The notes under the pieces are model-generated. The model did not search any database. It saw only the letters and a program-made list of their open reading frames with translations, and was not told the origin of the DNA. This document shows, one piece after another, positions 1 to 64,000 of a stretch of 64,000 nucleotides of DNA. Source of the stretch: a virus; the IMG/VR virus record IMGVR_UViG_3300044642_000074, positions 1-64,000 of that record; one strand, 5' to 3'. The position numbers and the translations under genes were made by a program. Position 1 is the first letter of the stretch, and every line of letters starts with the position of its first letter.

Positions 1-1
1 A

Positions 2-127
2 GCTTTGGTCAACGCTGCTGCCAAGTTTGAGGCTATACGTCAGTCGTTTAAGGGTACACTCCGTGACCTTGAAGAAGAACAACAAAGTCAGGTAAGAGGA
101 GGACAAAATCTAGCTTATGATCAATAA
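2..127 (+). CDS. C-terminal fragment of an unidentified protein
   Basis: The frame is open from the left edge and ends at a TAA at 125-127, giving the last 41 residues of a gene that starts outside the window. The fragment is charged and helical-looking (it contains KFEAIRQSFKGTLRDLEEEQ), compatible with the end of a coiled coil. No family can be recognised from this piece. It is followed by the tRNA cluster, so it is probably the last gene of the preceding unit. Confidence is limited because only the tail is visible. Confidence 0.5.
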   Translation, partial: ALVNAAAKFEAIRQSFKGTLRDLEEEQQSQVRGGQNLAYDQ

Positions 128-159
128 AGTGTAAAGTAAAAAGCTCTAAAAGTGTAAAA

Positions 160-316
160 TGTAAGGTGACGAAACCGGCAGACGTGCCCTCTTGTCTCGG
201 GGGTGTGGAAGATCTGATAAAGACAGAATACAATCGGGGTGTCCTCGGTGGAGGTTGACCATCAATCCTGTTCTGTTCCTAAAGACCACGTAGAGGTTCG
301 ACTCCTCTCCTTACAG
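160..316 (+). tRNA. Class II (Leu/Ser-like) tRNA-like gene with an oversized variable region
   Basis: A 7-bp acceptor stem pairs perfectly (TGTAAGG at 160-166 with CCTTACA at 309-315). A leucine-type D arm follows (ACG 169-171 with CGT 183-185, loop containing CCGGCAGA), then an anticodon stem CCCTC/GGGGG (187-191 with 199-203) and a T arm AGAGG-TTCGACT-CCTCT (292-308). The anticodon loop TTGTCTC would read GTC, normally aspartate, which does not fit the Leu/Ser-like body. Between the anticodon and T arms lie 88 bases instead of the usual 15-20. They are closed by TGTGG/CCACG (204-208 with 286-290), as a class II variable arm would be, and hold about 77 extra bases with further pairing (ACAGAA 223-228 with TTCTGT 271-276). 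This is either an interrupted tRNA or a tRNA-like structure; amino-acid identity is uncertain. Confidence 0.5.
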
Positions 317-329
317 CTTGATAACATAT

Positions 330-400
330 TGTGGGGTGGTGTAATGGTAGCACACTGGGCTCATAACCCAGAAATCTTAGTTCGACTCTAAGCCCCGCAA
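330..400 (+). tRNA. tRNA with CAT anticodon (Met, or Ile if modified)
   Basis: All four arms fold. The acceptor is TGTGGGG (330-336) with CCCCGCA (393-399), with one G-T pair and discriminator A400. The D arm is GTG/CAC around TAATGGTAG, the anticodon arm CTGGG-CTCATAA-CCCAG (355-371), and the T arm CTTAG-TTCGACT-CTAAG (376-392). The anticodon CAT is at 362-364. CAT can decode methionine, or the AUA isoleucine codon after lysidine modification; sequence alone does not settle which. The CCA end is not encoded. It lies directly before the packaging genes, a common place for phage tRNAs. Confidence 0.9.
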
Positions 401-417
401 CTATAAACTTATATTCT

Positions 418-630
418 ATGGAAGAAAGTATACTTTATGATTACGTGTTTCATTTTAACACGTTTACCAAAACTTGGGCAGCTATTCCTCGTGACCAGTA
501 CAACGCATACTGGAGTAATCAAAATGTTCCCGGTGTATTACGCAGTAAGTCAATTGATACACTCTTAGAGTTATTGCAAAAGACAGGTGGTGATGTAAAG
601 AAGATTGCAAAACTATTTCGTGAAAAGTAA
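418..630 (+). CDS. Small conserved protein upstream of terminase
   Basis: A 70-residue soluble protein with aromatic-rich N-terminal half (YDYVFHFNTFTKTWAAIPRD) and a helical C-terminal half ending in a basic patch (KKIAKLFREK). Small proteins of this appearance sit just before TerL in crAss-like and other Bacteroidota phages, but no function is known to me. It starts at an ATG 17 bases after the tRNA and its last 26 bases overlap the start of the terminase frame, suggesting translational coupling. It does not look like a small terminase (no helix-turn-helix signature is obvious), although position alone would allow that idea. Confidence 0.75.
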   Translation: MEESILYDYVFHFNTFTKTWAAIPRDQYNAYWSNQNVPGVLRSKSIDTLLELLQKTGGDVKKIAKLFREK

Positions 631-2824
631 CCACTATATAGAAATACCAACCTTTGATAAAGATCACTGGACAGTAACTACTTTTTATTCAAGAGAAGAG
701 TTCAGGGACTTTGTATTATCCTGTTTTAAAGAACCGGGAAGATATGAGTTTGATGAAACCAGTCGGATCTTTAACGCTGAAGCTAAAAAGTTTCAGAAAG
801 ACGGATATTACTGTGCTGCTCCTGTAAAGACTAAAGACTTTATTAACTACTGGGATGACCAGAAAATGAAGTGTAAGTCAGGCATTATTGTCAAAAACGG
901 ACTTAATGTATGGTATATCAGTCGGGACTACTACATGTGGCTAAACTTTCTTCCTATCTATGACAAAGAAGAAAAACGGTTTGACTTTGCTAAAGTAAGA
1001 GATGCCCAGTATCACATGGCTCTTTACGAGCAATTAGCTGAACTACACTACAGACATTCTGCTATCTTAAAGAAACGTCAGATAGCCTCATCATATTTTC
1101 ATGCAGCTAAGCTGATTAACATGTATTGGTTTGAAGATGGTGCGGTATTAAAGATAGGTGCCAGTCTTAAAGACTATATTTCAGAGAAAGGTACCTGGCG
1201 TATGCTTACTGAGTACAGAACTTTTTTAAACGAACATACTGCCTGGTACAGACCTAGTGATCCTGATAAAGTATTTTCCTGGCAGCAGCGTATTAAGGTA
1301 CGTATTAGCGGTCGTGATACCCATAAAGGAAACAAGAGTATCATTACTGGTACTTCATTTGAGAAAGATCCTACTAATGGTGTCGGTGGTCCCTGTACTT
1401 ATTTCTTTCACGAGGAAGCTGGTATTGCTCCTAAGATGCACCTGACTTATGAGTACATGCGACCTGCTATGCAGAGTGGTATGATAACTACCGGTATGTT
1501 TATAGCAGCAGGATCTGTTGGTGACCTTGATCAGTGTGAACCTTTGAAGTTAATGATATTGCAACCGGAAGCTAATGATATTTATGCTGTACCCTCTAAT
1601 CTCATAGATAAGAACGGCACTATCGGCACGACTGGTCTTTTTATACCAGAACAATGGAGCATGCCTCCATATATAGATGAGTTTGGTAACTCTAAAGTAG
1701 AAGAAGCTTTAGAAGCCATTGTAGAAGAACGTATTCGTTGGAAGCGTGACCTTACACCAGAACAGTACCAGCTTCGTATATCACAGAAGCCAACAAATAT
1801 AGAAGAAGCTTTTGCTACCAGAAAAGAATCTATTTTTCCTCCGCATCTTGTGTCTAAACAAATGCAGCGTATTCAGGATAAAGAATACCCAGTAGAATAT
1901 TTAGAACTATCCAGAAACGCAGAGGGAAAGATTATAGATAAACAATCTAGGAAGATTCCTATCATGGAATTTCCTATCTCTAAGAAGACTGAAGATAAAG
2001 AGGGGGTACTTTGTGTGTACGAAAGACCACAAAAGGATCCTGCTTTTGGAATGTATTATGCTTCTGTGGATCCAGTAGGAGAGGGTAAGACCACAACTTC
2101 TGAATCTCTTTGTGCCATATACGTGTACAAGAATCCTGTAGAAGTAATTAAAGACGAGGGTAACGGAAAGGTAACCAATACCATAGAACGTGATAGAATT
2201 GTAGCCAGCTGGTGCGGTAGGTTTGATGACCTAAACAAAACCCATGAACGCCTAGAGCTTATCATAGAGTGGTACAACGCCTGGACCGTGGTGGAAAACA
2301 ACGTGGCCCTGTTTATTCAGTACATGATCAGCCGCAAGAAGCAACGATACCTTGTACCAAAAGACATGATCCTGTTTTTAAAAGACCTGGGTGCCAACCG
2401 GAACGTGTTCCAAGAATACGGATGGAAGAACGTAGGGACCATCTTTAAGGGCAACCTGCTCTCTTACGGGATAGAGTTCCTCAAAGAAGAGCTGGATCAT
2501 GAAACCAAGGCAGATGGAGAGATTGTAAAGACCATCTACGGGGTAGAAAGAATTCCGGATGTCATGCTTTTAAAAGAGATGCAAGCTTACCAAGAGGGGG
2601 TCAACGTGGACCGTTTGGTATCTTTTTGTGCCTTAGTGGCCTTTGCAAAAGTACAGCAAGCTAATAGAGGTTTAGCTAAACGTGTAGAAGTTACGGATCA
2701 AAAGTTGGATAACTCCCAGAAATTTAGTAAATTAAATTGGGGACCTTTTAGACATATGGGTTCTTCCAGAGGGAGTTCTGCAGGTATGAGACCACCCAGA
2801 TCACCCTTTAAAAACCTAAAATAA
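605..2824 (+). CDS. terL: Terminase large subunit (DNA-packaging motor ATPase/nuclease)
   Basis: A 739-residue TerL that would power DNA translocation into the prohead and cut the concatemer. The N-terminal ATPase half has a variant Walker A region around residues 155-165 (KKRQIASSYFHAAK) and a Walker B/catalytic segment near 264-272 (YFFHEEAG). The C-terminal RNase H-like nuclease half shows the expected acidic residues: ASVDP near 486, VVENN near 562 and NVDRLVSFCAL near 668. The protein matches the Bacteroidota-phage/crAss-like TerL pattern as I remember it (YYMWLNFLPIYDKEE, FIPEQWSMPPYID). The start is uncertain: a TTG at 605 gives MQNYF..., a GTG at 620 is the alternative, and both lie inside the preceding gene. 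It is followed by a one-base overlap with the next gene. Confidence 0.95.
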   Translation: MQNYFVKSNHYIEIPTFDKDHWTVTTFYSREEFRDFVLSCFKEPGRYEFDETSRIFNAEAKKFQKDGYYCAAPVKTKDFINYWDDQKMKCKSGIIVKNGLNVWYISRDYYMWLNFLPIYDKEEKRFDFAKVRDAQYHMALYEQLAELHYRHSAILKKRQIASSYFHAAKLINMYWFEDGAVLKIGASLKDYISEKGTWRMLTEYRTFLNEHTAWYRPSDPDKVFSWQQRIKVRISGRDTHKGNKSIITGTSFEKDPTNGVGGPCTYFFHEEAGIAPKMHLTYEYMRPAMQSGMITTGMFIAAGSVGDLDQCEPLKLMILQPEANDIYAVPSNLIDKNGTIGTTGLFIPEQWSMPPYIDEFGNSKVEEALEAIVEERIRWKRDLTPEQYQLRISQKPTNIEEAFATRKESIFPPHLVSKQMQRIQDKEYPVEYLELSRNAEGKIIDKQSRKIPIMEFPISKKTEDKEGVLCVYERPQKDPAFGMYYASVDPVGEGKTTTSESLCAIYVYKNPVEVIKDEGNGKVTNTIERDRIVASWCGRFDDLNKTHERLELIIEWYNAWTVVENNVALFIQYMISRKKQRYLVPKDMILFLKDLGANRNVFQEYGWKNVGTIFKGNLLSYGIEFLKEELDHETKADGEIVKTIYGVERIPDVMLLKEMQAYQEGVNVDRLVSFCALVAFAKVQQANRGLAKRVEVTDQKLDNSQKFSKLNWGPFRHMGSSRGSSAGMRPPRSPFKNLK

Positions 2825-3123
2825 TGGAAAACACCCCACTACATGCACAGAAAGTAACTATTCTTTCCCGTCTGATAAAGGAAAGCTCACTCAGTTTAGA
2901 GGAGGCTTTAGTTCTTTTAAAGGAGGAGGAAGAGGAGGAAGTTACTCCGTCCACATTTAATCCTGGTACTACAACACCTTGGACTGTTCCAATTCAACCT
3001 TATGGAACAGGTATTAGCAGTGGAACAATTACCTGGACTGGTGGAACTGGAACTACTACTGTAGTACCGGCTAATTCCTTTTTTACTACAAATACCGAGG
3101 TTGAACCCGACCTAAATAATTAA
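2824..3123 (+). CDS. Small hypothetical protein between terminase and portal
   Basis: A 99-residue protein. The first 40 residues look like a helix ending in a run of six glutamates (LLKEEEEEEV). The rest is low-complexity Thr/Gly/Pro-rich (GTTTPWTVPIQPYGTGISSG). It starts in a TAATG overlap with terL and ends five bases before the portal gene, so it is translated with them. Its helix (SLSLEEALVLLKEE) looks like a short interaction motif. The function is unknown; position suggests a head-assembly or packaging accessory. Confidence 0.7.
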   Translation: MENTPLHAQKVTILSRLIKESSLSLEEALVLLKEEEEEEVTPSTFNPGTTTPWTVPIQPYGTGISSGTITWTGGTGTTTVVPANSFFTTNTEVEPDLNN

Positions 3124-3128
3124 TTATC

Positions 3129-5873
3129 ATGCAGATATATAACGCTCTAGACCTAAAGGCTGGTAAAAAGGCCGACTATAACAAGATGGGTACTCTAACC
3201 CAACCTATTCAGTTTCTTTCTGAGAAGGAAAAGGATGAGGAATGGAGAGCCTGGAACCTTGACTGGTTAGAGTGGCAGGGTATGAAGCAGGTTAGGCGTA
3301 ATGCTCGTAGGCTGATGAAGAACTACAAGCTTGCCAAAGGCATTATAGATAAGGCAGACTACATTGTAGAAGAAGACAACGAGATGGCGGATCTGATAGA
3401 TACTCTTACTAAAGAAGATCAGTCTGCTTTAGAGCTTAAGTTCTATCCTATTATTCCTAACGTAATTAACGTACTCGCAAACGAGTTTTCTAAGCGTAGC
3501 TCTCGTATTATGTTCAAGGCCGTAGATGATATTTCCTACAACGAAATGATGGAGGAAAAAAGATCTATGGTAGAAAATGTACTGCTTCAGGATGCTGAAC
3601 GCAGGGTCATGATGCAGATGATGAACATGGGTATAGAGCTAGACTCTGAAGAAATGCAAAAAGCCATTGCTCCTGAAAATTTGCAGAAGCTTCCGGAAAT
3701 AGAAGGCTTCTTCCGTAAAGACTACCGTTCTATGATTGAAGAGTGGGCTACCCACCAGATGAGTGTAGATGAGGAAAGGTTTAAGATGCAAGAACTAGAA
3801 GAGCGTGCTTTTCGTGATATGCTAATTACAGACCGAGAGTTCTGGCATTTTCGTATGATGGAAGATGATTATGAGGTAGAGCTTTGGAATCCGCTGCTTA
3901 CTTTCTATCATAAATCACCAGATGTCCGTTATATCAGCCAGGGTAACTGGGTGGGTAAAATGGATCTGATGAGTGTATCAGATGTGATTGACAAGTACGG
4001 ATGGATGATGACGCAGGATCAGTTAGAAGCTTTGGAAGCTATCTACCCTGTACGTTCAGCCGGCTATCCTATTGAAGGATACCAGAACGATGGTACATAT
4101 TACGATCCTACTCGTTCTCACGAGTGGAATACTCAAATGCCATCTTTGGCCTACCGCCAGTTTACTTCTGTGTATGACTCACAATTTGGTACGGGAGATA
4201 TTGTTGAATGGATCATGTCTGACTCAGAAGATACTATTGACTTTGGTAAAAGTCATATGCTCAGGGTTTCTTCAATCTACTGGAAGAGTCAGAGAAAAGT
4301 AGGACATCTTACCAAGATTACTGAAGAAGGTGAGATTATACAAGACATTGTAGACGAAACCTATAAGATAACAGACAAACCTGAGTACAACACTGTTATA
4401 TACAAACAAAAGTCCAAGGATAACTTAATCTTTGGTGAACATATTGACTGGATCTGGATCAACGAGACCTGGGGTGGTATCAAGATTGGACCTAACCGTC
4501 CTGCTTTCTGGGGTCAAAATAACCCTGGTGGTATCAATCCTATCTATTTAGGTTTGAATGGGGGTAAGCCTGGTCGGATTCCATTCCAGTTTAAAGGAGA
4601 TTCTACTCTTTATGGTTGCAAACTTCCTGTGGAAGGTTCTGTATTTGGTGATCGTAACACCCGCAGTATTTCACTGGTTGATCTCATGAAGCCATACCAG
4701 ATAGGTTATAACATTGTAAATAACCAAATAGCTGACATCCTTGTAGATGAGCTAGGTACGGTTATTCTATTGGACCAGAACTCTTTACCTCGTCACTCTT
4801 TGGGAGAAGACTGGGGTAAAAATAATCTGGCCAAAGCCTATGTGGCCATGAAGAACTTCCAGATGCTACCGCTGGATACAACTATTACAAATACAGAGAA
4901 TGCTCTGAATTTCCAGCACTACCAGGTGCTAAATCTTGAGCAGACCAACCGTTTGCTTTCTCGTATTAATCTTGCCCAGTATTTTAAGAACCAGGCCTTT
5001 GAGGTTATTGGTCTTAACCCACAACGCATGGGTCAGCAGATTGCTCAGCAGCAAACTGCTACTGGTATAGAACAGGCTATGAGTGCCAGCTATGCACAGA
5101 CTGAGCAGTATTTTATTCAGCACTCTGATAACCTGATGCCAAGAGTTCACCAAATGAGAACTGACTTGGCTCAATACTACCATTCTAAGAAACCTAGTGT
5201 AAGACTTACCTATATCACTTCTAAAGATGAAAAAGTAAACTTTGAGATGAATGGTACAGATCTTCTATTAAGAGATCTGAATATCTTCTGTACTACAAAG
5301 ACCAACTCTCGTGCCATTATGGAGCAGCTTAAACAGCTGGCTATTAACAACAACACAACTGGTGCATCTATCTATGACCTGGGTAATGTAATTAAGTCTG
5401 AGTCTATAGCTGAACTTACCGGTGTTCTTAAGTCTGCTGAAGAAAAATCTATGGCACAGAAGCAGTCTGAGATGCAACAGCAACAGCAAATGCAGCAGGA
5501 AATGCTGGCGGCCCAAGAAAAACAAAGGGCTATGGAACTGCAGGCACAATCTGATAGAGATGATAAGATGATCCAAAAAGATATTACGGTAGCTGAGATA
5601 CGTGCTGCTGGCTATGGAGCTATGCAGGATATCAATCAGAACCAGCAGTCAGATTTTCAAGATGCTCTTGAAGGAATACGTAATGAACAACGTTATCAAG
5701 ATCAGATGAACCTAAAGCGTGAGCAGACACTTACTCAGAAAGAACAAGGCAGTGCTAAGCTTCAGATTGAGCGTGAAAGGCTTCAGGCTCAGAAAGATAT
5801 AGCTGATAAACAACTCCAGATTGCCAGGGAAAACAAAAATAAGTACGACAAACCTGGTAAAAAGTCAAACTAA
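3129..5873 (+). CDS. Portal protein
   Basis: A 914-residue protein directly after TerL, matching the large portal proteins of crAss-like phages in size, position and pattern. The portal dodecamer forms the DNA channel at one capsid vertex and docks terminase and neck. The N-terminal 120 residues are basic (MKQVRRNARRLMKNYKLAKG). The middle carries the wing/stem region with aromatic-rich segments (REFWHFRMMEDDYEVELWNP, EHIDWIWINETWGG). The last ~150 residues are a Gln/Glu-rich coiled coil (EMQQQQQMQQEMLAAQEKQR), probably the barrel or crown that projects into the head. A 134-base promoter-bearing gap separates it from the scaffold gene. Confidence 0.88.
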   Translation: MQIYNALDLKAGKKADYNKMGTLTQPIQFLSEKEKDEEWRAWNLDWLEWQGMKQVRRNARRLMKNYKLAKGIIDKADYIVEEDNEMADLIDTLTKEDQSALELKFYPIIPNVINVLANEFSKRSSRIMFKAVDDISYNEMMEEKRSMVENVLLQDAERRVMMQMMNMGIELDSEEMQKAIAPENLQKLPEIEGFFRKDYRSMIEEWATHQMSVDEERFKMQELEERAFRDMLITDREFWHFRMMEDDYEVELWNPLLTFYHKSPDVRYISQGNWVGKMDLMSVSDVIDKYGWMMTQDQLEALEAIYPVRSAGYPIEGYQNDGTYYDPTRSHEWNTQMPSLAYRQFTSVYDSQFGTGDIVEWIMSDSEDTIDFGKSHMLRVSSIYWKSQRKVGHLTKITEEGEIIQDIVDETYKITDKPEYNTVIYKQKSKDNLIFGEHIDWIWINETWGGIKIGPNRPAFWGQNNPGGINPIYLGLNGGKPGRIPFQFKGDSTLYGCKLPVEGSVFGDRNTRSISLVDLMKPYQIGYNIVNNQIADILVDELGTVILLDQNSLPRHSLGEDWGKNNLAKAYVAMKNFQMLPLDTTITNTENALNFQHYQVLNLEQTNRLLSRINLAQYFKNQAFEVIGLNPQRMGQQIAQQQTATGIEQAMSASYAQTEQYFIQHSDNLMPRVHQMRTDLAQYYHSKKPSVRLTYITSKDEKVNFEMNGTDLLLRDLNIFCTTKTNSRAIMEQLKQLAINNNTTGASIYDLGNVIKSESIAELTGVLKSAEEKSMAQKQSEMQQQQQMQQEMLAAQEKQRAMELQAQSDRDDKMIQKDITVAEIRAAGYGAMQDINQNQQSDFQDALEGIRNEQRYQDQMNLKREQTLTQKEQGSAKLQIERERLQAQKDIADKQLQIARENKNKYDKPGKKSN

Positions 5874-5960
5874 ACTTTGGGTTAGTAGAGAACTATAGCT
5901 CTATTATCCATACTTCAGGTACCCTTCAGCTCTACAAAGTAAATTTTTAGGGTTTAAAGT

Positions 5961-5981
5961 CGTATATTTTTATTGTAGAAG
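5961..5981 (+). promoter_or_regulatory. Predicted late promoter upstream of scaffold/capsid genes
   Basis: The motif CGTATATTTTTATTGTAGAA lies in the 134-base gap between portal and scaffold, 27 bases before the scaffold ATG. It belongs to a family of similar AT-rich motifs found before several gene groups in this window (GTATATTA...TTGTA). It resembles the Bacteroidota housekeeping -7 box TAnnTTTG in part. The call rests on this recurrence and intergenic position; no start site has been measured. Confidence 0.55.
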
Positions 5982-6007
5982 TACACCATAAAAAACCAAT
6001 ATAACCT

Positions 6008-7285
6008 ATGGAAAATCAGAACAATGTACAGACTTCTGTACAGCAAGTAGATCTTGACATAGACAGCTGGCTTGGAGCCCCCGGTGCAGATAGTATCGTA
6101 ACCCCAACAGCTGCTGATACCAAGAAAGCAGAAACAAAACCTAACATCTTTTCTGCAAAAGCTGTAGATCTCAGCTTCATTGATAAAGACGATGAAGAAG
6201 AAAACAAAGATGAGCCTGCAGGAGAAGATAAAAAGGACACAGAACCCCTAGTTTCCCGTGAAACATCTGGTAACGTATTTGACGAGCTAGGTAAAGAGGA
6301 AACAGAAGATGAGGAAAAGAAGACCAAAGGTGGTCGTCCTCGTACAGAAAAGTCTGGTCTAGTAGAGTTTCTAAAAAAACGCATAGAGTCAAAGGAAATG
6401 TTTGCCTTTGATGACTTTGACGAAAGTAAACAATCTCTTGATGACTACCTTGGTGGTCTTGGAGAGAAAGATATAGAGGAGCTCTGGCAAGCTAACGTTG
6501 ATAACCTCAAGCAAGAAGTAGCAGCCAAGACTCCAAAAGAGTTCTTTGAGTCATTACCTGATGAGTTGCAATATGCAGCTAAGTATGTAATGGATGGTGG
6601 ACAAGACCTTAAAGGTTTGTTCCAAGCTCTGGCTCAGGTTGAGCAGGTTCGTTCTTTGAACCCTGCTGACGAAGGAGACCAAGAAGGTATTGTAAGATCT
6701 TACCTCAGTGCTACCGGTTTTGGTACAGAAGAGGAGATTGAAGAAGAAGTAAATACCTGGAAAGACCTTGGAGTGCTAGAAAAGAAAGCTAAGCAGTTCA
6801 AACCAAAGTTGGATCAGATGCAGGAAGAAATCGTGCAATCTCAGCTGGTAGAACAGGAAGCTAGAAAGCAGCAGCAGGAACAAGCTGCACAGGCTTATAT
6901 GCAGAATGTGTTTGAAGCCCTTCGTCCGGCAGAGATCAACGGTCTAAAACTTGACAAGAAAACCCAAGCACAACTTTATAGTGGTCTTGTACAACCTCAG
7001 TATCCATCCATCAGTGGTCGTCCAACCAACTTACTCGGTCATCTTTTAGAGAAGTACCAGTTTGTTGAACCTGACTACCCACTTATTGCAGAAGCTCTTT
7101 GGTTACTTTCTAACCCTGATGAATATCGTCAGAACCTAGTAAAGCAAGGAAAGAACCAAGCAGTAGAACAAACCGTACGCCAACTCAAGACTGAGCAGAG
7201 CCGTAAACAAAGTTCTACTTACCAGGATGAAGATGATCAAAGACCTAGAAAAATAGCTAGACCTCAGAATATTTTTAAACGCTAA
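6008..7285 (+). CDS. Capsid scaffolding protein (predicted)
   Basis: A 425-residue protein directly before the major capsid gene, the usual place for a scaffold. The N-terminal ~110 residues are acidic and disordered-looking (DKDDEEENKDEPAGEDKKD). The centre is helical with a glutamine-rich coiled coil (QSQLVEQEARKQQQEQAAQA), and the C terminus is strongly basic (RPRKIARPQNIFKR). Acidic/helical body plus basic tail is the usual scaffold design, the tail contacting the capsid protein. The segment GGRPRTEKSGLVEFLKKRI after the acidic part may be a conserved binding motif. The family name is inferred from position and composition. Confidence 0.75.
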   Translation: MENQNNVQTSVQQVDLDIDSWLGAPGADSIVTPTAADTKKAETKPNIFSAKAVDLSFIDKDDEEENKDEPAGEDKKDTEPLVSRETSGNVFDELGKEETEDEEKKTKGGRPRTEKSGLVEFLKKRIESKEMFAFDDFDESKQSLDDYLGGLGEKDIEELWQANVDNLKQEVAAKTPKEFFESLPDELQYAAKYVMDGGQDLKGLFQALAQVEQVRSLNPADEGDQEGIVRSYLSATGFGTEEEIEEEVNTWKDLGVLEKKAKQFKPKLDQMQEEIVQSQLVEQEARKQQQEQAAQAYMQNVFEALRPAEINGLKLDKKTQAQLYSGLVQPQYPSISGRPTNLLGHLLEKYQFVEPDYPLIAEALWLLSNPDEYRQNLVKQGKNQAVEQTVRQLKTEQSRKQSSTYQDEDDQRPRKIARPQNIFKR

Positions 7286-7287
7286 TA

Positions 7288-7309
7288 TTTTATTAACCCC
7301 CTAAATCCG
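7288..7309 (+). promoter_or_regulatory. Shared leader element before major capsid gene
   Basis: The sequence TTTTATTAACCCCCTAAATC just before the capsid start is nearly repeated at 11264-11284 before the 448-residue virion protein. Both copies sit 8-15 bases before the ATG. These are the two genes in the window whose codon choice suggests strongest expression. The element may be a translation enhancer or a processing/pause site. There is no Shine-Dalgarno sequence here. Confidence 0.4.
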
Positions 7310-7316
7310 ATGCCCT

Positions 7317-8942
7317 ATGGCAACTCCAGTTTTGAACAATGGTATATTTCTACGAGATACCAGCTATCAAACTAGCTCACACGTAGATTCTTACCACCTT
7401 TCAAACCTCCTAAAGAGTGCGGAACCAACTGATCTTGGTCCCGTAGATCTATGGGCTATGGCTCAAAAGGTAGAAATGCCTTTGTACCAGATGTCCAGCT
7501 TTGGAGGAAAGAACGTTATCTCTGTAGATAACGCACGTGGTGAGTACAAATGGCAGATCCCTGTAGCTCAGGATCTACCCTATATCACAGAAGATATAGA
7601 ATCCGCTAATGCCACTAAAGGTATTGACGGACAGAGCTTCAAGATCAAAGTAAACAAGCGTTCTTTTGGTCATGGTGATATCATCACTTATGACAAGTAC
7701 AACGGTGTTGAAATGTACATCACTGCAGACGATATTATCCCTGCTGGTGACGGTTTCATCTACACAGTACAGCTTGTAAACAATGACAATGCTAAGTTTT
7801 TAGACAACAAGTATTTAAAAGTTGGAACCAAAGTATTCCGTAAGGGTTCTGCCCGTGGTGAATATGGTGAGCGTTTCTCAGATTTGGGTAACGTATCAGC
7901 TGGTTTCCGCGAATTCTACAACTATGTAGGTGGTGCAGAAGCTCACGTACACTACAGCATCAGCTCTCGTGCAGACTTGATGATGAAAGGTGGTATGAAA
8001 GCTGACGGTACTGTACCTGTAGTTGAGCTTTGGAGAAACTTTGACAGTGAGGCTCTTAAAGATCCTTCTGTTACTTCTCTTGAAAGCATGGCTTCTAAAA
8101 TGGGTAAAGATTATGTAAAGAAAGCTTACCAGTCTGGTCAGTTGACTCGTACATTCTTGACTACTCTTGAAGCTGCTCATTTGACTAAGATTGCTAACGA
8201 CATGGAAACTTACCTCATGTGGGGACAAGGTGGACGTGTTAAGCAAGACGGTCCAGATGATATCCGTTTGTCAGTAGGTCTTTGGAAGCAGTTGGATAAC
8301 TCTTACAAGCGTATCTACAACAAAGGTTCTTTCAATCTTGACTTGTTTAAGTCTGAAATCTTCAACTTCTTCAATGGTAAGGTTGAGTTCCAAGGTCCAG
8401 ATCCTAAGCGTCAGCTTGTTGTACAAACTGGTCTTGGTGGTATGAAATTGGTTAACGAAGCAATTAAGAAGGAAGCTATCAACAGCGGTCTTGTTATCAA
8501 TGCTTCTGAAATCGGTGCTATCACTGGTAAAGGTATGGATCTAAACTTCGGTTTTGCATACACTCAGTACGTTATTCCGTTCTTGGCTAACGTTAAGTTT
8601 GTATTGAACCCTGCGTTTGATAACATCCACACCAATGATATTGAGAACCCAATCATTGATGGTTTCCCATTATCTTCTTACAACTTCATCATATTTGATA
8701 TCACAGATAACGTTAACGACAACATCTTCTTGTTGAAGTTAAGCTGGGATAATCAATTGAAGTGGTTCTATCAGAATGGTACAATGGATTACATGGGTCG
8801 TACACAAGGCTTCCAGTCTTCTGGAAACTTCAACGGTTACCGTGTGTTCATGAGCCAGACTATGCCAGCGATCTGGGTGAAAGATCCTACCAAGGTTCTT
8901 AAGATCGTGATGAGAAACCCTGTTACAGGCGGCTCATTCTAA
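7317..8942 (+). CDS. Major capsid protein
   Basis: A 541-residue protein following the scaffold gene. Size, position and N-terminal pattern (LRDTSYQTSSHVDSYHLSNL, EPTDLGPVDLWAMAQKVEMP) match the major capsid proteins of crAss-like and related Bacteroidota phages, expected to adopt the HK97 fold. Codon use is strongly biased (GGT, CGT, GCT, AAC, GAC) compared with neighbours, consistent with a very abundant product. The ATG at 7317 follows the ACCCCCTAAATC leader and the run GCCCT. A strong hairpin terminator follows immediately, so the capsid message probably ends or is attenuated there. I am confident in the role; the fold is known only from the family. Confidence 0.9.
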   Translation: MATPVLNNGIFLRDTSYQTSSHVDSYHLSNLLKSAEPTDLGPVDLWAMAQKVEMPLYQMSSFGGKNVISVDNARGEYKWQIPVAQDLPYITEDIESANATKGIDGQSFKIKVNKRSFGHGDIITYDKYNGVEMYITADDIIPAGDGFIYTVQLVNNDNAKFLDNKYLKVGTKVFRKGSARGEYGERFSDLGNVSAGFREFYNYVGGAEAHVHYSISSRADLMMKGGMKADGTVPVVELWRNFDSEALKDPSVTSLESMASKMGKDYVKKAYQSGQLTRTFLTTLEAAHLTKIANDMETYLMWGQGGRVKQDGPDDIRLSVGLWKQLDNSYKRIYNKGSFNLDLFKSEIFNFFNGKVEFQGPDPKRQLVVQTGLGGMKLVNEAIKKEAINSGLVINASEIGAITGKGMDLNFGFAYTQYVIPFLANVKFVLNPAFDNIHTNDIENPIIDGFPLSSYNFIIFDITDNVNDNIFLLKLSWDNQLKWFYQNGTMDYMGRTQGFQSSGNFNGYRVFMSQTMPAIWVKDPTKVLKIVMRNPVTGGSF

Positions 8943-8953
8943 ATTATAACAGT

Positions 8954-9000
8954 ACCTGGGTTGCTTCCCATAAGAACAGCACCCAGGTCTTTATATAGTT
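8954..9000 (+). terminator. Hairpin terminator after major capsid gene
   Basis: ACCTGGGTTGCT (8954-8965) pairs with AGCACCCAGGT (8978-8988) through 11 base pairs with a single bulged T. It is followed by a T-rich stretch (CTTTATATAGTTTT). It starts 12 bases after the capsid stop codon. The U tract is interrupted, so it may be a partial terminator that sets the ratio of capsid to downstream message. Confidence 0.75.
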
Positions 9001-9120
9001 TTCCCCCTAACCTGTTGTACGCACACCGTGTCTGATCAGACGGAGAGCTTGCAACTCTCGACAGGTTCTGATATGAGGTCGCAAAATGCGGCCACTTATG
9101 AAAAACCAAAAAAACCAAAC

Positions 9121-10137
9121 ATGAGTACAGTTACCATTGTGGAGAAGTACCCACAAAACAAAAGAAGCAGTATTGCAATCCGTCCCTTTTTTGATCCTAT
9201 GGTGGACAATATGGGATTACAGAAGTACGGCTTAAGCCTTTTTGACGGAGCGTTTCACGAGGAACAGCTTGCCTGTCTAGAGATCAACGGTATCAAAAGA
9301 TACCTTACTGGCTTAAATGAGTTTGCTCCGGAAGTAAAAGAACTTCCGTTAGAAGAACAAGAAGCCAAGATCAAACAGATTCGTCAGATTGTAGCTCAGC
9401 TAGAAAAAGAACTTGCAGCCAACGTGGTTGACCCCGCTGATGAGCAGTTCTGGAACAAGATCAAACTCTTGAAACCTGACAATGCTGACTTCTGGGATAA
9501 AGTAAAGATTCGTTGTGGTAACGAACCTGTATTCTTGGAGCCTGAAAAAGATCCTTATGATCTGATCAGACTTTACGCAATCGAGGCTGGTGGGTTTTCC
9601 ATCGTGTCTAAATCTTTAGAAGAAGCCCGTCGTCAACCGGTTCCTCCTAAGTTTTACCTCGATAAATTGGAAGAAACTGCTTCCGTACAAACAGAGGTTA
9701 AGAAGTTGCGTAACAAAGCTCTTTCTGAACTTCAGAAATTGTTTGACAAGAATCAGAACAAGCTATTGTATATAGCAAAGGTGCTTGACCCTAACAGTGC
9801 TCAGTACAAAAAGTCTACTCCAAATGATATTATCTATGATAACATGGATAAGTACATTAACGGAGACCTTGTAGAAAAAGATAAACGTAAGACTGCCCAG
9901 AGATTTCTGGATACCGCTAATCTGGATATGGAAACATTAAAGATCCGGACTATTGTAAAGGACAGTTCTTATTACAAGTTCATAGCTACTAAAGCTGACG
10001 GGTTTATCTATCATATGCAGACTGGTACTATGATGGGAAGAACACCGACCGATGTGGTGGAATACCTGAAGAATCCTTTGAACGAGGAGATTCTGGTGGA
10101 TCTTACCAAAAAAGTAGAGAAATACTGGAACGCTTAA
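9121..10137 (+). CDS. Conserved head-module protein of unknown function
   Basis: A 338-residue protein counted from the ATG at 9121. The frame stays open back to a GTG at 9028, which would add 31 residues. I prefer 9121 because it follows an A/C-rich AAAAAACCAAAC run like those before other starts here, and because the preceding stretch contains two small hairpins (9044-9060 and 9077-9093) that look like an RNA leader. The protein is helical and charged, with a central coiled coil (LDKLEETASVQTEVKKLRNK) and a conserved-looking C terminus (GRTPTDVVEYLKNPLNEEIL). It sits between capsid and neck-type genes, suggesting a head completion or cargo role. No family is recognised. Confidence 0.75.
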   Translation: MSTVTIVEKYPQNKRSSIAIRPFFDPMVDNMGLQKYGLSLFDGAFHEEQLACLEINGIKRYLTGLNEFAPEVKELPLEEQEAKIKQIRQIVAQLEKELAANVVDPADEQFWNKIKLLKPDNADFWDKVKIRCGNEPVFLEPEKDPYDLIRLYAIEAGGFSIVSKSLEEARRQPVPPKFYLDKLEETASVQTEVKKLRNKALSELQKLFDKNQNKLLYIAKVLDPNSAQYKKSTPNDIIYDNMDKYINGDLVEKDKRKTAQRFLDTANLDMETLKIRTIVKDSSYYKFIATKADGFIYHMQTGTMMGRTPTDVVEYLKNPLNEEILVDLTKKVEKYWNA

Positions 10138-10143
10138 TAGAAT

Positions 10144-10845
10144 ATGAACAACAACCTTCTACAGATAAAGATCAAACAGCGGCTGAATAAGCTGGCTTCC
10201 CTGGACTATGACAACATAGAATGTTGGCAGATCCAGGAAGCATTTAACAAAGCTCAGCTGGAGTGGGTACGTCGTATGATGTACGGTCTAAACACGCGTA
10301 GAGAAGGTACCGAACAGTCAACCGGTTTGGTGGATGATTTGCAGGTCATATTGAAATCTCAGGATCTGACACCAGTAGACAAACAAACGTTCTTTGAAGC
10401 CACGCTTCCTGCAGACTATCTATACTATGTAAGGACAGATGTTTACGCTAACAGTAAATGCTGCCCTGATAAACGTAAGATGGTTGTATATGAGGTAGAA
10501 GAAGCCAATATGGGTGTTCTTCTAACTTCTGACACTAAAGGTCCTAGCTTTGAATGGGGTGAGACCTTGAGTACACTGGTAGGAGATAAACTTCGTGTAT
10601 ACACCAATGGTGAGTTTAATATCACAGACGTTGGACTTGTATACTACAGGACTCCACGCCAGGTACAGTTTCAGGGTTGTGTAAATCCCATTACAGGTCA
10701 GGCTTTTACAGCCAACCAGGAATGTGAGTTCAAAGACGATGTTGCTGAAATCTTAGTAGATCAGGCAGCAGCTATTCTTGCCGGTGACATAGAAAGCATG
10801 AACCAGTATCAAAGACAGTCACAAGAAGTACAAAAGAATAGCTAA
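10144..10845 (+). CDS. Conserved virion structural protein (head-tail module)
   Basis: A 233-residue protein starting six bases after the previous stop. Its N terminus (NNNLLQIKIKQRLNKLASLD followed by YDNIECWQIQEAFNKAQLEW) is a pattern I remember from a conserved structural gene of Bacteroidota phages located downstream of the capsid gene. The helical N-terminal domain is followed by a beta-rich half containing GLVYYRTPRQVQFQGC and a C-terminal helix (AEILVDQAAAILAGDIESMN). This layout resembles head-completion/adaptor proteins that attach below the portal, but that is inference. It overlaps the next gene by one base (TAATG). Confidence 0.75.
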   Translation: MNNNLLQIKIKQRLNKLASLDYDNIECWQIQEAFNKAQLEWVRRMMYGLNTRREGTEQSTGLVDDLQVILKSQDLTPVDKQTFFEATLPADYLYYVRTDVYANSKCCPDKRKMVVYEVEEANMGVLLTSDTKGPSFEWGETLSTLVGDKLRVYTNGEFNITDVGLVYYRTPRQVQFQGCVNPITGQAFTANQECEFKDDVAEILVDQAAAILAGDIESMNQYQRQSQEVQKNS

Positions 10846-11258
10846 TGATAAAGACCATACCCAGACCGAGCCCTATGGGTCCTTGTACTGAAACAGCAGC
10901 TATGGTGGCCAATGCTCAGGCTTTGGTTGTATCAATACACCAGTTGCACCTGAAGATTACAGGACCAGGATCACACGCAGCCCATGAAGCTTTGGGTGAT
11001 TTTTATGAAGGTATGCCAGGTCTTGTTGATAAAGTAGCCGAGCAATACCAGGGAGCTCGTGAAAAACTCCTGGAATATCCTACAGTAGCTGCAGTAAAAT
11101 GCAGTTCTGTACAAGAAGCCCTGACTCACATGAAGGAGCTGTACAACGAAATAGTAGAACTGCAACGTATTATGCCGTTCTCAGAAGTAGTGAATCAGCT
11201 AGATGAGATAAAGAGTCTGATAGCTTCTACCAAGTATAAACTAATGTTTTTAAGCTAA
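10845..11258 (+). CDS. Small helical protein of unknown function
   Basis: A 137-residue, mostly helical protein with no signal peptide or membrane segment. It contains a histidine-rich stretch (IHQLHLKITGPGSHAAHEAL) reminiscent of a four-helix bundle such as ferritin/Dps-like proteins, but the metal ligands expected for that family are not clearly present, so I do not name it so. It starts in the stop codon of the preceding gene and is followed by the T-rich leader of the next. The function is unknown. Confidence 0.65.
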   Translation: MIKTIPRPSPMGPCTETAAMVANAQALVVSIHQLHLKITGPGSHAAHEALGDFYEGMPGLVDKVAEQYQGAREKLLEYPTVAAVKCSSVQEALTHMKELYNEIVELQRIMPFSEVVNQLDEIKSLIASTKYKLMFLS

Positions 11259-11263
11259 TTTTT

Positions 11264-11284
11264 TATTTATTAACCCCTAAATCT
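11264..11284 (+). promoter_or_regulatory. Shared leader element before 448-residue virion protein
   Basis: TTTATTAACCCCTAAATC here is almost identical to the leader of the major capsid gene at 7288-7309. It lies 8 bases before the ATG at 11292. Retention of the same element before two highly expressed structural genes points to a common regulatory use at the RNA level. Confidence 0.4.
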
Positions 11285-11291
11285 AAACACC

Positions 11292-12638
11292 ATGTATTTT
11301 CCTCATGCGTTTCGTAAGAGTTTTTTGCCTGCGAGCACAACTCTTGCTAGCTCTGGATCTACTGCAGATTTGACTGGTGGCCAGATTGGATTCTTTGATG
11401 CAAAGACTTTCCAAACTGTAACCGCTCAGGCTGCTCCGTTTATCCTAGCTGAAGGTAGTCGTTTCGCTTCTGACAAGATTGGCCCCGTTCACGGTGGTTA
11501 CAAAGAGTCTAAGAAGTCTAAGGCTATCAACCCTAAGTATGTAAGCCGCGTTATCAAAGTTTCTGGTAAGGCTGCTGTAAACCAAATCATCAAAGTAGAA
11601 GCTAATGCTTGTGCAGGTCTTGCTTGTGACAGCACTGTACGTCTTCGTCTTGATGTTAAAGGTTCTCCTGCTCTCCGTTTCTTAAACCATCAGTTGTATC
11701 AAACTTTGGATGCTTACACAGGTTGCTGTGATGCAAACAATGCTGCTATTGATCACACTGTGGCTCTTTTGAAGTGGGCAGATCAGATTAACTCTGAGCC
11801 TTTATTAAAAGATTTTGTAGACGCTAAAGTATGGGTTGAAGCTCACGGTAGTGTAGCTATTGATCCTACTGCTGCATCTGCAACTATTGTTGTAGCTAAT
11901 GCTGACCGTACTAAGTTCACAGTTGGTGACAAAGTGGTTGCTGCTGGTATCCCTGCTAATACACTTGTTGTATCTGTAGGTGCTGCTGATTCAGCTTCTA
12001 CTGGTAACGCTAACGTAGTTCTTAGCCGTGCTGCTACTTCTTCTACAAACGTTAACGCAGCTATTTTTGATCCTGCTGCATCTGCAACATATGTTCCTGC
12101 TACTTCTAGCTTAGGCAATGTAAATAGCCACATGGACATTATTGCTGCTTATGTAGACACAACTTTCGGTAACTGTACTTTTACTCCTACTGATTTTTAT
12201 GGCTTAGAGCCTTTGTTTATCTACGCTTCTGTAGTTGACGAGTCTGGTGATCCTTGCAAAGTAGAGTGCATCTCAGTTTCTGAGTCTCAAGTTCCTACAC
12301 AAGTATCTGGTCTTGGTGAGACTGTACTTCGTGAATTGATCTTAGATGGTCGTTACCTTCAGAATGCATACCCTGACAGTTCTCGTGTAGACAGCTTACG
12401 TATGCGTGAGATCGAAGCAGATCCTGCTTTGGCTACCGTAAACCGTAACGGTTTGTACGATCAGGTGTTGATCTTGCACAATGTGCCTCGTTTCAACAAC
12501 CCAACTAGTACATTTGATAACGATCAGTATTTGTTAGTACTTCATGTTCCTGCTGGAACTGCTACTGCTAGCATTACTAACTTCGTAATCAACAGCTGTA
12601 CTGCTGCCGGTAATGCAGTTGCTTTGGAGAGCTTCTAA
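11292..12638 (+). CDS. Abundant virion protein, possibly capsid decoration or second major structural protein
   Basis: A 448-residue protein with the same strong codon bias and the same leader element as the major capsid gene, so it is probably made in large amount. It is rich in Ala, Thr, Ser and Val with beta-sandwich-like stretches. An Ala/Val-rich insert near residues 195-270 (VVANADRTKFTVGDKVVAAG) looks like an Ig-like or prepilin-like domain. A pair of cysteines (TGCCDANN) and further Cys residues are present. The C-terminal half contains YDQVLILHNVPRFNNP. I cannot name the family; auxiliary capsid/decoration protein is the most natural guess. A perfect terminator follows, ending the head transcription unit. 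Confidence 0.75.
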   Translation: MYFPHAFRKSFLPASTTLASSGSTADLTGGQIGFFDAKTFQTVTAQAAPFILAEGSRFASDKIGPVHGGYKESKKSKAINPKYVSRVIKVSGKAAVNQIIKVEANACAGLACDSTVRLRLDVKGSPALRFLNHQLYQTLDAYTGCCDANNAAIDHTVALLKWADQINSEPLLKDFVDAKVWVEAHGSVAIDPTAASATIVVANADRTKFTVGDKVVAAGIPANTLVVSVGAADSASTGNANVVLSRAATSSTNVNAAIFDPAASATYVPATSSLGNVNSHMDIIAAYVDTTFGNCTFTPTDFYGLEPLFIYASVVDESGDPCKVECISVSESQVPTQVSGLGETVLRELILDGRYLQNAYPDSSRVDSLRMREIEADPALATVNRNGLYDQVLILHNVPRFNNPTSTFDNDQYLLVLHVPAGTATASITNFVINSCTAAGNAVALESF

Positions 12639-12663
12639 GCAATCTAGATACCTTATACAAAAC

Positions 12664-12700
12664 GGGAGGCGGACTTAGTGTCCCCTCCCTTTTGTTTTTT
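12664..12700 (+). terminator. Intrinsic terminator at the end of the head module
   Basis: GGGAGG (12664-12669) pairs with CCTCCC (12684-12689), followed by TTTTGTTTTTT. It lies 26 bases after the stop codon and just before a promoter-like motif, forming a clear boundary between the head unit and the fibre unit. Confidence 0.88.
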
Positions 12701-12716
12701 GGAGAACTCCCAAAAA

Positions 12717-12739
12717 ATCAGTATATTATTATTGAGAAC
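12717..12739 (+). promoter_or_regulatory. Predicted late promoter before fibre module
   Basis: The motif ATCAGTATATTATTATTGAG lies between the terminator and the next ATG at 12781. It matches the family TCAGTATATTA..TTGtAG seen also near 28351 (TTCAGTATATTATATTGTAG). The distance to the ATG is about 40 bases. The call is based on recurrence and position. Confidence 0.6.
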
Positions 12740-12780
12740 CTCTGTTCTTTTACTCCTATAAATTCTTAAAGTTTACCCAG

Positions 12781-13347
12781 ATGGCAAGCAAACACCAGCT
12801 AAGTTTAGAGCTGCCTGATACTAACAATATCAAGGTTTTACGCATATTCGACACCAGTATCTACGCTAATGGTGTTGGTAAAGACTGTGGTGTTTTAAGC
12901 ATCACTTCTCCAGGTTTTAACCTGCCTGTAAACATTGAGATCCTGCCTGGGTTTAATTCTACACTTACAGCCTGTACACTTGGTCTACAAAAGACCGGTT
13001 GTTCTGAAGCTGTACAAGCTTTACCTGATGGTATTTATACAATTAGGTATTCTGTATCTCCTAATACTTCTGTGTTTGTTGAGTACAATCACCTCCGTGT
13101 GACCCAGACCAACAACCGTTATCATAATCTTTTGTGTGAACTAGAAATGGCAGCCTGTGAGCCTGATGCTGATGTAAAAGAGCAGCTTAAGGAACTAAGA
13201 CTTATCAAGAGCTTTATTGAAGCTGCCAAAGCTAAAGTGGAATACTGCCATGATCCGGAAGCCGGTATGGAGCTTTTGCTTTATGCCAAGAAGAGGCTGG
13301 ATAAGATAACGAACAATCTTTGTTCGGACTCCTGCTCAACTTGCTAA
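12781..13347 (+). CDS. Conserved structural protein, fibre-module adaptor (predicted)
   Basis: A 188-residue protein. The N-terminal ~110 residues are beta-rich and look like an Ig-type domain (PDGIYTIRYSVSPNTSVFVE, YNHLRVTQTNNRYHNLLCEL). The C-terminal ~70 residues are two helices (DVKEQLKELRLIKSFIEAAK) ending in a cysteine cluster (CSDSCSTC). This combination is one I remember from small virion genes of Bacteroidota phages, without a known role. It is the first gene after a terminator-promoter pair and leads the fibre module, so a role as an adaptor between neck and fibres is plausible but unproven. Confidence 0.75.
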   Translation: MASKHQLSLELPDTNNIKVLRIFDTSIYANGVGKDCGVLSITSPGFNLPVNIEILPGFNSTLTACTLGLQKTGCSEAVQALPDGIYTIRYSVSPNTSVFVEYNHLRVTQTNNRYHNLLCELEMAACEPDADVKEQLKELRLIKSFIEAAKAKVEYCHDPEAGMELLLYAKKRLDKITNNLCSDSCSTC

Positions 13348-13370
13348 ATAAACATAAAAACCAAAAACCC

Positions 13371-13535
13371 ATGAGAACATGCCCTAACTGCGGGTCACAA
13401 ATTACCTGCGGATGCCAAGACAGAACAGCATCAGATGGAAAGAAAGTATGCAGTACCTGTGTTGCTTTATATGAGCAGCAGATAAAAACCCAGAATCAGA
13501 CACCAAATGAGAACTTATCTACCCAACAAGGTTAA
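13371..13535 (+). CDS. Small zinc-ribbon protein
   Basis: A 54-residue protein from the ATG at 13371, preceded by AAAAACCAAAAACCC. It has six cysteines (C4, C7, C13, C15, C27, C30) in the arrangement CPNC...CGC...CSTC, a likely zinc ribbon or knuckle, followed by a polar tail. A longer reading from 13320 is possible but would overlap the preceding gene. Such tiny Cys-rich proteins accompany structural genes in crAss-like phages; whether it is a virion part or an assembly factor is not known. The next gene starts inside it at 13507. Confidence 0.7.
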   Translation: MRTCPNCGSQITCGCQDRTASDGKKVCSTCVALYEQQIKTQNQTPNENLSTQQG

Positions 13536-14106
13536 ATACTACAAGCAGTTTGCTGACGTAATACATCGCAAGTATAAGCAGATGCGTTACGGTATTGGTT
13601 CCTGCAAACCTGAGCAGGATCAGGACCTTATCAGTATGCGTAAGGAGTTGGTAGAATGGGAGTCTAATGAAGATGACGGAGCTCTTTCAGAAACTAAGAT
13701 TCAGTATAAGACCTGGTTGGGTGTGAAATACGATGATGTCCTGTACTCTAAAGGTGGTACGGGCTTTATTGTTTCTGACGAGGGTAAGGCTCCAGCTATG
13801 GGACTTAACTACATGGGTGGTGCTGCTCAGGGTGGCCAAAACATTATAGAAATTAACTCTGGTGGTTGTATTACCAGGATTAATCTTAACCCTGCTATTA
13901 CTATAAACCAAAACAGCTCATTTGTTCATACCCAGACTACGCCTGCTACAATGTGGGATATAAATCATGGTATGAATCTGATACCTAATGTAACTACTGA
14001 AGATGCTCAAGGTAATGATATAGTGGGTATACTAGATGTGGTAGATAATAACAGAATCAAGATTTATTTTAACACCCCTGTAGCGGGTAAAGCATATTTA
14101 TCATAA
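13507..14106 (+). CDS. Fibre protein with C-terminal HG(M/L)NL beta module
   Basis: A 199-residue protein. The N-terminal ~75 residues are helical and basic (KVKYYKQFADVIHRKYKQMR), likely the attachment part. The middle is glycine-rich (GLNYMGGAAQGGQNIIEINSGG). The C-terminal ~50 residues (from WDINHGMNLIPNV to NTPVAGKAYLS) form a module found again at the ends of the next two genes. The start overlaps the zinc-ribbon gene by 29 bases, and the stop overlaps the next ATG (TAATG). It is probably a short tail fibre or fibre base. Confidence 0.72.
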   Translation: MRTYLPNKVKYYKQFADVIHRKYKQMRYGIGSCKPEQDQDLISMRKELVEWESNEDDGALSETKIQYKTWLGVKYDDVLYSKGGTGFIVSDEGKAPAMGLNYMGGAAQGGQNIIEINSGGCITRINLNPAITINQNSSFVHTQTTPATMWDINHGMNLIPNVTTEDAQGNDIVGILDVVDNNRIKIYFNTPVAGKAYLS

Positions 14107-14657
14107 TGTCAGAAGAAATACCATCTATACCGACATCAGTTAAGTATTACTATGATTTAGATCTTGGTACAAATCAGCTTTTAAATGCTCGTTTGCATCC
14201 AGTGACAACTGCAGAAAGAATTGCTCTTGCTTCTAGTTATAACTCTGCAGATGAAGGTGTAGTAGTATACGATAGTACATTGGATACCTTTTTTGCGTGG
14301 AACGGTAACACTTGGCTTCAGATAGGTATTACACAAAGTGATCTTCATAAAATAGGAGAGGCTTACGACCGTTCAGTAATGAGCGTGGATGTAACAAGTA
14401 CAAACACAGATAGAACTATAACATTAAACTATAGGGACGCAACCTTTACAGCAGATGTATACAAGTATGCTCATATTCACAATCAGCCAAGTGCTTCTGC
14501 ACAGTGGACCATCACTCACAATCTGGGTAAATTCCCTTCGGTTAGTGTGGTTGACTCAGCTAACAATGAAGTAATTGGTGAAGTAGAGTATGTAACAGAT
14601 ACACAGCTTGTTATAAAGTTTTCAGCTCCTTTTAGTGGAAAAGCATTTTTTAATTAA
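14106..14657 (+). CDS. Fibre protein with C-terminal HNLG beta module
   Basis: A 183-residue protein. The N terminus (KYYYDLDLGTNQLLNARLHP) resembles that of the following gene (FLTNLDLAKNQILNVALQ), a pattern typical of phage fibre attachment regions. A short TTAxR/DEGVVVYDSTLDTFFAWNG stretch follows, typical of repeat-bearing fibres. It ends with the module WTITHNLGKFPSVSVVDSAN ... FSAPFSGKAFFN shared with its neighbours. It is translationally coupled to the preceding gene. It is most likely one of several homologous tail fibres. Confidence 0.75.
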   Translation: MSEEIPSIPTSVKYYYDLDLGTNQLLNARLHPVTTAERIALASSYNSADEGVVVYDSTLDTFFAWNGNTWLQIGITQSDLHKIGEAYDRSVMSVDVTSTNTDRTITLNYRDATFTADVYKYAHIHNQPSASAQWTITHNLGKFPSVSVVDSANNEVIGEVEYVTDTQLVIKFSAPFSGKAFFN

Positions 14658-14679
14658 TTAATATATAATCTAGATCCCC

Positions 14680-15882
14680 ATGGCAAAAAAGTTTTTAACT
14701 AACCTAGACCTCGCCAAAAATCAGATACTGAACGTAGCGTTACAGAATCTGGCTTCGGCTCCGGCATCACCTGTAGCCGGTCAAATTTACTTCAACACTA
14801 CAGACGTTCGTATTTATTTTTGGGACGGTACTGCGTGGGTAGATGTATCAGGTGATCTTCGTAGTGTAATTGGTGGTAGCGGTCTTACTGCTACCTATAC
14901 TCCTGACGGTGATGAGGTAACTCTTGACGTCAATGTAGATAATGCTACTATTGAAATTAATGCTGATACTCTTCGTGTAAAAGACTTAGGTATCATTACA
15001 GCTAAACTTGCTGACTCTGCAGTTACTACTATAAAGATTAATACCAATGCTGTAACTCTTGGTAAAATTCAGCAGATTGCTGCATTAAGAGTACTAGGTA
15101 ACCTTTCTGGAGGTACAGCTGATGTTGCAGAAGTAACAGTTATTACAGACATGGCAAGTTCTAGTTCTACTACACTTGCTACATCTAGTGCTATCAAGAC
15201 TTACATTGATGCAAACATCGGTGCTCTTGGTAACTTGGAAGGAGGTTGGAGTGCTGCTTCTGGAACTTTTCCTGTTGGATCTTCTCCAGTTGCAGGTACT
15301 AAAGCTGGTGACTACTGGTATGTAACTACTGCTGGTACAACTGGTGGTGTAGCTTTTAATCTTGGTGATGTAATCATTGCTAAAATAAACAATGCTTCTA
15401 CTACTCTTGCTTCAGACTGGGTTCAGTTAGAAGTTAACCGTGACCAGGCTACAGAAACTATATTAGGTCTTGTAGAGATTGCTACTCAAACCGAAACAAA
15501 TGATGGGTTGAGTGATACTGCAGCAGTAACTCCACTTAAATTAGCTGGACGTTCAGCAACAGAAACTCGTACAGGTATTGCAGAGCTTGCTACTCAAGCT
15601 GAGACAAATACCGGTACAGATGATGCACGTATCGTTACACCTCTTAAGTTAAAAACAAACCTTGCTACTTATAAGCATTCAGGAAACGTAGTAGTAACTA
15701 CAGCAGGTAACTATACTGTGACACATAACCTTGGTACAACTGATTTAATGGTAAGAGTTGCAGATTCAGCAGGTGAGACTGTGTTTTGTGATGTAACAAC
15801 TACTTCTGCAAACGTAGTAACTCTTGCTTTTTCTGGATCTCCAATTTCAGGTACATATCGTGTTATTGTAAGCTCACTGTAA
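14680..15882 (+). CDS. Tail fibre protein, HNLG-module paralogue
   Basis: A 400-residue fibre. The N-terminal FLTNLDLAKNQILNVALQNL and PVAGQIYFNTTDVRIYFWDG resemble attachment and shaft segments of many phage fibres. The central part has two copies of a short repeat: QTETNDGLSDTAAVTPLKL and QAETNTGTDDARIVTPLKL, the well-known phage tail-fibre repeat (T-D-x-x-x-V-T-P-L-K-L). It ends with YTVTHNLGTTDLMVRVADSA and a beta-rich tail like the two preceding genes. These features together make the fibre call solid; the receptor is unknown. Confidence 0.82.
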   Translation: MAKKFLTNLDLAKNQILNVALQNLASAPASPVAGQIYFNTTDVRIYFWDGTAWVDVSGDLRSVIGGSGLTATYTPDGDEVTLDVNVDNATIEINADTLRVKDLGIITAKLADSAVTTIKINTNAVTLGKIQQIAALRVLGNLSGGTADVAEVTVITDMASSSSTTLATSSAIKTYIDANIGALGNLEGGWSAASGTFPVGSSPVAGTKAGDYWYVTTAGTTGGVAFNLGDVIIAKINNASTTLASDWVQLEVNRDQATETILGLVEIATQTETNDGLSDTAAVTPLKLAGRSATETRTGIAELATQAETNTGTDDARIVTPLKLKTNLATYKHSGNVVVTTAGNYTVTHNLGTTDLMVRVADSAGETVFCDVTTTSANVVTLAFSGSPISGTYRVIVSSL

Positions 15883-15894
15883 TAAACTAACTAA

Positions 15895-16308
15895 ATGAAG
15901 TTTCTATCAGACATACTGGCAAGAGCCGGTCTGGTAGTAGAAGGAGCAGTTACGCTTAACAGTGTACCCAACGCTACTACAGATACAGACAAATTTCTTG
16001 TTGTTGATTCTGGTGCAGTTAAATACCGCACTGGAGCTCAGCTATTATCTGATATTGGAGGAGCTGCTCTTGCAACAGTATTTGTAACAGATTATGATTA
16101 TAATATTACAGGTACTAAAAATGGAACCAATAAAGTATTTACCCTTAGTGGAAACTTTACAAGTGGTACTACAAGAGTTTTTGTTAACGGTATTCGTTAC
16201 ACACGCGGGGCAAGCTATGACTATGTAGAGACAGGAAACAATCAGATAACTTTTACAAATGCTCCAGATGCTGGGGATCTTATAACAGTAGATTACATTA
16301 AACCCTAA
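15895..16308 (+). CDS. Short fibre protein with VNGxxY tip module
   Basis: A 137-residue protein with a fibre-like N-terminal half (FLSDILARAGLVVEGAVTLN, TDTDKFLVVDSGAVKYRTGA). Its C-terminal module (NGTNKVFTLSGNFTSGTTRV, FVNGIRYTRGASYDYVETGN, GDLITVDYIKP) also ends the next gene. The two genes therefore appear to be paralogous at their tips. The module resembles small beta domains at the ends of phage fibres that help trimerise or bind receptors. Confidence 0.72.
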   Translation: MKFLSDILARAGLVVEGAVTLNSVPNATTDTDKFLVVDSGAVKYRTGAQLLSDIGGAALATVFVTDYDYNITGTKNGTNKVFTLSGNFTSGTTRVFVNGIRYTRGASYDYVETGNNQITFTNAPDAGDLITVDYIKP

Positions 16309-16328
16309 AATAATTAAAACATAAAACT

Positions 16329-18230
16329 ATGCCAGTTACTCAAGTTCGTACGAAACAGCAGTTGTTAGTCACAGATAACGTTGACTTTCAAAACTTTCGT
16401 ATTCTAAATCTGGCAGATCCGACAAATGCACAGGATGCTGCCACCAAAGCTTATGTTGACGCTGTAAAACAGGCTTTAGATATTAAAGATTCTGTACGTG
16501 TAGCCACTACAGCTAACATTACTTTGTCTGCTACTCAGACAATTGATGGTGTAACTGTAGCAGCAGGTGACAGAGTCCTTGTAAAAGATCAAACAACCGG
16601 TTCTCAGAACGGTATCTACGTAGTAGCTGCTGGAGCATGGGCACGTTCAATTGATGCAAACATTTCTGCTGAAGTAACACCAGGGTTGTTTGTCTTTGTA
16701 GAAGAAGGTACTGCTAACGGTGACAATGGTTATGTTCTTACTACAAACGGACCTATAACACTAGATACTACAGCTCTTACCTTTACTCAGTTTTCTGGTG
16801 CAGGTCAAATTACAGCAGGTACTGGTTTAACAAAGACCGGTAACACGATTGATGTAATTGGTACAGCTGGTCGTATTGTGGCTAACGCTGACAGTATTGA
16901 CCTTGCCACTGTATCAGTAGGCTCAACAGTTGCAGCTGGACTGCGTAAGTTTGATGTAGATTCTTATGGTAGAATTTCTCAAGCAGCAGCTGCTAATGCA
17001 ACTGATATCAACACTGCTTACGGTTCTCAAACTGCAAACTTTGTTCTTGCAGCTCCTGATGCCGCAGCAGGTAACCCATCGTTTAGAGCTTTAGTAGCAA
17101 ACGATATTCCTAACCACAGTACAGATAAACTTACTAGTGGAACTTTACCAATTGCTCGTGGTGGTACTGGAGTAACTGGAGTTCCAACAAACGGTCAGTT
17201 GCTCATTGGTAATGGTACAGGATATACTGTAGCCGCATTAACTGCTGGTACTGCAATTAGTGTTACAAACGCATCTGGTAGTATTACAATTGCCAACACT
17301 GGTGTTACCGCATTGACTGGTACTGCTAACCAAGTGACTGTATCTGCATCTACTGGATCGGTTACATTATCTCTTCCTCAAAATATTCATACTAGTGCTA
17401 CACCAACCTTTGCTGGTTTAACTATAACAGCAGGTACTGTTACTACAAGTACTCCTTATAGATCATCTACCCAGACTTGGAACGCAGGTGCGGTAAGTTT
17501 TGTAGGTGAATTGGTTAACATTACTGACACAGCTTCTGCTGCGGGTTCAAGATTTATAGAATATCAAACAGGAGGTGTAGCTAGATTTGCTGTAAGAAAA
17601 GATGGTGCGATTGTTACCGGTTCATGGGCAGCTACAACTATTGCTGCTAACGTGGGGGGTACTGGTCAGACATCTTATGCAGTTGGTGATATTCTATTTG
17701 CTGATACTACTTCAACTCTTGCAAAACTTGCAGCTGTAGCAACAGGTAACGTATTGATTTCTGGTGGAGTAAGTACAGCTCCAAGTTATGGTAAAGTTGG
17801 TCTTACTACACATATCAGTGGTACACTTGCCGTAGGTAACGGTGGTACTGGCGTAACTACTACACCTACTAATGGTCAACTTTTGATCGGTAACGGTACT
17901 AACTATACGGTAGCTAATCTTACAGCTGGTACTGGTGTAACTATAACAAACGGATCTGGTTCTATTTCAATTGCTGTAGCTACAGCTTCAATTCTTGCTA
18001 AATCTGATTTTATAGTAAGAGAAATTCCAACAGGTACAGTGAATGGATCAAATGCAACATTTACTCTTGCTAGTACTCCAGTAGCTGGATCTGAATCAGT
18101 ATATGTAAACGGTATTTTACAGAATGTAGGAACCGGTAATGACTATACTATATCAGGTGCTACAGTAACTTTCTTAACAGGAGCTATTCCTCAGACAGGA
18201 GATATTGTACGCGTTTCTTATATAAGATAA
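16329..18230 (+). CDS. Tail fibre protein, repeat-rich
   Basis: A 633-residue fibre. The N-terminal region contains segments typical of phage tail fibres (LNLADPTNAQDAATKAYVDA, DRVLVKDQTTGSQNGIYVVA). The shaft has repeated glycine/threonine-rich stretches, including two copies of GGTGVT..PTNGQLLIGNGT. The C terminus (VREIPTGTVNGSNATFTLAS ... YVNGILQNVGTGNDYTI ... DIVRVSYIR) repeats the tip module of the preceding gene. The AATKAYVDA motif is a hallmark of phage fibre attachment domains. No chaperone domain is present at the end. Confidence 0.85.
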   Translation: MPVTQVRTKQQLLVTDNVDFQNFRILNLADPTNAQDAATKAYVDAVKQALDIKDSVRVATTANITLSATQTIDGVTVAAGDRVLVKDQTTGSQNGIYVVAAGAWARSIDANISAEVTPGLFVFVEEGTANGDNGYVLTTNGPITLDTTALTFTQFSGAGQITAGTGLTKTGNTIDVIGTAGRIVANADSIDLATVSVGSTVAAGLRKFDVDSYGRISQAAAANATDINTAYGSQTANFVLAAPDAAAGNPSFRALVANDIPNHSTDKLTSGTLPIARGGTGVTGVPTNGQLLIGNGTGYTVAALTAGTAISVTNASGSITIANTGVTALTGTANQVTVSASTGSVTLSLPQNIHTSATPTFAGLTITAGTVTTSTPYRSSTQTWNAGAVSFVGELVNITDTASAAGSRFIEYQTGGVARFAVRKDGAIVTGSWAATTIAANVGGTGQTSYAVGDILFADTTSTLAKLAAVATGNVLISGGVSTAPSYGKVGLTTHISGTLAVGNGGTGVTTTPTNGQLLIGNGTNYTVANLTAGTGVTITNGSGSISIAVATASILAKSDFIVREIPTGTVNGSNATFTLASTPVAGSESVYVNGILQNVGTGNDYTISGATVTFLTGAIPQTGDIVRVSYIR

Positions 18231-18247
18231 TTTTAAATAACTGATCT

Positions 18248-21200
18248 ATGCCTGTAACAGGTCTACGAGGACGACAAATACGTGACGGTGATGTACTAAG
18301 GGCTGACTTAAATACGTCAACCTCTGGCTCAGCCGTCATTACCAAGATTATAGCTGGTACTAATATATCTATTAGTTCCACTGGTGTAGATGCTGGTACT
18401 GGCGATGTTACTATTTCTGCAACTGGAACTGGTCTTAATGGTACAGGTTTTGTACGTATGAGTGGTACAACCGTTTCTTATATTACAGGTACTAGTGCAC
18501 AGTTTGTGAAAGCTAACGGATCACTTGACTCTAACTCATATTTTGCAAATGGAGACTATTTTGCACCAAATGCTTCATTTGGTCAGCGTCCTTTAAGATC
18601 ACAGATTGTAGATAATGTTTTATACCAGGCTGATAGTAGGTTTAGTGTTACCAGAACAGATACCAGTGGAAGAATGGGTAATGCTTTGTTTAATGGAAAC
18701 TATGACCAAACAGCTTTTACAGTAGCAGCTGGTACATCACAAACATTTAATATAAACTTTACAGCTAACGGTAACTCTTCAATTACATATACAGAAGGTG
18801 CTGTTTACCTTCACTTTTATTATACTACTGTACCAGCATCAGTTTCAGGTAGAGTAAAGGATGGTAATTCAACTTGGAGAGATATAACCGGGTGGACCAA
18901 TGTTTCTACCAATGGTAGTTATGCAGTTTGGCGAGGAAACGTTCCTACTTTTAACTACATGACCGATATGGAAATCACCATAACGGCAAACGCTGGTAAT
19001 AACGCAGGTTTAAGCCAGTGGGAATATGTGATGGGCCGTCCGGGTCAGTATGAGTGGGGTGTGATAAGTAAAATGCAGGATAATAACCTGTGGACAAACC
19101 TTACTTTTAGAAATGGTACAAATGCTGCTACTATAAGTTTAGCACCAAGTACAGGAGTTGTTACTGCAGCTTCTTTTGTAAGATCAGGTGGTACTGCTTC
19201 TCAGTTCTTAAAAGCAAACGGTACTATAGATTCTAATACATACCTGACAGGAAACCAGTCTATTACTGTATCTGGTGACGCTTCTGGTTCTGGTGCTACT
19301 GCTATAGCTTTAACACTTGCAACTGTCAACTCTAATATTGGAACGTTTAATAACGTCACCGTCAATGCTAAAGGTTTAGTAACAGCTGCTTCTAACGTTT
19401 CCTACCTTACAGGTAACCAGTCGATCAGTTTGACAGGTGAAGCTACAGGATCTGGAGCCACCTCTATATCAGTGACGCTAACAAACAGTGCAGTGATCGG
19501 TAAACTGCTTACCGGACTGAACATTACCGGTGGTACTGTAGCAGCTACTGATACTATCCTTGCTGCTTTTGGTAAACTCCAAAACCAGGTCAACGGACTA
19601 ACTGGTGGTGTTACTTACCAGGGAACATGGAATGCATCTACTAATACACCGGCACTTGCATCCTCTACCGGTACAAAAGGATTTTACTACGTAGTAAGTG
19701 TAGCAGGAACTACTGCTCTTAATGGTGTATCTTCCTGGAGTCTTGGTGACTGGGCTATCTATAACGGTACAGCCTGGGAAAAAGTAGACAACACAGATGC
19801 TGTTGTTTCTGTAAATGGATTTACCGGTGCCGTGTCTCTTACTACAGCTAACGTTTCTGAAAGCGGAAACTTATATTATACAGATGCTAGAGCTCGTGCA
19901 GCAATTACTCTTACTACAACTGGATCAAGTGGTGCAGCAGCATATTCTGGTGGTACGTTAAACATACCAACCTATACACTAGCTGGATTAGGCGGACAGA
20001 CTGCATTGAACGGTACAGGTTTTGTTAAGATATCTGGTACAACAATAACGTATGATAACAGTACATATGCTTTAAGCAGTCATACTCACTCTTATTTTAT
20101 AGGAACAACAGCAGTACAAACTTCATCTGCTAACCAGGGTCTTACTGGTATAAGCAGTATTGGTTTTGTTGCTGAGGGTTCTGACAGTGCTTCTATATCA
20201 ACTACAATAAGTGGAACTAGCACGTTCTTTGACTTTAACTTAACTGATGATAATAACAACGATGAATGGCGTTGGAGGTTTACTCCTTCTGGAGCAACTG
20301 TTTATAACGCCATGCGTCTTGTACCTGTATCTAACACTGCAGCAAATCTTATAGTTTCAGGTACAATTACTGGGTCTCAGATTATTAGATCTGGTGGAAC
20401 TGCGTCTCAGTTTCTTAAGGCGGATGGTTCTGTTGATTCATCAAGTTACGTACCAACCTCACGCACACTAACAATCAATGGTACTGCGTTTGATTTAAGT
20501 GCGGATAGGTCTTGGACAATTACAGCAACAGGAGGAGTATCTGCTCTTAGTGCAGGCAGTGGCATATCTGTAAGCTCTACTACTGGTGCTATTACTGTTA
20601 CAAACACCGGTTTATTATCTGCTACGGCAGGCTCGGGTATATCTGTAAGTACAACAAGCGGGGTGCTAAATATTTTAAACACTGGTATTCTTTCTAGTAC
20701 GGCTGGTAGTGGTATATCTGTTTCTACAGCTAGCGGTGTATTAAATATTGTTAACACAGGTCTGTTATCTGCAACATCTGGTTCAGGTATAAGTGTATCA
20801 ACGGCTAGTGGCACACTTAACATTGTTAATACAGGCTTATTATCTGCAACAGCAGGAACAGGAATAAGTGTTTCTACTACATCAGGAACATTGAATATAG
20901 TTAATACCATTACTAATACAAATCAACTAACTAATGGTGCAGGATACATAACTGGTATTACATCAGGTATGGTGACTACTGCATTAGGATATACTCCTTA
21001 TAATAGTACTAATCCCAATGGGTATATAACAGCATCTTCAAGCAATACTCTTACAAACAAGAGTGGTAACATTAGCCAGTGGACTAATGACAGCGGTTAT
21101 ATAACTGCAACAAGTTCCACATATACTTATTCAGCAAGTTTAACTCTCTCTACCAGTTGGCAGAATACTGGTGTTACTGCAACACAACTTTCTACTAGTG

Positions 21201-21487
21201 GTGTATACATTGTTACTTGTGCTGTTAATGACTTTGGCGTCGGTGGAGGTCAGTATACAGAAACATACGTGGGTATTATGTATTGGTATGCAGCCGGAAC
21301 AAATAGCAACAATGCTGCAGAAATATCACTACATCATTCCGGTCATGCTGATAATGATAGATATATATATTTAAGAACATGGACTGATACTGGAGGAGCA
21401 ACAGGTAAAATATATCTTCAGATAAAAGGAAACGGTAATAACTCAGCAGCTTCTACTTACTCATTTACATTTAAAAGACTACTATAA
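18248..21487 (+). CDS. Large tail fibre with tandem 25-residue repeats
   Basis: A 1,079-residue fibre protein. It contains several FLKANG/FLKADGSVDSS units (SGGTASQFLKANGTIDSN), a GYTPYNSTNPNGY unit, and near residues 765-890 five tandem 25-26-residue units of the type AGSGISVSTTSGVLNIVNTG. The N-terminal third includes a beta domain with MGRPGQYEWGVISKMQDNNL. The C-terminal ~120 residues form a separate beta domain (ALSTSW... type, ending YSFTFKRLL), likely the distal tip. There is no S74 chaperone here, unlike the next gene. The start at 18248 is an ATG 17 bases after the previous stop. Confidence 0.85.
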   Translation: MPVTGLRGRQIRDGDVLRADLNTSTSGSAVITKIIAGTNISISSTGVDAGTGDVTISATGTGLNGTGFVRMSGTTVSYITGTSAQFVKANGSLDSNSYFANGDYFAPNASFGQRPLRSQIVDNVLYQADSRFSVTRTDTSGRMGNALFNGNYDQTAFTVAAGTSQTFNINFTANGNSSITYTEGAVYLHFYYTTVPASVSGRVKDGNSTWRDITGWTNVSTNGSYAVWRGNVPTFNYMTDMEITITANAGNNAGLSQWEYVMGRPGQYEWGVISKMQDNNLWTNLTFRNGTNAATISLAPSTGVVTAASFVRSGGTASQFLKANGTIDSNTYLTGNQSITVSGDASGSGATAIALTLATVNSNIGTFNNVTVNAKGLVTAASNVSYLTGNQSISLTGEATGSGATSISVTLTNSAVIGKLLTGLNITGGTVAATDTILAAFGKLQNQVNGLTGGVTYQGTWNASTNTPALASSTGTKGFYYVVSVAGTTALNGVSSWSLGDWAIYNGTAWEKVDNTDAVVSVNGFTGAVSLTTANVSESGNLYYTDARARAAITLTTTGSSGAAAYSGGTLNIPTYTLAGLGGQTALNGTGFVKISGTTITYDNSTYALSSHTHSYFIGTTAVQTSSANQGLTGISSIGFVAEGSDSASISTTISGTSTFFDFNLTDDNNNDEWRWRFTPSGATVYNAMRLVPVSNTAANLIVSGTITGSQIIRSGGTASQFLKADGSVDSSSYVPTSRTLTINGTAFDLSADRSWTITATGGVSALSAGSGISVSSTTGAITVTNTGLLSATAGSGISVSTTSGVLNILNTGILSSTAGSGISVSTASGVLNIVNTGLLSATSGSGISVSTASGTLNIVNTGLLSATAGTGISVSTTSGTLNIVNTITNTNQLTNGAGYITGITSGMVTTALGYTPYNSTNPNGYITASSSNTLTNKSGNISQWTNDSGYITATSSTYTYSASLTLSTSWQNTGVTATQLSTSGVYIVTCAVNDFGVGGGQYTETYVGIMYWYAAGTNSNNAAEISLHHSGHADNDRYIYLRTWTDTGGATGKIYLQIKGNGNNSAASTYSFTFKRLL
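20538..20910 (+). repeat. Five tandem 75-base coding repeats with scrambled synonymous codons
   Basis: Each unit encodes about 25 residues around GSGISVS..SG.LNI.NTG. The protein repeat is well conserved, yet the same residues are written with different codons in each copy (for GSGIS: GGCAGTGGCATATCT, GGCTCGGGTATATCT, GGTAGTGGTATATCT, GGTTCAGGTATAAGT, GGAACAGGAATAAGT with T for S). This keeps DNA identity between units low. Confidence 0.8.
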
Positions 21488-21490
21488 CAT

Positions 21491-24400
21491 ATGTCATTTA
21501 GAATAGATCAACTAGCGGTACTTAATCTTGTAACAGTAGGAAACTCTGTTACAGCAGGTTCATTTGTTAGAAGTGGAGGCACAGCTGTTCAGTTTTTAAT
21601 GGCTGATGGTTCAGTATCTACCAATCCAGGTTGGTTAACGAGTATTACATCAAACCAGGTTACGACAGCTTTAGGGTACACTCCTTACAATGCTACTAAT
21701 CCTAATGGATATACTTCTAATACAGGAACTGTGACATCTGTATCTGGTACAGGAACCGTTTCAGGTCTTACGCTTACAGGTACCGTAACAAGCTCTGGTT
21801 CACTCACCCTTGGTGGTACGTTATCAGCAAGTATAGACAATATCACAGATGAGCATCGGTTGTTCAATAACATGGGAGATAATCATGGAACAAGATCATC
21901 CTTTGATGCTACAACACCTTCTTACAATTTTGGTTGGAGATATGTCCAGGGTAATACAAACGGTCCTGGCGTAAACTCTGCTACTCAGTATTATTCTGTA
22001 TATGTTGGTCTTGGTAATGACTATCCTGCAACTGGTGCAGGTTCTTATGGTATGCAACTTGCCATACCTAGAAACGTTACTACTCCATATATATCTGTAC
22101 GGTACAATGAAAATAACGGACTGGGATCTTGGCAGAAAATAGCTGCCGGTTATGCTGATACAGCTGGTGCTCTTACCAGTATGAACATATCCCAATTTAC
22201 CAATAACAGCGGGTATACAACAAACGTAGGAACTGTCACCTCTGTTTCTGGTACAGGTACAGTTAGCGGACTAACACTTAGTGGTACAGTTACTTCTTCA
22301 GGGTCTTTGACTTTGGGTGGGACATTGACGCTAACTAGCGGTCAGGTTACTGGGGCTTTAGGGTATACACCATATAACTCTAGTAATCCTAATGGTTATA
22401 TAACTTCTTCAGGTTCTATTAGTGGATCAGCTGGTTCTGTGGCTTGGACTAATGTAACAGGAAGACCTAGTGCATTAAGTTCATTTACTAATGATATAGT
22501 AGCTAGAACTACCCTTAGTGCTTCTGGTGATTTTCAATTTGGTGGTCAAGATTTAGCTCAGAATAACTTTAGTTTATCGGGTGCTACCACAGACACAGAT
22601 CAGTTTGGTAGATATTATTATTCTGGCACATCAGGGTCTATCTGGTCGAGGTATTTACCGGTTGATAAGACTGGTAGATATAGAATGAGACTTAGATGGA
22701 AAGCTACAGCATCAAACAGTACATATCTTGCTGTGATTCTTTTAGACACCAACGGTAACAATATCAACGGTGCTGGGACATATTGGGCATATCCGTGGAG
22801 CGGGTCTGGAGCACCGACGTCATGGACAACAAGTGAATACTGGTATGATGGATCGTCTTTCCCGTCAAATGCTGCTTATGTAGCTTTTGGTATATCTCAT
22901 ACTAACTATGGTGGCGGGTCTGCAACCTATTATGTATCTCAGCTTGAACTTGAGAGGTATAATGATAAGATAGCTGGTAATACTGTATGGCACGCTGGTA
23001 ATTTAACCAACTTAAACCAACTTTCTAATGGACCAGGGTATATAACTGGCTATACTGAGACGGATACACTTGCTACTGTAACAGGAAGAGGTGCTAGTAC
23101 ATCAACTAATTCAATTTTTACTGGTGGACTACAAGCTAGAAGAAATCAATCTGATAATAACTACACTACAGCAGCATTATGGACTGAGTCTTATGGTGGT
23201 ACTACCACAGGTATTGCATTTCATATTAGCGGAAATGTAGGAAAGTTCTTAGAAATGAGAACTAATGGTGTTCTTTATTGGGAGAATGGTCAAGTGTGGA
23301 CATCAAGTAATCTAACTAATCTAAATCAGTTAAGTAACGGACCAGGATACATTACAGCATCGTATGGAGGCTTTGCTACGAGACAAGATGGAACAAGATT
23401 TACTACTAACTATAACTCCATCTTGTCTTCTGGATTTTTTAATGCAGAAGGACAACCTTCTAATGCACCAAATAGTTATGGTCAGCTTATAGTAGCTAAA
23501 GGTTCAGATACAGGTCTTCAGATAGCAGGTGGCTATAACTCTAACAACCTATATTTTAGAGGATGGGGATACGGCCCAGAAGCAGATGGTTTTTATCCAT
23601 GGAGAACAGTATGGCATAATGGTAACTTGACCAATTTAAACCAATTAACAAACGGGCCAGGATATATCACAAGTTCTTCTTTAGGTGCCTACTTACCACT
23701 TGCAGGTGGTACTATGACCGGTAATATCGGATGGGGTCAAACAGACAGAGGATTAACCTGGGATTTTAATACAGACGGAGCCTACATAAAATTCTTCAAC
23801 ACCGGTAACGGAGATACAGACTCAAGACTTGAGTATGGTACTTATGATGACGGTAATGAATACCACAGATTTATTGTATCTAATGTAGAAAGGTTTACTA
23901 TAAAAGCTGATGGAGCTAGGGTAAGTGGCAATTTAGTATGGCATGCAGGTAACCTTACAAACCTCAACCAACTTAGTAACGGTCCTGGTTATATTACATC
24001 TGCTGCAAACTGGTTTGGAGCTGTTACAACAGGAGGTACTACTGATTGGAACCATGTTACTAATACAAGACCGGGTACAGGCTACACGTTGTTACTTGGG
24101 TCACATTCTAACGGTCCTGGTTCAGGTGAGTACTATCATTCACTTAATCTTGAGTATAGTTCAAAAGACGGTACTGGGAATGTTACTCAAATGGCTATTT
24201 CATATGGTAGTCCAGGGAATAAGCTATACATGCGTGGACGATATGATGGATCTTGGAGTGGATGGAATCAGTTTGTAACAAACAGCGGTACCTGGGGTAT
24301 AAACGTCACAGGTACTTCAGGCTCTATATCTGGATTCAACAATCCAACCACATCAGCCACTGCTAATACCATAGCATATCGTGATGCACAAGGAGATATA

Positions 24401-26512
24401 ACAGTAAGAGAACTTGTAATGAATGTTGGTGTTCAAAATTTTACACCATCGTCAATGGTGGCTATATATCCTACAACTAACCAAGCTGTAAAAGTAACTG
24501 CTTCAGGAGCAAGAGAGTTTTTGAATGTTCCAACAAGAACAGGTGGAGATGCTTCCGGTACATGGGGTATTAATATAAGTGGTATAGCTGCTCGTGCAAC
24601 AAGGGCTAATGGAAACTTTTATATTGATGATAACTATGGTAATACTATAGTTGGTGTATATGCATCTACAAGATATCAAGGTGTTTTTGCAATGGGTGAT
24701 TCTTATAAGTTACCTGGAGATGGTACTAGCACCGGTTCTCTTTATGGTTTAGCATGGTCTCATCCTAACGCTGGTGGTGTAGCCGGAAACTTAAATACAC
24801 ATGGTCTACTTGTAATGGAGAATGGTACGTTCTTAGCCGCTATATCAGGTTCTATAAGAGCAAGAGATGATATGCGTGCTCCTATATTTTATGATTCAAA
24901 CAATACAGGTTATTACTTAGACCCTAACAGCACAAGCTATTTGTACTATATTCAGATGCCACATCTTGGTAACGGTACACCAAATATTAGGGTGAATGAT
25001 AATGCTGCAGAAAACTGGAGAGCTATTCAAGTAGGAAATGGGAACATGGGTATAGGAATTAGTGGCAGTTCAAGAAGTTGGTCTGGTAGAGTTAGTATGG
25101 CGTTTCATGTAGGAGTTTCTGAATCATTTAGGGTACACTCTGATGGCTGGGACTCATTATTTGAAGTATGGGGTTCTACCGGTTATGCCAGAACTAAAGG
25201 TAGTTTAGAAGTTGGTGGTGATGTTTATCTTGGAACTAGAGGTAATTGGATGACTACGTTATTAGATGCTAAAGCAAGCACAGGACACCTTCATGATGAC
25301 CGTTACTTCTTTGATTATGGTTTTACAACAGGATATCCTGGAACTGAAGCAAACGGAATGCCTGGTAACAGATCTGCATTTACTTATTCTAATGGTGCTC
25401 CTTTAACAGGATGTATAGCTCATTTTGGAGCATCTGGTTACGGTATTCAACTTAACGGAGACTATGGTGGAGACTCTTTTTCTATGAGAAGTAGAAATGG
25501 GGACAATGCTACATGGAGACCTTGGAAACGTTTACTTACTGATTATAACTATAACAACTATTCACCAACATTAACTGGAGGTAATGCTTCAGGAACTTGG
25601 GGTATAAGTATTACAGGTAGTGCATCTTCTGCAACATTTTTAAATAATAGCAACTATATTAATAGATGTGGTTCATCTGGAAATGCAAATACTGATTTCC
25701 AAAATACACCAGCTGGTTCAGTAAGACATAACGGTGATGATGCTAATTTATCAAACTCCCCAGGAGGAACTTGGTGGTTTTATGACAATTATAGACACTC
25801 AAATGGTAGTAACTTTTGGGGTACCCAAGTAGCGTGGGGTTGGGAAGATAATGCTAACAGACTAGCTACCAGAAATATTTCTGGAGGAAATTTTGGTGGG
25901 TGGGTTTACTACTTAAACTCAAGTAACTTTAGCAACTGGGCAGTACCTATTGGAGGAGGTTATTTAGATAATATATTTTATTTTAGAACAAACTTAGGTG
26001 GGTATTGTGGTTCTCTTAGCAATGCCAGAATGCAAGCATATTCTGATAGCAATAACTCAGCATTTATATCATTCCATAAGGGAAGTCAGTATGCTGTTAA
26101 TTTGGGATTGGATGCCGACAATGTAATGCGTATTGGTGGCTGGTCTGCTTCTTCTAACAGATGGCAGCTTGATATGTCTGGTAACATGACGGTAGCCGGT
26201 GATGTAACCGCATACTCTGACGCCAGGGTTAAAGAAAATGTGGTAACTGTAGAAGATGCTCTTGATCGTGTACAAAAGATGAGAGGTGTGTTTTACAACC
26301 GCACAGATTCTGATGATAAAAAACGCAAAGTGGGAGTTATAGCTCAAGAGATTATGGAGGTGTTACCAGAAGTAGTTAACCAGGATAATGAGGGTATGTA
26401 CAACGTATCTTATGGGAACGTTGTGGGTGTCCTGATCGAAGCTATCAAGGAACAGCAGTCTCAGATAGAGGACTTAAAGAATCAGATTACAGAACTAAAA
26501 GAAAACAAGTAA
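21491..26512 (+). CDS. Giant tail fibre/spike with C-terminal self-cleaving S74 chaperone
   Basis: A 1,673-residue fibre. It starts three bases after the preceding gene and shares shaft units with it (TTALGYTPYNATNPNGY, GTGTVSGLTL). The middle carries four copies of a NLTNLNQLSNGPGYI unit, usually preceded by WHAGN, between globular beta domains that probably bind glycans. The C terminus has a Peptidase_S74 intramolecular chaperone: SDARVKENVVTVEDAL begins at S1576, followed by KKRKVGVIAQEIMEVLPEVV and a coiled coil (EQQSQIEDLKNQITELKENK). In known members this domain trimerises the fibre and cleaves itself off just before that serine (Ser-Lys dyad). The mature fibre would therefore end near residue 1575. 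Confidence 0.9.
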   Translation: MSFRIDQLAVLNLVTVGNSVTAGSFVRSGGTAVQFLMADGSVSTNPGWLTSITSNQVTTALGYTPYNATNPNGYTSNTGTVTSVSGTGTVSGLTLTGTVTSSGSLTLGGTLSASIDNITDEHRLFNNMGDNHGTRSSFDATTPSYNFGWRYVQGNTNGPGVNSATQYYSVYVGLGNDYPATGAGSYGMQLAIPRNVTTPYISVRYNENNGLGSWQKIAAGYADTAGALTSMNISQFTNNSGYTTNVGTVTSVSGTGTVSGLTLSGTVTSSGSLTLGGTLTLTSGQVTGALGYTPYNSSNPNGYITSSGSISGSAGSVAWTNVTGRPSALSSFTNDIVARTTLSASGDFQFGGQDLAQNNFSLSGATTDTDQFGRYYYSGTSGSIWSRYLPVDKTGRYRMRLRWKATASNSTYLAVILLDTNGNNINGAGTYWAYPWSGSGAPTSWTTSEYWYDGSSFPSNAAYVAFGISHTNYGGGSATYYVSQLELERYNDKIAGNTVWHAGNLTNLNQLSNGPGYITGYTETDTLATVTGRGASTSTNSIFTGGLQARRNQSDNNYTTAALWTESYGGTTTGIAFHISGNVGKFLEMRTNGVLYWENGQVWTSSNLTNLNQLSNGPGYITASYGGFATRQDGTRFTTNYNSILSSGFFNAEGQPSNAPNSYGQLIVAKGSDTGLQIAGGYNSNNLYFRGWGYGPEADGFYPWRTVWHNGNLTNLNQLTNGPGYITSSSLGAYLPLAGGTMTGNIGWGQTDRGLTWDFNTDGAYIKFFNTGNGDTDSRLEYGTYDDGNEYHRFIVSNVERFTIKADGARVSGNLVWHAGNLTNLNQLSNGPGYITSAANWFGAVTTGGTTDWNHVTNTRPGTGYTLLLGSHSNGPGSGEYYHSLNLEYSSKDGTGNVTQMAISYGSPGNKLYMRGRYDGSWSGWNQFVTNSGTWGINVTGTSGSISGFNNPTTSATANTIAYRDAQGDITVRELVMNVGVQNFTPSSMVAIYPTTNQAVKVTASGAREFLNVPTRTGGDASGTWGINISGIAARATRANGNFYIDDNYGNTIVGVYASTRYQGVFAMGDSYKLPGDGTSTGSLYGLAWSHPNAGGVAGNLNTHGLLVMENGTFLAAISGSIRARDDMRAPIFYDSNNTGYYLDPNSTSYLYYIQMPHLGNGTPNIRVNDNAAENWRAIQVGNGNMGIGISGSSRSWSGRVSMAFHVGVSESFRVHSDGWDSLFEVWGSTGYARTKGSLEVGGDVYLGTRGNWMTTLLDAKASTGHLHDDRYFFDYGFTTGYPGTEANGMPGNRSAFTYSNGAPLTGCIAHFGASGYGIQLNGDYGGDSFSMRSRNGDNATWRPWKRLLTDYNYNNYSPTLTGGNASGTWGISITGSASSATFLNNSNYINRCGSSGNANTDFQNTPAGSVRHNGDDANLSNSPGGTWWFYDNYRHSNGSNFWGTQVAWGWEDNANRLATRNISGGNFGGWVYYLNSSNFSNWAVPIGGGYLDNIFYFRTNLGGYCGSLSNARMQAYSDSNNSAFISFHKGSQYAVNLGLDADNVMRIGGWSASSNRWQLDMSGNMTVAGDVTAYSDARVKENVVTVEDALDRVQKMRGVFYNRTDSDDKKRKVGVIAQEIMEVLPEVVNQDNEGMYNVSYGNVVGVLIEAIKEQQSQIEDLKNQITELKENK
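22984..23999 (+). repeat. Four dispersed fibre-shaft repeats (WHAGNLTNLNQL unit)
   Basis: Copies at about 22984-23047, 23296-23356, 23609-23671 and 23937-23999 encode NLTNLNQLSNGPGYI, three of them preceded by WHAGN or WHNGN. They are spaced by 250-330 bases and separate different globular inserts. Codons differ between copies. They likely mark the boundaries of exchangeable domains in the fibre. Confidence 0.75.
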
Positions 26513-26517
26513 GATAT

Positions 26518-27036
26518 ATGGCACTACCAGGTCCTAGCGGTAGTATAAGTATGTCCCAGATCAATACTGAACTGGGAAGATCTTCTACCGCTTCTATATC
26601 ATTAGATACTGCCGAAAACGGAGGCTATGGTGGTATACAGAACTGTTCTCCTCCATACCCGTCATCTGGTAACCCAGCCAGGATGAGTGAGTGGTTTGGA
26701 TATAACCATAACGTCTCCTGTGCGGTAAGCTGTGGTGGTGGGTTTAATACTTACGCCACGCAAATTGATTGTGCTAACTGGAACTACAGACAGGTGAACC
26801 TGGGCGGGTATACATCCGGCACCGTTAGTGTTGGGTGGACCATTTCTAAAGATCCTTCTTTTGGTGCAAACGGACTAAGAGTCTATGTTGTTTATAACGG
26901 CACTACGGTAGCTGACACAGGTAATGTTCAAGTGGGAGCCGGTGAGCCAAACTCAAAGTCTGGTACTTTAACGTTTAGTGCTACAGGTGCTGACAATAAA
27001 TACTTTGTTTACTTTATTGATGCATACTGCTATTAA
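26518..27036 (+). CDS. Tail-associated beta protein, MALPxSGxIS family
   Basis: A 172-residue protein. The N terminus (MALPGPSGSISMSQINTELG ... MSEWFGYNH) is a pattern shared by many phage tail-associated proteins, where a short conserved segment ends in an S-E-(W/Y)-(F/Y)-G motif. The rest is a beta sandwich with cysteines (NVSCAVSCGGGFNTYATQ) and an aromatic, glycine-rich face that could bind sugars. It starts five bases after the S74 fibre, so it may be a companion adhesin mounted on the fibre. The function is inferred. Confidence 0.7.
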   Translation: MALPGPSGSISMSQINTELGRSSTASISLDTAENGGYGGIQNCSPPYPSSGNPARMSEWFGYNHNVSCAVSCGGGFNTYATQIDCANWNYRQVNLGGYTSGTVSVGWTISKDPSFGANGLRVYVVYNGTTVADTGNVQVGAGEPNSKSGTLTFSATGADNKYFVYFIDAYCY

Positions 27037-27045
27037 TATCATTTT

Positions 27046-27417
27046 ATGCCAGGAACCGTAACCTTATCTTTTGGCTGTGCCGTGGCCGCTTCCACACCAG
27101 TCACCATTAACTACTACACTCCTTTTAACGTAGGGTGCTATAACTATCTTACTTTTGCAGCAGCAAGTAGTGTTGCTGTAAATACGGATGTTAGCGTGAC
27201 CATTAACTGGTATGGTGACTTAGGTGGCTATATGTCAGGTACCGTAATTATCTATAGTGGTACATCTTGTAACACGGCCAGCTTCTATTCCGGTGGAGGT
27301 GTAAACTGTGCGGGTGAAAACGAGACTAGTAACTCAGCTTATGTTTCTCCTTCTGTCTCAGGAAGCCAAACTTACTCTATTGGCAGCCAATACAATATTG
27401 GATACGCTCCTTGTTAA
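27046..27417 (+). CDS. Small beta-rich protein, probable adhesin companion
   Basis: A 123-residue protein rich in Ser, Thr, Tyr and Cys (TVTLSFGCAVAASTPVTINY, GDLGGYMSGTVIIYSG). Its GGYMSGTV segment echoes GGYTSGTV of the preceding protein, so the two probably share a related beta domain. No signal peptide is evident. It may be a duplicated receptor-binding domain. The function is unknown. Confidence 0.65.
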   Translation: MPGTVTLSFGCAVAASTPVTINYYTPFNVGCYNYLTFAAASSVAVNTDVSVTINWYGDLGGYMSGTVIIYSGTSCNTASFYSGGGVNCAGENETSNSAYVSPSVSGSQTYSIGSQYNIGYAPC

Positions 27418-27435
27418 TAACCAAAAACCCATACT

Positions 27436-27666
27436 ATGATAAACTATTATGTAAGACCCGATGGGGCACACGTTAAAGTGGACACCGAAACTAAAACGGT
27501 AGTAAATGTTCTGAACATTCCTACGCAGAAAACAATCTCTCAGATAGTTAATGAGGAGTATTACAACAACATGCTTCCTCAGTTTTCTACTACTTACACA
27601 CCAACAGACGAGGCCACCTATACCGCAGCTTTTGAAGCAGCCAGGACAGCTATTGTCGGAATGTAA
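27436..27666 (+). CDS. Small hypothetical protein
   Basis: A 76-residue soluble protein (YYVRPDGAHVKVDTETKTVV at the N terminus, helical C-terminal half ending AAFEAARTAIVGM). Small proteins with a beta-hairpin start and helical end are common beside phage fibres and may act as assembly chaperones. The ATG follows CCAAAAACCCATACT, the start context typical of this phage. No family is recognised. It is the last gene before a promoter-bearing gap. Confidence 0.65.
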   Translation: MINYYVRPDGAHVKVDTETKTVVNVLNIPTQKTISQIVNEEYYNNMLPQFSTTYTPTDEATYTAAFEAARTAIVGM

Positions 27667-27706
27667 GTAGAGATATTCACAGTCTGTTAATATGTCAGTT
27701 CTACAA

Positions 27707-27757
27707 CATGGGTATAGTGTTTGTATATTTGTACGAGATTAATCTAATATACCCATG
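27707..27757 (+). promoter_or_regulatory. Promoter-like box inside a 10-bp inverted repeat covering the next start codon
   Basis: CATGGGTATA (27707-27716) and TATACCCATG (27748-27757) are perfect inverted copies; the right arm includes the ATG of the gene at 27755. Between them is TATATTTG (27724-27731), an exact match to the Bacteroidota -7 box TAnnTTTG. RNA started from this box would lack the left arm and leave the start codon free. Read-through RNA could fold and hide it. Confidence 0.5.
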
Positions 27758-28273
27758 GAAAAAATTACCCTAAAACTGTTTGAGTTCTACAACCTGGACG
27801 CGGAACTAAACGGTATGACAAACCAGCAAACCGGTGAGAAACTGGCTTCTGGCTTACTCCAGGAAAAATTATCTTTAGTAACCAAGTACTGGCTGTCTGA
27901 CCTGGCTAAGAAAGTAGCCGCTGAGAAAGCTGCTGTGGAAGAGCTTAAAAACGACTTGATCAAAAAGTACGGTAAAGAAGATGAGCGTGGCGGCATCTCT
28001 ATTCCTATGGTTATAGACGATGTGGACGCTGACGGTAACCCTATTAAAGACACTGATGCTGAAGACAATGAAGTCATTCGCAAAAAGCTTAACCCTGACT
28101 TTCAGCAGTTTGAGAAGGAGTTTAACGAGCTTCTGCAAACTGAAAAAGACCTGGAGTACAAGACTATTAAGCTGGAAGACTTTGAGAAAGTAGAGACCGC
28201 TGATAACTATATCACGTTCTTTAAGCTGATTAAAGCTGATGATACCCCTGTGGTACCTATGCCGGCTAAGTAA
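27755..28273 (+). CDS. Helical phage protein resembling DUF1617-type proteins
   Basis: A 172-residue acidic, mainly helical protein. The first 90 residues (KLFEFYNLDAELNGMTNQQT, LSLVTKYWLSDLAKKVAAEK, LIKKYGKEDERGG) follow the pattern of DUF1617-like phage proteins as I remember them: a helical pair ending in a LIKKYG motif. An Asp-rich insert (DDVDADGNPIKDTDAEDNEV) and a C-terminal helix follow. Such proteins occur in structural modules and may be assembly factors, but the biochemical role is unknown. It has its own promoter-like box upstream and a terminator downstream. Confidence 0.7.
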   Translation: MEKITLKLFEFYNLDAELNGMTNQQTGEKLASGLLQEKLSLVTKYWLSDLAKKVAAEKAAVEELKNDLIKKYGKEDERGGISIPMVIDDVDADGNPIKDTDAEDNEVIRKKLNPDFQQFEKEFNELLQTEKDLEYKTIKLEDFEKVETADNYITFFKLIKADDTPVVPMPAK

Positions 28274-28303
28274 GCTCTCTCCTGACCCTCCATATATATC
28301 TAG

Positions 28304-28340
28304 AAACCACCTCTCTAAACCGGGGTGGTTTTTTGTTTTT
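28304..28340 (+). terminator. Intrinsic terminator
   Basis: AAACCACC (28304-28311) pairs with GGTGGTTT (28324-28331), and the second arm runs into TTTTGTTTTTC. It lies 31 bases after the stop of the preceding gene and just before the next promoter-like motif. Confidence 0.88.
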
Positions 28341-28349
28341 CTTGTAGAA

Positions 28350-28371
28350 ATTCAGTATATTATATTGTAGA
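28350..28371 (+). promoter_or_regulatory. Predicted late promoter
   Basis: The motif TTCAGTATATTATATTGTAG (28351-28370) is the closest match to the window's promoter-like consensus. It follows a terminator and precedes the ATG at 28401 by 30 bases. The same spacing to the start is seen at other copies. Confidence 0.65.
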
Positions 28372-28400
28372 CTATACAAACTTTAAACTCATTATAAACT

Positions 28401-28910
28401 ATGGCACTTAAAATCACCACTCAGATTGGAACCGATCGCGGGATTACTTCTGAAGCTTATATCCGTATTGCTGACTATCAGATTTCTAAGTCTGGTTCGG
28501 CTAACTTCCGTATTGAAATCTATCAGTCTCAGGCTGACGTTCCTTCTTTATCTAGTGTGATCCCTGGTCCTATGGCTGGGTTAGCTCGTAATCAGCAAAT
28601 TGGTGACAATCTTTGGGTATCACTTACTAAAGAAATTGATGTTACAGTAACTGAGACTCGTCCTACGCCTGTTCAGGTAACTGAAGAAGTAGAAATGCCA
28701 GGTCCTGTTGATGAAGATGGTAATCCAACCACTATTACACAAACTGTAACTCGTACAGAAACCCAATCTCAAGAAGTAGAAATTACCTATAAGCGTACTG
28801 TACCTGACCTTAGCACAGCTGAAGATGTAGACATTTTTGAGTTTGGCTATGGTAAAATTAAAGCCAAGTTGGTTGAGCTTTTCGGAGCTAGCAACGTGGT
28901 TGATTGCTAA
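28401..28910 (+). CDS. Hypothetical virion protein
   Basis: A 169-residue beta-rich protein. The N-terminal half contains LKITTQIGTDRGITSEAYIR and FRIEIYQSQADVPSLSSVIP. The second half has alternating Thr/Val/Glu strands interrupted by the loop PGPVDEDGNPTTITQ, and the C terminus is helical. It has its own predicted promoter and follows a terminator, so it can be expressed separately from the fibres. No family is recognised; a small tail or capsid accessory protein is likely from context. Confidence 0.68.
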   Translation: MALKITTQIGTDRGITSEAYIRIADYQISKSGSANFRIEIYQSQADVPSLSSVIPGPMAGLARNQQIGDNLWVSLTKEIDVTVTETRPTPVQVTEEVEMPGPVDEDGNPTTITQTVTRTETQSQEVEITYKRTVPDLSTAEDVDIFEFGYGKIKAKLVELFGASNVVDC

Positions 28911-28933
28911 TAACTGATTGATATTCAATACAT

Positions 28934-30178
28934 ATGCTACCTGTGAAATCCAATACTGCCGAACAGGGTTGTTCTCCTGTATCCTCTAACTGTGTCGTAT
29001 GGCAAGGTCCTGACTTGTCATGTATTAACCTCTGCACCGGTGACACCGTTTCTGATGTAGTCTACAAGGTAGCAGTACAGCTCTGTACCATTAAGGACGA
29101 GCTTAAGTTGTCCACTCTGGACCTTACTTGTCTGACCACGTTTTGCTCTAGCGTAGGTCCTGCTCCAGCTACAAATAATAGAACCCTGTCGGCAGTGTTG
29201 GATTTTATTATTAAGAAGATCTGCTGTTTGGAAGATACTATTCCTGCAGGTGGGGGATCTGGTGGGGGTACTACTTACTCTGAACCTAATCTTGCCTTAC
29301 CTACTTGTCTTCAGTATACAGATCCTAATACTAATCAAACGGTTACTCAGCTGGTTCATAATCAGTATACGTTAAGACTAGCTAATCAGCATTGTGCTTT
29401 AAACACTACGGTTCAGGGGCATGTATCAACACTTGCTTCTTACAATACCAGGATTACTACTTTAGAAAACCGTCCTGCTACACCTCTTCCTCAGGTTACT
29501 CCTAATTGTATTTTACCTTCTGTGCCTACAGCTATGAATACTGTATTGGATGAACTTGAAGCTCAGTTTTGTACATTAAGAGGTGCCTTAGGTACTAATA
29601 CCCAGATTACTGCAGCAACAGCAAGTCAGTGTGCTAATCTAGCTTCGGCTAACGCTCTTAGTCAAAGTGGGATTATGTCCAGCCTAACTGGTTGGAACAC
29701 TAGTGTAACAAACATGGCTCAGGCTTTTCAGAATCTTTGGATTACTGTATGTGACATGAGAGCAGCTGTGGCTACTTTGATTACCACTGGTTCTCAGGTT
29801 AACTGTAATCTGTTTGTACTTAGCTATGATGCAAGTACAAATAACACTCGTACAGATGTTGTTTTGGATTTTAACCCCGGTACTATTATTCCTGCTGGTT
29901 TTTCCAATGCTGTTATTGGAAGTACCGTGGTTATTTCAGACGGTACTAATCAGAAGAGCTTCCCGATCAACTTAACTTCTCTTGCTGCTAGCGGTACATT
30001 TACTGCAGTGGTAGCAGGTGGTAGCGTTGTTGGTACAGCTCTTAATACTTCTCAACCTTATACGGTGACTGTAACTGGAAATATTACTAAAGACGGTCAA
30101 ACATGTAGCAAGACTGAATCTAGAACTATATCTGTTCCTTGTCCTATCATTACTAACGTAACAGCTAGCATATCATAA
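28934..30178 (+). CDS. Fibre/appendage protein with WQGPD...CTGD N-terminal domain
   Basis: A 414-residue protein. The N-terminal segment (CVVWQGPDLSCINLCTGDTV, SDVVYKVAVQLCTIKDELKL) is a cysteine-containing motif I remember from appendage proteins of Bacteroidota phages, probably an attachment domain. A helical middle has several short Asn/Cys-containing repeats with NCILPSV-type motifs. The C-terminal ~110 residues form a beta sandwich (NLFVLSYDASTNNTRTDVVL ... PYTVTVTGNITKDGQTCSKT). A related N-terminal motif occurs in the gene at 30758. It is separated from the next gene by one base. Confidence 0.72.
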   Translation: MLPVKSNTAEQGCSPVSSNCVVWQGPDLSCINLCTGDTVSDVVYKVAVQLCTIKDELKLSTLDLTCLTTFCSSVGPAPATNNRTLSAVLDFIIKKICCLEDTIPAGGGSGGGTTYSEPNLALPTCLQYTDPNTNQTVTQLVHNQYTLRLANQHCALNTTVQGHVSTLASYNTRITTLENRPATPLPQVTPNCILPSVPTAMNTVLDELEAQFCTLRGALGTNTQITAATASQCANLASANALSQSGIMSSLTGWNTSVTNMAQAFQNLWITVCDMRAAVATLITTGSQVNCNLFVLSYDASTNNTRTDVVLDFNPGTIIPAGFSNAVIGSTVVISDGTNQKSFPINLTSLAASGTFTAVVAGGSVVGTALNTSQPYTVTVTGNITKDGQTCSKTESRTISVPCPIITNVTASIS

Positions 30179-30179
30179 T

Positions 30180-30743
30180 ATGAACATAACCCTTACATGG
30201 ACTGCAGGTGGTGGTGCTGCATCTCAAGATGTACAGTACAAACTTTCTACTTCGTCTACATGGATTACCCATGCAAACGTAGCAGGTAATGTATCTACTG
30301 CTACTATAAACGGATTACAAGACAACAGGATTTATGATTTTAGGGTTATCACAAATTGTGCCGGGGGAACACCTAGTGCAAGTCCTGCTACCCAACAAAT
30401 AAAGATTACTTGTCCGGTTGTAACTGCTACTCCTTCTGACGTAAGTATTGCTTATAGTTTTTCTGAACTTGGTGGTTCAGTTACCGCTTATGCAGTTAAA
30501 CTATTTAATAGTGATGGTAGCCAGGAACTTGCTAGCCAAGCTCCAACAGGAACTACTACCAGATCAGGAACTTTTACAGGACTTAGTCAAAGTACAGCTT
30601 ATAAAATAAGAGTAATTGTTACAGCTGGATCTTTCAGTAAGACTGACTGTGCTTTTGTAAATGCAACTACTACAGCAACGCCTGCTTGTAACCCGCCAAC
30701 CAATGTAACTGCTAGTATAGATCCTGATCTACCTCAAGAATAA
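30180..30743 (+). CDS. Fibronectin type III-like two-domain protein
   Basis: A 187-residue protein made of two fibronectin type III-like domains. The first is NITLTWTAGGGAASQDVQYK ... TINGLQDNRIYDFRVITNCA. The second is VSIAYSFSELGGSVTAYAVK ... TFTGLSQSTAYKIRVIVTAG. The motif L...x.Y.(F/I)RV before the last strand is characteristic. There is no signal peptide, as expected for a virion protein made in the cytoplasm. Such domains on phage particles are thought to bind surface glycans weakly. It starts immediately after the preceding gene and may have split from it. Confidence 0.75.
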   Translation: MNITLTWTAGGGAASQDVQYKLSTSSTWITHANVAGNVSTATINGLQDNRIYDFRVITNCAGGTPSASPATQQIKITCPVVTATPSDVSIAYSFSELGGSVTAYAVKLFNSDGSQELASQAPTGTTTRSGTFTGLSQSTAYKIRVIVTAGSFSKTDCAFVNATTTATPACNPPTNVTASIDPDLPQE

Positions 30744-30757
30744 AATTACTATAGAAT

Positions 30758-31405
30758 ATGGCTTGCCCTGATCATAACCCATGTAACCCTTGTGCAGATT
30801 GCCCACCAGCTCCTGCCCTCAATCTTCCTCCTTGTCTTGGTGGTGAACCATGCGAAGAGATTTCTAAGGTTGACTGTATAACTTTTTCCGGACCTAACCT
30901 TCCGGCTCTTGGTGTTTTGAATAATGACAGGATGTTGGCTGTTTTGTTAAAGCTTCACAGAATAGTAAATGGACTAATTAGTCCTACTATTCCTTTAGCA
31001 AACTTTACTGCTACAAATACCGATACTACAGCTCCTATTGATCCTTTGGTAGTAACCTACTTGGGATTGGGACCTGTATACACTTCAACTGCAGGAGCTA
31101 CAAGTTCCGGAACTACTATTACAGTAGGATCTACTACGGGTTTAACCGTGGGGATGTCAGTACAAGTTTTATCAGGTAATGGAGTTTTTGCTGCTAACAC
31201 AACAGTATTATCTGTTCCTACTGCAACAACTTTTGTAGTTACTGCTGCACCAACTACTGCACTTTCTGGTACAACTAACATAATAAGGGCAACAGGATCT
31301 AATCATGAAATATTTACTATTAGTGTAGCTGCCGGAACACCACAGACTTTTAGAGCTTTTGTAGGTTCGCCTGTAAGAGTATCTGGTACAGGAACCATTG
31401 TATAA
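30758..31405 (+). CDS. Cysteine-rich appendage protein
   Basis: A 215-residue protein. The N terminus is rich in Cys and Pro (CPDHNPCNPCADCPPAPALN). It is followed by a motif related to the start of the gene at 28934 (CITFSGPNLPALGVLNNDRM, LAVLLKLHRIVN), then a Thr/Val-rich beta domain (TTITVGSTTGLTVGMSVQVL). The cysteine cluster could bind metal or cross-link trimers. It probably is a second appendage protein using the same docking site. The exact function is unknown. Confidence 0.65.
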   Translation: MACPDHNPCNPCADCPPAPALNLPPCLGGEPCEEISKVDCITFSGPNLPALGVLNNDRMLAVLLKLHRIVNGLISPTIPLANFTATNTDTTAPIDPLVVTYLGLGPVYTSTAGATSSGTTITVGSTTGLTVGMSVQVLSGNGVFAANTTVLSVPTATTFVVTAAPTTALSGTTNIIRATGSNHEIFTISVAAGTPQTFRAFVGSPVRVSGTGTIV

Positions 31406-31415
31406 CCAATTAGAT

Positions 31416-31847
31416 ATGTCTACTTATTCTTGTTCAACATTTAGAACCCTTCAGGTTAGTTTTGCTAGTCCTGCCATTACACCGGCTAACGGCTATGTGG
31501 TAAAGTGGAGACCTGTTGGTACTACTGAGTGGAATACTGTTAACCAGAACCAGAACCCTGTTACAATTGCAGGCGTACCCGGTTGTTTTAATATTGAAGG
31601 TACTATTCAGGCAAACTGTGGCAGTGGTAACTTAGGTTCAGCTGTTTCATTTGCAGTTAGCTCTAGTTCAGCAGAATGTAGAAATATTCGTCTGCTTGCT
31701 ACAGCTTCTTATAGTTATGTACCGTGCAACAGTAATGTAGCTGTTAGTGTAAACAATCAATCAGGAAGTCCAACCGTAGTTTGTGCTAAAGATGGTACAG
31801 TAAGCGGAGGAACATTTACTGATCTCAACCAAGCCTGTATAGGATAA
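31416..31847 (+). CDS. Fibronectin-like small virion protein
   Basis: A 143-residue protein from the ATG at 31416. The frame extends back to a TTG at 31398 overlapping the preceding gene, which I consider less likely. The first 80 residues form a fibronectin-like domain (LQVSFASPAITPANGYVVKW ... GTIQANCGSGNLGSAVSF) clearly related to the N-terminal domain of the next gene. A short second beta region with cysteines follows. It is probably a duplicated adhesin subunit. Confidence 0.65.
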   Translation: MSTYSCSTFRTLQVSFASPAITPANGYVVKWRPVGTTEWNTVNQNQNPVTIAGVPGCFNIEGTIQANCGSGNLGSAVSFAVSSSSAECRNIRLLATASYSYVPCNSNVAVSVNNQSGSPTVVCAKDGTVSGGTFTDLNQACIG

Positions 31848-31857
31848 TTATTATAAG

Positions 31858-32652
31858 ATGCCTAACTTAAATATATCATTTACTCCTGTATCACCTGCTC
31901 CTACTAATGGGTATAGGGTGAAGTATTGGAATGTAAATACGCCTGGTAATATAATTACAGTTACTCCTAATCCAACTAGCTCTCCTGTAAGTATTATAGG
32001 TGTTGATGCAGCATCTTATGCAGGAACTATTGAATCAGCTTGTGGTGGTGGAAACTTTTCTGCACCACAAAACTTTACAGCAACCTTTACACCAACTTAC
32101 TACTATTATGCTCTAAATGAATATGCTTGTAGTAACTGTACATTAGGTAGCACAAAAGTAGGTAGATCAACTACAGTGCTTTCTACTAGTAGTGGAACAC
32201 ACTATAAAGTGGGAAGTTATAGTTATGTAGTTACTAACCAAATCACCCCTGCTCCAGCATCATTTGATGTGGACTTAGATACGTCTACACAAACAGGTGC
32301 AAACTGTAGCATTGCTTGTGGATCTGTAAGTAACGGTACTGTAACAATTCAGAATCAGACACAGGGTAGTATTAGTTTTTCAGATTTTAGTCCAGCTTGG
32401 TTTACTATAGATAGTGGTAGTGTATCACCTTTGATAAGCGGATCAATTGCAACAGGTACTAATGGTGGGTATATTGGAAACATGAGTATTACAGTAAGTT
32501 CTGTTTCTCAAAACGGATGTCTTGTACTAAGAAAAAATGGCATTGTTATAGATAGTAATGCAGTAACTAGTACAGGAATGTATCAGTTTAATAGCTTAAA
32601 CATTGCAAATACCGACAGCGTGTCTATACAATTTGTAGCTAGCTGTCCATAA
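31858..32652 (+). CDS. Fibronectin-like virion protein, paralogue of preceding gene
   Basis: A 264-residue protein. The N-terminal domain (NISFTPVSPAPTNGYRVKYW ... GTIESACGGGNFSAPQNF) is a paralogue of the domain in the preceding gene. The middle has a Tyr/Cys-rich segment (TYYYYALNEYACSNCTLGST), and the C-terminal domain is beta-rich (NGGYIGNMSITVSSVSQNGC). It ends the fibre/adhesin run; a double hairpin terminator follows. A receptor-binding or capsid-surface role is inferred from composition and context. Confidence 0.68.
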   Translation: MPNLNISFTPVSPAPTNGYRVKYWNVNTPGNIITVTPNPTSSPVSIIGVDAASYAGTIESACGGGNFSAPQNFTATFTPTYYYYALNEYACSNCTLGSTKVGRSTTVLSTSSGTHYKVGSYSYVVTNQITPAPASFDVDLDTSTQTGANCSIACGSVSNGTVTIQNQTQGSISFSDFSPAWFTIDSGSVSPLISGSIATGTNGGYIGNMSITVSSVSQNGCLVLRKNGIVIDSNAVTSTGMYQFNSLNIANTDSVSIQFVASCP

Positions 32653-32661
32653 TATAAAAAA

Positions 32662-32730
32662 GTCAGTGGTTTTGTTGGTTTCCCTGACATAACAAAGCCC
32701 CTGGTATTTCTATACTGGGGGCTTAATTTT
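32662..32730 (+). terminator. Tandem hairpin terminator at end of fibre module
   Basis: A first weak hairpin pairs GTCAG (32662-32666) with CTGAC (32684-32688). The strong one pairs AAGCCCC (32695-32701) with GGGGCTT (32718-32724), with further pairing inside the arms, and is followed by AATTTTG. It closes the adhesin unit before the phosphoesterase gene. Confidence 0.85.
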
Positions 32731-32745
32731 GTAGAACTGTTTATA

Positions 32746-32766
32746 GTTTGTGTATAATTATACCAT
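32746..32766 (+). promoter_or_regulatory. Predicted promoter upstream of phosphoesterase gene
   Basis: AGTTTGTGTATAATTATACC lies after the terminator and about 55 bases before the ATG at 32820. It is AT-rich and resembles the other promoter-like boxes less closely, with a TATAATTATA palindrome. Downstream, AGCTCT...AGAGCT at about 32768-32785 could form a small leader hairpin. Confidence 0.4.
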
Positions 32767-32819
32767 AAGCTCTACATAAAGAGCTAATTTTATACACCAT
32801 ATACCCAACCCAATACCCT

Positions 32820-34136
32820 ATGAGCCTAATCCATCAGGTATATGGATCTCTGAGGTGGAAAAAAACCGATGAGTTCTGTGCCACAAAGCTAGGTATTTCC
32901 CTGCAGAAATACCAAGAAATCAAGAAACAAATTTTACAGACCAGAGAACTTCTACAGAATGAGCTGGATACCAGTCTTGTAGAACTAGCTGGCCAGCGTA
33001 TGCTCGAGCTGATTGATGATGAGCAGATAAAAAATAAGTACATCACCGATCTGGAAGATCAGCTGGTAGAGGCTATCAACCAGCAGAGAGAAAAGGTCGT
33101 AGAGTTCAAGGAAAACTTGGATGAAGGTACAGCCGAGATCAAGGGTGTAGCATTTGCAGAACCTAAGAGCCCCGAAGAAATTATCCGGATTTTGAAGATA
33201 GACACTGAGAAGTGGAAGCTGTCTTCCTACTGGAACAAACAACACAAAGACTACTGGCTGGTTTCAGCCATGGTTACCCATAAGATTTTAGAAGGTAAGG
33301 ATCTTCTAAAGCATACACTAGAAAACTTTCAACCTGACTATACACCCGTTGCAGAGGTGCATCTTAACGACACGTTTGTTAATCCTACCGTGGGGGTCTT
33401 GAGTATTCAGGACCTCCATTTTGGTAAGGAAGGTAACGACACAGTAGTTAAAGAGTTTCGCGAGGCCGTTTCTAACCTAACACTAAGAGCTTACAAGAGC
33501 CACCGACTGGAGAAGATTATCTATGTCTTTGGTGGGGATCTGCTTAACATGGATACATTCCACGGGCAGACCACCAAGGGCACTCCGGTGGACAATGACA
33601 TGCGTGCACAGGATGCATACAAACAAGCATTTGATTCTCTGTACTGGAGCATCAACTTTGTAAAGCAGTTCTGTAATGAGTTACACGTAGTATACCTTCC
33701 TGGTAACCATGACAGGCTCAGTTCCTATCATATGGCTCATGCCTTGTCTAAGTGTTTTTCTAAAGAAAACAATATCATATTTAACGTAGAATATTCAGAG
33801 CGTAAAGTTATTACCTATGGTAGTAACTTTTTTGCTTTTGAACACGGAGACGTAAGCTCTAAGAATACACCATTAGTATACGCTACAGAGTTTGCTAAAG
33901 AGTGGGGATCTACATTATACCGTACCTGTTATACTGGCCACTGGCATCGTAAGAAGACTGTGGAATACGTTAGTGAAAATGAGGTACACGGTTTTGCTTT
34001 AAAGCAGCTTCCGAGTTTATCCAAGTCTGACTACTGGCATTACCACAACAAGTTTACTGGGGCTAAACGCCAGGCTGTTATGGAGGTACATGACCGTACA
34101 AAAGGTAAGATTACCGAGCTGACATATACTGCCTAA
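32820..34136 (+). CDS. Calcineurin-like metallophosphoesterase
   Basis: A 438-residue protein. The C-terminal ~240 residues carry the metallophosphoesterase motifs in order: D198-x-H200 (IQDLHFGKEG), GGD near 240 (FGGDLLNMDTFHG), GNHD at 295-298, and GHWH at 373-376, so the di-metal site looks complete. The N-terminal half is helical: a helix-turn-helix-like start (KKTDEFCATKLGISLQKYQE), a coiled coil, and a KWKLSSYWNKQHKDYW segment I remember preceding this enzyme in other phages. Substrate is unknown; nuclease or nucleotide phosphatase activity is possible. It stands as a single-gene unit between fibres and rings. Confidence 0.88.
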   Translation: MSLIHQVYGSLRWKKTDEFCATKLGISLQKYQEIKKQILQTRELLQNELDTSLVELAGQRMLELIDDEQIKNKYITDLEDQLVEAINQQREKVVEFKENLDEGTAEIKGVAFAEPKSPEEIIRILKIDTEKWKLSSYWNKQHKDYWLVSAMVTHKILEGKDLLKHTLENFQPDYTPVAEVHLNDTFVNPTVGVLSIQDLHFGKEGNDTVVKEFREAVSNLTLRAYKSHRLEKIIYVFGGDLLNMDTFHGQTTKGTPVDNDMRAQDAYKQAFDSLYWSINFVKQFCNELHVVYLPGNHDRLSSYHMAHALSKCFSKENNIIFNVEYSERKVITYGSNFFAFEHGDVSSKNTPLVYATEFAKEWGSTLYRTCYTGHWHRKKTVEYVSENEVHGFALKQLPSLSKSDYWHYHNKFTGAKRQAVMEVHDRTKGKITELTYTA

Positions 34137-34143
34137 ACTCTAC

Positions 34144-34190
34144 AAGTTTAGCTAGGAAACCTCAGAGATTTTCCGTAAATTATTAATGTA
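34144..34190 (+). promoter_or_regulatory. Terminator-promoter-like element, copy A
   Basis: This 47-base stretch matches the element at 51189-51234 over most of its length. Both contain AAGTTTAG, an AAAC arm, the exact block TCAGAGATTTT and an AT-rich box (GTAAATTATTAATGTA here). The left half can fold (GTTT with AAAC). The right half looks like the window's promoter family. It lies 8 bases before the GTG start at 34198, leaving almost no leader. Confidence 0.6.
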
Positions 34191-34197
34191 GAACCTT

Positions 34198-34803
34198 GTG
34201 GCCATACCCTATAAAAAACCAGACCTAAACGCTCCTAGATACCGCCCTAAGAAACTGAACTTCACTAACCAGGATTTCTATAATCAGTTTATACAGGCTA
34301 ATCCCAGGTTTGCTTCTTTAACTCCACAGAAGTTTAAAGAGGTTGTTACCAATTTTAATGGTAAGATATGGGAAACAGTAATAGCAGAAAGGGACGGAGT
34401 AGAACTGCCAGAGCAGCTCGGATTTATTTTTATAGGAACATGCCCTCGTAAAAAAAGTAACGTAGACTTTCACAAGTCTCAGACGTATGGAGTAAAACTT
34501 CAGAACCAGAATTGGGAATCCGATCAGTACGTTGCTAAAATCTTCTACACAAATTTTGAAACTAAGTACCGGTTCAAGCATCACGAGATGTGGGGCTTTA
34601 CCGGTGTAAGAGACTTCAAACGTACGGTTGGGAAGACCTATCCTACAGAGTGGAAGAAATATGTGATGGTAGATAATCTTGTAAGGGTAAGCCGAATCTT
34701 TCGTAAGCAGAAGTTCAGACATTATAAAGAAGACCTTACTCAGCAACTCTTAGAAGAGTATGATGAGTTTAACCTAGAAACACCATGGCCAGACCTACCA
34801 TAG
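34198..34803 (+). CDS. Conserved crAss-like virion protein of the neck/ring cluster
   Basis: A 201-residue basic protein with a GTG start directly after the promoter-like element. The N terminus (AIPYKKPDLNAPRYRPKKLN) and the central motif FIGTCPRKKSNVDFHKS look like a conserved gene that precedes the ring proteins in crAss-like phages; I recall such a gene but not a proven role. It has an arginine/lysine-rich C-terminal part (RVSRIFRKQKFRHYKEDLTQ). Its end overlaps the next gene by 19 bases. A DNA- or portal-contacting role fits the charge but is inference. Confidence 0.72.
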   Translation: MAIPYKKPDLNAPRYRPKKLNFTNQDFYNQFIQANPRFASLTPQKFKEVVTNFNGKIWETVIAERDGVELPEQLGFIFIGTCPRKKSNVDFHKSQTYGVKLQNQNWESDQYVAKIFYTNFETKYRFKHHEMWGFTGVRDFKRTVGKTYPTEWKKYVMVDNLVRVSRIFRKQKFRHYKEDLTQQLLEEYDEFNLETPWPDLP

Positions 34804-35459
34804 GAAATATCCTTTCAAGAATCCGTACCCAGGTAAAGGCGGTAAGGCAAGATGCTTTACTGACTGACCGGGTAATCTATACGTTTGTCCTCAAGCATGC
34901 CAAATGGCTAATGAAGCGTGAGGATGCGAAGAACCGTTTGCTTGGGTTTTCCGGAGTGGTTCAGACTATGGACTTTGTGGAACTGATTGAGGTAGATAAG
35001 GTAGAAGCATGTTGTACAGGTTTAAGTTCTGATTGTAAGATCAAACGTACGAAGGAAAAGATGCCTGTATTTATGCAGGGATACTACGGTCCGTTAATCC
35101 GTACTGTAGCTAGTCTTGATGGATCAGAAGAACTTCAACCTACCAATCCTAATTCTTACTTGGCTATGAGCCGCAGTAAGAACTTTAAGTATAACAAAGC
35201 TAAATACTTCTGGTACCTCGATGACTATTTATACTTTCCAAACCTTGACTGGGATGCTGTACGTATAGAAGGAATCTTTGAAGATGATATTTCAAGATTT
35301 ACTTGTGAAGAGGATAACTGCAAGGTTCGTTCAGACGAAAGTTTTAACGTTCCTGACTATCTACATGGTGAAATAGAATCACAAGTATTTAGAGACTTAG
35401 CAGGTATGTACCAGCTTCCTACGGATATGCCGAACGATAAACAAAATGCTCTTAGGTAA
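34785..35459 (+). CDS. Neck ring / tail hub protein (crAss-like)
   Basis: A 224-residue protein closely resembling, in my memory, a ring protein of crAss-like virions: ARPTIGNILSRIRTQVKAVR at the N terminus, then HAKWLMKREDAKNRLLGFSG and DFVELIEVDKVEACCTGLSS. In the known crassvirus particle such proteins stack below the portal to form the neck. The mixed helical/beta layout agrees. It overlaps both neighbours (19 bases before, one base after), so the cluster is tightly coupled. The assignment to a particular ring is not possible from this view. Confidence 0.78.
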   Translation: MARPTIGNILSRIRTQVKAVRQDALLTDRVIYTFVLKHAKWLMKREDAKNRLLGFSGVVQTMDFVELIEVDKVEACCTGLSSDCKIKRTKEKMPVFMQGYYGPLIRTVASLDGSEELQPTNPNSYLAMSRSKNFKYNKAKYFWYLDDYLYFPNLDWDAVRIEGIFEDDISRFTCEEDNCKVRSDESFNVPDYLHGEIESQVFRDLAGMYQLPTDMPNDKQNALR

Positions 35460-36328
35460 TGAAGACAGAACTTCAATATAGAACTTTTGATCAGCTCTTG
35501 GATGAAGTCTCTGCAGACTTTACCACATATAGTATTGAGGGCATGATCGAACCTGGTCAGTTGATCAAGGTTGCTCAGCGTGTAAACTATGATCTGGGTC
35601 TGCGTATTCATGGTACCAAAGAAAAAGTACTGGATATAGAAAAGTCAAAGACTAAACTTCCGGATGATTTTTATGTGCTAAACTACGCATACCTGTGCGG
35701 AAGATATACGGTGTCTAGTCCTGTTATGGCTGGACGTGAAACAGAAAATGTCATACTTAATAAAGATCTCTGCAGAAAGTGCGGCAAACCTGATCCTACT
35801 TGTAGCTGTGAAGCTACTTATACTGTAGAGTGCAATACTGGTCAAAAAGTATTTGTACAGGTTGTAGAAAAACGTAAGTATGAAACTCGTACTTATGACA
35901 CGTTTGAACCTATTCGTATTTCCACATCTACTGGAAAAATAGATGCTACAGACGATAGGGGAGTAAGAGCAGGGTACATTAAGAATGGTTTTATTTATAC
36001 CAACCTAACTGAAGGAAGAATCTTTATTTCTTACCAGGGGTCATTAGAAGATGACCATGGTAATCTTTTGGTACTGGATCATCCTATGATTAACGAGTAC
36101 TATGAATATGCTTTGAAGCAGAGAATATTGGAGAACCTATTTATTGCTGGTGAAGAAGTAAGCCAGAAGATGCAGCTTATAGAGCAGCGTCTTAGAGGTG
36201 CTCGTAATAATGCTCTAAGCATAGTGAACACCCCGGATTTTGCAGAAATGTACAAGCTGTGGCAGACTAATAGAAAGGCCATGTATAGCAAATACTATGA
36301 TATGTTTAAATCAACCGAGGGGTTCTAG
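35459..36328 (+). CDS. Second neck ring / tail hub protein (crAss-like)
   Basis: A 289-residue protein following the first ring gene with one-base overlap. Its N terminus (TELQYRTFDQLLDEVSADFT) resembles adaptor/ring proteins of crAss-like phages. A cysteine motif CRKCGKPDPTCSC near residues 101-113 may bind zinc. The beta-rich centre (GYIKNGFIYTNLTEGRIFIS) is followed by C-terminal helices (EYYEYALKQRILENLFIAGE). It ends with a TAG stop, showing that TAG is not reassigned here. A role in the collar between portal and muzzle is the likely one. Confidence 0.75.
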   Translation: MKTELQYRTFDQLLDEVSADFTTYSIEGMIEPGQLIKVAQRVNYDLGLRIHGTKEKVLDIEKSKTKLPDDFYVLNYAYLCGRYTVSSPVMAGRETENVILNKDLCRKCGKPDPTCSCEATYTVECNTGQKVFVQVVEKRKYETRTYDTFEPIRISTSTGKIDATDDRGVRAGYIKNGFIYTNLTEGRIFISYQGSLEDDHGNLLVLDHPMINEYYEYALKQRILENLFIAGEEVSQKMQLIEQRLRGARNNALSIVNTPDFAEMYKLWQTNRKAMYSKYYDMFKSTEGF

Positions 36329-36331
36329 TAT

Positions 36332-36691
36332 ATGAGAATAAAAACCACTATAAAACTTCCGACCTACAGCTGTGATCTCGTAATAAGCGTTGTTGAAAGC
36401 GTAGCCGTAGAAGCAGAGAGACTTTATAAGAAGCATAAGATAACTGAACCGTTTGGAGCTGAGGCAGAAGGAGCTCTTGTAATGATAGGTATGGAAAGAT
36501 ACTACTTGTTGTTTCACAAGGACTTTCTTACTCATAATACTATAGCTCATGAAATATTTCACGCAGCTGTTAGAATAACAGAAGATCGTGACGTGACAGA
36601 TGAAGAAGCTCAGGCTTGGGTCGCTGGATATCTTAGTGCAGTAGTATATAAATTTTTAGAAAAGAAGAAGCTAGAGATAAAACATGGCTGA
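36332..36691 (+). CDS. Small zincin-like protein (HEIFH motif)
   Basis: A 119-residue protein with HEIFH at 73-77, matching the zinc-protease motif HExxH, within THNTIAHEIFHAAVRI. Acidic residues at 91-92 in DEEAQAWVAGYL are good candidates for the third metal ligand (gluzincin style). Short stand-alone proteins of this pattern (HExxH then E-A-x-A-x-x-x-GYL) occur in many phages near tail genes; the substrate is unknown. It sits between the ring and muzzle genes and overlaps the latter by 8 bases, so a role in virion maturation is the natural suggestion. Confidence 0.78.
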   Translation: MRIKTTIKLPTYSCDLVISVVESVAVEAERLYKKHKITEPFGAEAEGALVMIGMERYYLLFHKDFLTHNTIAHEIFHAAVRITEDRDVTDEEAQAWVAGYLSAVVYKFLEKKKLEIKHG

Positions 36692-39600
36692 GCAAAGACA
36701 AAATAATCCCGGAGCTGTTACCAATACTTTTTCAAAAGGTATGGTAAAAGATTTCAATGATACCTTTGTTGGTGAAGGTCTGTGGACTCATGCCCGTAAC
36801 GCAGTTAATAATTCCCATGATGGTCAGCTGGGTGTTATAGGAAACGAACCTGCTAACCTGCATTGTGTCACACTTCCTTATGATCTCATAGGTGTTATTC
36901 ATTTAAGAGATGACCAGTGGGCAGTATATACTACAAATGATGTAGACTCTGAGATTGGTGTTTTTGATGAGAGCCAGTGTACATACACTAAGAAGGTTAA
37001 CGATCGTTGCCTCAACTTTAGACGTACAAACTTAATTACCGGCATAAGCCGTAGAAGGTTTGATTGTGAGCGTCCTGTTTACTGGGCAGATGGTAGAAAC
37101 CCAGACAGATTTATGGATCTGGATAACCCCCCGTTTAAGTTTACTGAATCTATACAAAACGGGTGTGTTACCAAAACTTATACTAACCAGCTGGATTGTG
37201 AAAAGATCCGCCTGGCTTCTTTGGTTACTGCTCCATGTATAGTCCTAGAAAAAGGAAAGGGAGCTGGTACTTTACCAAATGGATCTTACCAGGTTTGCCT
37301 GGCCTACACAATTAACCAGGTTAAGATAACTGACTATATGGGACTTTCAGAAGTTCAGTCAGTTTTTCATCATGATAATGTAAAGTCATCTTTAGAAGTT
37401 AAGATTACACAAGTTGACCAGAACTTTGACGAGTTTGAACTGGTTATTCTGGCTCAGATAAATGGAGAGACTATTGCCCGCAGAATCGGGTACTATTCTA
37501 CAAACCAGGGTACTATCTACATAGATACTCTTAGCAATGAAAGTCCTACCGTACCGATCAACCAGGTTGTTGTACGTACAGAACCTATAGAAAGAAGTGA
37601 TACCATGTACCAGGTAAATGACTACGCGTTGCGTGTAGGTGTTTACACTAAGTACAAGTTTAACTATCAGCTTCAGGCTAATAATATCCGCAGTAGCTGG
37701 GTAGCTGTAGAATATCCTGCAGAATACTACAAGAAAGGCGGAAACAATACTGGCTACATGAGAGATGAGCAGTATGCGTTTTTTATCCGTTGGGTGTATA
37801 ACACAGGAGAGAGATCTGAATCTTATCATATTCCAGGTCGTAGTGCTTTACCTACTGAAAAAGATATTGTGGTAAATGCAGATGCCTATGAAGCTGCTAA
37901 CGGAGTTACCGTACAGCGTTGGCAGGTGTATAACACTGCTACGATAGAAGGTAGAACTGCAACTTTGCTTGCAGACGGGGGAAGAGTTATTGGTACTGGT
38001 AGAATGGGTTATTGGGAGTCAACTGAAAAGTATCCTGATGATCGTCCGGATATTTGGGGCAACCTTTGCGGTCAACCTATTCGTCATCATAAGTTTCCTG
38101 ATGAAACTTGTGATACTGCTGCTACTAACCGTGTGTTAGATACATTTAGTCAGAGCGGATCTAAGATTGTTATTCTTGGTGTACAGTTTGAAAACATAAC
38201 ACACCCTCTGGATAATAACGGAAATCCTATTACCTCTATAGTAGGATATGAAATACTTAGAGGTTCCCGCCAGGGAAATAAAACTGTTATAGGAAAGGGT
38301 CTCTTAAATAACATGAGAACCTTTAAATTGCCTGAAGATACTACCAATGAAAGGTTGTTTCAGAACTATCCTTTTAATGACCTTCGTGCAGACTCTTACT
38401 TGACAACTGAATTTCAGAGTGGGACTAACGGATCTCCTGATGTAAAGTCATCTAAGATGACAGGATATAAGAAGAACATCTTTTCTTTTCATAGTCCTGA
38501 AACTACATTTAGCCAACCATTTGTAAATGCTACAGAGTTAAAAGTATATCAGCAGCTTAGCGGTACTGCTACTGGACGTTTTATTATTCCGCATAAGCAT
38601 CCTAAGTTTAAACTACCTACTAACTTTGCAGATACTATATCTGACGTATTAGGTGTAGTTCAACAGATAGCAGACATTACAAGTTTGATTGCCGGAGCTG
38701 CTCCGACTATTAATCTTCAAGGTACCTCTGATCTTCCTTTTACACAGAGTCTAATTACTCCACATAGACAAGAGTCTTTATCTGGTATATTTGCCGGGGT
38801 GACTAGTGGATGGGTCGGAACTACCGGTGCACCTGGTGCTGATACTGCAGCATCTTCAAGAAGATCTATTGCAAACACAGCTATTACCGTGGCAAACGGT
38901 ATAGTGATGGTAACGTTGGCAGCATTTAAAGCTAATGTTACTTCTGAGCAAGTATTCAGATTAATTCTTGCTTTAGTACCTTATAGACAATACGCTGCTC
39001 AATATGTGTCTCATGGTTTTTATAACCAGGCAGTTAATCAACCTTTAGATTTCAGACGTCGTTTTGTTACCAATACAAGTTATGTAGGGGCTGACGTAGC
39101 TACGTTTGGTTCATCTTATCAAATCTACAATCTTAACAGAAACCGTTTTGTGGCTGTAGAGATACCTCAAGCTACAGAATTAAATCCTCCTACAGTTGTA
39201 GATAACAGCCGTTTTATCATTAGTGAAAGAAACGCTGAGCTAAACAAAGACCTAACAAGTACAATATCTAGTTTGTACGGAGCTTTAAAGATTCCTTTAG
39301 ATGCTCAGTACGGACAGTTGGAAAGCATTAAGCAGATACCAATATCTTCCTGTGTTTTTAATACAGTAGCAAACACTACCAGCAAGTTTATTACTCCTGT
39401 TTTATTTGGAGGAGACATTTATATTAACAGGTTTACTGAGAAGAACAATATGTTGTTCTTTAATACCTGGCTGATGGGAGAACCTAACGGTGCAGAGCTG
39501 GACTATACTTTATATTTCAGCATGCCGTATTCAAGATTCTGGGTAAACAATACAGATCTTAACGGTGGCTTGTTTGAAGGAGCTTCTAATTTCAGGGTTC

Positions 39601-42227
39601 TGGACGCTAGAGAGTCAAGACTATTTTCAATATCAAAAGGTTACTTCTACTTGTTTAACTCAGGAGTACGTGACTTTTTTGTAGAGAGTGACGTTAACAT
39701 AGCATACCGTGATTGGGATGACCAGCTCGGCAGAAGACACTACGACCCCTATGAAATTGCAGATCTTAACTTACTGATGAGATCTGATGTAATAAAAGAA
39801 AGTAACATATACAAGTATGATTACTCTTTAAGTATATCTAAGCTTTTCAACTCTCAGATTACCTGGGGTAACATGCTTCCTAGGGACTATGATCCTAAGA
39901 AAGCCGAGACATGTTATGTGTATTATCCTAATAGGGTAGTCTACTCTTTGCCTCAGCAGGATGACAGTCGTAAAGACAGTTGGAGAATATATCTTGCCAA
40001 TAACTATAAGACAATGGGTGGTAGAGTTACTGCCATCAAACCAGTAAATAAGACTGGGGCATTGTTTATGATGGCTTTTCAAAGTCCACTCCAGTTTATG
40101 GGAGTAGAGGAACTAAAGCTTGACGCAACTGGTGCAAAGATTACTATAGGTGACGGTGCTTTATTTTCAGGTCCGCAACAGCTACAGGCTATTGTAAACT
40201 CTGATGAAAGCTATGAATACGGATCTTGCCAAAACAGGTTTGCTACCGTTGGTTGCACACATGGGATATTCTGGGTCAGCCAGAACCAGGGTAAAGTATT
40301 TCAGTACCAGGGAGGTTTAAAGGAAATCTCTAGAGACGGAATGAAATGGTGGTTTGCAAACTATCTTCCTAGTGAACTTCTTAAATTATATCCTAACTAT
40401 CCTTTGTATGATAATCCTGTTGCAGGTATTGGAGTACAGATGATTTATGATAATACAAATGAGATAATCTATATTACTAAGAAAGACTATAGACCAAAGA
40501 GAAAAGACTTGTTATATGATCAGGGTGGCTTTTATTATGAGGGCCCAGGGTCAACAACAATTAATACATGCCCTCCGGGTTATACCCTACAGGGGAATAC
40601 CTGTGTAGCTAATACTGCAACGTGTCCTCCAGGTCATCAGTTGATCAACGGAGTATGTACCAAAACTGAAACGATAGATCCAATTCAGTCTGGTCAGGTA
40701 GTAGAAGTATCTAGAACACCATTTGAGGTTTACGGTAATCAAGGTACAAGAGTATACAGTGCCGCTACTGTTGGTTCTACTTCTACTCTTTTAAATACAA
40801 GCAATCCATTTTGGATACGTCAAGTTAGTCCGGCAAACTGGAACTCACTTACTGCAGATCAGAAACAAGCGTTTGATCTTAACAATGGACCGGTAAACCG
40901 TATCTCTATATGGGGGCGTACACTATCCGGATCTACTGTACTAAATAACTATAACCACAGCGGTGCTGATCTAAATCCTGTTAGTCAATGGATTGGCTTC
41001 GATGTTTGTATAAATATCACAACAACTAAGACATACTATGTAGCTATTGCTGCAGACAATGATTACAGGTTTTCTTTGGACGGAAACCTGATCTTAAGTG
41101 ACACTGGTGGTACTACTGCTACTTTTAACTTCCTTCATATCTACCCTGTAACTATTACAGCTGGTAGTCATATACTTCGTTTGGAAGGGAAGAACAACGG
41201 TCAGAAAGCAGGATTTGGTTGTGAGATTTTTGACCTAGATAACAGACCAACTGGTACCAGTGTGGTAGATTTCTTAAATGCTCAGACGAGCTACGATAAT
41301 TTGATTGTAGTCTTTACAACCAGAAACGTAACACAGTTTTCTTCTAACCTGTACACCTGTCCTGTTGGATATGGTTTAGCTAACCCTACCTGTACAGAAC
41401 CTGTATGTCAAAGAATTACTACAGCTGCTCCTGTGTTTGATACAAAGCAGCCTACTGTAGTTACAGTAAAAAATAAGATCTACTGCAACTTTGATAAAGG
41501 TGAATGTTGGGAAAATGCTAGCTGGACTATTTCTTACGATCCTAAGACACAGACCTGGATATCATTTCATGATTGGATTCCAAGCTTCCTGATTCCTGGT
41601 AAGGCTCACTTCATGAGCGTTAACATGAACTCTATATGGAAGCATAACATTCGTTGTGATAAGTACACTAACTTCTATGGTATAGACTATCCGTTTGAGG
41701 TAGAGTTTGTATCAGCTACCGGTCAGGTAGTTAATTCTATGAGAAACATAGAGTACTTAATGGAAGCATATAAGATGCACAATGACTGCCGTGATAAGTT
41801 TCATGTACTAGATGCAAACTTTGATCAGGCTATTATACATAATTCAGAACAAATATCCGGTCTTCTTGAACTTGAACTGAAAAGCAAGACTAATCCTGTA
41901 GCTATGTTGAGCTATCCTCAGGTCCGTACTCAGTCTATTGGAATAAACTATTCTAAGGAAGAGAATAAGTACAGGTTTAATCAGTTCTGGGATATCACGC
42001 GTAACCGCGGAGAGTTCCAGGGAGTGAATGTTCCGATGTTTAACACAGAACCAAACGGATATAAGTTTCAAATAAACCCTACTTATGTGAACTATAATAA
42101 ATCTCCACTGGAGCGTAAGAAGTTCAGACATAACGTAAACAAGGTATTCTTAAGAAAATTAGTAAGTAATGATACCAAGTATCTATTTAAGATATCTAAC
42201 CAAAAGATTCTACAAAGTCCTAGATAA
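36684..42227 (+). CDS. Tail muzzle/stabilisation protein with inserted PA14-like domain
   Basis: A 1,847-residue protein. The N terminus (NTFSKGMVKDFNDTFVGEGL, NAVNNSHDGQLGVIGNEPAN) fits the crAss-like muzzle or tail-stabilisation proteins, which form the distal tail tube through which DNA and cargo exit. The C-terminal part (CNFDKGECWENASWTISYDP, WISFHDWIPSFL) also fits. Between residues ~1290 and ~1590 lies an apparent insertion: two CPPG...C repeats starting at C1296 (CPPGYTLQGNTC, CPPGHQLINGVC), then a PA14-like beta domain near 1440-1520 (YYVAIAADNDYRFSLDGN, SHILRLEGKNNGQKAGFG), which may bind sugars. It overlaps the next gene by one base. Confidence 0.82.
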   Translation: MAEQRQNNPGAVTNTFSKGMVKDFNDTFVGEGLWTHARNAVNNSHDGQLGVIGNEPANLHCVTLPYDLIGVIHLRDDQWAVYTTNDVDSEIGVFDESQCTYTKKVNDRCLNFRRTNLITGISRRRFDCERPVYWADGRNPDRFMDLDNPPFKFTESIQNGCVTKTYTNQLDCEKIRLASLVTAPCIVLEKGKGAGTLPNGSYQVCLAYTINQVKITDYMGLSEVQSVFHHDNVKSSLEVKITQVDQNFDEFELVILAQINGETIARRIGYYSTNQGTIYIDTLSNESPTVPINQVVVRTEPIERSDTMYQVNDYALRVGVYTKYKFNYQLQANNIRSSWVAVEYPAEYYKKGGNNTGYMRDEQYAFFIRWVYNTGERSESYHIPGRSALPTEKDIVVNADAYEAANGVTVQRWQVYNTATIEGRTATLLADGGRVIGTGRMGYWESTEKYPDDRPDIWGNLCGQPIRHHKFPDETCDTAATNRVLDTFSQSGSKIVILGVQFENITHPLDNNGNPITSIVGYEILRGSRQGNKTVIGKGLLNNMRTFKLPEDTTNERLFQNYPFNDLRADSYLTTEFQSGTNGSPDVKSSKMTGYKKNIFSFHSPETTFSQPFVNATELKVYQQLSGTATGRFIIPHKHPKFKLPTNFADTISDVLGVVQQIADITSLIAGAAPTINLQGTSDLPFTQSLITPHRQESLSGIFAGVTSGWVGTTGAPGADTAASSRRSIANTAITVANGIVMVTLAAFKANVTSEQVFRLILALVPYRQYAAQYVSHGFYNQAVNQPLDFRRRFVTNTSYVGADVATFGSSYQIYNLNRNRFVAVEIPQATELNPPTVVDNSRFIISERNAELNKDLTSTISSLYGALKIPLDAQYGQLESIKQIPISSCVFNTVANTTSKFITPVLFGGDIYINRFTEKNNMLFFNTWLMGEPNGAELDYTLYFSMPYSRFWVNNTDLNGGLFEGASNFRVLDARESRLFSISKGYFYLFNSGVRDFFVESDVNIAYRDWDDQLGRRHYDPYEIADLNLLMRSDVIKESNIYKYDYSLSISKLFNSQITWGNMLPRDYDPKKAETCYVYYPNRVVYSLPQQDDSRKDSWRIYLANNYKTMGGRVTAIKPVNKTGALFMMAFQSPLQFMGVEELKLDATGAKITIGDGALFSGPQQLQAIVNSDESYEYGSCQNRFATVGCTHGIFWVSQNQGKVFQYQGGLKEISRDGMKWWFANYLPSELLKLYPNYPLYDNPVAGIGVQMIYDNTNEIIYITKKDYRPKRKDLLYDQGGFYYEGPGSTTINTCPPGYTLQGNTCVANTATCPPGHQLINGVCTKTETIDPIQSGQVVEVSRTPFEVYGNQGTRVYSAATVGSTSTLLNTSNPFWIRQVSPANWNSLTADQKQAFDLNNGPVNRISIWGRTLSGSTVLNNYNHSGADLNPVSQWIGFDVCINITTTKTYYVAIAADNDYRFSLDGNLILSDTGGTTATFNFLHIYPVTITAGSHILRLEGKNNGQKAGFGCEIFDLDNRPTGTSVVDFLNAQTSYDNLIVVFTTRNVTQFSSNLYTCPVGYGLANPTCTEPVCQRITTAAPVFDTKQPTVVTVKNKIYCNFDKGECWENASWTISYDPKTQTWISFHDWIPSFLIPGKAHFMSVNMNSIWKHNIRCDKYTNFYGIDYPFEVEFVSATGQVVNSMRNIEYLMEAYKMHNDCRDKFHVLDANFDQAIIHNSEQISGLLELELKSKTNPVAMLSYPQVRTQSIGINYSKEENKYRFNQFWDITRNRGEFQGVNVPMFNTEPNGYKFQINPTYVNYNKSPLERKKFRHNVNKVFLRKLVSNDTKYLFKISNQKILQSPR

Positions 42228-45200
42228 TGAATAAGCTGCTCCAACATATTATGAATGCGGGGGATGTATCAGATAAGTTTCTGGTGCATTTCAATAATGG
42301 AGTACCTCTTACTAAGAAACCTTTAGTAAAAGCTCAGCAGGGTATTCAAAACGTTACCGTAGATGGTAAACGTATGAGGACAGATTCTCCTGAATATAAA
42401 AATCTTTACAGTAAAGGCATAGGCCGTTGGATGAAAAAAGATGCTTCAGGAAACTGGGTACCTGGTACTGCCAATGATTCTGGGTCTGAGTTTGTATCTT
42501 CTCCCAAGACATTAGAAGAAGTTGTTGTTAAGAGTACAGTTAAACCTAACTCACTTGGAGCATACTCTTCCAAATTCTATAGAGAAAATCCTTTTGAAAC
42601 CTTCTTTAAAGATAGGTATGGTCAGATAAAAGATGAATTTACTTCAGAGCCTATATGGGCTCAACGTGCAGTAGGTGGATGGGATAGAGAAAGTAGACAG
42701 AAGAATATACGTGAGCAGATTCAACAAGAGTATGATAAGAAGTATAGTGATTACTTAACCCAAAGATTACTTCAAAGAAATCCTCAAGGAGACCAGTACA
42801 GGGATGATTGGTTATCTAATAAGAACTTTACTAACAGGGAACTTAGTATACTTACTGCTAATGAAAACCTGCCTCAGCCAAACTTATATTCTCAGGGTGC
42901 TCAGGGTCTCTACAATACTGCTGATATGTTGGCTCTTGGAAAGCTTCCAGAGCTTGCTGTACCTGGTATAGCTAAATCTGAAGTTGCTCAGTATAACAGT
43001 CCTTTACTTACTTTTCAACCGCTTTCTATTCCAGCTAAGATGGTTCAGTCTTTTTACACAGACGACTATACATTTAGAGACGCTGTGAGAGGTACTCCTA
43101 ATAAAGCAAGTCTTACGGAAGATATAATTACTGATCCTTTAACATGGTGGACACTTGGTGGTAAATCATTACTTACTGCGGCTGGTAAAGCCAGTGGTAT
43201 AAATACTGCAAGGTTTTTTCCTGAAGTAAGTAACTTTTCTAAACTATCTAAGCCACCAAAAACACAGTTTGCTCAAGATGCTGATGACTTTTTAAAAGCT
43301 GGTAAAGAAGTAGTAGATCCTGAAACAGGTGTATCTAAATTTGTTTATGAGCTGGATGATGTATCTACTGCTTCTGATAATCCTTTTGTTTGGTATCCTG
43401 ATAGTCAAGCAGGTAAAAAACCTTATACAGGTGGTGGCGTGGAGCTTACATTTGATGACTTAGTAGATGTATCTGATATTCCTGTTCTTAATAACAAGAT
43501 CAGTCCTATTGGTACTAGTGGATCAAAGACCTTTGGAAGTACCTTATCTAATATTTACGATAAAGGTAAGAGCAAGCTTATGAAGCTTTTTGCTAATACA
43601 AACCAATGGGATGTTTCTAAACCACTTGGTACTTTGCAAGATTATAAAAGTTGGGGTAACAATATTCATAAAGAACTTGATTATGTAGATCCTGCTCTTA
43701 TCCGTGATGCTCACAAAAAAGCTATAAAATATTTTAAATCTACCGGACAGTGGGGGAATATGCAAAACTCACCTAGAGAGTTCGGTCTTTTTATAAGGGC
43801 AGAACTAGCTGATAAAATACCATCTTTTGCAAATCCTGTAGTAGTTGATCCTGCAACGGGAGCTAGATTCAATTATGGACAAGAGGCTTGGCATCCGAGT
43901 TTATACCCAGATAATCAGCAAGCCATGTATTTTAGCACGGTTAGAAACGAGGCTGAATATTACAAAGATGCTCCATTTGCTGCACAAGAGGCTCAACCGC
44001 TTTCTTGGGGGTATGATGCAGAAAAATTTACTCCGCAAGAAGCTAATCTTATAACAGGGTATGCACATGGTTATGATAATCCTCTTAATAATGTGTTTAG
44101 AGCTAGATCCACAGTAGGAGCAAAAAAATTTTATGAAACTAAAGGTAATGAGTTAAATACAGCTGTACAGAAGAATAAGTTTCCTGTAGCTACTCAAGTA
44201 AGAAGAGGTGTTGATAACTATCCTGTAGAGATTTTAGATCCAGTTACCTATAAGCCAACTGGTGTTTTTAAGAGACGTTCTGAATTAGGTGTAGGAGATG
44301 TATTTAAAGATGAAGGTTTTATGTCCACTAGTCTTAATACTAACCATACATGGGGAACAGCCGATGCTTCAGAACTTATTGATATACCCGGAGGCGGAGT
44401 TCAGTCTTATGCTTTTCCTAACGCTATGTCAAACAGCCCTTATTTTCCCGAGGCTGAGGCTATATTACCAAAAGGATTAATACGTAAAGTAGAAGAAGTA
44501 AGAGAACCCGTAAGCGGTGGTAGTTATGGTTTTCCTAATAATGCCAGAATCAGAACTAGTATATTAAATCCTTATAGTGTTTTACTTCCAGTAGTTGGTG
44601 GTGCGGCTGCAATACAAGGTCAGAAAAAACAAGGTGGTCCTATTGTAGACCCGCGTGGTCAGTGGGCTCATCCTGGTAAAGTTACTCGTATACCTGGATC
44701 AGATATTACTATGCAGGGAGTAAACTACCCGGTGTATGCCAAACCTAACAAAGGCAAAGGTGGTATGATGTATCCAGGGGGGAATTACTCTTTCCCCAAA
44801 GCTGATTATGTAGATGAGTATCCTATGATGCAAAGAGGAGGTCAATATATAGACTCTGTGTTTAACGCTAACCGAAATCTTAACTGGGTAAAACGACTAT
44901 ATGATAAAAACACACCTAGTATCCAGATTCCTGGAGAGCCTTACCCGTCTACCCACTACATGGAATATGCCGATAACCGCGTATATCCTCAAGTAGTACA
45001 GATGCCAGATGGTAAGTTGAAACACCTGGGTAAGAACGCTTACGACTATGCTGACTCTACTAAAACATACATTAAGTTTCCAACAGAAGCTGATGCTAAA
45101 TGGTTTAGTCAAAACTATAAGAAGGGTAAAGGCGTATTAGGTAACAGGCAATTAGGAGGTCAGTCTGCAGGGAAAAGTCCTTACTTTTTTATGAACATTA

Positions 45201-46135
45201 ATAATGATATGGAAGAAAGATTTCGTGCCCTTGATTATGTTAAAGATGAATATAACAAGGGTATGGATTTTCATACTAAGTGGCTTAACTCACCTATGTA
45301 CAAGAGTATGATTAACGCGTCTGATCCTGCCAATGCAAAACAAATTACTGACCAACGTAAAAAACGTCTTTCTGCTGTGACTATGAAATACGTTGATACT
45401 GCATATGGCCCAGATATTAGGACTGGAGCTACAGCTGATAATCTAGGAAATATAAAGGTATACCCAATAGGTGTTGGTCATAACAGCGTTGGTACTCATG
45501 AAATATCTCATGTAACAGACAATGGTCCAGGGCTCGATCTTATACCTGCTAAAGATCAAATTAACATTTTAGAAAAAGCTTATGATAAAGTAAACTTACC
45601 AAAGTATGAAGCTGATAAAGAGTATGTTGATTATATTACTAAACCAACAGAGACAAGAGCTAGATTAAATCAAATACGTCAGCAAGCTTCTGAAAATAAA
45701 TTATATGACCCTTTTACTCAAAAAGTAAACCCAGCTATATATAATAAACTTAAAAATTTTAAGTTTGATAAGTCAGTAGACTGGAGTCCTCTTCAACAGT
45801 TAAAAGAAGCTTATAGTGATCAACAGATTATGGAACTGCTTAATAGTGTTTCTAAAGTAAATACTAATAACGATATGCAAAACATGATGGCCAGTGGTGG
45901 ACAGCATGGCGGTCTTGACCGTTGGTTTGCAGAGAAATGGGTAGATGTAAAGACAGGAAAAGCATGTGGTAGACAAGAAGGTGAAAGCAGAGCTTACCCG
46001 GCATGTCGTCCTTCTAGACGAGTATCATCCCAGACACCAAAGACTTCTTCAGAAATGAGTCCTGCTGAGAAGGCTAAGTTTAAAAGGACTAAGACATCCT
46101 CAGAACGTATAAACTATAATCATAAAAGAAATTAA
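42227..46135 (+). CDS. Predicted ejected cargo protein with ADP-ribosyltransferase and zinc-protease domains
   Basis: A 1,302-residue multidomain protein right after the muzzle gene. Residues ~610-755 match ADP-ribosyltransferase exoenzymes: an N-terminal helix region (PQEANLITGYAHGYDNPLNN), R659/R660 in QVRRGVD, S700-T701-S702 in GFMSTSL, and E742-A-E744 in PEAEAILPKG, i.e. the complete R-STS-ExE signature of arginine-type enzymes. Residues 1091-1095 are HEISH with a downstream E1142 in KPTETRARL, a gluzincin pattern. The N-terminal ~600 residues are not recognised. Glycine-pair linkers (QRGGQY, QLGGQS) separate domains. The C terminus has a Cys/basic motif (DRWFAEKWVDVKTGKACGRQ). Position among cargo genes suggests delivery into the host, like the Alt enzyme of T4. 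Confidence 0.85.
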   Translation: MNKLLQHIMNAGDVSDKFLVHFNNGVPLTKKPLVKAQQGIQNVTVDGKRMRTDSPEYKNLYSKGIGRWMKKDASGNWVPGTANDSGSEFVSSPKTLEEVVVKSTVKPNSLGAYSSKFYRENPFETFFKDRYGQIKDEFTSEPIWAQRAVGGWDRESRQKNIREQIQQEYDKKYSDYLTQRLLQRNPQGDQYRDDWLSNKNFTNRELSILTANENLPQPNLYSQGAQGLYNTADMLALGKLPELAVPGIAKSEVAQYNSPLLTFQPLSIPAKMVQSFYTDDYTFRDAVRGTPNKASLTEDIITDPLTWWTLGGKSLLTAAGKASGINTARFFPEVSNFSKLSKPPKTQFAQDADDFLKAGKEVVDPETGVSKFVYELDDVSTASDNPFVWYPDSQAGKKPYTGGGVELTFDDLVDVSDIPVLNNKISPIGTSGSKTFGSTLSNIYDKGKSKLMKLFANTNQWDVSKPLGTLQDYKSWGNNIHKELDYVDPALIRDAHKKAIKYFKSTGQWGNMQNSPREFGLFIRAELADKIPSFANPVVVDPATGARFNYGQEAWHPSLYPDNQQAMYFSTVRNEAEYYKDAPFAAQEAQPLSWGYDAEKFTPQEANLITGYAHGYDNPLNNVFRARSTVGAKKFYETKGNELNTAVQKNKFPVATQVRRGVDNYPVEILDPVTYKPTGVFKRRSELGVGDVFKDEGFMSTSLNTNHTWGTADASELIDIPGGGVQSYAFPNAMSNSPYFPEAEAILPKGLIRKVEEVREPVSGGSYGFPNNARIRTSILNPYSVLLPVVGGAAAIQGQKKQGGPIVDPRGQWAHPGKVTRIPGSDITMQGVNYPVYAKPNKGKGGMMYPGGNYSFPKADYVDEYPMMQRGGQYIDSVFNANRNLNWVKRLYDKNTPSIQIPGEPYPSTHYMEYADNRVYPQVVQMPDGKLKHLGKNAYDYADSTKTYIKFPTEADAKWFSQNYKKGKGVLGNRQLGGQSAGKSPYFFMNINNDMEERFRALDYVKDEYNKGMDFHTKWLNSPMYKSMINASDPANAKQITDQRKKRLSAVTMKYVDTAYGPDIRTGATADNLGNIKVYPIGVGHNSVGTHEISHVTDNGPGLDLIPAKDQINILEKAYDKVNLPKYEADKEYVDYITKPTETRARLNQIRQQASENKLYDPFTQKVNPAIYNKLKNFKFDKSVDWSPLQQLKEAYSDQQIMELLNSVSKVNTNNDMQNMMASGGQHGGLDRWFAEKWVDVKTGKACGRQEGESRAYPACRPSRRVSSQTPKTSSEMSPAEKAKFKRTKTSSERINYNHKRN

Positions 46136-46146
46136 TTATATATCCT

Positions 46147-47958
46147 ATGGCTAACAAACCTAATAATCCTGCCCTTTGGTCTAAAGCTAAGTCTTTAGCT
46201 AAACAGAAATTTGATGTCTATCCCTCAGCCTATGCTAACGGCTGGGCAGCTAAGTGGTACAAAGGTAAAGGAGGTACTTGGCGTAAAGCTGAGTACGGAA
46301 TGGAAGTACCGTTTATGAATAACGGTGGAGAAAAAATGCCACCCGAGATTGCTCGTGCACGTTTTGCTGCAGCAGGTAATCTTGATAAGATGGGTGATTA
46401 TGGTTATGCTTATGGTGGAGATACACCTAAATATATGCAACAAGGTGGACAACAAGATCAGATTATGATGGTTATTCAGCAGTTTGCTCAAATGAATCAA
46501 GTTGATCCCCAAGAAGTTATACAGCAACTTCAACAGTTGCCTGCTGAACAACAACAAGCAGCTATTCAAAAGATGGCAGAAACAATACAACAAGCTTCTC
46601 AGCAGCAACCTGATATGGTGCAAGCTGCTATGGCTTATGGTGGATATACTACTGGTGTATTTGCTGATGGTGGAGAACCTGATGGGTCTATGGCCCTTGG
46701 TCAGATAGATGCTGCAGTAGATAAACTTCAGAAACTTCGTCAGTTTATTCAACCTGAGTCTGATCTAGAACCATGGGTAAGTTCTAAACTTACTAAGATG
46801 GATGATTATGCAGATGCCGTGTCTGACTACATGATGTATAACCCAGAAGCCCAGGGAGAGATGATGGAAGAGCCTCAGGGACTTCCTATGCAACAAATGA
46901 AAGAAGGTGGTATTCCTACCCGTTACAAGAACATGGGCTTTTCTAAAGTTGGGGCTAAGAAAGAATCTACCCGTCCTGGTAAAAAGTGGATGGTGCTAGC
47001 CAAGAAAGGTAGTGACTATAAAGTAGTACACGGTGGATACGATGGTATGAAGGACTTCTCTCAGCATGGATCTGAGAAACGTAAAGATCGTTTCTGGGAC
47101 CGTATGGGTGGTAAGAACTCAGCTAAAGCCAAGGATCCGTTTAGTCCTTTGTACTGGCATAAAAGATTTGGTACCTGGCAAGATGGTGGAGAGATATATG
47201 GTATGGGTGGATATATACCAGAATATGGCATGGGTGGCATGCCTTGTTATGAATGTGGTGGTATGTTTGCAGAAGGCGGAATGTATGATTGCCCTGATCA
47301 GGAGAAAGACCCTGTAACAGGTAAGTGTAAAGCTGAGGTTGTTCGTGGTAGAGAAGCAAATGCTGCTAACAAAGCAGCTAGTGCAGACATGAACGCATGG
47401 GCTAAGCAAGTTGCTGCTATGGATAAAGAAGTTGCTAAACAGAATGCTGCTCAGTATGCTGGACAAAAAAGTTTTGATTATGACTGGATGCAATCTCCTG
47501 TAGATAAAGCAGAGAAGAAAGCAGCTATTGCTCAATACAAACAATTTATTCAGCAGAACCCTAATGTATTTGTAGCAGATGATTCATCTGGGTACAATCC
47601 AGAACAGAAGTATATCATTGCTTCTAAGCTTAAGCAAAAATCAAGCACTCCAATGGGATCTAAAGCATTCCAGCAAAAGTTTAACCAGGATGCACGTTTG
47701 CTAGATCTTGGACGTATACAGTCTGACATTGTTCCTTTAATGGGTGGCTGGAGTGGAATTCAGAACTGGCTGTTTGGTAATAAAAAATTCGGTGGCTACA
47801 TAGGACAAGACGGAAAGCGTCACATATCTAAGACACCTACCTGGTCTGGAAATACCGGTTATCAAGAAGGTGGTCCTGTTCTAGGGGATGTAATGGATGT
47901 AACACCTGAACAGCTTGAAGTTCTTCGTGCTCAAGGCTATGACTTTGAAATAATCTAA
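46147..47958 (+). CDS. Glycine-pair-rich virion cargo protein
   Basis: A 603-residue protein. The N terminus (NNPALWSKAKSLAKQKFDVY, PSAYANGWAAKWYKGKGG) and the central block KKWMVLAKKGSDYKVVHGGY ... KDFSQHGSEKRKDRFWDRMG are motifs found in many phage virion proteins as I recall. Between them is a Gln-rich helical stretch near residues 98-160. Short linkers with paired glycines recur throughout (NNGGEK, AYGGDT, ADGGEP, KFGGYI, QEGGPV), with a dense run near residues 350-380 (YGMGGYIPEYGMGGMPCYEC). It is placed among crAss-like cargo genes and is probably packaged inside the head or tail. No enzymatic motif is visible. Confidence 0.7.
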   Translation: MANKPNNPALWSKAKSLAKQKFDVYPSAYANGWAAKWYKGKGGTWRKAEYGMEVPFMNNGGEKMPPEIARARFAAAGNLDKMGDYGYAYGGDTPKYMQQGGQQDQIMMVIQQFAQMNQVDPQEVIQQLQQLPAEQQQAAIQKMAETIQQASQQQPDMVQAAMAYGGYTTGVFADGGEPDGSMALGQIDAAVDKLQKLRQFIQPESDLEPWVSSKLTKMDDYADAVSDYMMYNPEAQGEMMEEPQGLPMQQMKEGGIPTRYKNMGFSKVGAKKESTRPGKKWMVLAKKGSDYKVVHGGYDGMKDFSQHGSEKRKDRFWDRMGGKNSAKAKDPFSPLYWHKRFGTWQDGGEIYGMGGYIPEYGMGGMPCYECGGMFAEGGMYDCPDQEKDPVTGKCKAEVVRGREANAANKAASADMNAWAKQVAAMDKEVAKQNAAQYAGQKSFDYDWMQSPVDKAEKKAAIAQYKQFIQQNPNVFVADDSSGYNPEQKYIIASKLKQKSSTPMGSKAFQQKFNQDARLLDLGRIQSDIVPLMGGWSGIQNWLFGNKKFGGYIGQDGKRHISKTPTWSGNTGYQEGGPVLGDVMDVTPEQLEVLRAQGYDFEII

Positions 47959-47961
47959 TCT

Positions 47962-50900
47962 ATGAAAATACGTATTACAAAAAAAGGGCTACCTAAAGCT
48001 CAGTGGTTAAACAGTCAACCTGGAGTTCAGTTACAGCTGCCTGCCAGTTCGCAACCTAACTTTGCATGGATGACATCTCAGCAGATGCAGAATTATCTTA
48101 TGCCTGCTGCTCCACAAACGTTACCTGTTAACAACACAAGCCTTCCTCCTGATGTTATTATTCCTAGGAACTTGTATCCAGCTATGACAGATGCTGAGAT
48201 GGCTCCTCCTGAAGTTCTTGATCAACAAAACCAAGTAAGTCAACCTGTTGATATAGCAGCTGCTTTAGGTATTGGACCAAAGAGAGAAGCTTGGGAAATA
48301 GAGCAGCAGAAAAAATATGATACCGATCCAAACTATGCATTGAAGTTTGATGATAGTGTTGGCTTTGGTATGCTTCAGGGGTATACAGATCCTAAGCGTC
48401 TTACTAGTAGGCAAGATCTTAAGAAGTACGTAAACTTCTTTAACAAAAAGTACGGTACGAAACTAAAGATGCCTACTTACAATCCAGGCTTAGCTAAGGC
48501 TGCTAACGCTGTTAGTACAGGTATTGGAGCTTTGGCCTTAGCTGGTAATGCAGTAGATTATTTAGAAGCTAATAAAAAAGGAAAAGAGTGGGAACGTTTC
48601 TTCCGTCAGCGTATGATGGAACCTGCTCCCAATACTGAGTTTGAAGGTATTGAGAATATTAACTCCGGAAGAATGTTTGAAAACATGCTACCTAAACCTA
48701 ATCAAGGACGTTTTGATTATGGTGGTGTAGCTAACAATATGTTTGATTCTATGAAAATACGTATTACATCTGCTCCTCAGTCCATGGAGTATGGAGGTCA
48801 GTCTAACTACGGACTTGATCTTGGTAGAAGAAAAATCTATACAGACATGCCTGAGTCCCAGGCTGAGTCAGTTACTAGTTCTGTAGGAGCTGTACCTAGA
48901 GCTATGGCGAATATTGAAGCTGAAGGCGGAGAAACTGTCTTTGGAGACATGGACGGTGATGGAGCTATGGAACATATGAACATAGTTGGTAAACGTCACC
49001 ATCAAGGTGGTGTACCATTAAATGTACCTGAAGGAAGTTTTATCTTTTCAGATACAGCTAAGATGAGAATCAAAGATCCTGCTGTTCTTGCTATGTTTGG
49101 TAAGACTATTACAAAAGGAAATAAAGGATATACTCCGGCTCAAATTGCTAAGCAGTATAACATAAATAAGTATAAAGCAGTAATGGAAGATCCTAATGCG
49201 GATCATGTTGCCAAAGCTACTGCACAGTTAATGGTAAACAATTACCGTAAGAAACTTGGTGGCCTTGCTCTGATACAAGAAGAGATGAAAGGATTTCCTC
49301 AAGGTATACCTCAAGTAGCTGAAGCTGCTACAGACAAACCTATGATGGCAAAGTTTGGCGGATACCTTCCGGAATATCAAACAGCAGGACAAGCTCCTCC
49401 TGTTATACCTCAAGCTTTTAGGATAACTTCTTTGACTCCTGAGGTACAAGCTGCGTTAGCTGAATTTGCTAGCCGTCAAAATCCTGGGGGTGGTCAAAAT
49501 ACAACAGTGTCTGCGTCTAATACCAGATCTCCTCAGGCTTTAGCTGATATGAGTGACCCAGAGTTCCAGAAGTTTATGGATCTGGTTAACAAGTATGATA
49601 ATAAGCAGAGAAAAGATGCTAGTTATATAAATTCTATGACAGATGCAGACGCTAAAGAGTTTGCCCGTCTTGCTACCAAGTTTGGTTTTAAAAGAACAGA
49701 CAAAGATGGTAAACAGCAGTATAGAGTTGTACAAGGATCTACTCCAGATTATAACTTTACAATAAAAGGTAAAGACGGAAAACCTCAAAAGATTGGATTT
49801 TTTGGTGGCTACCGTCCGCAGCAATACGAGCGTAGAGTTGTAGAAGATGTTCTTGGAGAAGACTCTGTAAAGAATATGAGTGAGCTAGATATCCGTAAAG
49901 CTTACTTTAAAGAACTTGGTGTTGATGTAAGTGGTATGAGTGATGATCAGTTAAAGGATTCTAAGAAACTTTATACTGATGCAAACTTTTTTCAAAATGT
50001 CTTCTATCCTAAGTTTACTCAAAGGTTTGGTAAAGATGATTACCGTAGCCAGCTTGGTGATGACTTGTTGATTGGTGCTGAGCACTATGATGCATATCGT
50101 AAAAAAGAGAAATCTCAGGATACTACCGTTATAGGTTATATCTGTAAGGGTGTGTCTGCAAATGGTGCTCCTATTGTAGAAAGTTCTAGCTTTAGAGATG
50201 AAGCTGCTTTGGCTGCAGCTGGTGCGTCTAAGTCATACCAAGTAGCTATCTTAAACTGTGGCAAAGACACTGATATAGATATAGATATTATTCCTGGAAA
50301 GAAGAAGCAACCTACTGACTTCATGACTCCTGATAAGCTTACGTTAATGGCTGCTGCAGCTATTCCACCAAAAGGATATTTTCCTTTTGTATCGGATATG
50401 CCGTTTAGACCGGGTCAACTAGCTTTAGAAGACTGGTTAAGCCAGGTTCAGAATATTCAACAGGGGTATAACACTTCAGCAAATATGTTGGGTACATACA
50501 ACCCTGGTACAGCTATGGCGTCTAACTTATCTTTCTTAGCAGGTCAGGCTGGTGATCAGACTGCCCAGGCTATTTCACAGGTAGGCAGCCGTAACGTTGA
50601 CAGATTCAACCAATTTGCAAACACTGAGACTCAGCGTAGACAGAATGTTGATGCATACAATACATCAGCCAGAGACAAACGCTGGGATGGGTACACTGTA
50701 ACCAAACAAAACCTAGATAATGCTCGTAGGAGATATCTTAATACAGTCACTAAAGCCACTAATAATATGTGGGCTAACCGTATGTACTTAGATATGATTA
50801 ATTCTGTTAATCCTTTCTTTAATGTAGATCCTAGATCTGGTCTTTCTTATTTTACAAATGATGGGTATACTACAAAAGATCTTGGAAGAAGTTCTGCCGG

Positions 50901-51162
50901 TGCAGGTGGAGGAGGTATAGATTGGTCTGAAATAAGCAGAGGCTTTCAAGATGCCAAAGGCAAGTTTCCTGGTCTTACTGAAGAGCAGTATCTCAGAATG
51001 ACCAATCAAAGAACTACATCTGTTGATACAAACAGAGACGGTCTACCTGACAGGACAAGTACTGCAAACATGGGACCCATGAGCTACATGTCTCAGATGC
51101 TTCCTATGTATATGGCAATGTCTAACATTGCTAGATCAGCTAATCCTTTTACCGGGCAATAA
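47962..51162 (+). CDS. crAss-like cargo protein, apparent fusion with internal MKIRIT restart
   Basis: A 1,066-residue protein beginning MKIRITKKGLPKAQ; the same MKIRIT start reappears internally at residue 264 (MKIRITSAPQSMEYGGQ). MK(I/V)(R/K)IT openings followed by xYGGQ are what I remember for crAss-like cargo proteins, so this looks like a fusion or duplication. A conserved block near 325-385 contains DMDGDG (329-334) and GGVPLNVPEGSFIFSDTAKM. A second calcium-loop-like motif DTNRDGLPD lies at 1022-1030. Helical regions dominate the C-terminal third (NLSFLAGQAGDQTAQAISQV). It is likely a virion-packaged, ejected protein; no catalytic motif was found. Confidence 0.75.
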   Translation: MKIRITKKGLPKAQWLNSQPGVQLQLPASSQPNFAWMTSQQMQNYLMPAAPQTLPVNNTSLPPDVIIPRNLYPAMTDAEMAPPEVLDQQNQVSQPVDIAAALGIGPKREAWEIEQQKKYDTDPNYALKFDDSVGFGMLQGYTDPKRLTSRQDLKKYVNFFNKKYGTKLKMPTYNPGLAKAANAVSTGIGALALAGNAVDYLEANKKGKEWERFFRQRMMEPAPNTEFEGIENINSGRMFENMLPKPNQGRFDYGGVANNMFDSMKIRITSAPQSMEYGGQSNYGLDLGRRKIYTDMPESQAESVTSSVGAVPRAMANIEAEGGETVFGDMDGDGAMEHMNIVGKRHHQGGVPLNVPEGSFIFSDTAKMRIKDPAVLAMFGKTITKGNKGYTPAQIAKQYNINKYKAVMEDPNADHVAKATAQLMVNNYRKKLGGLALIQEEMKGFPQGIPQVAEAATDKPMMAKFGGYLPEYQTAGQAPPVIPQAFRITSLTPEVQAALAEFASRQNPGGGQNTTVSASNTRSPQALADMSDPEFQKFMDLVNKYDNKQRKDASYINSMTDADAKEFARLATKFGFKRTDKDGKQQYRVVQGSTPDYNFTIKGKDGKPQKIGFFGGYRPQQYERRVVEDVLGEDSVKNMSELDIRKAYFKELGVDVSGMSDDQLKDSKKLYTDANFFQNVFYPKFTQRFGKDDYRSQLGDDLLIGAEHYDAYRKKEKSQDTTVIGYICKGVSANGAPIVESSSFRDEAALAAAGASKSYQVAILNCGKDTDIDIDIIPGKKKQPTDFMTPDKLTLMAAAAIPPKGYFPFVSDMPFRPGQLALEDWLSQVQNIQQGYNTSANMLGTYNPGTAMASNLSFLAGQAGDQTAQAISQVGSRNVDRFNQFANTETQRRQNVDAYNTSARDKRWDGYTVTKQNLDNARRRYLNTVTKATNNMWANRMYLDMINSVNPFFNVDPRSGLSYFTNDGYTTKDLGRSSAGAGGGGIDWSEISRGFQDAKGKFPGLTEEQYLRMTNQRTTSVDTNRDGLPDRTSTANMGPMSYMSQMLPMYMAMSNIARSANPFTGQ

Positions 51163-51188
51163 GTTTATTCACACGCTTTAAACCTGTT

Positions 51189-51234
51189 AAGTTTAGTATT
51201 AAACTTCAGAGATTTTTTAGTATATTATAATGTA
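51189..51234 (+). promoter_or_regulatory. Terminator-promoter-like element, copy B
   Basis: AAGTTTA (51189-51195) and TAAACTT (51200-51206) form a perfect 7-bp hairpin with a 4-base loop. It is followed by TCAGAGATTTTTTAGTATAT and TATAATGTA, six bases before the ATG at 51240. The whole block matches 34144-34190 and ends in the window's promoter-like box. It probably both ends the cargo unit and starts the next. Confidence 0.62.
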
Positions 51235-51239
51235 CACCT

Positions 51240-53600
51240 ATGGCTACATACCTTCCTAATATTACTGACGCAATACCAGAGCCAGCGTTGTTTACGCCTG
51301 ACTTTTCCTTCTTAGATACTATGCTAAGGAGAAGGCAGGGTCTTTATGAGCAAGGCTTTGCTCAGGTAAACAGTGCGTACAACTTTCTTAACAGGGATGT
51401 AACGCAGGCTTACAATGCTCAGACTAAACAAAGATATCTTAATGAAGCTCGTTCTCGTTTAAAGAACTTGTCTGCTATGGATTTGTCTCAAAGACAGAAT
51501 GTTTCTACAGCAACAGGTGTATTTGAACCTTTTTATAAGAATAGTACTTTACTTGGTGACCAGGCTCTTACTGCTCACTGGAACCAGCAGTTAAGTGTAG
51601 CAGATTCCTATCGTTTACAAGACGGAGGAAAAGAGTTTCATGAAGATAATGCTGCTCTTGTCCGAATGCAACAGGAAAAGTTCAGAAGTGATACTCCTGA
51701 TTCATGGCAAAGGTATTACGGTAACCGTGAATATTATACTCCTTTTTATGACGCAGATAAGGAGATGATAGAGCTGATGAAGAACTTTAAGCCTTCTTCT
51801 ACAAAGATTGAAAGGGTAAACGGTATGTACATGGTTACTACCAAAGATGCTTCTTGGACCAAGGAGGAGATTTCTAGATACCTGAACGCTACTTTGTCAG
51901 AAAAAGCAAAGAAGCAGTTAGGTATACATGCAAAAGTTAGATACTCTGATCCTGCTGCTGTAGCTGGTCTATATGTTAACCAGGCTCAGATGGAACTTCC
52001 TGTTATTGAACAGAAGATATCAGATGTTAATGCATCTATAAAGAGTGAAAGAAACAAAGAAAAGCTTGAACAGCTTAAGAGTCTGCGTGAAACATTTGTA
52101 CAGAACAGAAACGAGATTGCTTCAAACTTAGAAAGTATTTCTAAAGGAGATATATCTTTTTTACAAGGTAATGCTGAAAAGTTTGCCAGAAACGTATATA
52201 TGTCTCAGGCTGTAGACCGTATAGCCAAAGGGTTTTCTCATAAAGATATTGAGCAGACCATTGATGCTAACCAAGTAGCCATGATGTATGCCCGCATGGC
52301 TTTTGACCGTGCTGAAAACGAAAAGAACAGAAAGGCTCAACAAGGAACTGAACTTCCTATAGTACCTGTTACTAGGGAAGGTGAGACAGTAACTACTTCA
52401 TACAGTACTTTACAGAATGATATTAAGAATGCTAAGAAAGTATCTGATGCTAAGTTTAACGAACTTAAAGACTACATGACTACTCAAGATGCTTTCCGTG
52501 GAAGATCTTCTGCTAGTATTACAGGGGAGGAAGTACAAAAATGGGTTTCTTCTCATCAACAGAATGAAAAAGTAATAGCTTTTGTAAATGCAGAAACAGT
52601 ACATAGTGCTAAGAATGACCAGCTTACTAACTGGCAAAAAGGTGCTGAGCAGTGGGCTGTTCAACAAATGGGCAGTGAATATGATCAGCTATTAACATAC
52701 CGTGAAGAACAAAAGAAACTTGAAAACAAAGCTGTAAATAATATTACAGGTACTCAAACTATGACTGTAAATGGTCGTACGTTTCAAGTTCCTTCCTCAG
52801 TAATACCGGCAGGAAAAGATAAGTATTATTTTGAAAGAGGACCTTATGGTAAATCTCGGTATGATATAGATAAAGACTTGGCTAAAGCAGGTAGTAAGAT
52901 GGTTGCTAGACAACAAACAGGTATAAATGGAGAGGCTTTAGAAAAGAAGTTTACTGATTTGAAAAAGCAGTATAATAGTAAGCAGAATACTGTGGAGGTA
53001 AGTAAGAATACTCAAGGGTTTACTTTGAGTACTGATGATAAAAGATATAAATCTGCGGTGGGTTATCTTGAATCTATTTCTGGAGCTGATGGTATGATTT
53101 CTGGTGTAAAATGGTTTCCGACTTTAGAAGGGTTTGACATGACCTTTAAGTTAAATGATGCTGATAAAACAAATCCTAAAGATAGAGAAAAGCTAAGGAA
53201 TGATTTAATAAGTACACTAGGAACTAATCAGGTTACTTATAATAAAGACACTGATGTTTTTACTGTTGGAAATTTGGCCCCTACAATATCTCCTAGGTTA
53301 GATCCTTATGGAGGTATTCCACCTGTGCACAGACAAGCGTTATCTTCTATTGAGGGGCTTGCTGGTCAGCCCGGTATGACAAGATCAACTGTTGCTTTTC
53401 CGATGACAGGAAAAGCTGGTACACATGCTGTACAAGTTGTAAAGTTGTTTGGAACCACCCCAGAATCTGACAGTTATATATTATATATGAATAACAAGTC
53501 TATAGATAGACCCTATAGTTCTCCATTGGACGCTTATGGTGCTGCTTTTGGCTTGGTCAACAATCCTGTTGCTTTGAGTACAGTATTGTCTGGTAACTAA
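51240..53600 (+). CDS. Conserved virion-associated cargo protein
   Basis: A 786-residue protein, mostly helical. The N terminus (LPNITDAIPEPALFTPDFSF, LDTMLRRRQGLYEQGFAQVN) is a pattern of large proteins placed before the giant genes of crAss-like and related phages, in my memory. The centre has coiled coils (EQKISDVNASIKSERNKEKL) and the C-terminal ~170 residues look beta-rich (HAVQVVKLFGTTPESDSYIL). The ATG follows ACACCT, right after the promoter-like element, so this gene starts a new transcript with the giant gene. An internal virion or ejection role is inferred from position and helicity. Confidence 0.7.
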   Translation: MATYLPNITDAIPEPALFTPDFSFLDTMLRRRQGLYEQGFAQVNSAYNFLNRDVTQAYNAQTKQRYLNEARSRLKNLSAMDLSQRQNVSTATGVFEPFYKNSTLLGDQALTAHWNQQLSVADSYRLQDGGKEFHEDNAALVRMQQEKFRSDTPDSWQRYYGNREYYTPFYDADKEMIELMKNFKPSSTKIERVNGMYMVTTKDASWTKEEISRYLNATLSEKAKKQLGIHAKVRYSDPAAVAGLYVNQAQMELPVIEQKISDVNASIKSERNKEKLEQLKSLRETFVQNRNEIASNLESISKGDISFLQGNAEKFARNVYMSQAVDRIAKGFSHKDIEQTIDANQVAMMYARMAFDRAENEKNRKAQQGTELPIVPVTREGETVTTSYSTLQNDIKNAKKVSDAKFNELKDYMTTQDAFRGRSSASITGEEVQKWVSSHQQNEKVIAFVNAETVHSAKNDQLTNWQKGAEQWAVQQMGSEYDQLLTYREEQKKLENKAVNNITGTQTMTVNGRTFQVPSSVIPAGKDKYYFERGPYGKSRYDIDKDLAKAGSKMVARQQTGINGEALEKKFTDLKKQYNSKQNTVEVSKNTQGFTLSTDDKRYKSAVGYLESISGADGMISGVKWFPTLEGFDMTFKLNDADKTNPKDREKLRNDLISTLGTNQVTYNKDTDVFTVGNLAPTISPRLDPYGGIPPVHRQALSSIEGLAGQPGMTRSTVAFPMTGKAGTHAVQVVKLFGTTPESDSYILYMNNKSIDRPYSSPLDAYGAAFGLVNNPVALSTVLSGN

Positions 53601-53614
53601 ATATCCTATACCCC

Positions 53615-56600
53615 ATGATAGAAAACCTTTTTGAACAAGGCTTAGATAACGTTGACGTTCCTGAAAACTTGGAAGAAACTCCAGGTTTAGAACTTGGTAA
53701 TCTAGATCAGCCTGAAAGTCCTGAGCAAAGTCCATTAGGAACACCTGCTCCTGTTCAATCTACACCTTCGGTTGATCCTCCTACAAAGAAGTATAAGTCT
53801 TATGAGGCTGCTTTGGATGCTGCAGAACTTGGGGCTAAAAAGTTTTTTCCTTTTGCTGATACTGACTTCTTAAGATCCAAGACTGTTTCTGGTGATCGTG
53901 CCAGAAAGTATAACGATATGGAATATGGCTACCGTTATGGTGTAGACATGGATGACTTTTACGGGGAGATGGAAAGTCCGCTAACTACTTTTGCTAAAGG
54001 AGCAGGTAGATTTGTATTAGGTGTAGGAACCAAAGTAGGACAAGGTGCAGGTTTTCTTTTAGGTCTTGCAAACCCTCAGAATTGGGATGAAGATATTATT
54101 ACAAAAGCTTCCGATAACGGTATTACATATTTATTTGACCAGCTGGACGAAAAGACCAAGCAAGATTGGTTACCTACTTTTCAAGAAGCAGCTGATAGAG
54201 ACAAAGGTTTTTGGAATAAGTTTTTTACAGATGGGGATTTTTGGATGACTGATGCTGTAGACGGTGCTGCATTTCTAGTATCTGCATGGGTACCGGGTAT
54301 GGCATTGTCTAAGTTAGGTCTAGGAACAAAGTTAGCTCAAAGTCTTTCAGGTCTTAGACTTGGTGTTGGCGGAGCTGAAGCTGCTGTAGAAGGAGCAGCC
54401 ATGACACAGAACTATCTTACTAAAGCTAACAGTATCTTCAAAACAGGTATTGATAAGTTTAATGCTTGGGCTTTAGCAACAAGTTCTGAAGCTATGTTTG
54501 AAGCTGCAGAAGCAAGAAGGGGTATTATAGACTCATTGACTTATGATGAGTTTGGACGTTTGAAAATTAATCCTGTTACAGGAACTCCATATTCAGAAGA
54601 TGAGAAAAGAAAGATTGCCGGTGGAGCTGCTCAGAATAGTTTCTTACTTAATGCTGCTTTGCTTGCTGGTACAAATGCTTTAGAACTTAGATGGATAGGC
54701 TCTATGTTTGGAGCTGGAGAAAGAGCTGCTGTTAGTGGAATAACCGGTGCAACTAATCTTACAGACCGTATGGTTGCAGAACAGGCAGTAGGTAAGTTTA
54801 GTAAGTTTTTATCATCTGGTAAGGGTGCTTTTTTAAGTGGAGCTACACAAGGTATTCTTGCAGAAGGTTTTGTAGAAGAGAATGCTCAGCTTGCTATACA
54901 GCGTGTAAATCAGCAGTATGGTATGCAAGGTAAGGTTGCTGAATTTGGTAACCTTGGAGACTTTATAACTCAGTTTAAGAATCAAACCTTCAATGCTTTA
55001 ATCGGCAAGGACCCAGAGGCTGCTACTAGTATAGGTATTGGTGGTATTCTTGGTACGCTAGGAGGTGGTATATCTTCTACAATACAACAGCGTAAAGATA
55101 GAACTCTTACAGAACAGGTAATAAATGCATATAACTTAGCCCAGGATAACTGGCTTAAGTTTGGTAACATATATAAAACTCAAGATGTATTTACTGTAGA
55201 TGAACAGGGTACTACTGTAAAAACACAGCAGGTAGTCTTTGATCAAAACGGGGAACCTGTAGTTGATCAAGAAAAACTGTCGGGTGCTTTAACAGGTTAT
55301 ACTGCAGTAACAGCTGCACTAGATGAAGCTTCAAAACTACAACCAGGTTTTCAAAGAGATATACTTAGAGACACTGCTTTTGCAGATTTTGTAACAGCTC
55401 ATATTAATGCTGGTATAGAAAACACTGTTATAGATAAACTTAACAGTCTTCAAAAAGCTTCACCTCAGGATCTTGCAAAGCTTGGATTTACTGTTGGTGA
55501 AAACGCAGAGCAGCAGATCAATAGGTATAAGAACCTAGCATCTGCTATTATCAATCAGAACAAACTGATTAACTCTGATATCTTGGTTGACAATAGCCAG
55601 GAAGATAAAGCCCGTAAAAATTATTTATTAAAGCTTGCTGCTGACCAGGCTGTATATAAGAGCTTGGTAAATGAGAACCAGACAGCCCTAACCGAGATAC
55701 AGAATCAGTTAGTTACTTCTGAGAATTCTTCATTGTCAGATGGTTTAGTAGAACAGCTTAATGAGCTTGCTCAAAGGATCAAGTCTCAGGAAGAGATACT
55801 TCAGGAAATGGGTACTAGTCCTGACACTGGTATTCGTAAGCAGGTAGCTAATCAAGTACTTGATGAGCTGAAGCAAAACTACGAACAGTTAGAAAAAGAT
55901 AATACTACAACTATTCAGAGTCTTAAAAAAGACAAGGATGGTTTTTATGAATATGAAAAACCAGGCCGTAATATACCTGGTGTATATGATCAGTACAAGA
56001 AGAAAGTAAGATTAAAAGGTGAACTGCAAAACCAGATTAAGTTAAATGGCCTTGAGTGGTCTAAGTATGCTGATACTAAAAACGGTAAGCAGAACTTTTT
56101 ACAGATGTTCAAAGAGGACATTGTTGATCCTTTAACTCAAGCCGCAGCTGAAGCTCAGGACGCACAGTCTCAACTCGGAAAAACAATTACTCTTACTGGC
56201 ACAGATGCTAACGGTAATCCTAAAGCAATAGATATAACCGTAGGTAAACTGTACGTTGGTAAGTTTACCAAGTCAGAAAGATACAGAGGCAAGCAGATTG
56301 TATCTGTATTTAATAATGATAAGATTAAGATATTAGATATATCAGAGGATGGCTCTACCGTTACTATAAAGGCTAATGGAGAGGTTATGGAAATGTCAGC
56401 ACAAGAGCTGGCAGATATTGCTATACCAGAAAACTGGAGAGCGTTTGATTCTTTAACTGATGATCAGAAACTTTATTTGACCCTGCGTAACCAAGTAATT
56501 GAGTACAGGGTTTTAGAACGAGATGCATCAGGTAAACCTATAAAACAAGCTAATGGTAAGTACAAGACACGCGTTGTAAAAGGACGTGTGGCTATGAATA

Positions 56601-59600
56601 AGAACAGAACTGATCTTTTATTTACATATATAGACCCTACTACTAACAAGAAGAAGTTTGTGGACTTTGACATGAGGTATGTAGTAAATCAGGAGTCTCT
56701 TGAAAAACTTCTTACCCCTCAGCAGTTTTCTGTTAAATCTCAGGAGGAAAAGGTTAAACAAAAGTATGAGACTCAAAAGCAGTTTCTTACAAACCTTATT
56801 ACTGAAACCGAAGCTAAGCTAGCTGATGCAGATACTCGTCGTCAGGCTAATGTTCAGGAGTTCCAGAAGCTGGAAGAAGATCTGAAAGGTATGAGAGAAA
56901 TGCTTGAAGAAGCTGTTTCATTCCTTGAAAAGAATCCTTATACCCGTGGCAGAAAAAGCAATGCGTACAAGTCAATGGAAGAATTGTCTCAGCAGCTTAC
57001 TGATGAGATCAATAAAAAAGAGACCCAGCTTGCTGCTTTGCAAAAAGAAAAGGAAGATCTAACCAATCTTCTTGAAGCTCTTAAGAGCACTAATGAACTT
57101 TACTACCAAGGTCTTATTGAGTTGGAAGAGACTAGCCAGCCGTTTCTGGCTGATCAGTCCGGATCTATATTTGCTCAAGAACAGGCTGACTTGGAAACTG
57201 CACAAGACAATCAGGTAACCAGACGCTTTAACAGCTCTGAGTTAGAACAGATGATTGAGCAGACTGAAACTGAGGTAGAACTTATTGACGATAGAGTAAA
57301 CTATTTACAGGGATATATTAACCAGCTGAAAAAAATGCTGGATAAAGTCCTGGTATTTAAAGATGTAGCTGATGCGTTGATGGAGATCACTGATCGTGAG
57401 CAGCTTCGTAACGCTCTGAAGATGCTAGAAGACCAGAGCTCTGTTCTTGCAGACAATACTGATGTAACCAAAGTTGGTGATATACTTTTACCTTCTGCTC
57501 CTGTTGAGAACATAGCTCCTCAGGTAACTGATGTAATAAAGAAAGAAATTGTGAAGGCTCTCCGTAAAGGACTTGCCCGTGGAGATAAAGGTATAGAAGC
57601 TCAGTACACCCTTGAGTTGATTCAACGTTTAAAGGATTCTGTACAAGAGATGGATGATCTCATTCAGAAAAGAGATGAGCTTGCTCCTAAGTTAATCAGA
57701 CTAGAAACTGCCCTTCAGCAGAAGCAATTGCTTACTAGCTTGCAGGAAAGAGTAAACTTCTTAAAGACTATACAGGAAGGATTACTTGCCCAGTATGAAA
57801 TACGTCAGCAGGAAATACTTACCCAGCGTCAAAGTAAGACAGCTGAGGTTGTACAGAACCAGATGATGGGGGACAAGCTTGCTGATGAGGAAGTATCTCA
57901 GGATTCTGAAACGTACAACTTTGATGTTAAGAAGCCTCTTTTAGCAGTACATGGATTATTTACTACTGCCGGTAGGCACTTTGTAGATGATGCGGATACA
58001 GAGCTGAACATGGAAAACAATAACGCCCTGTTCTATAAGTTATCTGCAATGGCCGATTTGCTTACAGATGAGTTTTACTTGATGCCTGTAACTGCAGAGA
58101 ATGATACGTTTGGTATCAGACGTCCTGATGTTTACGGGGATGATATCAAGTTGGTTGTAGTAAAGAAAGTAGGTAATGAGTTTAAGTTTGTAGATGCAAA
58201 CGGTGAGGTTTTAGAAAATCCTACTAAAGAAACTTTAGTATATACTTCTATGCATGGTAATGCTACCATGTTTGGAGATAACGTACAGGCCGCAGTAGAC
58301 AGTGTAAAGAACAGCTTTACTACAAAAGGTCTGACTGATGCTGAGATCCTGGATCATATTAAAAGATTCAAAGCATTCAGAGATAAGATCAAAGCTGATA
58401 TAGAAGCCGGAAGACCTGCTTATGTACCTGTAATGGGTAAGAGCAAGGGTGTGCAAGTCTTTGTAGAAAAAGACGCTAGTGGTCTACCTCAGGAACTTCC
58501 TATGGAAGGAAGACTAATCAGTGAAGACACTGCTGACTATACTAACATGACCCACCCAGATGGGCAGGGTATATCTTTAGTAGTGTCTACTTTAAAAGAT
58601 AACACTGCTGTGGATGTAAAACCCGGTCGTGTTATAATGCAAAAAGCAGACGGTACCGGATTCCGCGTATTTAACCGTCAGCTTTCACAAGAAGAAAAAG
58701 ACAACTTTATAAATACACTAAAGGTTCTTACTGGCTTATTGGCTAGAAAGAATTCTACTACAAGTCCTCTGTCTAAGCAAGAGGCTTTGGATCTTAGTGA
58801 TGTTCTTACTTACTTGAACGGTTTAGTATTCTGGACTAAGCAGGATAGTATAAGTCAAAGTGAGAATAAGTTTTATATTAACCAGGACAATGGTATGCTT
58901 TACCGCGGCACCAATGCTGTAGCACTTACAGCAGATGCTATTGAAGCAGCTAAAGAAACTCTTACCAAGGATCTTTACCACCAGGTTAATAACAACCTGG
59001 TTAAACTTAATGATCCTTTCTTCCAGGTTATTGTAGATGAGAACATGAAGATCAGTAAGGTAGAGTACCAAAACTATGTGCATTACTTACTGGGTACTCA
59101 GGACATGAAGGGACAGAATCGTAGACTCGGTACACCAGTGGTCTATACCAATACTCCTGCATATAGTCCTGATGACTTGACACCTCAACTTAAGAGCGTA
59201 TTCTTTACTTACCAGGATCCTGATAATCCGATCATCCCTAAGGTTACCGTTACACAGAATAACATAGCGTTTCCTGCTGCACAGGCTCAGCCAAACGGTC
59301 AGCCAGTAGTAGGTACTGCAGCTACTGGATTTGTAATTAATCCTGCTGCTTTTGGTGCAACGGCACCTGCAGCATCTCAGCAGCAGACTCCTGCTCCTGC
59401 AGTTGCTGCCCAGAATCCTTTTATATTTAATCCTGCCGGTTTTACAGCTCAGCCTCAGGCACAACCTGCAGCTCAGCCACAACCCGCTGTTCCTGGTTTT
59501 GTATTCAATCCTAATCAGCCAGTACAACCTCAGTCTACTACTCAGGCTCCGGCCAATCCTTTTATCTTAAATACTGCAGAGTTTGTTGCTCCTCCTCAAC

Positions 59601-62600
59601 CGGTATTTCCTACAACTCAGACAGCAACACCTGGTGCAAGTACTCTGATAAGTACCATACTTTCTGATCAATATCAGCAAAGTATGCCTAGCATGTCTGA
59701 CCCTAGTACCAAGGTTAGCAATGTGTACAGAGAAGCTCTGGATACTTTGAAGAAAAGAGAAGACTTTAAAAAGGTAGCTAAATGGTTTAGTGAGAAACTT
59801 CCACAGATTTCTGTAGAGAAAGTAGCTGAGCTTATTGACGGTATTGCATGGGGGGCATTTAAAAACGGTGCGGTATATATATCTGAGAATGCAGAAGAAG
59901 GTACTGGTTTCCACGAAGCTTTTGAAGCAGTGTGGGGTAGTTATCTTACTGTAGAAGAACAGATGGAGCTTGCAAAAGCGTTCCGTTCTTTAGAAGGAGA
60001 GTTTACTAATCCGTTTACTAAAGAGACCAAACCTTACAGCCAGGCTTCTATGTACGATGTACGTGAGATGTTAGCTGAGGGTATGAGAGATTATATGTTA
60101 GAAAGAAGTACTTACGGAGGTAAGATACTTGCTTTCTTTAAAGAACTATGGAATGCTATTAAAGCACTAGTAGGACTTGGAAACATTAATGAAGCTGAAG
60201 AGCTAATTAATAATGTCTATAAGTCTATTAATCAGGGTAAGTACGTCAATGCTAAACAGGTTCGTGACGTTAGCATGATGGGTACAGCTTACAGTCAGGC
60301 TATCCCAGGTACTACGCAGGAGTTTAGTACACAGTTTACTGAAGGACTTACCGGGTTCTTCTTTATGAATCTGTATGCTAGCCAAAAGAATATTGACAGC
60401 TTACTTGATAAGTATTCAAATACCAACCAGCTTCTGAAACAACTCTTTGTTCAGAGTTTGGAAGACATGAAATCTTACCTGGTTGGACCTATGTCTAACT
60501 TTGCTCAGCGTTATGTTAACGTAGCAAGAAAGCAACTTGGTCGTGACCTTACACAGGATGAGCTGAACTTCTTATATACTCAGTATCTTAACCAGGATAG
60601 AAATGCATACCAGATAGAGCAGGCCTTCGGTCAGCCAAAGTATGTGTATGATAACCTAAAAGCATCTCTGAAGAAGTTTGGTTTGCAGTTTAAAGAATTG
60701 ACAAGCCAGGAAGATGAGGAGTTTATTAATAATAAAGAAGAATCTGTAACTGATGCTTTAGGTATCCGTGATGCTATTTTCATAGACCCCCGCAGACTTA
60801 CTGCAGTAAACTTCAGAATGTTACTTGGGTCTTTGACTTCAGATACCTATGACAGTGCATACAAGTCAGACACTAACCCGATGGGTATTGTGTTTGAAAA
60901 AAATAATCTTGGTCTTCCCAAGCTAATTGACTTTGATAATGTTCATAACATGCTTATCAATGAGCTTAATGGATCTGCTTCCCGTATTGAGGGAGGTAAG
61001 TTCATTGACGCTTTGACCGAGATGATGAACAAGCTTGATAAGAAATATAAAAACATTAACGGTACTTATAAGCCTGGATACGTATGGATCCAGCGTCTGA
61101 AGAACCGTTTGAAATATGCCGGTACTGAAGGAAGTTATTTTACAACTGCTAACATTACTGCAGATGATATAGCCTTGATGATCGGTTTTGAGAAGAGTTT
61201 GCTTAACAAGCAGAACCTTCCTGTAAAGACTATTATTGGAGAGAACGGTTACATCTTTGATACAGATCCTATTCAGACAAACTCTGAAAGCAAGATCCGC
61301 GAAGAGTGGGAAAACAATGTGATGACAAGTACTCAGCCTTTGTCCCGTAAGAGTCAGTCTAGTTTATTGGGTGTGGATGACAAGGGTATGATCGTTATTG
61401 ATCGTAGCAGCTACGCATATGCCGGTAACCCTGCTGATACAAGCAAGCCACACTTGTCTATGTCTAGACCTACGTTTAACCAGATAATAGAAATACTATC
61501 TGAGTTTGGAATTAAGTTTACGGCTAGCAATGAGGAGCTTAAGAAGCATAAGGTTGCTATTAACAGATCTTATAGTGCGATCAGGGAAAAGATCATAGAC
61601 GGTACTATTTCTACCATGCAAGATCTTTATGGTCGCAACGTAGTTAACAAGGCCATCACTGACCTAGTGGAAATCCAGGCAGAGTACAGTGCAGAGGATA
61701 ATGTACTAATGCATTTAACTGCAGAAGGTAAACCTCAGTACTCTATCACACTACCTTCCAACATTACATATGTACTTAACTCATTGAATGATGCTAAGAA
61801 TCTTGCTGACTTTGTAAGCAGCAATCCTCAGTTTGGTTTTGTAGACCAGAGCGGAAATGTTGCACTACATCCTTACCAAAGCAGAAGCTTGTTGTTAAAA
61901 CCAGGTGGGCTGATATTTGATGCAGATGGAAACAAGCGTCTTGATATGGATGTAAAGTACCATCTTATTTCTGGTGTGGCTGCTCAGGACAGTGACGGTA
62001 CAAATACGTCTGACCTGACTTACCCTGACCGTGTAATGCAGGAAATACATTACTTACTTAAGAATATTCACTATACTATTATCAACTCTGATAAGTCTAC
62101 AGAGTTTGCTTTAGGACTGAACAATAGTTTTGTCAGCTTTAGAGAAGCATCTGCCGGCATTGATTCAGCTGACTTTAGTAAGGTAATTAATATTTACATG
62201 GATCAGCTAGAAGATGAAATAGATTCAGCTGTCCGTGAACAGGAGCTTCCTAGTAATATACAATACTATTCTAAAGAAGTTAAGCAGCTTGGTCACTACA
62301 GGGATATCCTGGGGCCCGCGTTAGTAAAAGAGTTTACTGATAAGGTTCTTAAAAAGAAGATGACCAAGCAGGACTTCATGAACAAGCCTGCTGTACAGGC
62401 TGCTATAAAGAACCATATTACTGGTCTTGCTAGTGAGACCTTACAAGGCCTGATTGATCTAGATATTATTAAAGCTACCCAGGTTGGAACAACAACTGCA
62501 GGAAAACCTGTATTTGAATACAGCACCAAGGCTATCAGTCAGGAGCAGTTGTCTTTACTGAAGCTTGATGGTAGCCAGATGAACCAGGCAGATATAGAAT

Positions 62601-64000
62601 CATTGATGACATATCTAGCTGTGAACAAAGAGATTGCGGTGGTAGAACAGCATAAGCTTATCTACGGTCATCCAGTTATGTATAAAGATTTGGCTAAGCG
62701 TGCAAACGGTGCCAACTCTAACAAAGATGCTATTGTAGATAACCACGAGATTGTCAAGTGGATGGATCAGAACATGCCGCGTTTGGATGGCAAGAAGCGT
62801 AGTAGCAATACTACACAGACATTTAAGAATATTTCTTTCAAGGATGTTAATACGGTATCTGAGTTTTATAAAGAGATAGCAGAAAACATGTATGCTTCTA
62901 TGAAGGAAGACATGTCAAAAGATGCTGCAGAAAAACGTATTGGTGTTAAGTTTGACGCCAAGGGTAAGTTCAAAAACTTTATCCTTGATGACAAGAAAGG
63001 ATTTACCGGAGAGATCAAGGCTTATCTTAACCTTAATGAGGCGGACGCTCAGGCGTATATCATGCCTGATCTTTATAGAGACATGTTATACTTGTCTTCT
63101 AAGATCAGTAAGAACCAGCTTCGTCAGTGGGAGTATGAAAGAGCCTACGAGGTGGTAGCAAGAAGCTCAAAGCGTAAGGACCACCCTGCATATAAAAACT
63201 ACTCTAAGATTTATACTAAGGAACAAATGGCTGAGTTTAGGAAGATTGTTGAGGCCGGAAGCCCTGGTATAGTTATGCAGCCACTCAAACCTCAGTACTT
63301 TGGTTATGCTAATAACTCAAGCCTGATGCAGACCGTGTTCCTTAAACACTCGGTACAACCTAAGTTCTACCGTCAGGTAGAGGGCAGTCAGTTTGAAAAA
63401 CTTTATTTGGCTGCACAGAACAATCAGGTAGATATTGTAGGCTTTGAGTCTGGAGAGAAAGTAGGTAACATGCTTAACAGCAAGGGAGAGTTCTTGCCTA
63501 TATATAATACAGCCGGTGAAATTAACATACCGGTTCAGTATGATCAGAACGGAAACACCCAGTCTGTAAACCTTCCTGACGGCATGCCGGTACAGGAATT
63601 GTTTACCCGTTACTATGGTATTCAGCAGGAAGTACCTGCTCTTTCTAAGAGCAAGGTTGTACGCGGTACCCAGGTAACCAAGCTGGTTATGAGTAACTTC
63701 AAGGTAGATGGTAAGTTTACATCTGCTGAAGCAGAAGCTAAGGTTAATGAGTACAATAGTATTCTAAGACAAATGATCCGTTTGGGTAAAGAGGAGTTAT
63801 TAGAAGAGCTGGGTATGCAGAGACTTGGTGATGGAAGCTATATTGTTGCTGACATTAATAAGATGGTAAGCATGCTCAGGGAAGAGTTGGAAAAGAGAGA
63901 TCTTCCAAACAATTTGATTGATGGCTTACAGGCTACACCAGATGGTAGCAGCCTTATGTATAAGTTTGACACGCTGGCTAACCGTAATAAGATTGACAAT
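53615..64000 (+). CDS. Giant virion-type protein, N-terminal 3,462 residues (runs off the window)
   Basis: The frame is open from the ATG at 53615 to the last base: 3,462 codons without a stop. Residues ~125-490 contain several glycine/alanine-rich hydrophobic segments (GRFVLGVGTKVGQGAGFLLG, SIGIGGILGTLGGGIS) that could interact with membranes. Long coiled coils fill ~680-860 and ~1040-1420. A Pro/Gln/Ala linker with FxFNP repeats lies at ~1890-2010, and a protease-like HEAFE at 2100-2104 with EMLAEGMRDYM downstream. Near 3229 is KPQYFGYANNSSLMQTVFLK, a block I remember from giant phage proteins. crAss-like phages encode giant virion polymerases in this region, but no DFDGD-type catalytic motif is visible in this part. 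Confidence 0.85.
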   Translation, partial: MIENLFEQGLDNVDVPENLEETPGLELGNLDQPESPEQSPLGTPAPVQSTPSVDPPTKKYKSYEAALDAAELGAKKFFPFADTDFLRSKTVSGDRARKYNDMEYGYRYGVDMDDFYGEMESPLTTFAKGAGRFVLGVGTKVGQGAGFLLGLANPQNWDEDIITKASDNGITYLFDQLDEKTKQDWLPTFQEAADRDKGFWNKFFTDGDFWMTDAVDGAAFLVSAWVPGMALSKLGLGTKLAQSLSGLRLGVGGAEAAVEGAAMTQNYLTKANSIFKTGIDKFNAWALATSSEAMFEAAEARRGIIDSLTYDEFGRLKINPVTGTPYSEDEKRKIAGGAAQNSFLLNAALLAGTNALELRWIGSMFGAGERAAVSGITGATNLTDRMVAEQAVGKFSKFLSSGKGAFLSGATQGILAEGFVEENAQLAIQRVNQQYGMQGKVAEFGNLGDFITQFKNQTFNALIGKDPEAATSIGIGGILGTLGGGISSTIQQRKDRTLTEQVINAYNLAQDNWLKFGNIYKTQDVFTVDEQGTTVKTQQVVFDQNGEPVVDQEKLSGALTGYTAVTAALDEASKLQPGFQRDILRDTAFADFVTAHINAGIENTVIDKLNSLQKASPQDLAKLGFTVGENAEQQINRYKNLASAIINQNKLINSDILVDNSQEDKARKNYLLKLAADQAVYKSLVNENQTALTEIQNQLVTSENSSLSDGLVEQLNELAQRIKSQEEILQEMGTSPDTGIRKQVANQVLDELKQNYEQLEKDNTTTIQSLKKDKDGFYEYEKPGRNIPGVYDQYKKKVRLKGELQNQIKLNGLEWSKYADTKNGKQNFLQMFKEDIVDPLTQAAAEAQDAQSQLGKTITLTGTDANGNPKAIDITVGKLYVGKFTKSERYRGKQIVSVFNNDKIKILDISEDGSTVTIKANGEVMEMSAQELADIAIPENWRAFDSLTDDQKLYLTLRNQVIEYRVLERDASGKPIKQANGKYKTRVVKGRVAMNKNRTDLLFTYIDPTTNKKKFVDFDMRYVVNQESLEKLLTPQQFSVKSQEEKVKQKYETQKQFLTNLITETEAKLADADTRRQANVQEFQKLEEDLKGMREMLEEAVSFLEKNPYTRGRKSNAYKSMEELSQQLTDEINKKETQLAALQKEKEDLTNLLEALKSTNELYYQGLIELEETSQPFLADQSGSIFAQEQADLETAQDNQVTRRFNSSELEQMIEQTETEVELIDDRVNYLQGYINQLKKMLDKVLVFKDVADALMEITDREQLRNALKMLEDQSSVLADNTDVTKVGDILLPSAPVENIAPQVTDVIKKEIVKALRKGLARGDKGIEAQYTLELIQRLKDSVQEMDDLIQKRDELAPKLIRLETALQQKQLLTSLQERVNFLKTIQEGLLAQYEIRQQEILTQRQSKTAEVVQNQMMGDKLADEEVSQDSETYNFDVKKPLLAVHGLFTTAGRHFVDDADTELNMENNNALFYKLSAMADLLTDEFYLMPVTAENDTFGIRRPDVYGDDIKLVVVKKVGNEFKFVDANGEVLENPTKETLVYTSMHGNATMFGDNVQAAVDSVKNSFTTKGLTDAEILDHIKRFKAFRDKIKADIEAGRPAYVPVMGKSKGVQVFVEKDASGLPQELPMEGRLISEDTADYTNMTHPDGQGISLVVSTLKDNTAVDVKPGRVIMQKADGTGFRVFNRQLSQEEKDNFINTLKVLTGLLARKNSTTSPLSKQEALDLSDVLTYLNGLVFWTKQDSISQSENKFYINQDNGMLYRGTNAVALTADAIEAAKETLTKDLYHQVNNNLVKLNDPFFQVIVDENMKISKVEYQNYVHYLLGTQDMKGQNRRLGTPVVYTNTPAYSPDDLTPQLKSVFFTYQDPDNPIIPKVTVTQNNIAFPAAQAQPNGQPVVGTAATGFVINPAAFGATAPAASQQQTPAPAVAAQNPFIFNPAGFTAQPQAQPAAQPQPAVPGFVFNPNQPVQPQSTTQAPANPFILNTAEFVAPPQPVFPTTQTATPGASTLISTILSDQYQQSMPSMSDPSTKVSNVYREALDTLKKREDFKKVAKWFSEKLPQISVEKVAELIDGIAWGAFKNGAVYISENAEEGTGFHEAFEAVWGSYLTVEEQMELAKAFRSLEGEFTNPFTKETKPYSQASMYDVREMLAEGMRDYMLERSTYGGKILAFFKELWNAIKALVGLGNINEAEELINNVYKSINQGKYVNAKQVRDVSMMGTAYSQAIPGTTQEFSTQFTEGLTGFFFMNLYASQKNIDSLLDKYSNTNQLLKQLFVQSLEDMKSYLVGPMSNFAQRYVNVARKQLGRDLTQDELNFLYTQYLNQDRNAYQIEQAFGQPKYVYDNLKASLKKFGLQFKELTSQEDEEFINNKEESVTDALGIRDAIFIDPRRLTAVNFRMLLGSLTSDTYDSAYKSDTNPMGIVFEKNNLGLPKLIDFDNVHNMLINELNGSASRIEGGKFIDALTEMMNKLDKKYKNINGTYKPGYVWIQRLKNRLKYAGTEGSYFTTANITADDIALMIGFEKSLLNKQNLPVKTIIGENGYIFDTDPIQTNSESKIREEWENNVMTSTQPLSRKSQSSLLGVDDKGMIVIDRSSYAYAGNPADTSKPHLSMSRPTFNQIIEILSEFGIKFTASNEELKKHKVAINRSYSAIREKIIDGTISTMQDLYGRNVVNKAITDLVEIQAEYSAEDNVLMHLTAEGKPQYSITLPSNITYVLNSLNDAKNLADFVSSNPQFGFVDQSGNVALHPYQSRSLLLKPGGLIFDADGNKRLDMDVKYHLISGVAAQDSDGTNTSDLTYPDRVMQEIHYLLKNIHYTIINSDKSTEFALGLNNSFVSFREASAGIDSADFSKVINIYMDQLEDEIDSAVREQELPSNIQYYSKEVKQLGHYRDILGPALVKEFTDKVLKKKMTKQDFMNKPAVQAAIKNHITGLASETLQGLIDLDIIKATQVGTTTAGKPVFEYSTKAISQEQLSLLKLDGSQMNQADIESLMTYLAVNKEIAVVEQHKLIYGHPVMYKDLAKRANGANSNKDAIVDNHEIVKWMDQNMPRLDGKKRSSNTTQTFKNISFKDVNTVSEFYKEIAENMYASMKEDMSKDAAEKRIGVKFDAKGKFKNFILDDKKGFTGEIKAYLNLNEADAQAYIMPDLYRDMLYLSSKISKNQLRQWEYERAYEVVARSSKRKDHPAYKNYSKIYTKEQMAEFRKIVEAGSPGIVMQPLKPQYFGYANNSSLMQTVFLKHSVQPKFYRQVEGSQFEKLYLAAQNNQVDIVGFESGEKVGNMLNSKGEFLPIYNTAGEINIPVQYDQNGNTQSVNLPDGMPVQELFTRYYGIQQEVPALSKSKVVRGTQVTKLVMSNFKVDGKFTSAEAEAKVNEYNSILRQMIRLGKEELLEELGMQRLGDGSYIVADINKMVSMLREELEKRDLPNNLIDGLQATPDGSSLMYKFDTLANRNKIDN

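What the first reader, a model, noticed from the sequence alone, without database searches (positions are those of the whole stretch)
44030..44500. Complete ADP-ribosyltransferase signature inside a predicted injected cargo protein
Seen: R659/R660 (QVRRGVD), S700-T-S702 (GFMSTSL) and E742-x-E744 (EAEAILPKG) occur in the right order and spacing (40 and 40 residues), preceded by the helical PQEANLITGYAHGYDNPLNN typical of the toxin-type exoenzyme family. Known: R-STS-ExE is the catalytic core of arginine-specific ADP-ribosyltransferases. T4 packages such an enzyme (Alt) and injects it to modify host RNA polymerase. Inference: this crAss-like phage may carry an equivalent in its virion, coupled to a protease-like domain, to reprogramme a Bacteroidota host at entry. 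I know of no described case in this group.
Basis: partly seen in the sequence, partly recalled or inferred. Interest (0 to 1): 0.87.

Follow-up and report, generated by a model that had tools for sequence, protein, structure and literature searches.

The report
Phage cargo protein carrying an ADP-ribosyltransferase
A crAss-like phage encodes, right behind its tail-muzzle gene, a large patchwork protein, probably carried in the virus particle, that contains an intact protein-modifying enzyme of the toxin type (ADP-ribosyltransferase); in a related phage that slot of the patchwork holds a protease-like domain instead, which suggests that these phages swap the enzymes they deliver into host cells.

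Summary
ORF 42227-46135 (1302 aa) carries an ADP-ribosyltransferase (ART): PF03496 at 37.4 bits (cut-off 23.4). R660, S700, E742 and E744 are invariant in nine diverse homologues. An AlphaFold2 model (pLDDT 70) matches only R-S-E ARTs among its top 50 PDB hits. The phage is crAss-like but distant from described families, and the gene lies directly after the muzzle gene, the cargo-C1 slot of PhicrAss001. A relative of its 75-aa "cargo module" lies in Cellulophaga phi4:1 gp040, annotated as a virion protein by MS/MS, so virion packaging is well supported though not shown here.

The larger result: this gene is a mosaic. In 56 non-redundant relatives sharing the cargo module, the median pairwise alignable fraction is 10%. 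The ART recurs in one relative (L011). In another (L022) an HExxH zincin-like domain replaces it between the same carrier (64% identical) and cargo module. No PF03496 was found in 71 other cargo-module records or 20 named crAss-like and related phages.

Best reading: a polyvalent virion effector, delivered at entry, with an Alt/VIP2-type ART resembling MuF-fused phage ARTs. Arginine specificity, target and a Bacteroidota host are unproven. A new variant of a known kind.

The parts
42227..46135 (+). Cargo-slot protein, 1302 aa, carrying the ART (P0001)
   Evidence: ORF; directly after muzzle; PF03496 and DUF5872
42227..42307 (+). Leader MNKLLQHIMNAGDV... (aa 1-27), recurrent N-terminus of cargo genes after the muzzle
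   Evidence: 15 of 56 non-redundant cargo-module proteins start MNKLL
42344..43255 (+). Carrier region aa 40-343, upstream of the exchangeable effector
   Evidence: 59% id to L011 (followed by ART), 64% to L022 (followed by HExxH domain)
43580..43987 (+). Helix-rich stretch before the ART core (aa 452-587)
   Evidence: shared with L011 only; low-confidence model
43988..44578 (+). ADP-ribosyltransferase core, aa 588-784
   Evidence: PF03496 37.4 bits; AF2 pLDDT 70, pTM 0.72; top 50 PDB matches all R-S-E ARTs
44204..44206 (+). R660, catalytic arginine
   Evidence: invariant in 9 of 9 homologues
44324..44326 (+). S700, first serine of the STS motif
   Evidence: invariant in 9 of 9
44450..44458 (+). 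E742-x-E744, catalytic ExE
   Evidence: both invariant in 9 of 9
44558..44614 (+). Hydrophobic segment SILNPYSVLLPVVGGAAAI (aa 778-796) after the effector
   Evidence: highest hydropathy of the protein
44621..44845 (+). 75-aa cargo module (aa 799-873, RGQWAHPG...MMYPGG...)
   Evidence: 59-77% id in 9 relatives; 163 viral stretches; diverged copies in phi4:1 gp040 (MS/MS-annotated virion protein) and the gene after the muzzle of Leptolyngbya phage Lbo-JY46
44849..45157 (+). Module aa 875-977, exchangeable
   Evidence: in 14 of 55 other non-redundant cargo-module proteins
45158..45871 (+). Zincin-like module aa 978-1215; HEISH at 45497-45511
   Evidence: HExxH and the following ETRARL invariant in 3 relatives; 24 of 56 relatives have HExxH against 0.5 expected; no PDB profile hit
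45881..46132 (+). C-terminal DUF5872 part (aa 1219-1302)
   Evidence: PF19197 46.5 bits; 93% id to L011 with 69% third-position identity
36684..42227 (+). Muzzle-type virion protein (1847 aa), gene directly upstream
   Evidence: phrog_37948, phrog_15100; hits to phi4:1 gp042, annotated as MS/MS virion protein, and to the csAss muzzle
46147..47958 (+). Next cargo-slot gene (603 aa), also mosaic
   Evidence: DUF5754, DUF5872 N-half, phrog_220; modules shared with C1-slot genes of relatives
53615..64000 (+). Start of giant ORF (4604 aa, to 67426 of the record), putative virion RNA polymerase
   Evidence: single DxDxD motif SDFDIDK at aa 3622

Best explanation
The gene encodes a polyvalent virion cargo (effector) protein of a distant crAss-like phage. 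Shown by computation: it contains a fold-complete, residue-complete Alt/VIP2-type (R-S-E) ART between a conserved carrier and a conserved 75-aa cargo module, next to an HExxH module, and the architecture is shuffled between related phages. Inferred: the cargo module and leader put the protein into the head or tail lumen behind the portal; on infection it leaves through the muzzle ahead of the DNA, as proposed for PhicrAss001 gp45; the HExxH domain may cut the polypeptide and free the ART. In the cytoplasm the ART would use NAD+ to mono-ADP-ribosylate host proteins, helping early takeover together with the co-ejected virion RNA polymerase. The ExE pair favours an arginine acceptor. The target is unknown; host transcription or translation proteins are the likeliest by analogy with Alt.
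For: Family, fold and residues. Second independent phage (L011) keeps R, STS and ExE at 51-54% identity. Cargo position after the muzzle and before the giant vRNAP, as in PhicrAss001 gp44-gp50. The muzzle of phi4:1 and the four genes after it are annotated as virion proteins by MS/MS, and one (gp040) carries the cargo module. Effector exchange: ART in window and L011, HEFMH domain in L022, between the same carrier and cargo module. Mosaicism over 56 proteins. Nearest viral ARTs are fused to head-morphogenesis proteins beside a portal gene, and the best viral fold matches are minor-capsid fusions.
Against: No proteomics exists for this uncultured phage. The window protein shares no detectable sequence with PhicrAss001 gp45, and its cargo module was not found in 16 Crassvirales genomes. 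The model is medium confidence (pLDDT 70; loops around the ExE strand below 50). The ART was found in only two records, so it is dispensable in the group. The zincin assignment rests on HExxH and conservation only.
Confidence: 0.72

Rival explanations
1. The protein is mainly a structural or ejection protein (channel or cell-wall passage) and the ART domain is a captured, enzymatically silent or accessory module.
For: PhicrAss001 C1 is thought to form the ejection channel; relatives in this slot carry lysozyme-like stretches (L017, Lbo-JY46, read by eye); the ART is rare.
Against: All catalytic residues are kept in two diverged copies and match seven distant homologues exactly; loss of catalysis would normally let R, S and E drift.
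Confidence: 0.15
2. The ART is active but is not delivered by the virion; it is made late and acts in the infected cell or on competitors, like a toxin encoded with late genes.
For: Late-gene position does not itself prove packaging; MuF toxins have been proposed to act in competition between bacteria (PMC5576092).
Against: Fused to a module found in an MS-annotated virion protein of phi4:1; immediately after the muzzle and in the same gene order as PhicrAss001 cargo; no immunity gene was recognised beside it.
Confidence: 0.1
3. The ART modifies nucleic acid or a small molecule rather than protein.
For: The same phage encodes a stand-alone NADAR protein, a family that removes ADP-ribose from guanine in DNA (PMC11125620), and none of 47 relatives has such a stand-alone gene.
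Against: The family and fold matches are protein-modifying R-S-E toxins; phage T4 also has both Alt and a NADAR (gp30.3), and Alt modifies protein; only one long ART-bearing record is available, so the association is anecdotal.
Confidence: 0.07

Closest known systems
Polyvalent proteins of phages and conjugative elements (Iyer et al. 2017, PMC5512222)
   Same: Large multidomain polypeptides near virion genes, combining ART, zincin-like metallopeptidase, lysozyme and unknown domains, predicted to enter the host with the DNA
   Different: ARTs described there are of the H-Y-D (N4-like) clade; here it is R-S-E (Alt/VIP2). The paper does not mention crAss-like phages. The carrier and cargo module match no Pfam, PHROGs or NCBIfam family here
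MuF-fused ART toxins (phrog_16625; Jamet et al. 2017, PMC5576092; L123-L127)
   Same: Same ART family (31-32% id, R-S-E), virion-gene context, exchangeable effectors
   Different: No MuF domain here; the delivery part is a muzzle-adjacent cargo protein; Jamet et al. found no known toxin domain in MuF proteins of virulent phages
Phage T4 Alt
   Same: R-S-E ART of the Alt/VIP2 clade; proposed virion delivery; T4 also has a NADAR (gp30.3)
   Different: Alt is a head protein of a myovirus with known targets; here a patchwork protein of a crAss-like phage with an HExxH module and unknown target
PhicrAss001 cargo protein C1 (gp45; PMC10172136)
   Same: Gene slot directly after the muzzle, before C2 and the virion RNAP proteins
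   Different: No detectable sequence similarity; no enzymatic domain reported for gp45 in the passages read
VIP2 / C3-like exoenzymes (1qs2, 4tr5, 5urp)
   Same: ART fold and R-S-E residues
   Different: Free-standing secreted toxins; different acceptors; 14-21% identity in the structural alignments

Membership tests
PF03496 / Alt-VIP2 (R-S-E) ADP-ribosyltransferases | Profile match above curated cut-off | tested here: met
   37.4 bits against 23.4; L011 33.7
PF03496 / Alt-VIP2 (R-S-E) ADP-ribosyltransferases | Catalytic R, STS, ExE in order | tested here: met
   R660, S700, E742, E744 invariant in 9 homologues
PF03496 / Alt-VIP2 (R-S-E) ADP-ribosyltransferases | ART beta-sandwich fold | tested here: met
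   AF2 pTM 0.72; Foldseek 5urp E 1e-8, TM 0.61, top 50 all ARTs
PF03496 / Alt-VIP2 (R-S-E) ADP-ribosyltransferases | NAD+-dependent transferase activity | not testable with these tools
   needs enzyme assay
Polyvalent proteins | Several effector-type domains in one large phage protein near virion genes | tested here: met
   ART, HExxH module, DUF5872, cargo module; directly after muzzle
Polyvalent proteins | Zincin-like metallopeptidase | tested here: inconclusive
   HExxH conserved but no PDB or Pfam match
Polyvalent proteins | ART of the H-Y-D (Tox-ART-HYD2) clade | tested here: not met
   R-S-E residues instead; so a variant of the theme, not a typical member
MuF polymorphic toxins | MuF head domain | tested here: not met
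   no MuF hit in Pfam, PHROGs or NCBIfam
crAss-like phages (Crassvirales in the wide sense) | crAss TerL, portal, muzzle, giant DxDxD vRNAP | tested here: met
   TerL/portal 21-26% to Crassvirales; muzzle phrogs; SDFDID
crAss-like phages (Crassvirales in the wide sense) | Belongs to a described Crassvirales family | not tested
   no tree built; low identities suggest a separate lineage
PhicrAss001 cargo protein C1 | Sequence relationship to gp45 | tested here: not met
   no crAss hit with full protein; cargo module not found in NC_049977
Virion cargo | Present in particles | not testable with these tools
   indirect: MS-annotated phi4:1 gp040 carries the cargo module

The most novel reading that the evidence does not exclude
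A wide lineage of crAss-like phages uses the genes after the muzzle as an exchangeable effector cassette: a conserved 75-aa cargo module and leader load the protein into the particle, and recombination swaps in ARTs, zincins, lysozymes and unknown enzymes, a virion-borne counterpart of polymorphic toxin systems.
Probability: 0.45. Interest if true: 0.78.

Novelty: new variant of a known kind. Interest (0 to 1): 0.62.

Why it matters
crAss-like phages are the most abundant viruses of the human gut, yet what their packaged proteins do in the cell is largely unknown beyond the virion RNA polymerase. A defined enzyme in the cargo slot of a relative of this group gives a testable entry-phase function. 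The carrier/cargo-module frame offers a sequence handle for finding further injected effectors in this lineage, and possibly a natural protein-loading signal.

Tried and rejected
A first AlphaFold2 run with two sequences was unusable (pLDDT 41); the second, with nine, was usable. Peptide-pattern scans for more ARTs found only L011 and distant families. A scan of genome contigs found one cellular relative, in a Prevotellaceae MAG. Recent DNA transfer as the cause of the near-identical C-terminus was rejected: 93% amino-acid but 69% third-position identity to L011; my ungapped figures for L014, L015 and L019 in that call are shifted by one residue and are not used. A search of 396 Bacteroidota genomes for the cargo module, to learn the host, was empty and says nothing. 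A functional link between NADAR and the ART was considered and left as a rival only. My check of whether the NADAR matches in relatives lie in virion RNAP proteins failed for lack of flanking sequence read in the right strand.

Full report
WHAT IS THERE. The finding lies in ORF 42227-46135 (+), 1302 aa. The three motifs are at aa 657-663, 697-703 and 742-750. Pfam recognises PF03496 (ADPrib_exo_Tox) at aa 598-760 with 37.4 bits, above the curated 23.4, and DUF5872 at the C-terminus. The record is a 114,808-base IMG/VR virus sequence whose first 64 kb are the window.

THE ENZYME. One other record found by the muzzle search carries the ART too: L011, 33.7 bits on the protein, 51-54% identical over the domain, with R, STS and ExE kept. 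More distant homologues were found in another virus contig (L002), in phage proteins fused to a head-morphogenesis domain (L123-L127), in two further virus contigs (L130, L131) and in a Prevotellaceae MAG (L121). In the nine-sequence alignment P653, R660, G661, G690, D695, G697, S700, E742 and E744 are invariant, while position 659 is not; R660 is therefore the catalytic arginine. A two-sequence profile already finds C3larvin and VIP2 in the PDB; the nine-sequence profile finds VIP2 at E 5e-20 and the whole R-S-E toxin family. An AlphaFold2 model of aa 588-784 has mean pLDDT 70 and pTM 0.72. The 50 best PDB fold matches shown are all R-S-E ARTs, best 5urp E 1.1e-8, TM 0.61. Among viral models the best are minor capsid proteins and phage ADP-ribosyltransferases, including T4-type RNA polymerase ADP-ribosylases.

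THE PHAGE. Large terminase, portal and major head protein match phrog_6681, phrog_6547 and phrog_11589. Terminase and portal match Crassvirales members at about 21-26% identity, and the portal matches Leptolyngbya phage Lbo-JY46 at 33.5%. The gene before the ORF is a muzzle-type protein. A 4604-aa ORF from 53615 has one DxDxD motif, SDFDID, as expected for a crassvirus virion RNA polymerase (the motif's meaning is from general knowledge). I call it a distant crAss-like phage; no tree was built and the host is unknown.

WHY VIRION CARGO. In PhicrAss001 the order is muzzle gp44, cargo C1 gp45, cargo C2 gp46, then RNAP-associated proteins, all in the particle by mass spectrometry (PMC10172136). 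The window has the same order. In Cellulophaga phage phi4:1 the muzzle homologue and the four genes after it are annotated as structural from MS/MS. A profile of the 75-aa module at aa 799-873 finds one copy in phi4:1 gp040 (E 7e-8) and one in the gene after the muzzle of phage Lbo-JY46 (E 2e-13). So a protein with this module is annotated as a virion protein. This is inference for the window protein, not proof. Full-length similarity to gp45 was not detected.

THE LARGER PATTERN. Twelve IMG/VR relatives have muzzles 50-71% identical, but the next gene shares only pieces with the window's. All relatives in which that gene could be read share the cargo module, which occurs in at least 163 viral stretches. 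In 56 non-redundant proteins with the module, the median pairwise alignable fraction is 10%; of the 55 others, 14 share module 875-977, 14 the DUF5872 tail, 6 the HEISH module, 3 the carrier and 1 the ART; 24 of 56 have HExxH where shuffling predicts 0.5. The clearest swap is window against L022: carrier 64% identical, then ART in one and an HEFMHALQ domain in the other, then the same cargo module. L015 has a DHEIGH version with a similar tail. Modules also move between the C1 and C2 slots. PF03496 is absent from 71 further cargo-module records, from the other 11 IMG/VR muzzle relatives and from 20 named phages, 16 of them Crassvirales. Many records are fragments, so these are lower bounds.

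HOW IT PROBABLY WORKS. Packaged behind the portal, ejected early through the muzzle, refolded in the cytoplasm, perhaps cut by its HExxH domain (zincin processing is a theme of polyvalent proteins, PMC5512222), the ART would modify host proteins with NAD+. ExE favours arginine as acceptor (general knowledge of the family). Only the presence, completeness and fold of the enzyme and the modular architecture are shown; delivery, processing, activity and target are inferred.

WHAT IS KNOWN. Polyvalent proteins (PMC5512222) carry H-Y-D ARTs; Alt/VIP2 ARTs are often MuF-fused or T4-like, and about 3% of podoviruses had ARTs in a survey whose text does not mention crAss-like phages (PMC9503650). A 2023 review of Crassvirales contains no ADP-ribosylation, toxin or polyvalent term. 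Literature searches found no described case in this group, with the limit that only open-licence papers are held. Hence: new variant of a known kind.

Noticed in passing
G000:C1:112658-113149 (-), outside the window: Stand-alone NADAR protein (PF08719, 170 bits), a family that removes ADP-ribose from guanine; not found as a stand-alone gene in 47 related records. T4 likewise has Alt and a NADAR.
   Followed up: partly
L133 (G044), L134 (G035), L135 (G017), also G018, G026, G036: NADAR-like domain inside giant ORFs of 2600-5100 aa in related phages (two above the Pfam cut-off); whether these are virion RNAP proteins was not established.
   Followed up: partly
L121:1099-1899 and L123:4756-5529: ADP-ribosylglycohydrolase gene (PF03747, 121-125 bits) convergent with and close behind the ART gene in a Prevotellaceae MAG and in a phage contig; a possible reversal or immunity partner.
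   Followed up: partly
45881-46132 and 46147-46300: The two halves of DUF5872 are split between neighbouring genes: C-terminal half at the end of the cargo gene, N-terminal half (weak match) at the start of the next gene.
   Followed up: no
L017:14575-20073, aa 562-670: FYRG...LYTSNSLGTAEGYTYG stretch in the cargo protein of another relative, possibly a different (non-PF03496) ART; no Pfam hit.
   Followed up: no
47962-47998 and the same slot in relatives: The third gene after the muzzle starts MKIRIT(K/G)K..LPKAQ in most relatives, and LPKAQ-like motifs recur near N-termini of cargo genes; a possible sorting or cleavage signal.
   Followed up: no
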